37,362 bases of DNA, taken from IMG/VR virus record IMGVR_UViG_3300035698_009882, positions 1 to 37,362 of that record. One strand, written 5' to 3'. The position numbers and the translations under genes were made by a program. The first letter of the stretch is position 1; every line of letters starts with the position of its first letter. The notes under the pieces are model-generated. The model saw only the letters and a list, made by a program, of their open reading frames with translations. It did no database searches and was not told where the DNA came from. Shown one piece after another: positions 1 to 37,362 of the stretch. The DNA is from a virus.

Positions 1-2
1 CT

Positions 3-704
3 ATTTTAAGTGGAGAACCACCAGCAACCCTTGCTGATGGAGGTGTATCGTTAGGTGAGAAATTACAGCATCCGAACACGGTTCCTACGGATTTTCATAA
101 GATAAAGAAAGCTGCATCGTCCGATGCTAGAAAGACTTTGAAGTCCTTGATGGATTTCTATCTGGGTGCCAAGATCATCAAGAAAAACGAATACGTTAAA
201 TACAAGAAGAAGGTAGACGAAATGGGTCTATCCAATCTGATGTTTGCTATTGAAGCATCGCAATATGCTATCATTAAACTTCTTGAAGACATTGACATGG
301 GAAACACTCATCCAAGGAATTTCGAGGCAATGGCCACACTGAATGGTCAGATGATGAATATGATCAAGCACCAACAAGCATTGTTCGTCACAATGGAAGA
401 GGGTTACAAGAAGATCAAGTACGATCATCAGGATGCGGAAAACGAAGAACAGAAAACAGAAGATGTCGATCATGAGGACATTACAATAGTTGAAGGCGTA
501 CATAAGACCAGAGGTACTAAATTACTGATGGCTAACATTCAAAAGAAAATTAAGGATAACCCTTCCGATAAGCCAGATGGTAAGCGGGATAGGTTAACCG
601 ATCCGTACAATCGTCCGGAGAACCTGGTCAAAGGAGCACCAGTAAAACGCACCAGTGAAGATGAATCCGATGAGATCTATGGAGATCTTGACGAACATTT
701 TTGA
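3..704 (+). CDS. Probable small terminase subunit (gp16-like), 5' end outside window
   Basis: The reading frame is open from base 3, so the gene begins before the window; the TTG at 138 is internal to it. At least 233 residues are visible. The middle part (about nt 225-420) is a helical stretch containing HPRNFEAMATL, which resembles the HPRAYE-type motif in the oligomerising core of T4 gp16 proteins. The last third is charged, with low-complexity acidic and basic patches and an acidic C-terminus. In the T4 family the small subunit recognises DNA and regulates the large subunit during packaging, and its gene lies just upstream of gene 17. Here the large terminase follows after one small gene and a homing endonuclease. 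The assignment rests on one motif plus gene order; a head-to-tail connector protein is the main alternative. Confidence 0.55.
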   Translation: MLSGEPPATLADGGVSLGEKLQHPNTVPTDFHKIKKAASSDARKTLKSLMDFYLGAKIIKKNEYVKYKKKVDEMGLSNLMFAIEASQYAIIKLLEDIDMGNTHPRNFEAMATLNGQMMNMIKHQQALFVTMEEGYKKIKYDHQDAENEEQKTEDVDHEDITIVEGVHKTRGTKLLMANIQKKIKDNPSDKPDGKRDRLTDPYNRPENLVKGAPVKRTSEDESDEIYGDLDEHF

Positions 705-1074
705 TCCCATGAACATATCATTCGATATAGACAATGCGATCATCGAAAGCGAACAAGCACAATTGCTCGCTAAAATCTTTGCGCACCTCAGAACCAACAT
801 CGCAGACGGTCACAAGTTCATGAATATAGTCATGCTCAGTAACCGTAACAAAGATGAGTGGGAATACAGTCTCAGCCTTAAAGTGCTGATGGATGGCTTC
901 GGCCTGACAATGAAAGATATGTATTTCACTGATGGTAAGAGTAAAGTTGACCTCATCGAGGAACTTGAGATTGACATCCATGTGGATGCCGATCCTGATG
1001 AGATAGCAGCTATAAATAAGAAGTTCCCCGGTAAAGGTTGGTTGATCAATTACACCGGTAAGAAACGATCTTAA
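679..1074 (+). CDS. Hypothetical protein, about 131 aa
   Basis: The frame is open from a GTG at 655, with ATGs at 661, 670, 679 and 709. No clear ribosome binding site decides between them. I use 679 because the peptide from there (MEILTNIFDPMNISF) looks regular and it overlaps the upstream gene by only 26 bases; 709 would remove the overlap. The protein is acidic and mixed alpha/beta, with no membrane segment, cysteine cluster or recognisable catalytic motif. It lies between the probable small terminase and the large terminase, so a role in packaging or head completion is possible, but this is from position only. Its stop codon overlaps the stop of the convergent endonuclease gene by three bases. 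Confidence 0.6.
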   Translation: MEILTNIFDPMNISFDIDNAIIESEQAQLLAKIFAHLRTNIADGHKFMNIVMLSNRNKDEWEYSLSLKVLMDGFGLTMKDMYFTDGKSKVDLIEELEIDIHVDADPDEIAAINKKFPGKGWLINYTGKKRS

Positions 1075-2162
1075 TCAATCAGTTTTAATATTATGGACAA
1101 ATCTATGTTAATATCAGTTATTCTTAATAATTGAATTTTATTTTCTCTACAAAATTGTGATTTTATTTTATCGTTTTCTTGTTGAATTATAAATCTATCT
1201 AATCCACCAAAAAATTTGATAGGGTTTCGGTGTTGATCACCATCAAATTCGATACAAACTTTATGTTCAGGTAAATAAAAATCAAATGGTAAAGGACGTT
1301 TTCTTCTACATTTCTCAAATTTTTTTTGTTCAATAAAATTTATATTGCTATGTGTAAGAAATGTGGCAATAAAAACCTCGCCATGTGATCGTCTACAAAT
1401 AGGACACCCTGTACCTTTTAAATGATTGTTAGGACTTTGTTCAAATTCACCATGTTTTTTGCATATTATTTTTAAGCGTTGCTTACTATGTTTGTAAATA
1501 GTATTTGAATATTCATATGTATTACCGTGTATGTGTCTAGCTTGTTGTATAAATTCTTCTGTTGTTGGTATTGTAGTATGTGCACAACTGGGGCAACCAT
1601 GTCCCCCTAAAATATGACCAATATAGCTTTGTTTAAATTCACCATGTTTTTTACACGTTATTTTTATTTTCTCATACACTGATACATATTCTGATTTGGA
1701 ATAATCATATAAACTATCATGTATGTTATTACCTTTTATTTTGAATAATTTAGTTGTTATTTTCTCTGCTTTGTTACATGTTGGACAACCATGTCCATTA
1801 TTATGCCCATTTGGTCGTTGCTTAAATTCACCATGAATTTTGCAAATAATCGTAATCGGTTTCTGCGAACCCTTATAATCAGATAACGAATAATCATATC
1901 GATCACCATGTATGCGTCTAGCACAGTTAATAAAATATTCTGTGTTTTTTAATATAGCCGTCCTCGTTTTTATTTTACCACAAGCCGGACATCCTCCACC
2001 ATTCAAATGAATCTTTTGTGTTTGTTCAAATATCCCATGTTTTTTACAACGTATCGTAATTTTAGTCGTCGTATTTTTATAATTGACCTCATCGTAATTA
2101 TAAAAACCTTTATGAATTATTTTACTTCTCTGTATAAAATTTTCAGTTGTAAGTTTTACCAT
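1071..2162 (-). CDS. Putative homing endonuclease with four zinc-ribbon-like repeats and a Vsr-like nuclease domain
   Basis: 363 residues. Four tandem repeats of about 60 residues fill positions 5-260. Each has the pattern I-x-C-K-x-H-G-x-F-x-Q, then H-x3-G-x-G-C-P-x-C, with cysteine pairs at 58/61, 126/129, 190/193 and 253/256. They look like small zinc-binding DNA-reading modules. The C-terminal part (about 262-350) has FDFYLP and then CIEFDGDQH (D294, E305, D307, H311), the layout of Vsr/EDxHD-type PD-(D/E)XK nucleases known in phage homing endonucleases. The gene is on the strand opposite to its neighbours, is clearly richer in A/T than the terminase, and sits just upstream of the large terminase start. 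It probably spreads by cutting an allele lacking it. The class is fairly certain, the target is not known. Confidence 0.8.
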   Translation of the reverse strand: MVKLTTENFIQRSKIIHKGFYNYDEVNYKNTTTKITIRCKKHGIFEQTQKIHLNGGGCPACGKIKTRTAILKNTEYFINCARRIHGDRYDYSLSDYKGSQKPITIICKIHGEFKQRPNGHNNGHGCPTCNKAEKITTKLFKIKGNNIHDSLYDYSKSEYVSVYEKIKITCKKHGEFKQSYIGHILGGHGCPSCAHTTIPTTEEFIQQARHIHGNTYEYSNTIYKHSKQRLKIICKKHGEFEQSPNNHLKGTGCPICRRSHGEVFIATFLTHSNINFIEQKKFEKCRRKRPLPFDFYLPEHKVCIEFDGDQHRNPIKFFGGLDRFIIQQENDKIKSQFCRENKIQLLRITDINIDLSIILKLID

Positions 2163-2223
2163 CGGCTTTCTTATTTATTTGATGTATATAATAGAATTTT
2201 CTTAGTTTTCCATTATATACCAT

Positions 2224-3978
2224 ATGGAATTAGCATCAAACGCATGGAACACAACCAAAGTAAAAGAATACGTCACCCGAGTAGAAGATGGCGAGAATTT
2301 AAAAAACACACCATTTTGGGATAACAAACCTGAATGGAGAAACGCCAATATCGTATTTGATTATACGGAAATGGAAGTTGAAGAGATCGAGAAGTGTGCG
2401 AATGACATTATTTATTTCGCGAACACTTATTGTTTTGCAATGACCGATGATGGTGTTCAGAACATCACACTGAGAGATTATCAAGAAGATGTTCTGATAG
2501 ATCTACAGAACAATAATATGTGTGTCTTCCTGGCATGTAGACAGATCGGTAAAACAATCTGTTCTGGGATCTTCCTTGTATGGTTCCTGTTATTCAACTT
2601 TGATAAGAACATTATGGTCCTGGCAAACGTAGGAGCAACAACTGTAGAGATCTTAGATAAGATTAAGGTTATACTTTCTCACCTACCGTTTTTTCTTAAG
2701 CCAGGAATTCTTAAGAATGACATGATGACAATGAAGTTCGATAATGGTTGTAGATTGTTTGGTAAAGCAACGACTAAGACTGCAGCGATTGGGTTTGCGT
2801 TACACTTATGTTTCATTGATGAATTTGCAAATTTACCCGCAACATTTATTGACCAATTTTGGCGTTCTGTATTTCCAACCTTATCTGCTTCTAAACATTC
2901 CCGTATGGTTATCACGTCTACGGCCAATGGATTAAATAAATTTTATAATATTTATCAAGGTGCGGTAGACAAAACAAACGATTTCCATCCAATTAGAGTT
3001 GACTGGTGGCAAGTTCCTGGTAGGGATGAAGCCTGGATGCGTAAAGAGATTGCCAACTTGGGATCTATTGAAGATTTCAATCAAGAATATGGTAACCAAT
3101 TCCTGGCATCTGATAAATTATTATTGGATGGATCTACTCTAGCCAATATGAAAACTGTTGTACAGGAATTTCGTTGGATGGAACTTGATGCACTGAATGA
3201 TCTTGAGGTAGATTATTCTCACCTCACATGGCATCAGAAATTTGATTTTGATAACGTATCACCAACGGATCAATTCGTACTTACTATTGATACGGCCAAT
3301 GGAGGAGGAGGTGATCATACTGTGATCAACATCTTTAAACTGATCCCAACACCGATAGGACATATAAAGAAGAAGCTCAAATATCAAGATGAAGGCGATT
3401 TCTTCTCCTTGATGCAAGTTGGACTGTTCCGGTGGAATCGTCAGGACATAGAAGAGGTTCAGGTGATCATAGAGGGCCTTATCTTCCACGTATTCGATCC
3501 GGAGCAGGTTAAGGTAGTGCTAGAGATGGATTTCAAAGGAAACCTCCTTTATGAGCGTATATCACAACACCCTACTTTCTGGGCAGATATATTTATTCAC
3601 ACTAAACATTCGATGGCAGCAAGAAGGTTAAGACCTGGAACTAAGCTGAATCCAAAGAACAAGCTGGAATATTGTATGGAATTGAAACGTCTCGTTAAAA
3701 GTGGACGAATCATTACATATGAGAAGACCACATTCGATGAGCTTTCAGCATTCGGTATTAACTCAAAGGGTTCTTATTCAAGTCAATCTGGACACGATGA
3801 TATTGCAATGACACTAGTCAATCTGACTGTATTCTTCGATAGTCCTCAATACTATGAGATGGTTGAAAATATCTACGACGACCTACCTAAGAAATATAGG
3901 GATGCTATCGAAGAAAAACTATCTGCAATGGGCTCTGAATCTGATTTCAATTTCAGTGACCTGAAGGACATGATGTAA
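2224..3978 (+). CDS. terL: Terminase large subunit (T4 gp17-like)
   Basis: 584 residues, close to T4 gp17 (610). This motor cuts concatemeric DNA and pumps it into the prohead with ATP. The ATPase half shows Walker A ACRQIGKT at 104-111 (the R-Q-x-G-K-T form typical of T4 terminases), Walker B CFIDE at 196-200 and the coupling motif TSTANG at 231-236. The nuclease half (RNase H fold) shows D356 in LTIDTA, E434/D436 in LEMDF and D525/D526 in GHDDIAM, the expected metal-binding acidic residues. The ATG at 2224 is the first in frame and directly follows the TATATACCAT leader. A homing endonuclease precedes the gene and an endonuclease remnant follows in the same frame, 12 bases after the stop. 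Confidence 0.97.
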   Translation: MELASNAWNTTKVKEYVTRVEDGENLKNTPFWDNKPEWRNANIVFDYTEMEVEEIEKCANDIIYFANTYCFAMTDDGVQNITLRDYQEDVLIDLQNNNMCVFLACRQIGKTICSGIFLVWFLLFNFDKNIMVLANVGATTVEILDKIKVILSHLPFFLKPGILKNDMMTMKFDNGCRLFGKATTKTAAIGFALHLCFIDEFANLPATFIDQFWRSVFPTLSASKHSRMVITSTANGLNKFYNIYQGAVDKTNDFHPIRVDWWQVPGRDEAWMRKEIANLGSIEDFNQEYGNQFLASDKLLLDGSTLANMKTVVQEFRWMELDALNDLEVDYSHLTWHQKFDFDNVSPTDQFVLTIDTANGGGGDHTVINIFKLIPTPIGHIKKKLKYQDEGDFFSLMQVGLFRWNRQDIEEVQVIIEGLIFHVFDPEQVKVVLEMDFKGNLLYERISQHPTFWADIFIHTKHSMAARRLRPGTKLNPKNKLEYCMELKRLVKSGRIITYEKTTFDELSAFGINSKGSYSSQSGHDDIAMTLVNLTVFFDSPQYYEMVENIYDDLPKKYRDAIEEKLSAMGSESDFNFSDLKDMM

Positions 3979-3990
3979 AAACTTCTTCCG

Positions 3991-4287
3991 GTGGCTAATT
4001 CCGTTGATCGCCCGGAATATATAGTTTATAGTAAAGAAACTAAAGAGCAAATGAGTAAAAATGCTGGGAAAAGCTGTTTAGGTAGGTTTGGTCGCCTTCA
4101 TCATAATTCCAAATCCGTAATTCAACTCGATTTAGATGATCACATTATTAAAAAATTTGAATGCGTAAAGGATATTGAAAGGGAATTAGGCTTTAAACGT
4201 CCAAATATTTCTAAGTGTTGTAATGGACATTCAGAAAAAGCATATGGTTTTAAGTGGAAATTTGAAACGTTACTAGATATATACTAA
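3991..4287 (+). pseudogene. Remnant of a homing endonuclease (NUMOD-type DNA-binding tail only)
   Basis: 98 codons from a GTG at 3991, in the same frame as the terminase and separated from its TAA by 12 bases. No nuclease domain is present. The first half (SKETKEQMSKNAGK) looks like part of a NUMOD3 module. The second half, from SVIQLDLDDHIIKKFE to AYGFKWKF, is a NUMOD1-like helix-turn-helix. The same arrangement (QYSLDGIFIKQWNS to YKFKWEY) ends the GIY-YIG endonuclease at 19802-20572. I read it as the 3' part of an endonuclease gene that lost its catalytic half. It could still be translated as a small DNA-binding protein. It lies between terminase and sheath, a position usually gene-tight in T4-like phages. 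Confidence 0.7.
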
Positions 4288-4305
4288 AAATAATTACTCC
4301 AAACA

Positions 4306-7020
4306 ATGGCACAAAAAATAAGATTAGACCTTAGCAAATTCAAAGCAAGTGGTGTATACACTTTGGAATTTGATCAGAGTGAAAATATTATACTAACACC
4401 ACAGACTATCCGTCTTGTTGTTGGTTTTTCAAAGAAAGGTCCTTTTAACTCACCAGTATTCTGTCCTGATATAAAGACAGCAAGAAGAGTGTTTGGAGAC
4501 ATTGACTCCTCACTAGAACGTAAAGGATCGTTTTTCCACAGATCTGTTTTTACATGTTTACAGAACGGGCCGATTTTCGCGCTCAACCTGTTAGCACTTG
4601 GTAATGACGATACTGTGAGTCCCGATCTTTCAGATAAGGTAGACTATGTTTCCTTCTCTGTTGACACAGTAGAAGATAACGGTATTCTTACCCCAAGACT
4701 TCTTAGCTCATACTATAATAAGGAACGATTTTGGTTCCCTTCTCCAGATTATTTGCTTGCCACTACTTCAACTCTGGATGATGAAAGACTTTTCCACTTC
4801 ACAAACCTTGGTAAGACTCCTATGTCTATCATCGTTAAGAAGTCAGAAGTTCTTGGATACGATCTAACCGCCAAAGAATGGTATGCAACTGGAGGCCCAA
4901 AGCCAGACTTCATGAATGACTATGACTATATCAATGATTTCTTTATTGATGTTGTTGCGATCGAAGGTAACTGGACAGATTATGCTGCGTTATCAATTGA
5001 TCCTGTTTATAGCACATACTTTAATGCAAGAGGATTTATCAAGGAAACCCTTGACCAATTCATCTCGCTTCCTGAGATTACAACACTAGCAAGTGTAACT
5101 GGAACAATTATTCCAGACTTCACTGACAAGAATGGTGTCAACCAATACATTGAGACAATCGTTAATAACACGGTTGCAACAACTGGAATGTTCTGTGCTG
5201 TTAATGAACTAGCACTTGATAATATCCTAACTAACACAAGTCAGTTGGATCTTGTTGGTCACAACTTGATTGGCGGAATTCTAGGTGGTCAAACTGATAT
5301 TGACCTTATTTCTTATAAGGCTCCTCTTATCAATGATTACGAATATCCGGATTCTGTACCTACGTATGTTGTAAACCCTGTTCCATTACCAGGAACATAT
5401 ACTACATTCCGAGCTATTGAAGCGACTCTTATTTACATTGCGTGGAAAGCAGGAACGATTACTGATGGTGATTACATTATCAAGGATGGCGTTGGAACTA
5501 AACAATACTTGAAATTTTTCGGTGGCGTTGATGGATTCGGTGATCCTTATGTAGATGTTCAAGCTTTTGATACTGCTGGATTTACAGCACAAGAAGATAT
5601 TGTACTTTTCGGTACAACTTATAATACTGCTGGAGCCCTTGTAGCAACCAACCTTAACATTGTTTCGGTTTACGGTGAATACAATCAGTATATCCAAACA
5701 ATTGCAGCTAACCCTGCTTTACCAGCACTTACAGCGAATCAATTCCTTGTCGATGCGACAGGACCAAACCCAGATTCAGACAAGGTTCCAGTTGGAGACC
5801 TTATCGTTGATAGCACTGGAGCAAGACTTACACGAATTTTAACTGCTGCTAAGTATGACCTCCTTGGTAATGAAGTTCTTATTACATGTGATAGCCCGGT
5901 ATTTGTTTACCCTTCAAACAGAGTTCAGAAGTTCGAAAGACTTGAGGACTTCGTTAAAGAGTACAACCTATTCTACCTTGGAGGATTTACACTTCAGGAA
6001 CGTCACATGCCAAACGGTACTGGAACGAGAATGAACCAGATACTAGACGTGATCTATGACACTAACCTGTCAGTTACACTTAAGAGTAAGGATGCTATTG
6101 ACTTCAGATACATTGTTGACACGTTCAACCACGGTATCGAACCAAACTCCAAGTGGAGACTATCCAAACTTGCAAAGTTACGTCAAAAGGCAATGGCCTT
6201 ATTGAACACACCTTCAATGAAGGAGTTCATCGACAGTACAGATCCGTATTTCACGGATGCACCAACTGCACCGAATCCTAAGCCATTACTTAATGCAAGA
6301 TACATCTCAACAGGTGGTAACCTTTCATTGAACCCTAGTTTCACTTATTCACTAGTTGATGAGGAGCTTGGATCTAAGTTCTGTGGATACTTTGCACCAA
6401 ACTTAGTATTGAGAGAGGGTGGCAAGAACATCTCAGTTCCACCATCAGCACACGTTTCTAACTTGTTCATTAACAAGTTCCTTAACGGTACTCCATATGC
6501 GATCGTAGCTGGTCCAAGAAGAGGTCTTATTTCAGATCCTAACTTGGTTGGCGTTGAGTATGAATTCTCAGATGAAGATAGAGCATATCTTGAACCATTC
6601 GGAATTAACCCAATTATCCGTAAGAGAGGACAAGGTGTTCAAATCTTCGGTAACCAATCAGGATTCCAGAGAGTTAACTCAGCATTCAATAACCTACACG
6701 TTAGAGACTTGCTGATCACTATTGAGTCTGACATTGAGACGATCCTATCAAACTACTTGTTTGAGTTTAACGATCCATCAACACGACTTGAGATCAAGAC
6801 AAAGGTTGACAACTACCTAGAAGGTGTTCAAGCTGCCGGTGGTGTTTACGATTCAGTAACCATCATGGACACATCGAACAACACTCCAGATATTATCGAT
6901 CAGAACATCGGAATTATCGATGTTATCGTAGAACCTGCAAGAGGAATTCACAAGTTTATCAACAGAGTAACAGTTGTTAGAACCGGTGCAGTCGCTTCAG
7001 GAGGATTTACAGTAGCATAA
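4306..7020 (+). CDS. Tail sheath protein (gp18-like)
   Basis: 904 residues; forms the contractile cylinder around the tail tube. The N-terminus (TLEFDQSENIILTP, then VVGFSKKGPFNSPV) and the C-terminal domain (NNLHVRDLLITIESDI, then VKVDNYLEG-like and IDVIVEPARGIHKFINRV) match the conserved ends of myovirus sheath proteins that make the inter-subunit mesh. T4 gp18 has 659 residues, so about 245 extra residues are present, mainly between roughly 270 and 560, where the sequence is beta-rich and less conserved in character; such inserts normally lie on the outer surface. It follows the terminase as in T4 (17-18-19). The start ATG lies behind an A/T-rich leader without a ribosome binding site. Confidence 0.95.
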   Translation: MAQKIRLDLSKFKASGVYTLEFDQSENIILTPQTIRLVVGFSKKGPFNSPVFCPDIKTARRVFGDIDSSLERKGSFFHRSVFTCLQNGPIFALNLLALGNDDTVSPDLSDKVDYVSFSVDTVEDNGILTPRLLSSYYNKERFWFPSPDYLLATTSTLDDERLFHFTNLGKTPMSIIVKKSEVLGYDLTAKEWYATGGPKPDFMNDYDYINDFFIDVVAIEGNWTDYAALSIDPVYSTYFNARGFIKETLDQFISLPEITTLASVTGTIIPDFTDKNGVNQYIETIVNNTVATTGMFCAVNELALDNILTNTSQLDLVGHNLIGGILGGQTDIDLISYKAPLINDYEYPDSVPTYVVNPVPLPGTYTTFRAIEATLIYIAWKAGTITDGDYIIKDGVGTKQYLKFFGGVDGFGDPYVDVQAFDTAGFTAQEDIVLFGTTYNTAGALVATNLNIVSVYGEYNQYIQTIAANPALPALTANQFLVDATGPNPDSDKVPVGDLIVDSTGARLTRILTAAKYDLLGNEVLITCDSPVFVYPSNRVQKFERLEDFVKEYNLFYLGGFTLQERHMPNGTGTRMNQILDVIYDTNLSVTLKSKDAIDFRYIVDTFNHGIEPNSKWRLSKLAKLRQKAMALLNTPSMKEFIDSTDPYFTDAPTAPNPKPLLNARYISTGGNLSLNPSFTYSLVDEELGSKFCGYFAPNLVLREGGKNISVPPSAHVSNLFINKFLNGTPYAIVAGPRRGLISDPNLVGVEYEFSDEDRAYLEPFGINPIIRKRGQGVQIFGNQSGFQRVNSAFNNLHVRDLLITIESDIETILSNYLFEFNDPSTRLEIKTKVDNYLEGVQAAGGVYDSVTIMDTSNNTPDIIDQNIGIIDVIVEPARGIHKFINRVTVVRTGAVASGGFTVA

Positions 7021-7030
7021 TCAATAGATA

Positions 7031-7315
7031 ATGAAGTTAAAGAGATTCCATAATATATCAGAGAGTTTGTCATCGAAAGATGGTGGACTTACTAATTTGA
7101 ACGAAGGCGATGCGTATCAAGCCGATGTTCGACAATTGATTATGGCAATTGACAAATTCGCAAAAAATCAGGTGACGGATACAGATATAGTTATCAATAT
7201 TAAGCCAGGTCTACATGATCATTCAGCATTAACTGTTCCTTTTAATGCTGATAGTTATGAAAGACTTAAAGCATTCCTAGAAGCAGAAATCAAAGAAGAC
7301 AAAGAATTAGAATGA
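7031..7315 (+). CDS. Hypothetical small protein with capsid-targeting-like N-terminus
   Basis: 94 residues, starting 10 bases after the sheath stop. The first residues (MKLKRFHNISESLS) are basic and aromatic and are followed by I-S-E, the kind of site cut by the T4 prohead protease; similar N-termini occur in the genes at 22722, 23766 and 24724. The rest is soluble and mixed alpha/beta with an acidic C-terminus. No domain is recognised. The stop overlaps the next ATG (ATGA), so the two are probably translationally coupled. It may be an internal head protein or an accessory tail protein; neither is shown. Confidence 0.75.
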   Translation: MKLKRFHNISESLSSKDGGLTNLNEGDAYQADVRQLIMAIDKFAKNQVTDTDIVINIKPGLHDHSALTVPFNADSYERLKAFLEAEIKEDKELE

Positions 7316-7572
7316 AGAACTTAAGCGACATAGACAGTATATTAAACGAAGCCTTACAGATAGGAATCATCAGTGGAAAGACCACAGAGAAATCTGGAAT
7401 GGTCCAAACCATAGTTAAAAAAACACGTGGTGGCGATGGGTTTGATGTGACATTTCAAGTCAGTGGAACTATACGAGATGGTGAAGTTCCAGATGATGTA
7501 GAGCATACTATAAATGAAATAATGAAATCACTTCAAAAAGTAGTCGAAAAGGCGTTTCCAGAATTGCAATAA
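7312..7572 (+). CDS. Hypothetical small protein
   Basis: 86 residues, overlapping the preceding gene by 4 bases (ATGA). The N-terminus MKNLSDIDSILNEA is a short amphipathic helix ending in L-N-E. The centre (TIVKKTRGGDGFDVTFQVSG) looks like a beta hairpin, and the C-terminus is an amphipathic helix. No catalytic motif, membrane segment or cysteine pattern is seen. It belongs to the sheath-tube transcription unit. The endonuclease gene that follows begins four bases after its stop. Confidence 0.7.
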   Translation: MKNLSDIDSILNEALQIGIISGKTTEKSGMVQTIVKKTRGGDGFDVTFQVSGTIRDGEVPDDVEHTINEIMKSLQKVVEKAFPELQ

Positions 7573-7575
7573 GGT

Positions 7576-8283
7576 ATGACCAGTGGTGTTTATAAAATAC
7601 TGAACACAACCAACGGTAAACTTTATATCGGAAGTTCCATAGATATGTCAAAACGATATAGCTACCATGTTAACTTATTAAATGCCGGAGCACATCCAAA
7701 TTCACACCTACAAAGTGCATGGAAAAAGCACGGATCTGACGTTTTCCAATTTGATATTATTGAGCATGCTGATAATGAATCATTAGTTGAACGTGAACAA
7801 CACTATTTAGATACGATACAACCCTTTGGTAAGCTCGGATATAACATATGTACAGTTGCATATAGTTGTCTTGGTATAAAGCGATCAGAGGAGACCAAAC
7901 GACTAATGAGCAAAGTTAAGCTTGGTGACAAGAACCCAATGTTTGGCCGACCTGTTTCAGAAGAGACCAGACAAAAACTTAGTGATGCTAATGGTGGTGA
8001 AAATCATTGGTCTTATGGAAAAAGTAGATCTACTGAAACATTAGAGAAAATACGTCAAGGTTCATCAGATAAACCTATTACGGATAAAACCAAGGAAAAA
8101 CTTAGTGACTCTGGAAAAACTGCGTGGACAAAAAGAAAATCTTATTCGCGACAGGTTTCTGTCGACGGAAAGATATATAAATCAATAAGAGCTGCTGCAA
8201 ATGACCTAATGGTTAATAAAGATACAGTTTCTTATAAATGTAAACAGGAAAATTACCAAGAATATTTTTTCCTAACTAATTGA
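7576..8283 (+). CDS. GIY-YIG homing endonuclease
   Basis: 235 residues. The N-terminal nuclease domain has GVY at 4-6, YIG at 17-19, R27, and E73 in VEREQHYLD, the expected GIY-YIG residues. Then come repeated S-E-E-T-x-x-K/R-x-x-M/L-S motifs with N-P-M-F-G-R-P (NUMOD3 modules, about 100-175) and a C-terminal helix-turn-helix (YKSIRAAANDLMVNKDTVSYKC) of the NUMOD1 type. This is the layout of free-standing phage endonucleases such as the T4 Seg proteins. It cuts DNA lacking the gene and is copied in by repair. It is inserted in the same orientation between the sheath unit and the tail tube gene, so it is probably co-transcribed with late genes. Confidence 0.93.
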   Translation: MTSGVYKILNTTNGKLYIGSSIDMSKRYSYHVNLLNAGAHPNSHLQSAWKKHGSDVFQFDIIEHADNESLVEREQHYLDTIQPFGKLGYNICTVAYSCLGIKRSEETKRLMSKVKLGDKNPMFGRPVSEETRQKLSDANGGENHWSYGKSRSTETLEKIRQGSSDKPITDKTKEKLSDSGKTAWTKRKSYSRQVSVDGKIYKSIRAAANDLMVNKDTVSYKCKQENYQEYFFLTN

Positions 8284-8296
8284 AAACCAAGTAACT

Positions 8297-8866
8297 ATGG
8301 CAGGTCTCTCGCATTACAAAAACTCCAAAGCAGGAATGAATAACTACGAACCAGTTTATCTAAACAAGTTTGAGGTAACTCTTGTTCCACCAAATGGAAT
8401 TGATGCCGGAGCTGGACAGAATGGACAGAACCTTATCCTAGAGCAGGTTAAGCGTGTATCTGGACTAGAACTTGACAAGAACCCTGGTGTTGTTGAACAA
8501 CATTACAAGTTTGCTAAGAGACGTTATGCTGGATCAAAGCCAGAGACAACCACTATGGATGTTACTATTGACTTTGAGGTCAACCTTAACGATGCAAACT
8601 CAATGTACACGTTCAAGACGTTGAGACAATGGTCTGACATTATTTACAATCCTTTAACGGGTGGTGAAGGTCTTAAGAAAGATTACGTTGGATCTGGACT
8701 AATTACAATGTTCAACAGAGCTGGAGACATCTTCAGACGGGTTAGAATGCCTGTTATCTGGCCAATGTCTGCAATCAATCCTATGGAACTTGATTACCAA
8801 TCAACGGAAGTTTACTCAATCTCACTGACATTCGCAGTGGATTTCTGGGAAGACATCTTTATCTAA
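8297..8866 (+). CDS. Tail tube protein (gp19-like)
   Basis: 189 residues against 163 for T4 gp19. The sequence shows the usual tube-protein order: an N-terminal NYEPVYLNKFEVTL strand, a central KPETTTMDVTIDFEVN strand, LRQWSDIIYNP, and the closing VYSISLTFAVDFWEDI strand pair. Such proteins form stacked hexameric rings inside the sheath, through which DNA passes. It lies after the sheath gene, displaced by an inserted endonuclease and two small genes. A strong terminator begins 59 bases after its stop, so it ends the tail shaft unit. Confidence 0.92.
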   Translation: MAGLSHYKNSKAGMNNYEPVYLNKFEVTLVPPNGIDAGAGQNGQNLILEQVKRVSGLELDKNPGVVEQHYKFAKRRYAGSKPETTTMDVTIDFEVNLNDANSMYTFKTLRQWSDIIYNPLTGGEGLKKDYVGSGLITMFNRAGDIFRRVRMPVIWPMSAINPMELDYQSTEVYSISLTFAVDFWEDIFI

Positions 8867-8878
8867 ACGAAAAACAAT

Positions 8879-8916
8879 GCTCATCACGCCTCTCCTCTGA
8901 AGCGCATCAGATGAGC
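8879..8916 (+). other. Hairpin before terminator
   Basis: GCTCATC (8879-8885) can pair with GATGAGC (8910-8916) around a 24-base loop. It lies directly upstream of the terminator hairpin and may protect the 3' end of the tube mRNA from exonucleases. It is short and only inferred from base pairing. Confidence 0.4.
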
Positions 8917-8925
8917 TTCTTCCTA

Positions 8926-8956
8926 AGACCTACCTTAATTGGTGGGTCTTTTTTTA
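8926..8956 (+). terminator. Rho-independent terminator after tail tube gene
   Basis: AGACCTACC (8926-8934) pairs with GGTGGGTCT (8941-8949) with one G-U wobble and a 6-base loop, followed by a run of T to 8956. It closes the terminase-sheath-tube unit. Confidence 0.88.
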
Positions 8957-8970
8957 TACCCTATATTTTC

Positions 8971-9000
8971 CGGAACATTTCCACCTATTACGAATACAAT
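8971..9000 (+). promoter_or_regulatory. GGAAC-type promoter candidate
   Basis: CGGAAC (8971-8976), 18 bases, then TACAAT (8995-9000). The same pair of boxes with 17-18 base spacing recurs ahead of several other genes. It lies just behind the terminator and 58 bases before the next start codon. Confidence 0.5.
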
Positions 9001-9029
9001 AGACTCAAATGGCCTTGTAATGGACCTAA

Positions 9030-9038
9030 GATATATAA
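9030..9038 (+). promoter_or_regulatory. Late-type promoter motif GATATATAA
   Basis: GATATATAA, 20 bases before the ATG at 9058. The motif recurs at 11241, 22170 and 22709, with close variants at 25803 (minus strand) and 35171. T4 late promoters likewise consist of a -10-like TATA box alone. Confidence 0.5.
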
Positions 9039-9057
9039 GGTAATAGATAAGTAGCGG

Positions 9058-9906
9058 ATGATAGTTATAGGTAAAAATGCGATTCACCTTGAATTTTTCG
9101 AGGATGGAGAGAAAAGTATCTTAGAGATTGATCACGATTTGAACCCTCTTACAAGGTATATGGATCACACGGTAATGATCGAAGAAGATGTGACGGTTAG
9201 GGATCTGTTCATTCATATGGGACAGGAACCAGAGAACATTGATGCAGTATTTGACTCCAGTTTAGGAGGATACAGTTTTCAGTATTTCTTATCCGAAGCC
9301 TTGGAAGATTTTGTACCTGACGAAAAAGATGAGGATCTATTAAAATTTGCTGTATTTGTACATAAGTGTAACGTCGATTCTGATGAGCTCTTACACGACA
9401 TAAGGTTTGTTGTGGTAGGTAAGCACCCAGAAGAGAAAGGAGAGGACACAGACTACAGTATGGAGCTCACAGCGATCAATACCTACGGACATCTCCCGGT
9501 AAAGATCAACAAGGAGTATAATATTACAAAAACAGAAATCATTGACGGTGAACATATAGAAGTTCCACTATTCACCACAACTAAATCGATGACACTATAT
9601 GATCTACTTTCTTCACTTTTATTTGAGGTGAGTTATCATGGAACACCAGATATGCGATCCGACACCTTCGACCAGATGAAAGAAGAAGTCCGATCAAGAA
9701 TAATAGAAGCACGAAAAAACAATGAGGATGACTTCGACCCGATCTTGGATATTTCCAAGATCACGTACACGCCAGAGAATTTAGAAGTAGTTCTAGAAGA
9801 CCTGGAAACTAAATTAGAATTGTCTGTAACCGAGGAGCAGTACGAAACAAGTGCTTTCCTCCGAGATAGAATAAAGGTTCTGAAGAAAAAAATAAGCGAT
9901 CAATAA
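9058..9906 (+). CDS. Hypothetical protein with C-terminal UVR-like coiled-coil motif
   Basis: 282 acidic residues, not recognised as a whole. The first 230 residues are mixed alpha/beta with no catalytic signature. The last 40 (about 243-282) form a helical hairpin ending EEQYETSAFLRDRIKVLKKK, which fits the UVR motif consensus of UvrB, UvrC and McsA (L..A...E.YE.AA.LRD.I..L). The phage protein at 22219 ends in a similar motif. The gene is one base upstream of the gp26-like gene and follows a late-type promoter, so a tail or baseplate assembly role is plausible from position. In UVR proteins the motif mediates protein-protein contact. Confidence 0.75.
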   Translation: MIVIGKNAIHLEFFEDGEKSILEIDHDLNPLTRYMDHTVMIEEDVTVRDLFIHMGQEPENIDAVFDSSLGGYSFQYFLSEALEDFVPDEKDEDLLKFAVFVHKCNVDSDELLHDIRFVVVGKHPEEKGEDTDYSMELTAINTYGHLPVKINKEYNITKTEIIDGEHIEVPLFTTTKSMTLYDLLSSLLFEVSYHGTPDMRSDTFDQMKEEVRSRIIEARKNNEDDFDPILDISKITYTPENLEVVLEDLETKLELSVTEEQYETSAFLRDRIKVLKKKISDQ

Positions 9907-9907
9907 A

Positions 9908-10912
9908 ATGAGCGAAGCAAAAAATATGGCCGAGAAAGCCGAAGAAGTCCTACGTAACAAAGAAGCAGACGGTGGATTAGAATACGATGAAGTAGTTGTA
10001 CCAAAGGTAGAGGAACCTCTTAATTTAGGAAAAGCAACTAGTTTTGAATCTGAAGTACGAGTAGGGGAAGAAATCCCTGGAAGTAATCTTGGATGGAAAC
10101 CGGTTCCAATCGAGAACCTTCCTTCACAAGGTATGTTCTATCCAGAAGGAACCACATTAGAAATTAAGTCCGCCGGATCTTCTGAGATTCGTCACTTCTC
10201 TACTATTGATGAGAACGATCCATTAGATATGGATGACAAACTGAATATGGTGATCGACAAGTGTATGAGACTACGCTTCCCAGATCGTCATGCAACTTGG
10301 AAAGATCTTAAAGAAGAGGATCGATTCTATTTGATATTCGCAATCCGTGATATTACATTCATTAACGGTGAGAACAAATTGTATCTCAACATGAAGTGTG
10401 GACGTACTTGTGGTGGCGATGGTCAAATGAAAGAGAAGATCGAACTTGCCAAAGAGAACTTTGAGTATTATGAGATCGAAGAGAAACTGATGAAGTTCTA
10501 CAACCCGGATGAAAGATGCTTCGTTGTTGAATCACCAAAGGCCGGTACAATCAAAATGTACATCCCTTCATTGGGTACAACATCCTTCATTAAAAACCAC
10601 CTAAGACAAAAGGTGAGAGATAATGAATTCTATGACAAAGCATTCCTGAAGGTTGCACCATTTATGTTCCCAGACTGGCGAGCGTTAAATGATAAACTGT
10701 ACAAGGAGACTGTACAGGATTCAATTGGATGGAGTCCACTAAAACTATCAGCTATTTTGAGAATGGCTGAGATGATCAGATTCGGTGTTAAAACTGAAAT
10801 GACAAAATCATGTAACCAGTGTGGAGTGGAGGTCCACACCCCTTTATCATTTCCCGGAGGAGTCAAATCATTATTTCTCTCAGCCGACCCCTTCGACGAC
10901 CTTTTTAGCTAA
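9908..10912 (+). CDS. Probable baseplate hub subunit (T4 gp26-like)
   Basis: 334 residues. After a charged N-terminal extension of about 80 residues comes NLPSQGMFYPEGTTLEI, the usual opening of T4 gp26-like baseplate proteins, then a helical core (DDKLNMVIDKCMRLRF) and, near the C-terminus, SCNQCGVEVHTPLSF, a C-x2-C pair that probably belongs to a zinc or structural site; a second C-x3-C occurs in KCGRTCGGD at about 163-167. T4 gp26 has 208 residues and is part of the baseplate hub assembly. Position before the tape measure gene supports this. The stop at 10912 lies inside an alternative reading frame that continues into the next gene. Confidence 0.62.
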   Translation: MSEAKNMAEKAEEVLRNKEADGGLEYDEVVVPKVEEPLNLGKATSFESEVRVGEEIPGSNLGWKPVPIENLPSQGMFYPEGTTLEIKSAGSSEIRHFSTIDENDPLDMDDKLNMVIDKCMRLRFPDRHATWKDLKEEDRFYLIFAIRDITFINGENKLYLNMKCGRTCGGDGQMKEKIELAKENFEYYEIEEKLMKFYNPDERCFVVESPKAGTIKMYIPSLGTTSFIKNHLRQKVRDNEFYDKAFLKVAPFMFPDWRALNDKLYKETVQDSIGWSPLKLSAILRMAEMIRFGVKTEMTKSCNQCGVEVHTPLSFPGGVKSLFLSADPFDDLFS

Positions 10913-10955
10913 TCTACCAAGCGAACCGTACCAACCAGGTGACAGCCTCTTAAAC

Positions 10956-11234
10956 ATGTTCCAGATCGACATTGATAACTACATCAGAATCAAAGTCGCC
11001 CTGGGCATGCATTTGAGCCAACCAGGATCTGATGTTGAGAACTGGCCTTACTGGGAGTTTGAAGCATGGGTTGATATTCTTAAAGACGTACTGGAGAAAC
11101 GCCAACAAGCAGAAGGTAAACAACAAAGTCAATCCGAAGCGGCACAACCAAATACCAGTCAATTGATGAGACAGGCAAGTTCTTCTATGCCTAAACCACC
11201 TGCGATGCCATCTTTCAAAATGCCGAAAATGTAA
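10956..11234 (+). CDS. Small protein upstream of tape measure; start uncertain
   Basis: From the ATG at 10956 it encodes 92 residues: a helical part (MFQIDIDNYIRIKVALGMHL, then WPYWEFEAWVDILKDVLEKR) and a Gln/Ser/Pro/Met-rich tail. The frame is open upstream to an ATG at 10821 inside the gp26-like gene, and the peptide between the gp26-like stop and 10956 (LANLPSEPYQPGDSLLN) looks protein-like. A small protein in this place is often a tail assembly chaperone or a gp51-like factor. In several phages the equivalent product is made by ribosomal frameshifting from the upstream frame, and the frame relation here would need a +1 or -2 shift. The function is an inference from position. Confidence 0.65.
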   Translation: MFQIDIDNYIRIKVALGMHLSQPGSDVENWPYWEFEAWVDILKDVLEKRQQAEGKQQSQSEAAQPNTSQLMRQASSSMPKPPAMPSFKMPKM

Positions 11235-11240
11235 GTGACG

Positions 11241-11249
11241 GATATATAA
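11241..11249 (+). promoter_or_regulatory. Late-type promoter motif GATATATAA
   Basis: GATATATAA ends three bases before the ATG of the tape measure gene at 11253. The spacing is very short, so either transcripts are nearly leaderless or the box serves another role in initiation. Confidence 0.45.
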
Positions 11250-11252
11250 GAC

Positions 11253-14200
11253 ATGGCACTAGATAAAATAGCGGGTCTATTGGGTATGTCGGCAAAAACA
11301 ATGTCCGACTCCGCCCGAAGTATTGATCAATATGCACAAATCCTGGAATCTCAAATGGAGACCCAGAATGCTCTACTTACCACGCTCGTGGATAAGATGG
11401 ATACGATCGCTGATAAGAAAGGTGCTAAAGGTGGTGGATTTGGAAATAAGAAAGGTGCATCATTAAAAGATACTGCAAACAGTTTAGGTGAGATCTCAAA
11501 GATCTTGCCAACACTAATTAAAAATTTGATCATCTTTCCAAAGAAGAGTGGTATCAAATTTGTCAGCTTTGTAAGAGATCTATCCGACGTAATAGAAGAC
11601 GTCTCGGCAAAGAAGTATAAAGAATTCGGTAATATGTTAACAGCTATGGGCGACCATATTGGTGACATAGCTATGGGCCTTTTGAAATTTAGAATATTGG
11701 TCGGGGCGAAGACAGTCGACATATTTGTTAGTTTCATAAAAGAGTTTTCCGAAGCATTAGGTGATATTGACCGTAAAGAAATAGCTGCCGGTGCCAAAGC
11801 ATTAAAGCAGATGTCTTCTGCTATTGCATCATTTGGATTTACGTTAATGATCGCTTCATTGGCCTATGCAATTGTAGGACCTATTGCCATGCTGACTGTT
11901 ATTCCTACTATTGCAGCATTTGGATATGTGTTTACTAAGATCGGTGAATCAGAAGAAAACATAAAGACTGGTGCACAAGCCATCGCCTGGATGGGTGTCG
12001 CAATCGTTAGTATGGGTGTTGCAATGGCAGTTACTCAGCTATTGGCTGGCGGTTCTTGGGGTGCTTTTGCAGAAGGTGCTCTGATTGTTACTACTGCTAT
12101 GATCGGATTTACATTGGTCTTCCGATTGTTAGAGGCCTTAGGCGCAGATAAAGTTAAAGAATCAGCTCAGTCTATGATGTGGGTTGGGTTTTCAATTATA
12201 TCTCTGGGAGTAGGAATTGCATTCTGGCAAATGGCGAGAATTGATTTTACATCAGTATTACACGTTGCAGCAGGTGTAGCTCTAGTAGGTTTAGCCTTTG
12301 GTCTTATTGGCATATTCAGTAAGCAAATCGAATCAGGTTCTCTGGCAATGATATTTACCGGATTGGCGATTTCTGCTCTTTCTGCTGGTATCTGGGTATT
12401 CAAGAAATTAGAAATAGGTACAGAAGATATTTTAAGAACCGGATTGGCCGTATTGACAATGGGTATATTATTTGGTCTGGCCGGTGCTGGTCCAATGCCT
12501 GGGTTTATTGCCCTTGGGTCTCTTGCTATGATCGGTGCAGCGATTGCAATTACAGCGATCGGTTTTGGCTTCTCAATTTTTAAAAAGTTCAAAGTTGATT
12601 TAGCGGATATTGGAATTATGGCCGGAGCGGTTACATCCCTTGGTGTTATGATGGCAGCGGCCGGAGCAATGTCATGGTTGATTATACCAGGATCAGCAGC
12701 GATAATATTGGCTGGTCTTGCTGTATCAAGTATATCCAAAGGTCTCAACGAATTTAAAACTGTAAAATTCGATGAAAAAGAAGCTGACAAACTTTCTTAC
12801 GTTGTACAATCAGTAGTATCAGCTTTTGCCGCCTCAGGTGGTGGTGCAAGTTTCATGAGTATTCCTCTTGGTCTTAATAATACCGAGATGGGTATTGAAG
12901 CTGTTGAAAAAGCTGGTAAAGCATTGATGAGTATTTCTAAAGGTCTAGTGAATTTCCGAGCGCTAAAACTGAGTAAATCTGAAGCGGAAGATCTATGGGG
13001 TAAAGAAGGATCTATTGTAATGACCATTGGTGGAATATCTTCGGCCTTTGGCGCTATTGGTGGGAAGAATTCTGCGGCGGCTAAAGGAAGCCTATTAGGT
13101 TTTATTGGCATTGAACGTAATGCTGTTGAAGAAGGAATAAAATCTGTGACGCACGTCAGTAAAGCACTTATGGATATAGGTAAGGGTATAATTGCCATAA
13201 GAAAAATGAAACTCGGAAAGAAAGAAGCTGCAGATATATTTGGCGAAGGTGGATCTCTTGAAGTTATCATGTCTGGTATTAGTACAGCATTTGCTTCTGC
13301 AGGCGGTAGTAAAGCCAGGAAAGGAAAGAGTTTGTTAGGCTGGATCGGTGTTGAAAAAAATGAGGTTGAAGATGGTATCAATGCTGTGAAGAATGTTGGA
13401 AGTACATTAGTAAGTTTAGCTGCAGGAGTTCAAGGATTCGCCAATTTGGAATTTACAGATCCAATAACTGGTAAGAAGATTAAAATGGACTCAGCAACAT
13501 TAGGATTAGTAACAACTAATATAGGATCAGTAGTAAATGCAGTTTCCACTGTGTTTGGACAGATTGGTGCGGGAACAGAAAGTTCTGGTGGTCTTGCTGG
13601 ATTCTTTGGCGCAAAGGATAATAAGGTTTCTGATGGTATTGAAGCAGTAAAGGGCATTGGAGCAGAATTAGTCAATATTGCAGATGGTGTAGTGAAATTT
13701 GCTAGGATGACATTTAAAGATCCATTGACAGGGAAAACTCTTGACATTGATAGTTCAATGTTTGGTTTGGATGGAGTAATTTTTAAGAATATTCTTATGG
13801 TTGTAACTGCCGTTTCCACCGTATTTGGACAAATTGGAGCCGGTACAACAGATGCAAGCGGCATTGCAGGATTCTTTGGTGCAAAGGATAATAATGTATC
13901 ACTCGGTATTGAAGCAGTAAAGGGAATAGGATCTGAACTTGTTAGTATTGCAGACGGTGTTCTGAAATGGGCTAAAATGCCGGATCTTAAAGGAAGTATT
14001 GCTAATATTAAAAGTGTATTGACAACAGTCCCAGCAGAATTTCTCCTTGCCTATACAACATATTTACAGAAGCTCGAAAACACTGAAGCCTTTTCGGTGT
14101 TTGATAAATTCAGCGATTTGATTGGAGATATGGCCGATTCTATAAATGATATTCCGGTTGATACAAAAACTAAAACAATTGGTCTTGTCAAATTCATACA

Positions 14201-14666
14201 GGACTTGACAAAAGAAGTTGATCCATTAAGTAAACTTGCTGATTCGTTTGAACGATTGGCAGATGGTATGGAGAACGTTGCCAAGTCATATAAGACAATG
14301 GATCAGGTTACGTTAGACAAGCACAAATTACTTCTTGATTCTCTGGTAGTATTCTCGGAGGTCGATCCTAATAGCTCAAGTGCTGTAAGTGATAGAGGTA
14401 AGCAACTTCTTGATTATGTTCAAAACGGAACAACCCCAGGTGCTCCGGGTGCAGCGGGTGGAACAACCCCAACCCCAGCACCTACGACATCAAAACAAGC
14501 CGGGACAAAAGATGCATCCAAGAAAGCTACACCAGCTCAGACAGTTGATAACAGCGGATTGGAAATGCAATTAGAAGCTATACAGAAAACACTTGCTGGT
14601 ATAAAAACACAGCTTGGTGGAACCCTTAAAGTTAAGGACTCCGGAAATGGTGGTCTATTTGGGTAA
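11253..14666 (+). CDS. Tape measure protein
   Basis: 1137 residues. It sets tail length and is thought to occupy the tube lumen. The N-terminal 75 residues are helical, with a Gly/Lys linker (KGAKGGGFGNKKGAS). Residues about 190-500 contain many long hydrophobic Ala/Gly/Ile segments, typical of tape measures that later enter the host membrane. Residues about 517-925 hold five tandem repeats of 78-90 residues with the core EAVKGIGxELVxIADGV. The C-terminus carries a Pro/Thr/Ala-rich linker (TPGAPGAAGGTTPTPAPTTS) and a final helix. T4 gp29 is shorter (590). At the usual roughly 1.5 angstrom per residue the tail would be about 170 nm; this is an estimate. Confidence 0.88.
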   Translation: MALDKIAGLLGMSAKTMSDSARSIDQYAQILESQMETQNALLTTLVDKMDTIADKKGAKGGGFGNKKGASLKDTANSLGEISKILPTLIKNLIIFPKKSGIKFVSFVRDLSDVIEDVSAKKYKEFGNMLTAMGDHIGDIAMGLLKFRILVGAKTVDIFVSFIKEFSEALGDIDRKEIAAGAKALKQMSSAIASFGFTLMIASLAYAIVGPIAMLTVIPTIAAFGYVFTKIGESEENIKTGAQAIAWMGVAIVSMGVAMAVTQLLAGGSWGAFAEGALIVTTAMIGFTLVFRLLEALGADKVKESAQSMMWVGFSIISLGVGIAFWQMARIDFTSVLHVAAGVALVGLAFGLIGIFSKQIESGSLAMIFTGLAISALSAGIWVFKKLEIGTEDILRTGLAVLTMGILFGLAGAGPMPGFIALGSLAMIGAAIAITAIGFGFSIFKKFKVDLADIGIMAGAVTSLGVMMAAAGAMSWLIIPGSAAIILAGLAVSSISKGLNEFKTVKFDEKEADKLSYVVQSVVSAFAASGGGASFMSIPLGLNNTEMGIEAVEKAGKALMSISKGLVNFRALKLSKSEAEDLWGKEGSIVMTIGGISSAFGAIGGKNSAAAKGSLLGFIGIERNAVEEGIKSVTHVSKALMDIGKGIIAIRKMKLGKKEAADIFGEGGSLEVIMSGISTAFASAGGSKARKGKSLLGWIGVEKNEVEDGINAVKNVGSTLVSLAAGVQGFANLEFTDPITGKKIKMDSATLGLVTTNIGSVVNAVSTVFGQIGAGTESSGGLAGFFGAKDNKVSDGIEAVKGIGAELVNIADGVVKFARMTFKDPLTGKTLDIDSSMFGLDGVIFKNILMVVTAVSTVFGQIGAGTTDASGIAGFFGAKDNNVSLGIEAVKGIGSELVSIADGVLKWAKMPDLKGSIANIKSVLTTVPAEFLLAYTTYLQKLENTEAFSVFDKFSDLIGDMADSINDIPVDTKTKTIGLVKFIQDLTKEVDPLSKLADSFERLADGMENVAKSYKTMDQVTLDKHKLLLDSLVVFSEVDPNSSSAVSDRGKQLLDYVQNGTTPGAPGAAGGTTPTPAPTTSKQAGTKDASKKATPAQTVDNSGLEMQLEAIQKTLAGIKTQLGGTLKVKDSGNGGLFG
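12801..14030 (+). repeat. Five tandem repeats inside the tape measure gene
   Basis: Copies begin near 12801, 13035, 13278, 13541 and 13812 (steps of about 234-271 bases). Each encodes a V/I-S-x-x-F-x-x-x-G-G start, a G-F-F-G-A or G-x-I-G block, then G-I-E-A-V-x-x-x-G and L-x-x-I-A-x-G-V. Copies 4 and 5 are nearly identical at the protein level over about 55 residues, which suggests a recent duplication; copies 1-3 are diverged. Confidence 0.8.
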
Positions 14667-14673
14667 ACTTTTT

Positions 14674-14702
14674 CGAAACATTTCAGGATTTAATTTTATA
14701 TT
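14674..14702 (+). promoter_or_regulatory. GAAAC-type promoter candidate
   Basis: CGAAAC (14674-14679), 17 bases, then TATATT (14697-14702). It is the first of two such elements in the 162-base gap between the tape measure gene and dCMP deaminase. Confidence 0.45.
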
Positions 14703-14780
14703 CGACTTATCGGATTTACCAATAGATAATTCGGGTCACCAAGCCTTCCGATTTACCACAGTTTATTTTTCCCTATAAAG

Positions 14781-14809
14781 CGAAACTTTTCGCCCTGGGT
14801 GTGTATAAA
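14781..14809 (+). promoter_or_regulatory. GAAAC-type promoter candidate for the dCMP deaminase-sigma unit
   Basis: CGAAAC (14781-14786), 17 bases, then TATAAA (14804-14809), 19 bases before the ATG at 14829. The stretch AAACTTTTC with TGTATAA 10-11 bases further on is shared with the element at 34757. Confidence 0.6.
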
Positions 14810-14828
14810 ATAATGCTACGGAAGGCTA

Positions 14829-15287
14829 ATGAATTTTACAAGATACGATATTTCTTATATGGAGATGGCTCTCGTCTGGGCCAAGAATTCCCACTGCAAA
14901 AGAAAGCAGGTCGGGGCATTCATAGTTAAAGATCAAATGATAATTTCTGATGGGTTCAATGGAACACCATCAGGTATGGACAATTGTTGTGAGGATGCAC
15001 AAGGCGATACTCAATGGCACGTAATCCATGCTGAGGCAAATGCCCTGATGAAACTCGCTTCGAGTACTAATTCATCTAAGGGTGCAACTCTATACATCAC
15101 ATTATCCCCTTGTCGGGAATGTGCTAAACTCATTTTACGTTCAGGAATTGAAAGACTTGTTTTCGATCGGAAGCATAGTGATCAAAGCGGTGTTGAGCTT
15201 CTGAGACATGCTGGAGTATTGGTACAACAGTTGGATATGTCAAACCTACCTACAAACATAAAGTTTCCTAATGGAGTTGAAAGATAA
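14829..15287 (+). CDS. Deoxycytidylate (dCMP) deaminase
   Basis: 152 residues. Converts dCMP to dUMP, the substrate for thymidylate synthesis, raising dTTP for phage replication. The zinc site is complete: H67-A-E69 in HAEANAL (E69 the proton shuttle) and P94-C95-x2-C98 in SPCRECAK. The early residues N-S-H-C-K-R-K-Q-V-G-A and the loop FNGTPSGMDNCCED are typical of dCMP deaminases rather than cytidine deaminases. T4 Cd has 193 residues; the extra zinc-binding insert of T4 seems reduced. It leads a short unit with a small membrane protein (17-base overlap) and the sigma factor. Confidence 0.93.
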   Translation: MNFTRYDISYMEMALVWAKNSHCKRKQVGAFIVKDQMIISDGFNGTPSGMDNCCEDAQGDTQWHVIHAEANALMKLASSTNSSKGATLYITLSPCRECAKLILRSGIERLVFDRKHSDQSGVELLRHAGVLVQQLDMSNLPTNIKFPNGVER

Positions 15288-15501
15288 AATCGCTGAATCA
15301 AAATTCAATATCCGAACGGGTATTATAAGTCTTCTATACGGAGTTGGTAAAACTTTAGTAGAAGCACTACTTGTAATGTTGATATGGAATTTTGTAGTGG
15401 CTCGTAATGAAGGATTAAACGAGGCATCATATATAGATACTATTCTAATCATTACAATGGTTCGTTTGGTACTAGGACAAATAAAGATACAATTAAAATA
15501 G
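15271..15501 (+). CDS. Small two-span membrane protein
   Basis: 76 residues, overlapping the end of the deaminase gene by 17 bases. Two hydrophobic segments (about 18-44 and 54-71) are separated by a short polar loop (ARNEGLNEASYID). The N-terminus is charged, and the protein ends in KIQLK. No family is recognised. Size and topology would fit a holin, an antiholin or an inner-membrane modifier, but it lies with early/middle-type genes, so a lysis role is only one option. Confidence 0.7.
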   Translation: MELKDKIAESKFNIRTGIISLLYGVGKTLVEALLVMLIWNFVVARNEGLNEASYIDTILIITMVRLVLGQIKIQLK

Positions 15502-15510
15502 AAAGAGAGA

Positions 15511-16206
15511 ATGGAGCAAAAGGAAATTCAAACACTAGCACTACAGTTTGTAGCAACAAATAACAGCAAAGACTTTAAGCCTTTGTACGACAGATTAAAA
15601 CCAGGTCTTATTATTTACGTTTACAACATTCTTAAAAATCAAGCTGCAGCCGAAGATGTCGTTGCGGATTCCTTTGTAAAGATGTGGTCAAAGATCGAGC
15701 AGTATAATCCATACTGGAACTTTTCTACTTGGGCATACAGAATCACACGTAACGAGACAATGCAATGGATTCGTAAGAATGGTAAGACACATTCATTAGA
15801 AGCCTTAGGTGGAGAGGAAATAGCGGATAAGATCATTCTATCCGATGCCGCTGCCGAGGATAATGGTCTAGACTTCATAGAACAGCCTAACTGGGAATTT
15901 GACGATGATACTGATCCGATGATGGTTCTGTATGCTAAGGTTCGTGATGATCTCGAGAATTTACCAGATCTGTATCGTGACATCATGAAAGACAGAGAAC
16001 TCAATCAGATGAAGTATGAAGACATCTCAGAAAAATATGGTTTGGAATTGAATACGGTTAAGACAAGAATCAAGCGAGCTCGTGAGAAACTGAAGAAAAG
16101 TGCTCGTGAGCTAATTGCATCATCCGATGGTAAATTGAACATCATGAATACAAGGGTTGCCGAAGACAAACCTGTTGAGGTTCCCGAGATTCCTGAGGAA
16201 CAATAA
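15511..16206 (+). CDS. ECF-like RNA polymerase sigma factor
   Basis: 231 residues. Region 2 (about 22-92) contains AAAEDVVADSFVKMWSKI and FSTWAYRITRNETMQWIRK, the core-binding and -10-reading helices of sigma-70 family proteins of the ECF group. After an acidic linker (about 95-135), region 4 (about 140-200) has LPDLYRDIMKDRELNQMKYE and a helix-turn-helix with NTVKTRIKRAREKLKK, which should read the -35 element. T4 directs late transcription with the reduced sigma gp55 (185 residues); this protein may do the same job but keeps a full region 4. The start is behind a purine-rich GAAAGAGAGA. It is probably transcribed from the GAAAC-type sites upstream of 14829. Confidence 0.9.
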   Translation: MEQKEIQTLALQFVATNNSKDFKPLYDRLKPGLIIYVYNILKNQAAAEDVVADSFVKMWSKIEQYNPYWNFSTWAYRITRNETMQWIRKNGKTHSLEALGGEEIADKIILSDAAAEDNGLDFIEQPNWEFDDDTDPMMVLYAKVRDDLENLPDLYRDIMKDRELNQMKYEDISEKYGLELNTVKTRIKRAREKLKKSARELIASSDGKLNIMNTRVAEDKPVEVPEIPEEQ

Positions 16207-16216
16207 TCTATCCAGG

Positions 16217-16224
16217 TATATAAT
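16217..16224 (+). promoter_or_regulatory. TATATAAT motif at gene start
   Basis: TATATAAT overlaps the ATG at 16223. An AGGAAC lies 17 bases before the inner TATAAT (16196-16201), so it also fits the other promoter type. Overlap with the start codon argues that the true start may lie downstream. Confidence 0.3.
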
Positions 16225-16699
16225 GGACATGAGAATATTCAGAATAATAAAAGAGATCGGTAACTATTTCTTTCTACTTGCGATGATTCGGAAGCACAAA
16301 GGAACGCCTGAATGGAATGAAAATAATCTCCGTGCTGGGTGGTTCGGTAATATTGGTACAGTTATCAATTTACCCCCTGACGTGTTTCAAGGTGAAGCTA
16401 TGTACTATAAAATGTATGTGATTGAGCAGATGAAACCGGTTAACCGATACCTAGAAGGATTGAACCTTCACGAGATCGTACACGTTGAAACGGAAAGCTT
16501 GGTTGATCCCAATAAAGGATACTATGCCTATCTATTAACGTATACACCATTGTTCAGAGATTTCACTTGGATGTGGATGCTTACACGAGGAGGTGCGATA
16601 GGATTGATTACATATTTACAAATGAAGTTTAGTGTTGCATCTATATGTTGGGATTTCCTTTCAATTCAAGGTACAGCTCTTATCGAAAGATTCTTTTAA
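16223..16699 (+). CDS. Hypothetical protein
   Basis: 158 residues from the ATG at 16223 (second ATG at 16229). The frame is open upstream into the sigma gene, but that part is only the other-frame reading of the sigma C-terminus. The N-terminal helix is hydrophobic (IIKEIGNYFFLLAMI), the middle contains GLNLHEIVHVETESLVDPNK, and the C-terminus is Trp/Leu/Ile-rich (DFTWMWMLTRGGAIGLITYL). H-E-x2-H in LHEIVHVE resembles a metalloprotease HExxH motif but differs in detail (H-E-I-V-H), so a zinc peptidase is possible. It could be membrane-associated. No family is recognised. Confidence 0.65.
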   Translation: MDMRIFRIIKEIGNYFFLLAMIRKHKGTPEWNENNLRAGWFGNIGTVINLPPDVFQGEAMYYKMYVIEQMKPVNRYLEGLNLHEIVHVETESLVDPNKGYYAYLLTYTPLFRDFTWMWMLTRGGAIGLITYLQMKFSVASICWDFLSIQGTALIERFF

Positions 16700-16785
16700 G
16701 GAGGTCACGAAAGCTGGTGATCGTCTCTAAAGTGTTCTGCTACTAACGCAAGACTAGAATCTGGTAATAATACTGGAATAACATT

Positions 16786-16805
16786 GGGTACATTGAGTAC
16801 TTTTT
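16786..16805 (+). terminator. Weak terminator-like hairpin
   Basis: GGGTAC (16786-16791) can pair with GTACTT (16797-16802), with two G-U pairs, followed by a T run (16801-16805). It lies in the 148-base gap 16700-16847. The stem is short, so this is a weak call. Nothing else is seen in the gap except a possible GAAC-type box near 16820. Confidence 0.3.
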
Positions 16806-16847
16806 GCCAGGACTCAGATCAGAACCACTTAATTTAAAACATTACAA

Positions 16848-17057
16848 ATGGAAACAGATAATTTTTGCTATTGGTTAAAGGGTATATTTGAAGGACAATC
16901 AGGTCTAACAGATGCACAGAAATTAAAGATGATTGAAGATCATCTTGAGTTGGTCTTTGATAAGGTTACACCAGAAATCGATGAGAAACTAGTTGAGTCG
17001 GAACCGGGTCACAAAGTTAAGCTAAAGCGATATAAAGGATTACAACATATTTGTTAA
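16848..17057 (+). CDS. Small hypothetical protein
   Basis: 69 residues beginning METDNFCYWLKGIFEGQ and continuing with a helix (LTDAQKLKMIEDHLELVF). From memory, small proteins with the FCYWLxGFFE start and a following AQ..MI..HL..VF helix are common in tailed phages and have no known function. The last residues (LKRYKGLQHIC) meet a convergent endonuclease gene whose stop codon lies one base beyond. The 3' end of the original gene may therefore have been changed by that insertion. Confidence 0.75.
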   Translation: METDNFCYWLKGIFEGQSGLTDAQKLKMIEDHLELVFDKVTPEIDEKLVESEPGHKVKLKRYKGLQHIC

Positions 17058-17058
17058 A

Positions 17059-17727
17059 TTATTTACGCATTTTAAATTTACGTTTTCTTTTACGTTGATT
17101 TATCAAAGGTATATTTAATTCTACATAATTATAATTATCCAAATTATTTAATCGTCTTCTTATTGTTTGTCTAACCACGCCTAAAGTTTTTGCTGCTTCA
17201 TTTACCGTTTGATAAATTATATTATCAATTTTTATTTTTCTGGCATTAGCGTTTCTAGTACCTGTTCGCCCTTTCTTTTTGTTAGTCTTAATAGAATATT
17301 TTTTACCCGTTTGTTTTACTCGTATTTTTTGTTTGTGCTCTTCCGTTTTATTCCAAGCGCCCGAATCCTTTAATATTTTGATACGATCTTTATCGAATTT
17401 ATGCCCTTTAAGAATACCTTCGAATCCTTTCTTGGCAAATCCACCGTTTATAAATTCTTGTGATTTTACAACATTATATTTTAATTGATAAAATAATTCT
17501 CTTTCTGATAGATTTTCCATATCTACAACTTCTAATATTTTAAAAACAAATGTTGTCGGACGACTGTAAACGTTCTGTTTCCACTGTTGTTGTATTTTAT
17601 ACTTGGGATGACCTAATGCTTTGATACCAGGACTACCAAAATAAGTACCTGGTCCTTTCCAATCTTTCTTTGATCCTAAGTATTTAGTTTTCAAAATTAG
17701 ATCCGTTATAAGATATATTACATCCAT
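17059..17727 (-). CDS. Putative GIY-YIG-like homing endonuclease
   Basis: 222 residues. The N-terminus has IYLIT at 4-8, KYLGSKKDW at 15-23 and TYFGSP, a GIY-YIG-like pair of strands in a divergent form. E75/E77 in LSERELFYQLKY can supply the metal-binding acid. There follow short basic repeats (EEHKQKIRVKQTGKK) and a NUMOD1-like helix-turn-helix (YQTVNEAAKTLGVVRQTIRR), with a very basic C-terminus. It is on the strand opposite to its neighbours and richer in A/T, and lies between a small gene and the exonuclease gene. GATATATAC at 17731-17739 (minus strand) sits just before its start. Confidence 0.78.
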   Translation of the reverse strand: MDVIYLITDLILKTKYLGSKKDWKGPGTYFGSPGIKALGHPKYKIQQQWKQNVYSRPTTFVFKILEVVDMENLSERELFYQLKYNVVKSQEFINGGFAKKGFEGILKGHKFDKDRIKILKDSGAWNKTEEHKQKIRVKQTGKKYSIKTNKKKGRTGTRNANARKIKIDNIIYQTVNEAAKTLGVVRQTIRRRLNNLDNYNYVELNIPLINQRKRKRKFKMRK

Positions 17728-17756
17728 AAAGTATATATCCCTTCGGTAACTAAAAA

Positions 17757-17785
17757 CGAAACATTTTTATGTAATTACATATAAA
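17757..17785 (+). promoter_or_regulatory. GAAAC-type promoter candidate for the exonuclease gene
   Basis: CGAAAC (17757-17762), 17 bases, then TATAAA (17780-17785), 5 bases before the ATG at 17791. It has the same spacing as the elements at 14674 and 14781. Confidence 0.55.
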
Positions 17786-17790
17786 AAATA

Positions 17791-18579
17791 ATGGAAAATG
17801 TAAAAATTGAACAGGTCAATAACTTACCTTTTGGTAGAGCTTATAAAATAGCACATAATGATAAAATTTCATTTTTGCCGTCCGTTACCACGGTTCTAAA
17901 GATGAACGAGGCTTCGTACATCCAAGAGCTTAGGGACGAACTCGGACCAGAGAAATTTCAGGAGATCCAGACCCGAGGCTCCAACAGAGGAACGGTCATG
18001 CATAGGTGGCAAGAAGTATTCTTTGAGCAATACGAAAAGAACTACGATCCACTTGAATCCTTGATCTTTACCCAGAAGTATATGGCCGACACAGAAGAGT
18101 TCGGTTATATGACAGGATATGAATGTGCCAAACGAATTGGTCGTGAATTGTTCTACAATTTTTATAACGTCAAATTTCACGAAAGGGTTAAGAAAGTTCT
18201 ATACAATGAGATCTTCCTTTATACATTTTTTAGAGGTAAAGGATGGGCTGGAGCTGGTGATTTCATTTATGAAGATCAAGAAGACAAACTTGTAGTTTTG
18301 GATTACAAATCATCTACCACACCAAAAGATTTAGATCTCATCGATAATTACAAGATCCAGACTGCTTGTTATATGTTCAAGTACGCTGAAATGTCCGGTA
18401 GAATTCCAGACAGAGGTGAGATTGTAATATCTAACCAAGCAACATCAGAACTTCAATGGGTAATTGTCCCTTGGGCTGATGTAAAGATATACTTACGAAA
18501 ATTTCTAGTGCTTATGGAGAAGTTCCGAGCACAACCAGAATGGTTGAAATTTGAAGCTGAGATGATGGAACATTCCTAA
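17791..18579 (+). CDS. PD-(D/E)XK exonuclease (RecB/Cas4-like)
   Basis: 262 residues. Motifs appear in the RecB-nuclease order: RGTVMHRWQEVFF (H at about 71), GWAGAGDFIYE (catalytic D at about 157), LVVLDYKSS (D-x-K at about 171-173) and YKIQTACYMFKYAE (Q-x3-Y at about 188-192). Such nucleases process DNA ends during recombination-dependent replication or degrade host DNA. The N-terminus (SFLPSVTTVLK) is also usual for phage members of this family. It is transcribed from its own GAAAC-type promoter just downstream of a divergent endonuclease gene. A Cas4-type iron-sulphur cluster is not evident. Confidence 0.88.
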   Translation: MENVKIEQVNNLPFGRAYKIAHNDKISFLPSVTTVLKMNEASYIQELRDELGPEKFQEIQTRGSNRGTVMHRWQEVFFEQYEKNYDPLESLIFTQKYMADTEEFGYMTGYECAKRIGRELFYNFYNVKFHERVKKVLYNEIFLYTFFRGKGWAGAGDFIYEDQEDKLVVLDYKSSTTPKDLDLIDNYKIQTACYMFKYAEMSGRIPDRGEIVISNQATSELQWVIVPWADVKIYLRKFLVLMEKFRAQPEWLKFEAEMMEHS

Positions 18580-18595
18580 TATATAATCGTATAAT
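18566..18595 (+). promoter_or_regulatory. GGAAC-type promoter candidate
   Basis: TGGAAC (18566-18571), 18 bases, then TATAAT (18590-18595), 14 bases before the ATG at 18610. The spacer itself contains an AATATATAA late-type box (18579-18587). Confidence 0.5.
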
Positions 18596-18609
18596 AATAA
18601 ACACCGAAA

Positions 18610-19188
18610 ATGGAAGTAGTAGTAAACGAAGAAATGAGCGAAGTCAAAGGGCTAGAAGAAGCCCCATTGACAAATGGAACAGTTGATCAAGAAGCAGTTG
18701 ATGCACATCAAATAGCTTTTGATGAATTTATAGCTGAGAACAAGACGAAAGTCTATGGAATCGAAGTGAAGACTGAAGAGGTAAAGGAATTGTTCCTAGA
18801 CTATTTAACGAACAAAGTTGTTTGGAATGGAATGGAAGCATTTGGTATTCCACGTATTCATGATGCTTTAAAGAATGAGAAGATTAAAGACGGAAACGTT
18901 TTCATGACTGGACTAGAAGTTGAGGCCCTTGCATTTTACTTGGGTAAGGCATTTGGAAGAGGTCTTGAAGAAGCTCGTGAGTTCCTTCTAATGAAGCAAG
19001 CAATCGATACAGCTTACGCTCTAAGAGAAGGAGATAACCGTAAAGAGAACAACATGATGCAACAGTTGGAAGCTCTTAAGAACGGTATCAATATCAGTGG
19101 ACAGGTTGATGAGACAGTAATTGAGGATGAAACGTTAACCGCTGAAGATGTAGTTAATGTAATTGACGATGAAACTACTCGTGAGTAA
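18610..19188 (+). CDS. Hypothetical protein
   Basis: 192 residues, acidic at both ends with a helical middle (about 60-150) containing LEVEALAFYLGKAFGRGLEEAREFLLMKQAID-type segments. No catalytic motif, membrane segment or cysteine cluster. The stop codon overlaps the next ATG (TAATG), and three genes in a row are coupled this way, so they are likely made together. I cannot assign a role. Confidence 0.75.
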   Translation: MEVVVNEEMSEVKGLEEAPLTNGTVDQEAVDAHQIAFDEFIAENKTKVYGIEVKTEEVKELFLDYLTNKVVWNGMEAFGIPRIHDALKNEKIKDGNVFMTGLEVEALAFYLGKAFGRGLEEAREFLLMKQAIDTAYALREGDNRKENNMMQQLEALKNGINISGQVDETVIEDETLTAEDVVNVIDDETTRE

Positions 19189-19457
19189 TGGCCATTAACA
19201 GCGCCAAATTAAAAAGCTCCAAACAATTACTGGACGCAATAGACGAATTATCCGACCAAAGATCTAGTGTCATGAAGTTGGATGATGAGTCTATCGTCCG
19301 GTATATTTTGGAGAATGACGAATATATATCGAAAGACATAATGGAAGAGATGACAGAAGTCACCGAAGCCTACCGTATAACACTTGCTCAGCTTCTTGAT
19401 AAAGAACTTGACATTAAAGCGGGTCTTTTAGATAAAATTAAACTGAAAGACTCATGA
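19188..19457 (+). CDS. Hypothetical small helical protein
   Basis: 89 residues, almost entirely helical and acidic (SSKQLLDAIDELSDQ, then EEMTEVTEAYRITLAQLLDK). The start shares one base with the preceding stop, and the end overlaps the next gene by 4 bases. No family is recognised. Confidence 0.72.
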   Translation: MAINSAKLKSSKQLLDAIDELSDQRSSVMKLDDESIVRYILENDEYISKDIMEEMTEVTEAYRITLAQLLDKELDIKAGLLDKIKLKDS

Positions 19458-19801
19458 ATAAAGTTAGTGATCTTCTCAATAAATACTTCATCTACGCTTT
19501 GTGGGCCTTTCTATTTGTCTCACTAATTGTCAATTTCCGTAGTTGTGGCATCAATAAAGAAAGCCGTAAGATTCGACAAGCTGTTGAAGTTGTTGCTGCT
19601 GAAGTTGACACATTGAATGCTCAAGTGTACTCTAAGAAAGAACTCGATATTCGAATAGCTATAGAAGGTTATGAAATTAGTAAAAGAATGCTTTATGATA
19701 ATAATACTGTAATTCGAACAACTCGAAGGCCAGACGATATTTTAATTCAATATGATAAAAAAATTAAAGAATTAAGAGAACAATTAAATGAAATTAAATA
19801 A
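19454..19801 (+). CDS. Single-span membrane protein with coiled-coil tail
   Basis: 115 residues. One N-terminal hydrophobic segment (about 10-27, KYFIYALWAFLFVSLIVNF) is followed by a long charged helix (about 35-75) and a second one at the C-terminus (YDKKIKELREQLNEIK). The topology resembles an inner-membrane spanin subunit (short inside, one span, coiled coil outside) and it is followed by a multi-span protein. No lysin or outer-membrane spanin lies nearby, so this remains a guess. The stop codon is directly followed by the ATG of an inserted endonuclease, and the last part of the gene is unusually A/T-rich, so its 3' end may have been altered. Confidence 0.7.
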   Translation: MNKVSDLLNKYFIYALWAFLFVSLIVNFRSCGINKESRKIRQAVEVVAAEVDTLNAQVYSKKELDIRIAIEGYEISKRMLYDNNTVIRTTRRPDDILIQYDKKIKELREQLNEIK

Positions 19802-20572
19802 ATGTCGAATTTTTATGTTTATGTTTATTTAGATCCTCGTAAATGTGGACATTATATTTATGATGAATTTTCATTTGACTCAGAGCCATTTTATATTGGC
19901 CTTGGTAGTAAAAATAGGTTGAATTTTCATATTAACGCGGCAAAGAATAACAAAAAGATTAGGAATAAGAATATATCGAAAATTAAAAGTATTCTATCTA
20001 CTAATCATGAACCTATTATTCTTAAGATTAAGGAAAATTTATCATCACAAGAGGCCATCAAGTTAGAAATCAAACTTATTGATCTAATAGGTCGATCAGA
20101 TTTTAATATGGGACCTTTAATGAACATGACGGCTGGTGGTGACGGCTTAATAAATCCTAGTGTTGCTACCTGTCGAAAAATTTCTGAATCTTTATTAAAA
20201 TCAGAAAAACATAAAGCAGCATATAGTTGTCCAAAACGAAACAAAAAGATTAGTTTGAGTTTACAAGGACACACAATTTATACAGATGCCACAAGAAATA
20301 AAAAAATTTCGGAAACACTTACAGGAAAACCCGGACACAAACAAACAATTGAAACAAGAAACAAGATAAGTGAAAATAATGCTAAGTATTGGTTAGATAA
20401 AGGCGTATCTATTTTACAATATTCATTAGATGGTATTTTTATAAAACAATGGAACTCGGCTCGACAAGTCGAACGAGAAATAAAGTTTAGACATGATAGT
20501 ATAACATTATGTTGTAAGGGTATCCGAAAGACTGCATACAAATTCAAATGGGAGTATCAAGAAAATGTATAA
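19802..20572 (+). CDS. GIY-YIG homing endonuclease
   Basis: 256 residues. The nuclease domain begins FYVYVYLDPRK (5-15) and has FYIGLG at 31-36, then N and R residues in the following helix and E in IKLEIKLIDLIG (about 88), a GIY-YIG variant with a longer first hairpin. NUMOD3-like repeats (K-I-S-E-S/T-L) follow, and a C-terminal NUMOD1-like module (LQYSLDGIFIKQWNS to YKFKWEY). The protein at 32639-33484 has the same start (YVYVYLDPRK...FEPFYIG) and is clearly related. It lies in frame order between two coupled membrane-protein genes; its end overlaps the next start by 8 bases. Confidence 0.88.
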   Translation: MSNFYVYVYLDPRKCGHYIYDEFSFDSEPFYIGLGSKNRLNFHINAAKNNKKIRNKNISKIKSILSTNHEPIILKIKENLSSQEAIKLEIKLIDLIGRSDFNMGPLMNMTAGGDGLINPSVATCRKISESLLKSEKHKAAYSCPKRNKKISLSLQGHTIYTDATRNKKISETLTGKPGHKQTIETRNKISENNAKYWLDKGVSILQYSLDGIFIKQWNSARQVEREIKFRHDSITLCCKGIRKTAYKFKWEYQENV

Positions 20573-21203
20573 GTTAAAACAATTCTGGTCTAAGCTAGCC
20601 GACATTAAAAGGGAAACACTTATTAGGAATTCGTTCCTACTCCCTATACTTTTTGTTGTAATCATTTCCATATCACACGTTATTACGTGGTATGATATTG
20701 GTAATCCTTGGGCATGGGCAATCTATTTGTCAATCGCCGTTGAAGTATTTGCTTTGGCTTCGATTGCCGCAGCAACTGTACATATGTCGAAAGCAACCAT
20801 CTGGTTTCTATTCGGTATTGTAACATCTATACAGATGATCGGTAACATTTTCTTTGCTTTTAATAATATTGATGAAGCAAGTAAAATATTCTTATCGTGG
20901 ATTCAATTGATTCAACCGATATTCCCAGATTGGGACACGTTGGATCATAGAAGATTCTTATCTGCAGTACAAGGTGGATCATTACCGATCATGTCCTTGA
21001 CAGCATTACACTTCTTTATTACGTTCAACACACATTTACATACAGTGGATGACAGAGAAGTTCCTGCGATTGAGCCAGAAGTAGTAATAGAAATACCAGA
21101 ACCCGTTGTAACAGAAGTTGTGATAGAAGAGCCAGAAGTGGTTCCTACTCCAGAAGTTCCTAATGATGATGAGGACATGGCAAAATTCAACCCAGAACAA
21201 TAA
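20565..21203 (+). CDS. Multi-span membrane protein with Pro/Glu/Val tail
   Basis: 212 residues. Four likely membrane segments (about 23-42, 49-71, 78-99 and 137-157), then a tail of about 50 residues built of PEV-like repeats (IEPEVVIEIPEPVV, then EEPEVVPTPEVP) and an acidic end. No family is recognised. A membrane domain with a stiff proline-rich tail suggests a membrane-anchored arm, for example in lysis or in blocking superinfection; this is inference. It overlaps the following gene by one base. Confidence 0.72.
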   Translation: MYKLKQFWSKLADIKRETLIRNSFLLPILFVVIISISHVITWYDIGNPWAWAIYLSIAVEVFALASIAAATVHMSKATIWFLFGIVTSIQMIGNIFFAFNNIDEASKIFLSWIQLIQPIFPDWDTLDHRRFLSAVQGGSLPIMSLTALHFFITFNTHLHTVDDREVPAIEPEVVIEIPEPVVTEVVIEEPEVVPTPEVPNDDEDMAKFNPEQ

Positions 21204-21700
21204 TGGCTTTAATAAATCCAAATCCAGGAAATACAATCAGTTGTGCTGACATCTCAACGGCTTCGTTAAAGTCGTTAAAGTTTGAGAATTATGGTTTGGC
21301 TGTAATTCAAGGAGCTGACACATTATTTAAGTTAGACATGAAAGCATTCTTTCATGTTGTTAATCAATATATGTATAGCGAGTATGTGCTTCCAGCATCT
21401 GGAAGTGTTATGATTGACCCAGGAAATATAAGTAACAGTAATGCTGAAGTAACAGGAATCATTATTGTTGTCAATTATCCAGCAAAAATAGGTTCTAACG
21501 CAATTCTTTCAGAGGCTAGGAAATATATACATTACAGCTATCATAATGGTCAATCAATGAATATTGGGAAGATCAGCATAATGACTGGAACAGAAACAAC
21601 GGATTCAGGATGGAATCTCATTGGATCACCAGGTGGTCTTTTGGTAGAAAATCCACATGCTGACTTTGATGTAACGTTGAAGGTACTATTGATAAGCTAA
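21203..21700 (+). CDS. Hypothetical protein, possibly a virion component
   Basis: 165 residues, beta-rich with no charge clusters. It starts MALINPNPGNTISCADIST and contains IIIVVNYPAKIGSNAIL and FDVTLKVLLIS. The composition (Gly, Ser, Asn, Thr, few charges) is that of a structural or decoration protein. It is followed after 16 bases by a similar small beta-rich protein, and both precede a strong terminator. The role is not known. Confidence 0.7.
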   Translation: MALINPNPGNTISCADISTASLKSLKFENYGLAVIQGADTLFKLDMKAFFHVVNQYMYSEYVLPASGSVMIDPGNISNSNAEVTGIIIVVNYPAKIGSNAILSEARKYIHYSYHNGQSMNIGKISIMTGTETTDSGWNLIGSPGGLLVENPHADFDVTLKVLLIS

Positions 21701-21716
21701 AAATTAAGAAGAAAAA

Positions 21717-22040
21717 ATGACACCAAATTCAGCATATTCACTCACTCCTATTGTAGAAGGAACCGATTATACGCCTGCACCAATTTATGAAATGGTTGGA
21801 ACCGCACAAGTAGAAAAGGGGAATGAACCACCAATTTATGCATTGCTTTGTACTAAAGGTGGAACGGCAGGAAACGTTAGTTTACAACTACTCGGAGACG
21901 CTGCACCAACGATATTCCCAGCTCAAACTTTTAAGCAAGGTGTTGTATATTATTTCTACCTACAAGAATTAGTTGATGACAATAGTGCAGATGTAATATT
22001 TATGGGACTGCGATACAGATACACACCAGCTGTTTGGTAA
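21717..22040 (+). CDS. Hypothetical protein, possibly a virion component
   Basis: 107 residues, beta-rich. It begins MTPNSAYSLTPIVEGTDYT and contains GTAGNVSLQLLGDAAPTIF, in keeping with a small surface or fibre-associated protein. It is the last gene before the terminator at 22079. A purine-rich AAGAAGAAAAA precedes the ATG. No family is recognised. Confidence 0.7.
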   Translation: MTPNSAYSLTPIVEGTDYTPAPIYEMVGTAQVEKGNEPPIYALLCTKGGTAGNVSLQLLGDAAPTIFPAQTFKQGVVYYFYLQELVDDNSADVIFMGLRYRYTPAVW

Positions 22041-22078
22041 GATACGTTGTAATTAACCTATAAAAAAATCACCCCCTT

Positions 22079-22104
22079 AAAAATGAGCTTCACGGCTCAT
22101 TTTT
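22079..22104 (+). terminator. Strong rho-independent terminator
   Basis: AAAAATGAGC (22079-22088) pairs perfectly with GCTCATTTTT (22095-22104) around TTCACG. The A and T tracts on both sides may let it stop transcription in both directions. Confidence 0.9.
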
Positions 22105-22169
22105 TAGTTTATACCGACATATTTAATGATAATTATCACGTTTATGTGTACAGAAAATTTGAAATTTCT

Positions 22170-22178
22170 GATATATAA
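22170..22178 (+). promoter_or_regulatory. Late-type promoter motif GATATATAA
   Basis: GATATATAA, 40 bases before the ATG at 22219. It follows the terminator by 66 bases, so a new transcription unit must start here. Confidence 0.55.
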
Positions 22179-22218
22179 AAAGAACCGGTTCCGCCCCTTA
22201 AAATTAAAAAATAATAGG

Positions 22219-22686
22219 ATGGACAAACATCTGAATAAACTAATCAATGCAGCGATCAAAGACCTCGACTGGGGAATTATCGTGGCCAATTATAAAGATT
22301 ACGAAGTTTTACACACTAAGAATAATAAGCGAGACAAATCTGTAACGAGTATCAAAAAGGATTTAAGAAATCTGTGTAAATACATTGTCGATAATAACAT
22401 CAGTTATTTCGATCAAGATCAATTTATTGTTATCTGGCATTCTGCTGGAATTGATGATAAACTCGGGAACAAACTTGAAATCCTTTACGTACCAACGAGA
22501 TCATGCACATTTACTACTGAAGTAGAGTATGAACAGAGAGAAGACGAGACAGATAATGTCGAAGAGGAATTGAATGCCTTACACAGTTTACTAGACGGTG
22601 CGGTTTTAGATGAAAATTACGAACTCGCAGCAATCTTAAGGGATCGCGTACAAACTCTTGAAAAAGGATTAGTATACGTCAAATAA
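22219..22686 (+). CDS. Hypothetical protein with C-terminal UVR-like motif
   Basis: 155 residues. The frame is open upstream to 22126, but that part contains the promoter motif, so I start at ATG 22219 (MDKHLNKLINAAIKDLDWG). The middle has strands (DQFIVIWHSAGI, KLEILYVPTRS). The last 35 residues form a helical hairpin with LDENYELAAILRDRVQTLEK, a good match to the UVR motif of UvrB/UvrC/McsA. The protein at 9058 ends in a similar motif, although the rest of the two proteins is unrelated by eye. No function is assigned. Confidence 0.78.
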   Translation: MDKHLNKLINAAIKDLDWGIIVANYKDYEVLHTKNNKRDKSVTSIKKDLRNLCKYIVDNNISYFDQDQFIVIWHSAGIDDKLGNKLEILYVPTRSCTFTTEVEYEQREDETDNVEEELNALHSLLDGAVLDENYELAAILRDRVQTLEKGLVYVK

Positions 22687-22708
22687 CCAGTTTCAGGTTA
22701 ACCATCTG

Positions 22709-22717
22709 GATATATAA
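22709..22717 (+). promoter_or_regulatory. Late-type promoter motif GATATATAA
   Basis: GGATATATAAAA ends a few bases before the ATG at 22722. It stands at the head of the four-gene block 22722-25134. Confidence 0.5.
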
Positions 22718-22721
22718 AACG

Positions 22722-23162
22722 ATGGATAAGATTTTATCATACAAGAAGTTTAATGAATCATTCGGTGCTCAGGCTTTTAGCGAGCCAATGTACGGTAGCG
22801 ATATATTCAAAATTAAACATCGAGCACTCAAGGACATGTCGAATAAAAGGATGGACAAAGTGAATGCTAAGCCAATCAATGACCTATTGGACCGGTTCGG
22901 TGTAGGGGACGTTGTAAGAGGTAAAGCAATTTCAGACGGATCTTTTTATGAAGGCAAGATTGTGAACATCGGTAAAGACGAGGAGGGAGAAAACATTTCG
23001 ATCAGTATCGAATGTGAAGGAACCGTAATGGAACTTGCATCGGCAACTGTAACTTTTTCAGAAGACGGTGGCGATGTAGGCAATAGAGTACGAACTAATA
23101 TCGATTCTGATACTACGGATGTAAGTAAGTACGCAGAATTCGAACCAACATCTTACGAATAA
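22722..23162 (+). CDS. Hypothetical protein with capsid-targeting-like N-terminus
   Basis: 146 residues. It starts MDKILSYKKFNESFG: a basic/aromatic peptide ending F-N-E, comparable with the short peptide that sends T4 internal proteins into the prohead. The middle (RFGVGDVVRGKAISDGSFYE) reads like a small SH3/KOW-type barrel, followed by more strands. No catalytic residues are seen. It begins a block of four similarly headed late genes behind a GATATATAA motif. If the peptide is real, the product would be packaged and perhaps ejected with DNA. Confidence 0.75.
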   Translation: MDKILSYKKFNESFGAQAFSEPMYGSDIFKIKHRALKDMSNKRMDKVNAKPINDLLDRFGVGDVVRGKAISDGSFYEGKIVNIGKDEEGENISISIECEGTVMELASATVTFSEDGGDVGNRVRTNIDSDTTDVSKYAEFEPTSYE

Positions 23163-23166
23163 AAAC

Positions 23167-23769
23167 ATGGACAGAACTAGCAAATTAAAATCATACTCCG
23201 GACGAAAGATAATCACTTTCGAAAACTTCGGCAATGATGACGAATCAACAATGGCTAATGAAGTAAAGAAGCCGTTTATGAAAGAACTCATTAAAGAGTT
23301 CGAGGAGAAGGGAATCACGGTACAATCAGCAGAAGATCCAACTTGGGAATCTGATGGTTATATCGAGCTATCTGATACGACACACTTGATCGTTGAAAAA
23401 GATGGGTCACATAAGGCCGGTCTTGAATTGAACAAGGACAAAACAATATTCACAAAAAGTACGACCGATCTTTCGGAAACACTAATTGCTCTTGCTCAAC
23501 TCAAAGAAAAGTGGGAAGTAGAAGAGGCAGATTACACAGTAGAGTCTGTGAGTCCTGCACCTCAATCGCCGTTTCTAATGAAGCAACGAGCTTCTAAAGT
23601 AGGGAAAGCAGCCAGATTGGTTCGGATCGCCTTAGAGGAGCTTAAACACGCCCCTAAGCTAGACGAGATGTCTGACATACCAGATCTAATTGAACAATTG
23701 GAGAAAATCGTAGGAGAAGACACAGGATTGTCAAATCTTGCAAAATTATACGAGGCTGAAACGAAATGA
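23167..23769 (+). CDS. Hypothetical protein
   Basis: 200 residues, four bases after the previous stop. The N-terminus (MDRTSKLKSYSGRKIITFENFGNDDE) is basic then aromatic and resembles the neighbours' leader peptides less closely. A small alpha/beta part (about 28-105) is followed by a helical C-terminal part (about 135-200, KAARLVRIALEELKHAPKL). The end overlaps the next gene by 4 bases. No family is recognised. Confidence 0.75.
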   Translation: MDRTSKLKSYSGRKIITFENFGNDDESTMANEVKKPFMKELIKEFEEKGITVQSAEDPTWESDGYIELSDTTHLIVEKDGSHKAGLELNKDKTIFTKSTTDLSETLIALAQLKEKWEVEEADYTVESVSPAPQSPFLMKQRASKVGKAARLVRIALEELKHAPKLDEMSDIPDLIEQLEKIVGEDTGLSNLAKLYEAETK

Positions 23770-24716
23770 AAAGATTACACAACTTTAAAGAATTCTTGAA
23801 CGAAAGAAACCTTAATGAAGGTGGTGGAGCAGGTATCGATATTACTATGGATGATTCTGTATCACTTCAAGCTATTTATGTTCTGACGAATGATAGAGTA
23901 CGTGTTGAAAAAGTTAATGTTGAGATAGGTGATTCATTCAAAGCCGAAGGGTATGATGATGGAATGTCCAACGTAGGTACTTGGTTATTGAAAGTTGATG
24001 ATGAGAATGCCAGATCTATTCCAAGAGAAAAATTCAATAGTATTGAACTGAACTTTATGACGGACGACGGTAAAGATGATCTTATCGCCAGTCTTTCGCC
24101 AGGTGGATCTAGTGATGTAACATCCGAAGGATATAAAACTGTTGGTGATTTGTTTAAGCAGTTCCCTGATCTAGAACTTCCACTACAATTTGATTTAACA
24201 TATATCGATTACAGTGAACAACATTTCGGTGGTTGGGTTCGTGGATCTATAGAAGTAGGATCTACTGTTATCGGTGGCGATAAAGCAACCTTTGATAACG
24301 GTGACAGTGATGAAATGACAATAGGTGAAGGTGATCACCAATTATATTCTGATGGTGAAGACGCACTTCACGGCGTCATAAAATACATTCAACCTGTATT
24401 GGTTGCAACAGAAGACTTTAAAAAGTTCTGGAATGTGACATTCAATAATGCTGATGAGAATTACACAGAGTATGCTAAGTCTGAAATGGAATATCAGGTT
24501 ACAGAAAATGAGGATGAATCATTCCATGAGTATGTTGAAGAATATCTTGAAGAAGTAGATTTAGGTATCACGCTCGAAGAATTCGTTGAGAAATATGAAG
24601 AGCACAAAGCTAAATTCGAGGAGTGGTTCTTAGAAAGTAAGCACCGTGATTATTTCCATGAAAACTATTCATCCAGTAACCAAGAATCTTGGTCTCCAGA
24701 GAATAAGCCGGGGTAA
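23766..24716 (+). CDS. Hypothetical acidic protein with capsid-targeting-like N-terminus
   Basis: 316 residues, very acidic after a basic start. MKRLHNFKEFLNERNLNEGGG matches the leader pattern well, with L-N-E twice as possible prohead protease sites. The middle is beta-rich (DLPLQFDLTYIDYSEQ-like region and GGWVRGSIEVGSTVIGG), the C-terminal 100 residues are acidic helices (EEYLEEVDLGITLEEFVEKYE). No catalytic motif is visible. A packaged internal protein or a core/scaffold component are both possible. Confidence 0.75.
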   Translation: MKRLHNFKEFLNERNLNEGGGAGIDITMDDSVSLQAIYVLTNDRVRVEKVNVEIGDSFKAEGYDDGMSNVGTWLLKVDDENARSIPREKFNSIELNFMTDDGKDDLIASLSPGGSSDVTSEGYKTVGDLFKQFPDLELPLQFDLTYIDYSEQHFGGWVRGSIEVGSTVIGGDKATFDNGDSDEMTIGEGDHQLYSDGEDALHGVIKYIQPVLVATEDFKKFWNVTFNNADENYTEYAKSEMEYQVTENEDESFHEYVEEYLEEVDLGITLEEFVEKYEEHKAKFEEWFLESKHRDYFHENYSSSNQESWSPENKPG

Positions 24717-24723
24717 AGGAACC

Positions 24724-25134
24724 ATGAACAACCACATTAAACTTTTTGAAGCTTTCAATGAAACTGTAGTCACAGTAGAAGATAGTGAAAGTACCAACCC
24801 TTCTTTTGAAAAGGGCACAATGCAAAACTTCCGACTTAAAGGTGGGGTTCTTGAAATAGGGAAAGTAAATAAAGCACGTAATTATTCGGTCTTGCATTTA
24901 TACGTTGATGAAGAAAGTAGAAGACAAGGAATAGCATCCAGTTTACTGAAGAAAGCGTTGGAAGAAACCAAAGGAAAACTAGCAGGCCAAGCAAGCAACG
25001 ATGCATCTGTTGAGTTGAATTATAAATTAGGGATGAGGGCTTTTAAAGATGATAAGGAATTATCTTTGGCTGATACAAAGAAGAGCAGAGCAGAAAGAGG
25101 ATCAATTAGAATGACTCTACCAGAAGCCAGATAA
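24724..25134 (+). CDS. GNAT-type acetyltransferase with capsid-targeting-like N-terminus
   Basis: 136 residues. The frame is open upstream, but the ATG at 24724 is preceded by AAAGGA and follows the previous stop by 7 bases. The N-terminus MNNHIKLFEAFNE fits the leader pattern of the block. Residues about 58-110 carry the GNAT core: a strand (YSVLHLYVDEESR), the acetyl-CoA loop RRQGIASSLL (R/Q-x2-G-x-A) with its helix, then ASVELNYKLGMRAF, the usual closing S/N..N-Y-x-x-x-G-F-like element. It should move an acetyl group from acetyl-CoA to an amine; the target is not known. The first GNAT strands appear shortened. Confidence 0.8.
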   Translation: MNNHIKLFEAFNETVVTVEDSESTNPSFEKGTMQNFRLKGGVLEIGKVNKARNYSVLHLYVDEESRRQGIASSLLKKALEETKGKLAGQASNDASVELNYKLGMRAFKDDKELSLADTKKSRAERGSIRMTLPEAR

Positions 25135-25135
25135 T

Positions 25136-25798
25136 TTACCACATCACTTTTCGTTCCAAAGTCTCTGCTAGAAATGGTAATGCTGTTATGGTTGTATCGA
25201 ACAACATAACGGATTCTGCAATGATAAATACTTTATTAGTTGGATCTTCAGTTGTCCACTTATCTTTAATGTCGCCATAGATCTCTAAAGAGTCTTCTAA
25301 GTGCTCCATCATAACTTGGCCATATTCGTCCCAAAATTTATAAACCTCTGTAATGTCTGATTCAGCGTAACGGATCAGTATAACGCCACGTGTGACAGCC
25401 AGATCAGGTTTATCACCAATATAGTAGATGTTGAAAGAGGATTCGACTTCACGCCAGATCAAATTGAAATTTCTTTGAAGTTCTTGTAACTCAAGTAAAC
25501 CCCATTTGATAATCTTAAACACTTCTTTATTTTCTGTTGAACTGTCCAGTCTTTCATTAAATTGAGCGACCTTCATTTCTTGTTTATCCGTCAAATCTGA
25601 TAATACTGCTCGGGTTGATATGAAGCATTCAAGATCCTGTAGTCGTGTTTTGATATTTGAGAAGAAGGGTTCGATCTTATAATTATCGAGATCCGCTTTG
25701 GCATCTCTTATATAAGCAAGTAGTGTCCAATGCTGTTGTTCGAAATCTGGTGTCTCGTGCATGAACCATAATGTGTCTAATCCTATTGGCTGTTCCAT
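25136..25798 (-). CDS. Hypothetical protein on minus strand
   Basis: 220 residues from the ATG at 25798 (a GTG at 25801 directly precedes it). Mostly helical and acidic (TRLQDLECFISTRAVLSD, then IIKWGLLELQELQRNFNLIW). No signal peptide, cysteine cluster or known motif. It converges on the acetyltransferase gene with one base between stops. Two promoter candidates precede it: an AATATATAA box 5 bases before the start and a GAAAC-type element at 25875-25903. The function is not known. Confidence 0.75.
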   Translation of the reverse strand: MEQPIGLDTLWFMHETPDFEQQHWTLLAYIRDAKADLDNYKIEPFFSNIKTRLQDLECFISTRAVLSDLTDKQEMKVAQFNERLDSSTENKEVFKIIKWGLLELQELQRNFNLIWREVESSFNIYYIGDKPDLAVTRGVILIRYAESDITEVYKFWDEYGQVMMEHLEDSLEIYGDIKDKWTTEDPTNKVFIIAESVMLFDTTITALPFLAETLERKVMW

Positions 25799-25802
25799 CA
25801 CC

Positions 25803-25811
25803 TTATATATT
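25803..25811 (-). promoter_or_regulatory. Late-type promoter motif AATATATAA, minus strand
   Basis: The minus strand reads GGAAATATATAAGGTGATGG, the box ending five bases before the start codon at 25798, as at 11241 and 22709. Confidence 0.4.
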
Positions 25812-25874
25812 TCCTTTTACATGGACCATTCCCGAATATAAATAATCCTTGGAAAATCTGTGGACTTTATCTTC

Positions 25875-25911
25875 AATATACAGAAACAATACCCTTTGTT
25901 TCGAATAAAAT
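25875..25911. promoter_or_regulatory. Divergent GAAAC-type promoter pair
   Basis: Plus strand: AGAAAC (25882-25887), 18 bases, TAAAAT (25906-25911), towards the ATPase gene at 25928. Minus strand: CGAAAC (complement of 25898-25903), 17 bases, TATATT (complement of 25875-25880), towards the gene at 25798. The two interleave, each -35-like box lying inside the spacer of the other. Confidence 0.55.
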
Positions 25912-25927
25912 CAGCAAACATAGTTTA

Positions 25928-27136
25928 ATGAAGCCATCGTATAGAAAATTATTGGTTAATGATCAGAAGATTAAGATTCAGGAGGAAGATCCTGATGTGA
26001 TCCCACATTTCATCCAAGTGAATAAAACAGTCCCATCGACATATCAAATAACCGGTACGTTCATATTTGAGGAATGGTTGTCTTATCTGAAGAACGTGTA
26101 TGCCGAAAATATGTTGATCTCGTGGCAAATGCAAATTGACGATTACAAACAAGTTGTTGTCCAAGTTGAAATTGGGGAATCAGTCATATTTGTTAGATCT
26201 GGGCGTACATCTACACGGAATGCGGAGTCTTATAAATTGTCACCAAAGCAGAAGAAATTTGAAACAAAAATTGGTGAGGATTACAAGGAACTACTAATAT
26301 TTAATGACGTTGAAATATTCTACGACATTAAAGCAGGGTTACCACAGAAATTTATAGATCAACACAAGGGGTTTATACTTCCGAAAAGTGAGGTTGCTAA
26401 TCACATTTATTTGGTGTGTCAAGATCCTGATATTGGCTTGTACTGTAATTCTATGCCTATCAAAGATTCCGATTACGACTTTGATCTTGCTTTACATTAT
26501 GGCGATAGTATGCCAGAGTTTCACGAGAAGCAGATCAAACGACTTACGGATGAAAGCAAGGGAATCATTCTTTACCACGGAAAACCAGGTACAGGCAAAT
26601 CATTTTACATTAAACGATTATGTCGTGATCTAGTTAATACTGGTAAGAAGATTTTATATCTACCGAATAATATGGTCGATGGCCTTGGTACTCCAGCATT
26701 CAATAACTTTTTGTTAGAATGGACATCAGATGTAGCTCTTGATAAAGGTATTCTGATCATAATAGAAGATGCCGAACGAGTTCTAACTGATAGGTTACAA
26801 GGTGGTAATGCAGATGGGGTGTCAAACATCCTTAATTCAACTGATGGTATTCTCAATGATTTCTTGAATATCCAAGTATTAGCCACGTTCAACACAGACA
26901 TCACGAATATCGACAGTGCTATCAAGCGTAAGAAACGAGCATTGGCCATCAAGCACTTTGATCTATTAGAAGTAGAGGAAGCACAGAGATTGGTTGATCA
27001 TCTTAAAATTGATTTTAAAGTTGAAGATCCTATGTCTTTGGCCGATATATATTCCTTAGAAGATCTTGAAATTGATGATATTCTATTAGGATCAATCGAA
27101 AGAAAAACATTTAAAGGATTCGGAGCAAGTCGATAA
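25928..27136 (+). CDS. AAA+ ATPase
   Basis: 402 residues. An N-terminal region of about 190 residues without known motif is followed by an AAA domain: Walker A GKPGTGKS at 218-225, Walker B ILIIIEDAE at 275-283, the stretch NSTDGILNDF at 303-312 and sensor 1 N322 in LATFNTD. Basic residues KRKKR at 333-337 may supply the arginine finger. The second half resembles Bcs1/ATPase-family proteins of T4-like phages, which remodel protein or nucleoprotein complexes. The next gene starts in its stop codon (TAATG), so the two are probably coupled. Confidence 0.88.
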   Translation: MKPSYRKLLVNDQKIKIQEEDPDVIPHFIQVNKTVPSTYQITGTFIFEEWLSYLKNVYAENMLISWQMQIDDYKQVVVQVEIGESVIFVRSGRTSTRNAESYKLSPKQKKFETKIGEDYKELLIFNDVEIFYDIKAGLPQKFIDQHKGFILPKSEVANHIYLVCQDPDIGLYCNSMPIKDSDYDFDLALHYGDSMPEFHEKQIKRLTDESKGIILYHGKPGTGKSFYIKRLCRDLVNTGKKILYLPNNMVDGLGTPAFNNFLLEWTSDVALDKGILIIIEDAERVLTDRLQGGNADGVSNILNSTDGILNDFLNIQVLATFNTDITNIDSAIKRKKRALAIKHFDLLEVEEAQRLVDHLKIDFKVEDPMSLADIYSLEDLEIDDILLGSIERKTFKGFGASR

Positions 27137-27756
27137 TGTATTACAAGGATTTTAAGGATACACACAAAGGCGAAAACATTATCGTTGCAGGTTGTGGTGA
27201 AAGTGCACTTTTGGTACAAGATATTGAGTGTACAACGATCGGAGTAAATGATATTACCCGGTTGTTTGAACCAGATTACACAGTAGTTGTCAATCCGATC
27301 CAATCGTTTGCACCAGGTAGATGGGAACATATTGCCTGCAACAATTCGAAGGCTATATTTACTACGATTCGATCTAAAATGTTTGATACACATTTGCCTT
27401 TAGATAATCCTGATAAAGCAATCCAGATACATCTTGGTAAATATGACGGAGCCAGAATAAATCAACTGACTGTAGATTATACAAGGAACTCACCTTATAT
27501 GGCAGTAATAATTGCTGCACACATGGGCGCAAAGAATATTGGATTAGTCGGTGTTGATTGGACAGCCAATCATTTTTTCGGTGAAACCGGACAACATAAA
27601 TTAGTGTCACGGCCAGAAGGCTTGACTAAAATAGATGCTGAATATCGAAAGTTGCAGCAAACTCTACAAACGGCTGGTATTGGTTTTTACAATTTGAGTC
27701 CCGTTTCTCTACTGAGCTTAAATAAAATTAGAATCAAAGATTTCCTTGCCCTGTAA
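27136..27756 (+). CDS. MptE-like (DUF115-type) Rossmann-fold protein
   Basis: 206 residues. The pattern is that of the MptE-like/DUF115 group: GENIIVAGCGESALL at about 12-26 (a glycine loop), IGVND at 35-39, FEPDYTVVVNPIQSF at 44-58, NSPYMAVIIAAHMGAKNIGLVGVDW at about 115-139 and FYNLSPVSLL near the end. Relatives include pterin pyrophosphokinase-like proteins and proteins of glycan or flagellin modification islands. In a phage it could modify a nucleotide, sugar or virion surface. It is translationally coupled to the AAA+ ATPase. The fold is more certain than the reaction. Confidence 0.6.
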   Translation: MYYKDFKDTHKGENIIVAGCGESALLVQDIECTTIGVNDITRLFEPDYTVVVNPIQSFAPGRWEHIACNNSKAIFTTIRSKMFDTHLPLDNPDKAIQIHLGKYDGARINQLTVDYTRNSPYMAVIIAAHMGAKNIGLVGVDWTANHFFGETGQHKLVSRPEGLTKIDAEYRKLQQTLQTAGIGFYNLSPVSLLSLNKIRIKDFLAL

Positions 27757-28114
27757 ATTTTCTCGTTGGTCTTGGATTCTCAACAATTGTAACGCCATTC
27801 AGCCTGAGATACTTTGCAGCATATCGAGTATCATTCTTCCCGACATAACCTTGTGCCTTAGCAGTCTTCATTAAATCAAGAGCAGTCGAAGGTTCGCCAC
27901 TAACTAAATAAGTATACACAAGATCGTTTGGATAAACAATGTCGCCAGTCTTTGGATTGTAGTAAAACAAAATCTTACCATTAGGCCAAGTCATAATTTC
28001 TACTCCTGCCTGTCTACGCTTGAGTATTTTAACAACCTTTTCGAGATTAGATTCTGGCCAATCTCCATTGTAGCTGACCCCCATGACGGGCTTGTATGCT
28101 CTTAGTGATTTCAT
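27734..28114 (-). CDS. Hypothetical protein on minus strand
   Basis: 126 residues, basic. It begins MKSLRAYKPVMGVSYNGDWPE and contains VKILKRRQAGVEIMTWPNGKILFYYNPKTG and a helical C-terminal part (STALDLMKTAKAQGYV). Overlaps the end of the convergent MptE-like gene by 23 bases. The start is preceded on the minus strand by TAAATTTG (complement of 28120-28127), which fits the TAnnTTTG host promoter box of Bacteroidota. No family is recognised. Confidence 0.72.
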   Translation of the reverse strand: MKSLRAYKPVMGVSYNGDWPESNLEKVVKILKRRQAGVEIMTWPNGKILFYYNPKTGDIVYPNDLVYTYLVSGEPSTALDLMKTAKAQGYVGKNDTRYAAKYLRLNGVTIVENPRPTRKFTGQGNL

Positions 28115-28119
28115 AAGAA

Positions 28120-28127
28120 CAAATTTA
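28120..28127 (-). promoter_or_regulatory. Possible host-type -7 box
   Basis: The minus strand reads TAAATTTG, matching TAnnTTTG used by the primary sigma factor of Bacteroidota. It lies only 6 bases before the start codon, and no clear -33 TTG is seen, so the match is weak. Confidence 0.3.
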
Positions 28128-28217
28128 ACAAAATAAAAATGGTAACAGGAAACCTGGTCGGAAATATTATCCTGTTGAATACGTTTCCTATATTTAAAGA
28201 ACTAGTACATTGTGCTT

Positions 28218-28505
28218 ATGAGAAGAAACATGAAACAAACCAATGTTGTTGTCACAGACATTAGTCCATTGATAACGAACAAGATCAAGCGTATCAAATA
28301 TCGTTTAGTCAAATTTGAAGATTTAGACGATCCTTCAAGCACATACACGTTATGTATAATGAATGGTCACAAAATAGCATCTCGATTTGAACGTTTACCC
28401 ATTGGAACCAAATTGGCAAAGGTCGTTGTCTATACTAAGAAAGGACAGAACTATGTTGATGGCAACAGTAATTTTCATGTGATGCAAGCAAAACCATTAT
28501 TTTAA
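28218..28505 (+). CDS. Hypothetical small protein
   Basis: 95 residues from ATG 28218 (GTG at 28212 and ATG at 28230 are alternatives). It is basic and beta-rich: NVVVTDISPLITNKIKRI, then RFERLPIGTKLAKVVVYTK. No motif is recognised. It starts a run of small plus-strand genes after a 103-base gap. A small OB- or SH3-like nucleic-acid-binding fold is possible from composition. Confidence 0.68.
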   Translation: MRRNMKQTNVVVTDISPLITNKIKRIKYRLVKFEDLDDPSSTYTLCIMNGHKIASRFERLPIGTKLAKVVVYTKKGQNYVDGNSNFHVMQAKPLF

Positions 28506-28509
28506 GAAG

Positions 28510-28791
28510 ATGACAAAGAAGTTTACAAAAGAGTTTTTAATCGACAAATTAGATCTACCATACAACAAAGAAATTGTTGTCGAGGATACTATTGAAAAAA
28601 CCACTCGTTGGTCGGTGATACATAATCTCATATTCAAACATGAAGATAAAGTTTATCGAACGTGGTATTCAGAAGGTGCAACAGAGCAACAAGACGAAGG
28701 ACCTTGGAAATATGAAAATGAGATTGAATGCACCGAGGTTGTAGAGGTTGAAGTCCTTACGAAGGTATGGAAACCGGTTGGTGAAGTGTAG
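28510..28791 (+). CDS. Hypothetical small protein
   Basis: 93 residues, acidic. It contains RWSVIHNLIFKHEDKVYRTW and a C-terminal strand-rich part (ECTEVVEVEVLTKVWKPVG). From memory, small proteins with a 'W.V.HNLIF..DG..Y...YS.G.TE.Q.E.PW' pattern are common in phages and have no known role. Four bases separate it from the preceding gene. Confidence 0.72.
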   Translation: MTKKFTKEFLIDKLDLPYNKEIVVEDTIEKTTRWSVIHNLIFKHEDKVYRTWYSEGATEQQDEGPWKYENEIECTEVVEVEVLTKVWKPVGEV

Positions 28792-28810
28792 GAAATAATA
28801 CTTTTTCCGG

Positions 28811-28839
28811 AGCAACAAATTGATTGTTTCGCGTAAAAG
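28811..28839 (+). promoter_or_regulatory. AAC-type promoter candidate (weak)
   Basis: AGCAAC (28811-28816), 17 bases, then TAAAAG (28834-28839). The first box has a changed base relative to the other sites. It ends four bases before the ATG at 28844. Confidence 0.3.
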
Positions 28840-28843
28840 TAAT

Positions 28844-29566
28844 ATGGATATAAACAAATTAGCAATTTTCGATATTGAGACCGCGGGCAACTGGGGAACA
28901 CTCGATGAAATGAAGAAGGACAATCCCAAGATGGCCGAGTTATGGCTTAAGAGATGTGAATTCCTTCGAGGTCGATACGACAACAATAAAGATCTTTCAT
29001 GTGATGAGCTTTGGGTTCTCAAAGCCGGTTTACATCCAGAATTTGCACGAGTAGTTTGTGTATCATTCGGTGTAGTCACAAACAGTGGAGAAATGCAAAT
29101 CAAATCTTGTAGTTCTACTGATGAAAAAGAAGTTCTGGAATGGACAGCAAAAATGTTACTTAACTCTAATAGGTTGGGTCTTAGTCTTGCTGGACACACA
29201 ATAGAACGATTCGATATACCTTTCCTTTTCAAAAGATTCTTGGCCAATAAAATAAAGCCACCATTTTTGATTAACAACTGGGGCAAGAAACCGTGGGACT
29301 TAACACATTTTGATGTAGCGAAGTTCTGGGGTAACGGAGCATGGCAAGAAGGTTTTACATCTTTAGATACGATGACAGCAGTCTTCGGATTGGATTCTCC
29401 AAAAGAAAGTGGTGTAATCGCATCAAGAGTACATGCAACATTCTGGGATGATAAGGATCTAGCATCCATTGAGAAGTATTGTGAACTTGATGTAAAGGCT
29501 ACGATCGAAGTTATTCAAGCATTGTTTGAAACCGTTAACACCATTGAAGAACCTGTACCAGCATGA
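28844..29566 (+). CDS. DEDDy 3'-5' exonuclease (PolB proofreading-like)
   Basis: 240 residues from ATG 28844 (the frame is open to a TTG at 28820). ExoI motif FDIET (D10, E12), ExoII AGHTIERFDIPFL (D at about 122) and ExoIII YCELDVKATIEV (Y and D near 220) are all present; Y-x3-D makes it a DEDDy enzyme. It should remove 3' nucleotides from DNA, as in proofreading or mismatch trimming. It is a stand-alone domain of the kind annotated as PolB-like 3'-5' exonuclease, not fused to a polymerase. Four small genes follow with overlaps, forming one unit. Confidence 0.87.
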   Translation: MDINKLAIFDIETAGNWGTLDEMKKDNPKMAELWLKRCEFLRGRYDNNKDLSCDELWVLKAGLHPEFARVVCVSFGVVTNSGEMQIKSCSSTDEKEVLEWTAKMLLNSNRLGLSLAGHTIERFDIPFLFKRFLANKIKPPFLINNWGKKPWDLTHFDVAKFWGNGAWQEGFTSLDTMTAVFGLDSPKESGVIASRVHATFWDDKDLASIEKYCELDVKATIEVIQALFETVNTIEEPVPA

Positions 29567-29802
29567 ACGGATCACATGTAAATCAGTATTTCATTCAAAT
29601 GGAATCTAAATTAGAGGAGCGGTTTATCATAGGAGAACCGGTACAGATGCCAAGTGGTAAATCTGTAGGACGAGTAGCGGATTATAAATCTGATACCGGA
29701 TTCGCAAGGATTAAACTTTTCGCTGAAGTAGCACATCAAGAATTACTTCAGGCAGGAGTCCCACTCGAACACATAATTTTTGGTAAAGAAATATACGAAT
29801 GA
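29563..29802 (+). CDS. Hypothetical small protein
   Basis: 79 residues, overlapping its neighbours by 4 bases on each side. FIIGEPVQMPSGKSVGRVADY looks like a small beta-barrel (SH3-like) segment, followed by a short helix. No family is recognised. Confidence 0.7.
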   Translation: MNGSHVNQYFIQMESKLEERFIIGEPVQMPSGKSVGRVADYKSDTGFARIKLFAEVAHQELLQAGVPLEHIIFGKEIYE

Positions 29803-30011
29803 GCAAAGAAAAATTAGGGTATCCAGAATGGGTAGATAAGTATTTTGATAAAGATCCAGACCACACATATTGGACTTGGAGCTTCACTGATGATGGAATG
29901 GCACCAAGTGATCAAAGCAGGTATTATGCGGGAGATCTCAAAGAAGAATATGGTCACTACTTTGATGGTTCCACATCTCAATGTTTTGAATCAAATGAAT
30001 TTGAAGAATAA
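29799..30011 (+). CDS. Hypothetical small acidic protein
   Basis: 70 residues, strongly acidic and aromatic (YPEWVDKYFDKDPDHTYWTW; ends SNEFEE). No motif is recognised. The high negative charge resembles DNA-mimic proteins that inhibit host DNA-binding enzymes, but composition alone does not show this. Its stop shares one base with the next start. Confidence 0.68.
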   Translation: MSKEKLGYPEWVDKYFDKDPDHTYWTWSFTDDGMAPSDQSRYYAGDLKEEYGHYFDGSTSQCFESNEFEE

Positions 30012-30247
30012 TGGGAAAACTAAAACTAAAAGCTGATACACTTGCTCAGATTGTTATCAGCCTCGATGGAGCAAAAGTTGTATTAGACGACTGTAAAATA
30101 TTTGCTGCGCCTGATGAAGGAGATGACCGTATTGTGTTTCAAGCACAAGATCCCGAAAATCCTGTGCGGATGGTACAAGTTGTATTAACCAAAGTAGTAG
30201 CCGAAGATAAAGAGAAAGCGAAAGAACCGGAACCGAAAAAGGGTTAA
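30011..30247 (+). CDS. Hypothetical small protein
   Basis: 78 residues. A beta-rich part (LAQIVISLDGAKVVLDDCKI) is followed by a Lys/Glu/Pro tail (DKEKAKEPEPKKG). It is the last gene of the exonuclease unit and is followed by the structured region at 30244. No family is recognised. Confidence 0.7.
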   Translation: MGKLKLKADTLAQIVISLDGAKVVLDDCKIFAAPDEGDDRIVFQAQDPENPVRMVQVVLTKVVAEDKEKAKEPEPKKG

Positions 30248-30350
30248 CAGTAGGTTCGAAGCAAACCAGTAACCCTGCGTTCTATGGAACAAGACACCAG
30301 CGGAGCCATAGACATTCTCCGGCCTGCTGTTAGGCTTCTTTTCTTTTCTT
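30244..30350 (+). terminator. Structured RNA region ending in a terminator
   Basis: Two exclusive foldings are possible. In one, TTAACAGTAGG (30244-30254) pairs with CCTGCTGTTAG (30323-30333), enclosing a hairpin TCTATGG/CCATAGA (30281-30287 with 30306-30312). In the other, GCCT (30322-30325) pairs with AGGC (30332-30335) directly before TTCTTTTCTTTTCTTTT, a terminator form. It may be a plain terminator or a cis-acting RNA switch. Confidence 0.5.
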
Positions 30351-30354
30351 TTCG

Positions 30355-30362
30355 TACATTTG
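30355..30362 (+). promoter_or_regulatory. Possible host-type -7 box TACATTTG
   Basis: TACATTTG fits TAnnTTTG of Bacteroidota promoters and lies 6 bases before the ATG at 30368, after a terminator-like structure. No good -33 TTG is seen. A transcript from here would be leaderless or nearly so. Confidence 0.35.
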
Positions 30363-30367
30363 TATTT

Positions 30368-30655
30368 ATGAGAATAACAATCTCTTCTAATCTTTTAAGA
30401 CAATTCCCAGGTATATTAACCTTTCAGGAATTTTTGACTAAAGTAGAAATGTGTGATCGGGTTGCTATAAATGAAGCGAACTCTTCTTTACGGGAACCGG
30501 CTCTTGTAGAAAGAACTCAAACAGGTAGTGAAATTCGTTATGTATTTGAATGCCGTGGCCGGCTGGATCAATACACCAATTATCTTACGCCTGCTGGAAT
30601 GGAATTAAATCAGAATTATATACCACTCATATCAGGAATATCAGGAGCATGTTAA
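30368..30655 (+). CDS. Hypothetical protein
   Basis: 95 residues from ATG 30368. The frame is open to 30284, but that part is the structured, pyrimidine-rich leader, so the later start is better. It begins MRITISSNLLRQFPGILTFQ and ends in a polar tail. No motif is recognised. The stop overlaps the start of the next gene by 7 bases. Confidence 0.65.
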   Translation: MRITISSNLLRQFPGILTFQEFLTKVEMCDRVAINEANSSLREPALVERTQTGSEIRYVFECRGRLDQYTNYLTPAGMELNQNYIPLISGISGAC

Positions 30656-31059
30656 GAATTACACCAGAACATATCACACACTTAGAAGAAGGACAAATTT
30701 TCGTCTTCGGAAGTAACAAGAAAGGAAGGCACGGTAAAGGTGCTGCAAAGACTGCTTTAGGATGGGGTGCTATTTGGGGTCAGGCCGAAGGTATTCAAGG
30801 TAGAACTTATGGTATTCCAACCAAAGGACATACGATGAAAATTGTACTATCACCTAAAGAGATCCAGCCATATGTTGATAGATTCATTCAATATGCTATT
30901 CTACATCCCGAACTACAATTCCTCGTCACTGAGATCGGGTGCGGTCTATCTAAAATGAAGCCGAAACAAATGGCTCCTTTATTTTTTGGATGTAAAGATC
31001 TGGAGAATGTTGCTTTACCTGAGAAATTCTGGCATAAAATCAATACGATGATCATATGA
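30649..31059 (+). CDS. A1S_2505-type phage non-structural protein (macrodomain-like)
   Basis: 136 residues from ATG 30649. It opens ITHLEEGQIFVFGSNKKGRHGKGAAKTA, then GRTYGIPTKG, ending FLVTEIGCGLSKMKPKQMAPLF. This order (F-V-F-G-S-N-x2-G-x-H-G-x-G-A-A, Y-x-I-P-T-K, T-x-I-G-C-G-L) is, from memory, the conserved phage family called A1S_2505. The G-S-N and G-x-G-A-A loops resemble the ADP-ribose site of macrodomains, so binding or hydrolysis of an ADP-ribose derivative is a fair guess. It may counter host ADP-ribose or NAD signalling. The family is fairly certain, the activity is not. Confidence 0.72.
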   Translation: MLRITPEHITHLEEGQIFVFGSNKKGRHGKGAAKTALGWGAIWGQAEGIQGRTYGIPTKGHTMKIVLSPKEIQPYVDRFIQYAILHPELQFLVTEIGCGLSKMKPKQMAPLFFGCKDLENVALPEKFWHKINTMII

Positions 31060-31346
31060 CAAATAATAAAGAAATACTTGTTCAGATAATACAGAAATTG
31101 GAATTGTCTGATTATGTTGATCCAGCCGAACATTTATATGATGCGATCAAAGTTATGAAACGTCATATGAGAACCGGTAATTATGAAAATATACATGATT
31201 TCTTGTGGGGTCTAGAATCTCCCACCGTTATAGATACAGATGGTTTAGTGAAGGAATGTGCAACGATGCTTCGTAAACATCTTCTAATCCATAAACATCT
31301 TCTAATCCCGAAGGTTCCGACCATTAAGGATTTGAAAAATGGTTAG
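31056..31346 (+). CDS. Hypothetical protein, probably frameshifted at its 3' end
   Basis: 96 residues. The main part is helical (EILVQIIQKLELSDYV, then DAIKVMKRHMRTGNYENIHDF). Near the end the peptide HLLIHKHLLIP reflects an 18-base tandem duplication (31274-31309). The last residues TIKDLKNG stop at 31346. In the -1 frame the sequence continues KWLEQFPDETEVLFAV. The joined peptide TIKDLKKWLEQFPDETEVLF resembles a common phage pattern (T.KDL..WL..FP..TEV), so the stop is probably caused by loss of one A in AAAAA at 31335-31339, or by programmed slippage there. Confidence 0.65.
   Translation: MTNNKEILVQIIQKLELSDYVDPAEHLYDAIKVMKRHMRTGNYENIHDFLWGLESPTVIDTDGLVKECATMLRKHLLIHKHLLIPKVPTIKDLKNG
31274..31309 (+). 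repeat. 18-base tandem duplication
   Basis: TAAACATCTTCTAATCC occurs at 31274-31290 and 31292-31308. It keeps the frame and adds six residues (KHLLIH). It lies 26 bases before the frameshift site. Confidence 0.9.
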
Positions 31347-31561
31347 AACAATTCCCAGACGAAACGGAAGTATTGTTTGCCGTACAACAACCTGCTAGTG
31401 CTTATGAAGCATATGGTGGTGTTGATTTCGTATCACCAGTATTAGATGATAATGAAATAGGTGACGGTTGGGAATTTTCGGACTTTAGAAACAATCAGTT
31501 TACGAAACCAACTGATGAGCATTTCGGTAAATGCTACTTGCGTATCGGTGAAGGGTGTTAA
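31337..31561 (+). pseudogene. 3' part of frameshifted gene
   Basis: The frame is open from 31328 but has no ATG or GTG before about 31373 (only a TTG there), while the sequence before the TTG (KWLEQFPDETEVLF) already looks like real protein. It continues AVQQPASAYEAYGGVDFVSP and GKCYLRIGEGC. This is the domain that the upstream gene should end with. It is read here as the detached 3' half of the gene at 31056, expressed only if the frame is restored. Confidence 0.6.
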
Positions 31562-32136
31562 ATAAATCCTTCTGATTTCTTCAAGAGATCGTACACATCT
31601 TCATACAACATACTTTTCACGAGATATTTTTCGTGCATATGATATGAGTTCTTGTTAACATGGAACTGACCTTCGCCGACTGAATTCCTGTGTTGTCGAT
31701 TTGAATACCTAATATTCTCTTTCGTTATCTCATCAGATGGAATTGTAAAGATCACTAACTGATCCACACAGTACACCAAATAGATCATTTCATCGAATAG
31801 TCTCTTCTTAACCTGTTGCATATTGCAGTCGTACGTCTTATCAGTGCTCAGGTCGTCCGTATGACACAAAGATCTGTTTCCCTTATGACTATAGGCCCGG
31901 GAAGATTTAACCTCTATACGGCGATTTTCCAACATAAAGTCACATTCACCACCTTTGGGTGAAGCAGTCAATCCGTAAATAGTTTGTGTGATGTTCTCAG
32001 ATAGCTTCCCTAGTTCCCGTGGCTGAGCGTACTTGATAAAGTTTATCATATACAATGCCTTGGAGAAGGGAACATTTATGAACGTTCGTTGAAAAGAAAG
32101 TTCGGTTCGTGTGGCTCCAATCGGGTGTAGATCCAT
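31558..32136 (-). CDS. PD-(D/E)XK nuclease-like protein
   Basis: 192 residues. GKLSENITQTIYGLTASPKG precedes GECDF, then eight residues on IEVKSSRAY: E-C-D...E-V-K is the metal site of type II restriction-like nucleases (the D of GECD and the E and K of EVK). The N-terminal part ends in a helix (YMINFIKYAQPRELGK), and the C-terminal part has basic and aromatic residues (YSNRQHRNSVGEGQF). It might degrade host DNA or cut competing phage DNA; no methylase is present, so a full restriction system is unlikely. It has its own GAAAC-type promoter, divergent to the next gene. Confidence 0.65.
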   Translation of the reverse strand: MDLHPIGATRTELSFQRTFINVPFSKALYMINFIKYAQPRELGKLSENITQTIYGLTASPKGGECDFMLENRRIEVKSSRAYSHKGNRSLCHTDDLSTDKTYDCNMQQVKKRLFDEMIYLVYCVDQLVIFTIPSDEITKENIRYSNRQHRNSVGEGQFHVNKNSYHMHEKYLVKSMLYEDVYDLLKKSEGFI

Positions 32137-32142
32137 TCATGT

Positions 32143-32200
32143 GTTATATGGAAAGAAGTTCATTCTGTTTCGGAACAATCAGTACAAACTCGAGTAAAAT
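32143..32200. promoter_or_regulatory. Divergent GAAAC/GGAAC promoter pair with overlapping -35 boxes
   Basis: Plus strand: CGGAAC (32171-32176), 18 bases, TAAAAT (32195-32200), towards 32216. Minus strand: CGAAAC (complement of 32167-32172), 18 bases, TATAAC (complement of 32143-32148), towards 32136. The two first boxes share two bases in GTTTCGGAAC, so both promoters probably cannot be bound at once. Confidence 0.6.
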
Positions 32201-32215
32201 CCATAAACCCACATA

Positions 32216-32638
32216 ATGGAGAAAGTAATAATCCTTAATCAGATACAAACCCCAGACGGAACGATTATCAAATCAATGAACCGTCATGACTACGTTACAC
32301 ATACTGATGCAAACGGTAAAGAGTACATGGTCGATGGTGGTACGGCATACCTCAGACGCAATACCCATGAAGATGCACCTTATAAAGAAATGTCCATATA
32401 TGATGATCAACCATTTGAGGTGATCAGAGAAAACTTACATCGAGGTGGAAGAGGTAAGGATGGACGTCAACCATTAACGTACATTCCATTATTCGAAATG
32501 AACGATGCTTGGGTTGCTGCTTGTATTCAATACAACGAAGATCGTGGACTTGTAGATTCTAAGGCGACTGAATATTACAGAACTGAGTTAGAGTACCGAA
32601 AAGATAATGACATAACTATAAAAGACATCGATGAGTAA
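32216..32638 (+). CDS. Conserved phage protein of unknown function
   Basis: 140 residues. It begins MEKVIILNQIQTPDGTIIKS, followed by RHDYVTHTDANGKEYMVDGG, DDQPFEVIRENLHRGGRGKDG and QPLTYIPLFEM. From memory, this set of motifs marks a protein that is very common in phages and prophages and has no known function. It is acidic and alpha/beta with no membrane segment. It ends where a convergent endonuclease gene ends (stops adjoin), and it has a GGAAC-type promoter 16 bases upstream. Confidence 0.78.
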   Translation: MEKVIILNQIQTPDGTIIKSMNRHDYVTHTDANGKEYMVDGGTAYLRRNTHEDAPYKEMSIYDDQPFEVIRENLHRGGRGKDGRQPLTYIPLFEMNDAWVAACIQYNEDRGLVDSKATEYYRTELEYRKDNDITIKDIDE

Positions 32639-33484
32639 TCACATTTGGCGTCTATGTTTATCAAACCATATAAATGTTTCTTTTATTCGGGGTGCTTGAC
32701 CGTTACAAGATCTGCGGATTTTATTGATAGGAATATTAAGATGTTTTGATGCTTCTGTTATAGATTCCCATATTTTTTCGCTTCCATTTAGGATTTGTAT
32801 TACAGATAATTTCGCAGCAGAGTTGCTCATTTTCTGTTTGGTTTTTTGACTTTTTGGTTTCCTAAGTTTGTTTTTGGTTTCCTCCGTATGTTTTGGCATT
32901 TTAACAGTCTTAGAAAGATGTCCTTGTAAAATATCCGCTGAATTTTTATATTTCCAAACAAATCCACCACAAGAATTATATTTACCATTAGCGGCACAAC
33001 CTACATTTTGTTGGATTAACCCTGTGTGCTTGCATGCACTTTTTATAGATTCATATTCCGCTACGAATACACCCTCTTTTGTAAATTGAAAAACAGGTTT
33101 AGATAAAACCTTTCTCCATTCTGGAGAAATATTAGTAGTACCTTCACCACCATCAGTCATATTAACAAGTGGACCATGGTTAAGATCATATCGACCTATT
33201 AACGCAATCAAATTTATTTCTTTTTGTAACGCTTCATTCTCTAAAAGATTAACATATAATTTTTCAACTATTGGCACAAATCCGTCTTTGATCAGTTTTT
33301 TTACTTTTCTAACTTTGTGTTGATTACCAATACCTTTAAATAATCTTGTTCCTTGATAACATCGATCGCCATGGCCTTTGCCAATATAAAATGGTTCGAA
33401 ATCAAATTGTATATCATTATTATATATAAATTTTCCAGCCTTTCGAGGATCTAAATAAACATATACATAAAAAATTTCTTCCAT
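32639..33484 (-). CDS. GIY-YIG homing endonuclease
   Basis: 281 residues from ATG 33484; the frame is open to 33538 but that part overlaps the promoter and start of the next gene. The N-terminus MEEIFYVYVYLDPRKAGKF and FEPFYIGKGHGDR (about 32-44) form the GIY-YIG strands in the same form as in the protein at 19802. E in LQKEINLIALIGR can supply the acidic residue, and N-x-T-D-G-G-E-G follows as in that relative. The rest holds HTEETKNKLRK (NUMOD3-like) and two NUMOD1-like helix-turn-helix segments (ESIKSACKHTG and ESITEASKHLNIPINKIRRS). It stands next to the FEN-like nuclease gene on the opposite strand. Confidence 0.9.
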   Translation of the reverse strand: MEEIFYVYVYLDPRKAGKFIYNNDIQFDFEPFYIGKGHGDRCYQGTRLFKGIGNQHKVRKVKKLIKDGFVPIVEKLYVNLLENEALQKEINLIALIGRYDLNHGPLVNMTDGGEGTTNISPEWRKVLSKPVFQFTKEGVFVAEYESIKSACKHTGLIQQNVGCAANGKYNSCGGFVWKYKNSADILQGHLSKTVKMPKHTEETKNKLRKPKSQKTKQKMSNSAAKLSVIQILNGSEKIWESITEASKHLNIPINKIRRSCNGQAPRIKETFIWFDKHRRQM

Positions 33485-33490
33485 TATAAT

Positions 33491-33520
33491 TAGAACATTT
33501 ATGTATATATCATATACAAT
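33491..33520 (+). promoter_or_regulatory. GAAC-type promoter candidate for the FEN-like nuclease
   Basis: TAGAAC (33491-33496), 18 bases, TACAAT (33515-33520). ATG 33519 would overlap the second box, which favours ATG 33537 as translation start. The layout is the same as the element at 8971 (GAACATTT ... TACAAT). Confidence 0.5.
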
Positions 33521-33536
33521 GAAAAAAATAATTACC

Positions 33537-34754
33537 ATGACTAAAATAAATATTCTTCTGGACGGTAACTTTTTGTTCCATCTAGTGTATTCGGTTTATT
33601 CCGGTTGGGCTGATAAGGATGTTTTTAAGACTGAGAAGAACGAAGTAGAGTTCTTACAAGAGGTCGCTAATAAAATGTTCTATGCCTTGAACCATCTTCC
33701 AAAAGGTGGTGATGTAGTATTCACTATTGATTCTAAGAGCTGGAGGAAAGGTGTTGACATTCCTGGTGGAGGATATAAGAGTTCTCGTCAGGATAAAGAT
33801 GGCAACAAGAAAGGTATGGATGAAGAAACTGTACGTATATTCTTCAGACTGATGGAAGAATACGGTAGATACCTTTCACGAGTTGGCATCATTGTTTCTC
33901 GAATTAGTGGTGCAGAGGGTGATGATTTGATTTACAGATGGGCAAAGCACTATTTTGCAAAAGGTCAATCATGTATCATTATGTCAGCTGACCGTGACCT
34001 TACTCAATTAGTTGAATTAGGAAAAGACAATTGGATTATCCAATGGAACAACAGGAAGAACAGTAAGACATTTAAGAATACGTTTTATGTTCCTGCCGGT
34101 TGGAAACAACAATGGTTAGGTGTGGCAGATGAATCATCCATTTTCAACTTTGACATTGGTAATGATAAAGAATCGATTCTTCAATTGATCCGAGATCAAG
34201 AGATTACCATTCTTGAAACACATCCACATGATGTGATAATGAACAAGATCTTAGAAGGTGATGATAGTGATGACGTACCACCAGTTTGGACTAATCCGTC
34301 TCTTGACGCTGAAGGAAATCAAAGGTACAGTAAAACAGGTCGTCCGTTAAGTACCCGTATGACTGGTAAGAAGCCTGCCCAGGCTCTCGAATACCTTAAA
34401 GATAAGTATGACGTCAACGAAGACAATTACATGGACAAATGGGATGATCCTGATTTCATGTCTGATTGTGCTGGTCTTATTCTACGCTTAACAAAGGATG
34501 TTGATGGATCTGCTGAAAGACTTAAGGTTATTGAAGCAATGCACCTTAATGCAAAACTTATTTGGTTGAAAGAGGATTTGTTACCTTATAATATGATTGC
34601 TGAAATGGATCTACATATAGATCAGATGGATGCGAACAACGTAACACAAAGACATCGTTGGAATCGAAAAGGTTTATTCGAGAATTCAAAATACTCTGAA
34701 ACTGCTATTCCAGATGCACACGATCCATTTTTTGGCTTAACAGTACCAGATTAA
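33537..34754 (+). CDS. FEN-like 5'-3' exonuclease / RNase H (T4 Rnh-like)
   Basis: 405 residues from ATG 33537 (ATGs at 33501 and 33519 are alternatives). The FEN/5'-nuclease metal sites are present: ILLDGNFLFH near the start, GAEGDDLIYRWA (about 130-141), MSADRDLTQL (about 153-162) and ILEGDDSDDVPP (about 240-251, the helical DNA-binding and metal site). Enzymes of this family remove RNA primers and flaps from lagging strands; T4 RNase H has 305 residues. The extra length is mainly an insert of about 60 residues before the last metal motif and a longer C-terminus. It is expressed from its own GAAC-type promoter and is flanked by an endonuclease gene. Confidence 0.87.
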   Translation: MTKINILLDGNFLFHLVYSVYSGWADKDVFKTEKNEVEFLQEVANKMFYALNHLPKGGDVVFTIDSKSWRKGVDIPGGGYKSSRQDKDGNKKGMDEETVRIFFRLMEEYGRYLSRVGIIVSRISGAEGDDLIYRWAKHYFAKGQSCIIMSADRDLTQLVELGKDNWIIQWNNRKNSKTFKNTFYVPAGWKQQWLGVADESSIFNFDIGNDKESILQLIRDQEITILETHPHDVIMNKILEGDDSDDVPPVWTNPSLDAEGNQRYSKTGRPLSTRMTGKKPAQALEYLKDKYDVNEDNYMDKWDDPDFMSDCAGLILRLTKDVDGSAERLKVIEAMHLNAKLIWLKEDLLPYNMIAEMDLHIDQMDANNVTQRHRWNRKGLFENSKYSETAIPDAHDPFFGLTVPD

Positions 34755-34756
34755 AA

Positions 34757-34786
34757 GGAAACTTTTCCGACCTGTTCGTGTATAAG
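34757..34786 (+). promoter_or_regulatory. GAAAC-type promoter candidate
   Basis: GGAAAC (34757-34762), 18 bases, TATAAG (34781-34786). AAACTTTTC and TGTATAA are shared with the element at 14781 with a one-base difference in spacing. It lies 33 bases before the ATG at 34819. Confidence 0.6.
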
Positions 34787-34818
34787 TAGTGTTATTTATT
34801 CATCTAAACTTATATAAA

Positions 34819-35082
34819 ATGACAAATACTACGAAGGCTAAAAAGGCCACTAGGAACACCCAGAAAACCAGGTCGACAAATCGGCTAGAGGTTTTCTACA
34901 AAAAATACGCTGATACTTTACCAACTGATACTTGGGTAGTGTTCACAAACGAAGACGGTAAGAGAAAACGTCCTCGTCAATTCAAAGGTTTTCATACCCG
35001 CGATAACGTAAGAAGTGCTTACGCTCAGACGTTCGGAGTTCCGTTCACTGAGACTAGATCTCGAAGGGTCTCGAATTACTAA
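34819..35082 (+). CDS. Small basic protein
   Basis: 87 residues from ATG 34819 (the frame is open upstream to 34789, which is promoter sequence). Very basic: the N-terminus MTNTTKAKKATRNTQKTR and the centre DGKRKRPRQFKGFHTRDNVR carry many Lys/Arg. It probably binds nucleic acid or ribosomes; no family is recognised. It is a single-gene unit between a GAAAC-type promoter and a strong terminator, which suggests high expression soon after infection. Confidence 0.75.
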   Translation: MTNTTKAKKATRNTQKTRSTNRLEVFYKKYADTLPTDTWVVFTNEDGKRKRPRQFKGFHTRDNVRSAYAQTFGVPFTETRSRRVSNY

Positions 35083-35101
35083 GAGATTCTCTTAAACATT
35101 G

Positions 35102-35141
35102 AAGAGGGGTTCAAGCATAGCCTGAACCCCTCTTTCTTTTT
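35102..35141 (+). terminator. Strong rho-independent terminator
   Basis: AAGAGGGGTTCA (35102-35113) pairs perfectly with TGAACCCCTCTT (35123-35134) around a 9-base loop, followed by TTCTTTTT-type tail. It insulates the small basic gene from the fibre gene. Confidence 0.93.
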
Positions 35142-35170
35142 GAATCGTCTTCATTCCGAGAATCCATTTG

Positions 35171-35179
35171 GATATATAG
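35171..35179 (+). promoter_or_regulatory. Late-type promoter motif GATATATAG
   Basis: GGATATATAGA, 23 bases before the fibre ATG at 35203 and just after the terminator, so transcription of the fibre gene most likely begins here. Confidence 0.55.
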
Positions 35180-35202
35180 ATAAAGAAATTATCTGAGCAC
35201 AA

Positions 35203-37362
35203 ATGGCAAACATCACTATAAAGGAGCTTATTGAATTAAAAAACTTACTGTCTACTGATTCATTCTCCGCACAAAGGATCACGACAAACGACAACTTTAG
35301 TAAGTTGAAGTCGGGCCTTGTGGCACTTATTGACAGACTGGGAGCTAATGAAGATTCAATCATTACGATTGATGAGATCGATGGTGGAAGTATTGTAGCA
35401 GACGAGTTTGCTGGGCCACTTCCAAGAGGCGGTACATATAAGTTCCGTGTCAATACGAATGGTGAGATCTTTGCAACCAATTTATATGCGGCAACTTCCG
35501 TACACGTTCCTAGATTAAGACTTGAACCAGATCCTACATCCGTAGCATTTCAAGCTGGTGAAGTAAGATGGTCTGGATCAGATTGGTTAGGATGGAATGG
35601 AGCTGAATGGATTTCACTTTCTGCTGGAGCCCCAATTCCTATTACAGCGGGTCCACTTGTTATTGGTCAGCTTTATAAAATTGTATCATATTTTCCCACA
35701 GATGACTTCACAAATGTTGGAGCATTAGTTAATAATACAGGTGAAATATTCGTTGCTACTGGAACTACGCCAACAGATTGGACAAATGGAACGGTGATTT
35801 CTTCTGATGCAGGAGAAGCAAATACTATGTCAAACATTGGCGGAAACGTTGGTGTATTTGATTCAAAGGTCGGTCCTGAGTTCTTAATGAAATCTTTATC
35901 AGGTGTTTCTGGTATTATCGTAGATGATAATACAGATCCGGGTACAATCAGAATTGCTGCAAGTACGTCTGGTATTTCTGGATTCTCAGGAGCAGCAGTT
36001 TCTGGATTCTCAGGAATTGATGGAACAATAGGTGTTTCTGGATTCTCAGGAATTGGTACACCAGGTGTTTCTGGATTCTCGGGTGTTTCTGGAAAAGGTA
36101 TATCTGGATTCTCAGGAATTGGTACACCAGGTGTTTCTGGATTCTCAGGAATTGGAACATCAGGATTTAGTGGAGCCTCAGGATTTAGTGGGGTATCAGG
36201 ACTTGATGGTGTATTAGGTGGATCCGGTGTATCAGGATTCTCAGGTGCATCTATTATAGGTGCATCAGGTTATTCTGGATCAACTGGTGTTTCTGGTGTT
36301 TCTGGATTTTCTGGTGCCGTCGGAATTGGTATTTCTGGATTCTCAGGAACAACCGGCACATCTGGATTCTCAGGAACAACCGGCACATCTGGATTCTCAG
36401 GAACAACCGGCACATCTGGATTCTCAGGAGCAGGAAGTTCCCCAGCCGGCCTTGATACAGAAGTTCAATATAATGATGGTGGCGTATTTGGATCGGATTC
36501 CAATTTTTATAGAGATACAACAAATGATACGTTCTTAGCAGGATCGGTTTTAAACGCACCAAATCAAGCCGGATTTGAGATCACTAGAGAATTTATTGGT
36601 AGTGTTAGTGGCGTTAGTGGCTATGGTGCACAACTTACATATGGTGATCCAAGTGTTTCTTATGCTCTTGCCGGAGCTGGAGATCTTAGTGCCTATGGTG
36701 TACCTGGACCAGCAGCAATTATTGGTTGGTTAGATGTTGACGTAACTGTTCAAGCAAGCGCTGTTTTTAGTGAAAATAGTATTGCTGTTGGAATTAGCAC
36801 TGGAATTGAACAACTTTCTGGTGGCTTACGTGTTAATACTGACACCGAAAACTCAACTAGATTATACTGGCAAGATTTTACAGGTAGTCCTTGGATCCAA
36901 TCACAAATAAAACTTGATAATGATGGTATATGTTTCAATTTTGTAACTGATTATTATACCTTCCCACAAGGAGATGGTACAGCAAACCAAGTTTTAGCCA
37001 CAGATGGTTTTGGTCAAATTTCATGGACTACTCCAGCAGGTGGTGGTGGCGGTAATACACTTGATGAAGCGTATGACGAAGGTGGTGCTGGTGTTGGTCG
37101 AACAATAACGGCAGACAATGGCGCGGTTAAAGTTGCAGGCACAGACGGCTTACTTGTTACGGGAACATTTGGAAGTGGTGCGGTACTTGAAAGTAGCGGT
37201 GCAGGTGTTAGGCTCTCATTTAATCCTAATACCGTTTCATTTAGAGTTGGTGAAGCGTTTGGAGACGAGTGGGATGCTTCTAATGTTGGCGGTTATTCGT
37301 TTGCTACGGGTGCAGAAACTAAAGCATCAGGTTTAGTTTCAACTGCTATGGGAACTGAGACA
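35203..37362 (+). CDS. Collagen-like tail fibre or adhesin, 3' end outside window
   Basis: The frame is open from ATG 35203 to the window end (720 codons). The N-terminal 150 residues are probably the attachment part (KELIELKNLLSTDSF). About 150-250 has GQLYKIVSYFPTDDFTNVGA, a module found in phage fibres. Residues about 256-411 form a collagen-like Gly-x-y-type region with 14 copies of SGFSG. Then comes a beta-rich region, and at the end FATGAETKASGLVSTAMGTET, the start of YadA-like head repeats that often precede a C-terminal S74 self-cleaving chaperone. It should form a trimeric host-binding fibre. Preceded by a late-type promoter. Confidence 0.82.
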   Translation, partial: MANITIKELIELKNLLSTDSFSAQRITTNDNFSKLKSGLVALIDRLGANEDSIITIDEIDGGSIVADEFAGPLPRGGTYKFRVNTNGEIFATNLYAATSVHVPRLRLEPDPTSVAFQAGEVRWSGSDWLGWNGAEWISLSAGAPIPITAGPLVIGQLYKIVSYFPTDDFTNVGALVNNTGEIFVATGTTPTDWTNGTVISSDAGEANTMSNIGGNVGVFDSKVGPEFLMKSLSGVSGIIVDDNTDPGTIRIAASTSGISGFSGAAVSGFSGIDGTIGVSGFSGIGTPGVSGFSGVSGKGISGFSGIGTPGVSGFSGIGTSGFSGASGFSGVSGLDGVLGGSGVSGFSGASIIGASGYSGSTGVSGVSGFSGAVGIGISGFSGTTGTSGFSGTTGTSGFSGTTGTSGFSGAGSSPAGLDTEVQYNDGGVFGSDSNFYRDTTNDTFLAGSVLNAPNQAGFEITREFIGSVSGVSGYGAQLTYGDPSVSYALAGAGDLSAYGVPGPAAIIGWLDVDVTVQASAVFSENSIAVGISTGIEQLSGGLRVNTDTENSTRLYWQDFTGSPWIQSQIKLDNDGICFNFVTDYYTFPQGDGTANQVLATDGFGQISWTTPAGGGGGNTLDEAYDEGGAGVGRTITADNGAVKVAGTDGLLVTGTFGSGAVLESSGAGVRLSFNPNTVSFRVGEAFGDEWDASNVGGYSFATGAETKASGLVSTAMGTET
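35968..36435 (+). repeat. SGFSG collagen-like repeat region
   Basis: The DNA unit TCTGGATTCTCAGG or close variants recurs 14 times and encodes SGFSG, in a context such as G-V-S-G-F-S-G-I-G-T-P. The nucleotide repeats are strong enough to recombine. Confidence 0.92.
36334..36435 (+). repeat. Perfect 27-base tandem repeat
   Basis: Three identical 27-base units (36334-36360, 36361-36387, 36388-36414) encode SGFSGTTGT, followed by a partial fourth copy ending in GGAGCAGGA. Identity at third codon positions implies recent expansion. Confidence 0.95.

Follow-up and report, generated by a model that had tools for sequence, protein, structure and literature searches.

We conclude that a short N-terminal leader, carried by several genes of the viral DNA analysed here, is with a probability of roughly 0.78 a cleavable capsid-targeting sequence of the T4 type, which would mark the proteins behind it as cargo of the phage head, probably injected into the host. 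Behind this reading stand the leader itself, its enrichment at N-termini, its modularity, the prohead-type protease of related phages and a cleavage site shared by leaders and capsid propeptides. The window, 37,362 bases long, is an entire IMG/VR record and represents part of the genome of a T4-related myovirus, whose terminase is nearest to those of huge uncultured phages (LR756500 and LR756502, hereafter W01 and W04) and of Bacteroidota jumbo phages (PAU, PTm1, MA9V-1 and Lak). Its nearest relative is a 373,759-base record (G004, locus L108), the sheath proteins being 70% identical. The window also holds three homing endonuclease genes of the GIY-YIG/NUMOD/I-TevI type (7576-8283, plus strand; 17059-17727, minus; 19802-20572, plus) and a further one judged by eye only (32639-33538, minus), a sigma factor with regions 2 and 4 (15511-16206, plus; Pfam 6e-15 and 2e-10) which resembles an ECF sigma factor, and two otherwise different proteins (9058-9906 and 22219-22686, plus) that both end in a UvrB/UvrC (UVR) motif and both have G004 orthologues.

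Table 1. Features of the window bearing on the leader (arrows mark proposed cleavage sites; scores are those of the leader profile)
Feature	Position	Strand	Remarks
Terminase	2224-3978		assigned from similarity to relatives and position
Tail sheath	4306-7020		assigned from similarity to relatives and position
Small gene just 3' of the sheath gene, weak leader	7031-7315	+	MKLKRFHNISE↓SLS; score 3.0
Small gene with leader	7312-7572	+	MKNLSDIDSILNE↓ALQ; score 9.4
Tail tube	8297-8866		assigned from similarity to relatives and position
Long tape-measure-like gene	11253-14666		assigned from similarity to relatives and position
Leader of gene 22722	22722-22757	+	MDKILSYKKFNE↓; score 5.9
Leader-bearing protein, 146 aa, no known family	22722-23162	+	start MDKILSYKKFNE↓SFG
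Protein of 200 aa in the same gene run, no convincing leader	23167-23769	+	MDRTSKLKSYSGRKIITFENFGNDDE; score 4.4
Leader of gene 23766	23766-23804	+	MKRLHNFKEFLNE↓; score 16.4
Possible second cleavage site of gene 23766	23811-23819	+	LNE↓GGGAGID; conserved in the G004 alignment
Leader-bearing protein, 316 aa, fold not assigned	23766-24716	+	start MKRLHNFKEFLNE↓RNL
Leader of acetyltransferase gene 24724	24724-24762	+	MNNHIKLFEAFNE↓; score 10.3
GNAT acetyltransferase, 136 aa	24724-25134	+	acetyl-CoA loop RRQGIA; Pfam PF13673 2e-6, PF00583 6.3e-6

The gene starts and the sequence bear out the peptides that an earlier, sequence-only reading of this DNA had quoted at 22722, 23766 and 24724, all within a block of four tightly packed genes (22722-25134) running in one direction. 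The T4 capsid-targeting sequence is matched best by gene 23766, with F-x-x-F-L-x-E as compared with Y-x-x-F-I-x-E in T4, and the leader of this gene is kept in the G004 orthologue (75079-76017, minus strand, 36% identity), where MKRLHNFKEFLNE is aligned with MKRIFGFNEFVNE and F7, E9, F10, N12 and E13 are invariant. In T4 the leader is cut by gp21 after L/I-x-E; targeting is governed by its residues 4 and 7 (Y4 and F7) and processing by residues 8 and 10 (PMC9026906). These four positions of the T4 internal proteins line up with F7, F10, L11 and E13 of gene 23766. The leaders of 24724, 22722 and 7312 have residues similar to the T4 targeting residues but shifted. The processing site L/I-x-E is fitted by 23766 (LNE), 7312 (LNE) and 7031 (ISE), whereas at P3, where T4 has L or I, 22722 and 24724 both show F (FNE) and thus agree with a relaxed rule only, as do many leaders of W04. 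The peptides claimed at 22722 and 7031 are indeed present, but each is weak taken alone since the profile scores, 5.9 and 3.0, fall below 8.

The protein of gene 22722 has no Pfam or PHROGs match and nothing in the phage-collection search, and its orthologue was found in G004 only, at 348871, with 37% identity and a start (MKHLVIFEAF..) which differs yet is still leader-like; a second site of the E↓P kind, AFSE↓PMY at residues 18-21, is aligned with YAE↓PTY of the orthologue. Gene 23167 has neither relatives nor a G004 counterpart, and gene 23766 gave no matches in the phage-collection and viral-contig searches; an AlphaFold model of its product with one orthologue was of very low confidence (pLDDT 36) and was discarded. 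The leader of 7312 had been overlooked in the sequence-only reading and is conserved, a homologue with the start MKKLSTIDEFINE↓ALQ following the sheath gene in three further loci (L001-L003), and G004 likewise has a leader gene after its sheath gene (MKNLKGFDQLNE↓A at 334023). The proposal that the block is one late-type unit is unsupported, since the T4 late-promoter motif shows no excess (2 matches against 4 expected). Neither is the block a conserved operon, since the orthologues of 22722 and 23766 are separated by some 270 kb in the G004 contig. With variable cargo set between conserved genes, it recalls the T-even phages, whose internal-protein genes vary likewise (PMC9026906).

That one protein of the block is a GNAT acetyltransferase, as had been proposed, is upheld by a domain exceeding two Pfam cut-offs and by a phmmer match (1.2e-3) to the N-acetyltransferase of PDB entry 4mbu. 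Its gene starts at the ATG at 24724 (MNNHIKLFEAFNE↓TVV) and not at the GTG at 24646. The protein has no relatives in the viral-contig search and no G004 counterpart, and the phage-collection search returned a single weak match, to another phage acetyltransferase. An AlphaFold model of the GNAT alone was likewise discarded for very low confidence (pLDDT 42). No ADP-ribosyltransferase domain was found with Pfam among the leader proteins of the window.

In order to count leaders beyond the window, a profile was trained on 127 leaders from two distant phages only, W01 and W04, with T4 left out, and was applied to every ATG-start window at a threshold score of 8, N-termini being compared with internal Met positions; the motif being about 12 residues long, such scores are soft. 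In the window 3/50 N-termini and 0/215 internal Met positions reach the threshold (p = 1.6e-3 against N-termini of Bacteroidota hosts), and the corresponding figures are 23/400 and 4/2166 in G004 (p = 6e-10 against hosts) and 17/228 and 4/1067 in G013. In the training phages they are 55/609 and 20/1710 for W01 and 190/892 and 13/3066 for W04 (loci L058-L077 and L095-L106), the largest tagged set seen, in which about 190 leaders begin with MKHL 45 times and with MKYL 29 times. Among Bacteroidota host N-termini just 2/823 score this high, and 1/105 in Crassvirales (crAss-like) controls that lack the S77 protease. Applied to the 241 ORFs of T4, the profile places first and fourth two ORFs which we take to be IPI and IPIII, and IPII, annotated with the leader MKTYQEFIAE at amino acids -10 to -1, comes joint sixth. 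The same profile gives low counts in other relatives (PTm1 3/277, MA9V-1 4/255, IMG/VR sheath loci 6/911), some of which bear a leader of another flavour, such as MKNFFSFINE↓A and MKTFTCFINE↓A in MA9V-1, and in PAU the flavour MKT[LI]xxL[YF]E↓, with A, S, G or D as the usual next residue, stands on 20 genes. All these counts are lower bounds because mechanical gene calling misses some starts, among them those of the G004 orthologue of 23766 and of a fifth G004 ADP-ribosyltransferase (ART) protein. Further leader genes, as anticipated by the sequence-only reading, thus exist in large numbers in G004 and in distant relatives and, with 7312, in the window itself; the spread over a clade of huge phages had escaped it.

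Leader genes furthermore lie side by side more often than in shuffled gene orders, with 90 pairs against 38 expected in W04 (largest of 2000 shuffles 55), 20 against 4.7 in W01 and 9 against 1.8 in PAU; the shuffle test showed no such excess in G004 or G013. In PAU 15 of the 20 are found within a stretch of 37 ORFs around the S77 protease and capsid genes (p = 2e-11).

The E of the leader has surroundings like those of a protease site. When heads were chosen on residues 1-7 only, in genomes outside the profile training, hydrophobic-x-E occurred at residues 8-16 in 26/42 as compared with 4-10/42 further down. P2 is N in 38-40% of W04 leaders and of the G004 set against a background of 7-9%, and P1' is S in 36% of W04 leaders against 9%; W01 differs at P1', with F in 41%. 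As for a gp21-like protease, which the sequence-only reading would have the phage encode, an S77 (gp21-family) protease is present in 22/22 large relatives examined, G004 included, as well as in the T4 control, the matches in three divergent huge phages (E = 1e-4 to 4e-6) not reaching the Pfam cut-off, and in W04 at least the protease gene adjoins the capsid gene, as expected. The search of the 37 kb window found none, nor was a capsid gene seen there, so that a protease of the window phage's own is predicted from G004. The major capsid propeptides of these phages terminate at a site like that of their leaders, SLNE↓SA in G004 and G013, ELYE↓NA in W01, QINE↓NA in W04 and EFINE↓AA or FLNE↓SI in MA9V-1, which agrees with the proposed T4-type leader. 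The capsid protein of PAU is processed from 585 aa to a mature 520 aa according to N-terminal sequencing (PMC5646251). This is a loss of about 65 residues, at or beside LME64↓N, a cut at ALME64↓N leaving 521 aa and thus being one residue off.

The bodies behind the leaders are, as was also claimed, almost all unrelated. Clustering after removal of the first 16 residues gave 170 families for the 190 leader proteins of W04, 45 for 53 proteins of W01 and 22 for 23 of G004, and paralogous expansion can be rejected on these numbers. Homologues of the anti-CBASS protein Acb1 occur with the leader (MKLKKYKQFIKE↓SINGHKYGCVMIDV in W07, MIKKYLEFMKE↓S in W04) and without it (MRQYGCVMLNV in G004), so that, with the unrelated bodies, the leader behaves as a portable module. 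Five Acb1 homologues were seen in huge phages (L259, L260, L261, L263 and L264); a leader is present on four of them and clearly missing from the fifth.

Every one of the five ART-PolyVal domains of G004 has a leader before it (four were scored and one, MFEQFVFE↓STYNVLHGT, was recognized by eye), and other leader proteins of this phage are a NUDIX hydrolase, a UPF0227 hydrolase, a topoisomerase IB and an Acb1-like protein. One 416-aa protein (L203:4330-5577, plus strand) has a leader followed by GNAT and ART-PolyVal domains, and a topoisomerase IB catalytic core (L220:12614-13660, plus strand) stands behind the leader MKHIKSFDDHVSE, which as head cargo would be unusual for a phage. These ADP-ribosyltransferases and the GNAT-ART fusion lend weight to the earlier suggestion of Alt-type effectors; ART-PolyVal as a general cargo is however rejected, as it was present only in G004 among 17 genomes. 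The W04 leader proteins include polyphosphate kinase 2, RNA ligase, NUDIX, Acb1, methyltransferases and phage lysozyme, and at least one with a membrane PQ-loop domain, which is odd as head cargo, so that not every tag need mean packaging; the very large W04 count likewise implies that some tagged proteins may stay unpackaged. Taken together, the domains behind the leaders fit host modification and counter-defence.

The alternative that the leaders are accidental, low-GC phage genes often beginning with MK and hydrophobic or aromatic residues and the E falling in place by chance, is very improbable. It is true that loose patterns match 2-3% of internal Met positions as well, that the crAss-like control also yields a hit and that the leaders of 22722 and 7031 score low, and for the latter alone a chance origin is possible. 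Chance is however excluded for the leader set as a whole by its enrichment over internal Met positions and hosts, with 6-21% of N-termini in G004, G013, W01 and W04, and is furthermore at odds with the conserved leader of 23766 and with the adjacency of leader genes in W04. A tag for some place other than the head interior, such as a phage-made compartment, the membrane or the tail, with the E not being a cleavage site, is unlikely. A fifth of all W04 ORFs, a membrane-domain protein among them, are many for head cargo, and small leader genes adjoin the tail sheath gene, as such a tag might suggest; but the capsid propeptides of the same phages show an identical site signature (N at P2; S, N or A at P1'), the PAU leader genes cluster around protease and capsid genes, and a profile never trained on the T4 internal proteins recovers them.

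More serious, and still the less probable view of these proteins, is the possibility that they serve the prohead as structural or scaffold (core) proteins and are digested, or retained to shape the head, instead of being injected as effectors. T4 IPIII has an effect on head morphogenesis too (PMC9026906), the PAU leader genes sit among head genes, and the 22722 and 23766 proteins are without enzyme domains in Pfam. A core function agrees poorly, however, with leaders that precede enzyme domains for modifying host molecules or disarming defences and with bodies that are variable and often lineage-specific, and such a role for some leader proteins would leave room for effectors among the others.

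The closest parallel to the proposed capsid-targeting leader is found in the internal proteins IPI, IPII and IPIII of T4, which have in common with it a short N-terminal peptide, aromatics three residues apart, a hydrophobic-x-E site, unrelated bodies and, in the relatives of the window, a gp21-family protease. T4 has three internal proteins and at least 10 are reported from T-even phages (PMC12373910), in contrast to the 17 to 190 leader genes counted here in each of the four richest of the scanned genomes, many with enzyme bodies, and the present leaders are longer and lineage-specific (MKHLKxYNE, MKYIxEYxEF, MKTLxxLYE). That such proteins can act in the host is documented by T4 Ip1, Ip2 and Ip3, which are injected and inhibit type IV restriction enzymes (PMC12373910). 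T4 Alt, a head-packed and injected protein, has a gp21-cut leader ahead of a host-protein-modifying enzyme (PMC9026906), and the window GNAT would have the same layout; Alt is however an ADP-ribosyltransferase with a 7-residue propeptide, and the G004 ART-PolyVal proteins are likened to it by activity type only. With phage GNATs proposed to modify host proteins, of the phiKMV Rac type, there is in common a GNAT fold in a large phage, and a jumbo phage survey predicts host modification by GNATs, the passages concerned mentioning neither leader nor packaging (PMC7824862). The head ejection proteins of the SPN3US/phiKZ type are similar in that many proteins occupy a large head and some of those of SPN3US are processed by the prohead protease, but they belong to a separate jumbo-phage lineage, which is known from proteomics of its own (PMC5694885, PMC7411985).

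By analogy with T4, the leader would bind the prohead core during head assembly and bring its protein inside, the S77 protease would cut after hydrophobic-x-Glu to free the mature protein, and this would remain in the head with the DNA and be ejected into the next host. We regard targeting to the prohead as very likely, cleavage as nearly as likely, and injection as probable by a smaller measure. The mechanism would apply to the products of 23766, 24724 and 7312, and probably to that of 22722. If leader-tagged cargo is ejected with the DNA, the GNAT would therefore arrive in the cell ahead of any phage gene expression, where it would acetylate a host target; that it modifies a host protein is possible, at slightly less than even odds, and candidates, by analogy, are proteins of transcription, translation or defence.

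More broadly, it is an evenly balanced proposition that in huge T4-related phages of Bacteroidota-type hosts the head is an effector-delivery machine, with the leader on up to about a fifth of the genes, tens to nearly two hundred proteins delivered before phage transcription and each lineage's leader matched to its own protease, the cargo comprising ADP-ribosyltransferases, acetyltransferases, anti-CBASS Acb1, RNA ligase, NUDIX, topoisomerase IB and polyphosphate kinase. To our knowledge little is known of the head contents of huge phages. The mechanism is familiar from T4, but its scale, the lineage-specific leader flavours and the ART, GNAT and Acb1 cargo in a clade of huge phages appear to be undescribed. 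The literature searched, mostly outside subscription journals and preprints and seen in part, gave no description of such leaders beyond the T-even phages, and an earlier one may exist. The cultured relatives PAU, PTm1 and MA9V-1 make the proposed function of the leader directly testable. Should it mark head cargo, its presence on dozens to nearly two hundred unrelated proteins means that the injected repertoire may be readable from genomes, those of uncultured phages included, and the leader genes would then constitute a list of candidate proteins for host takeover and counter-defence in the first minutes of infection, along with lineage-specific packaging tags.
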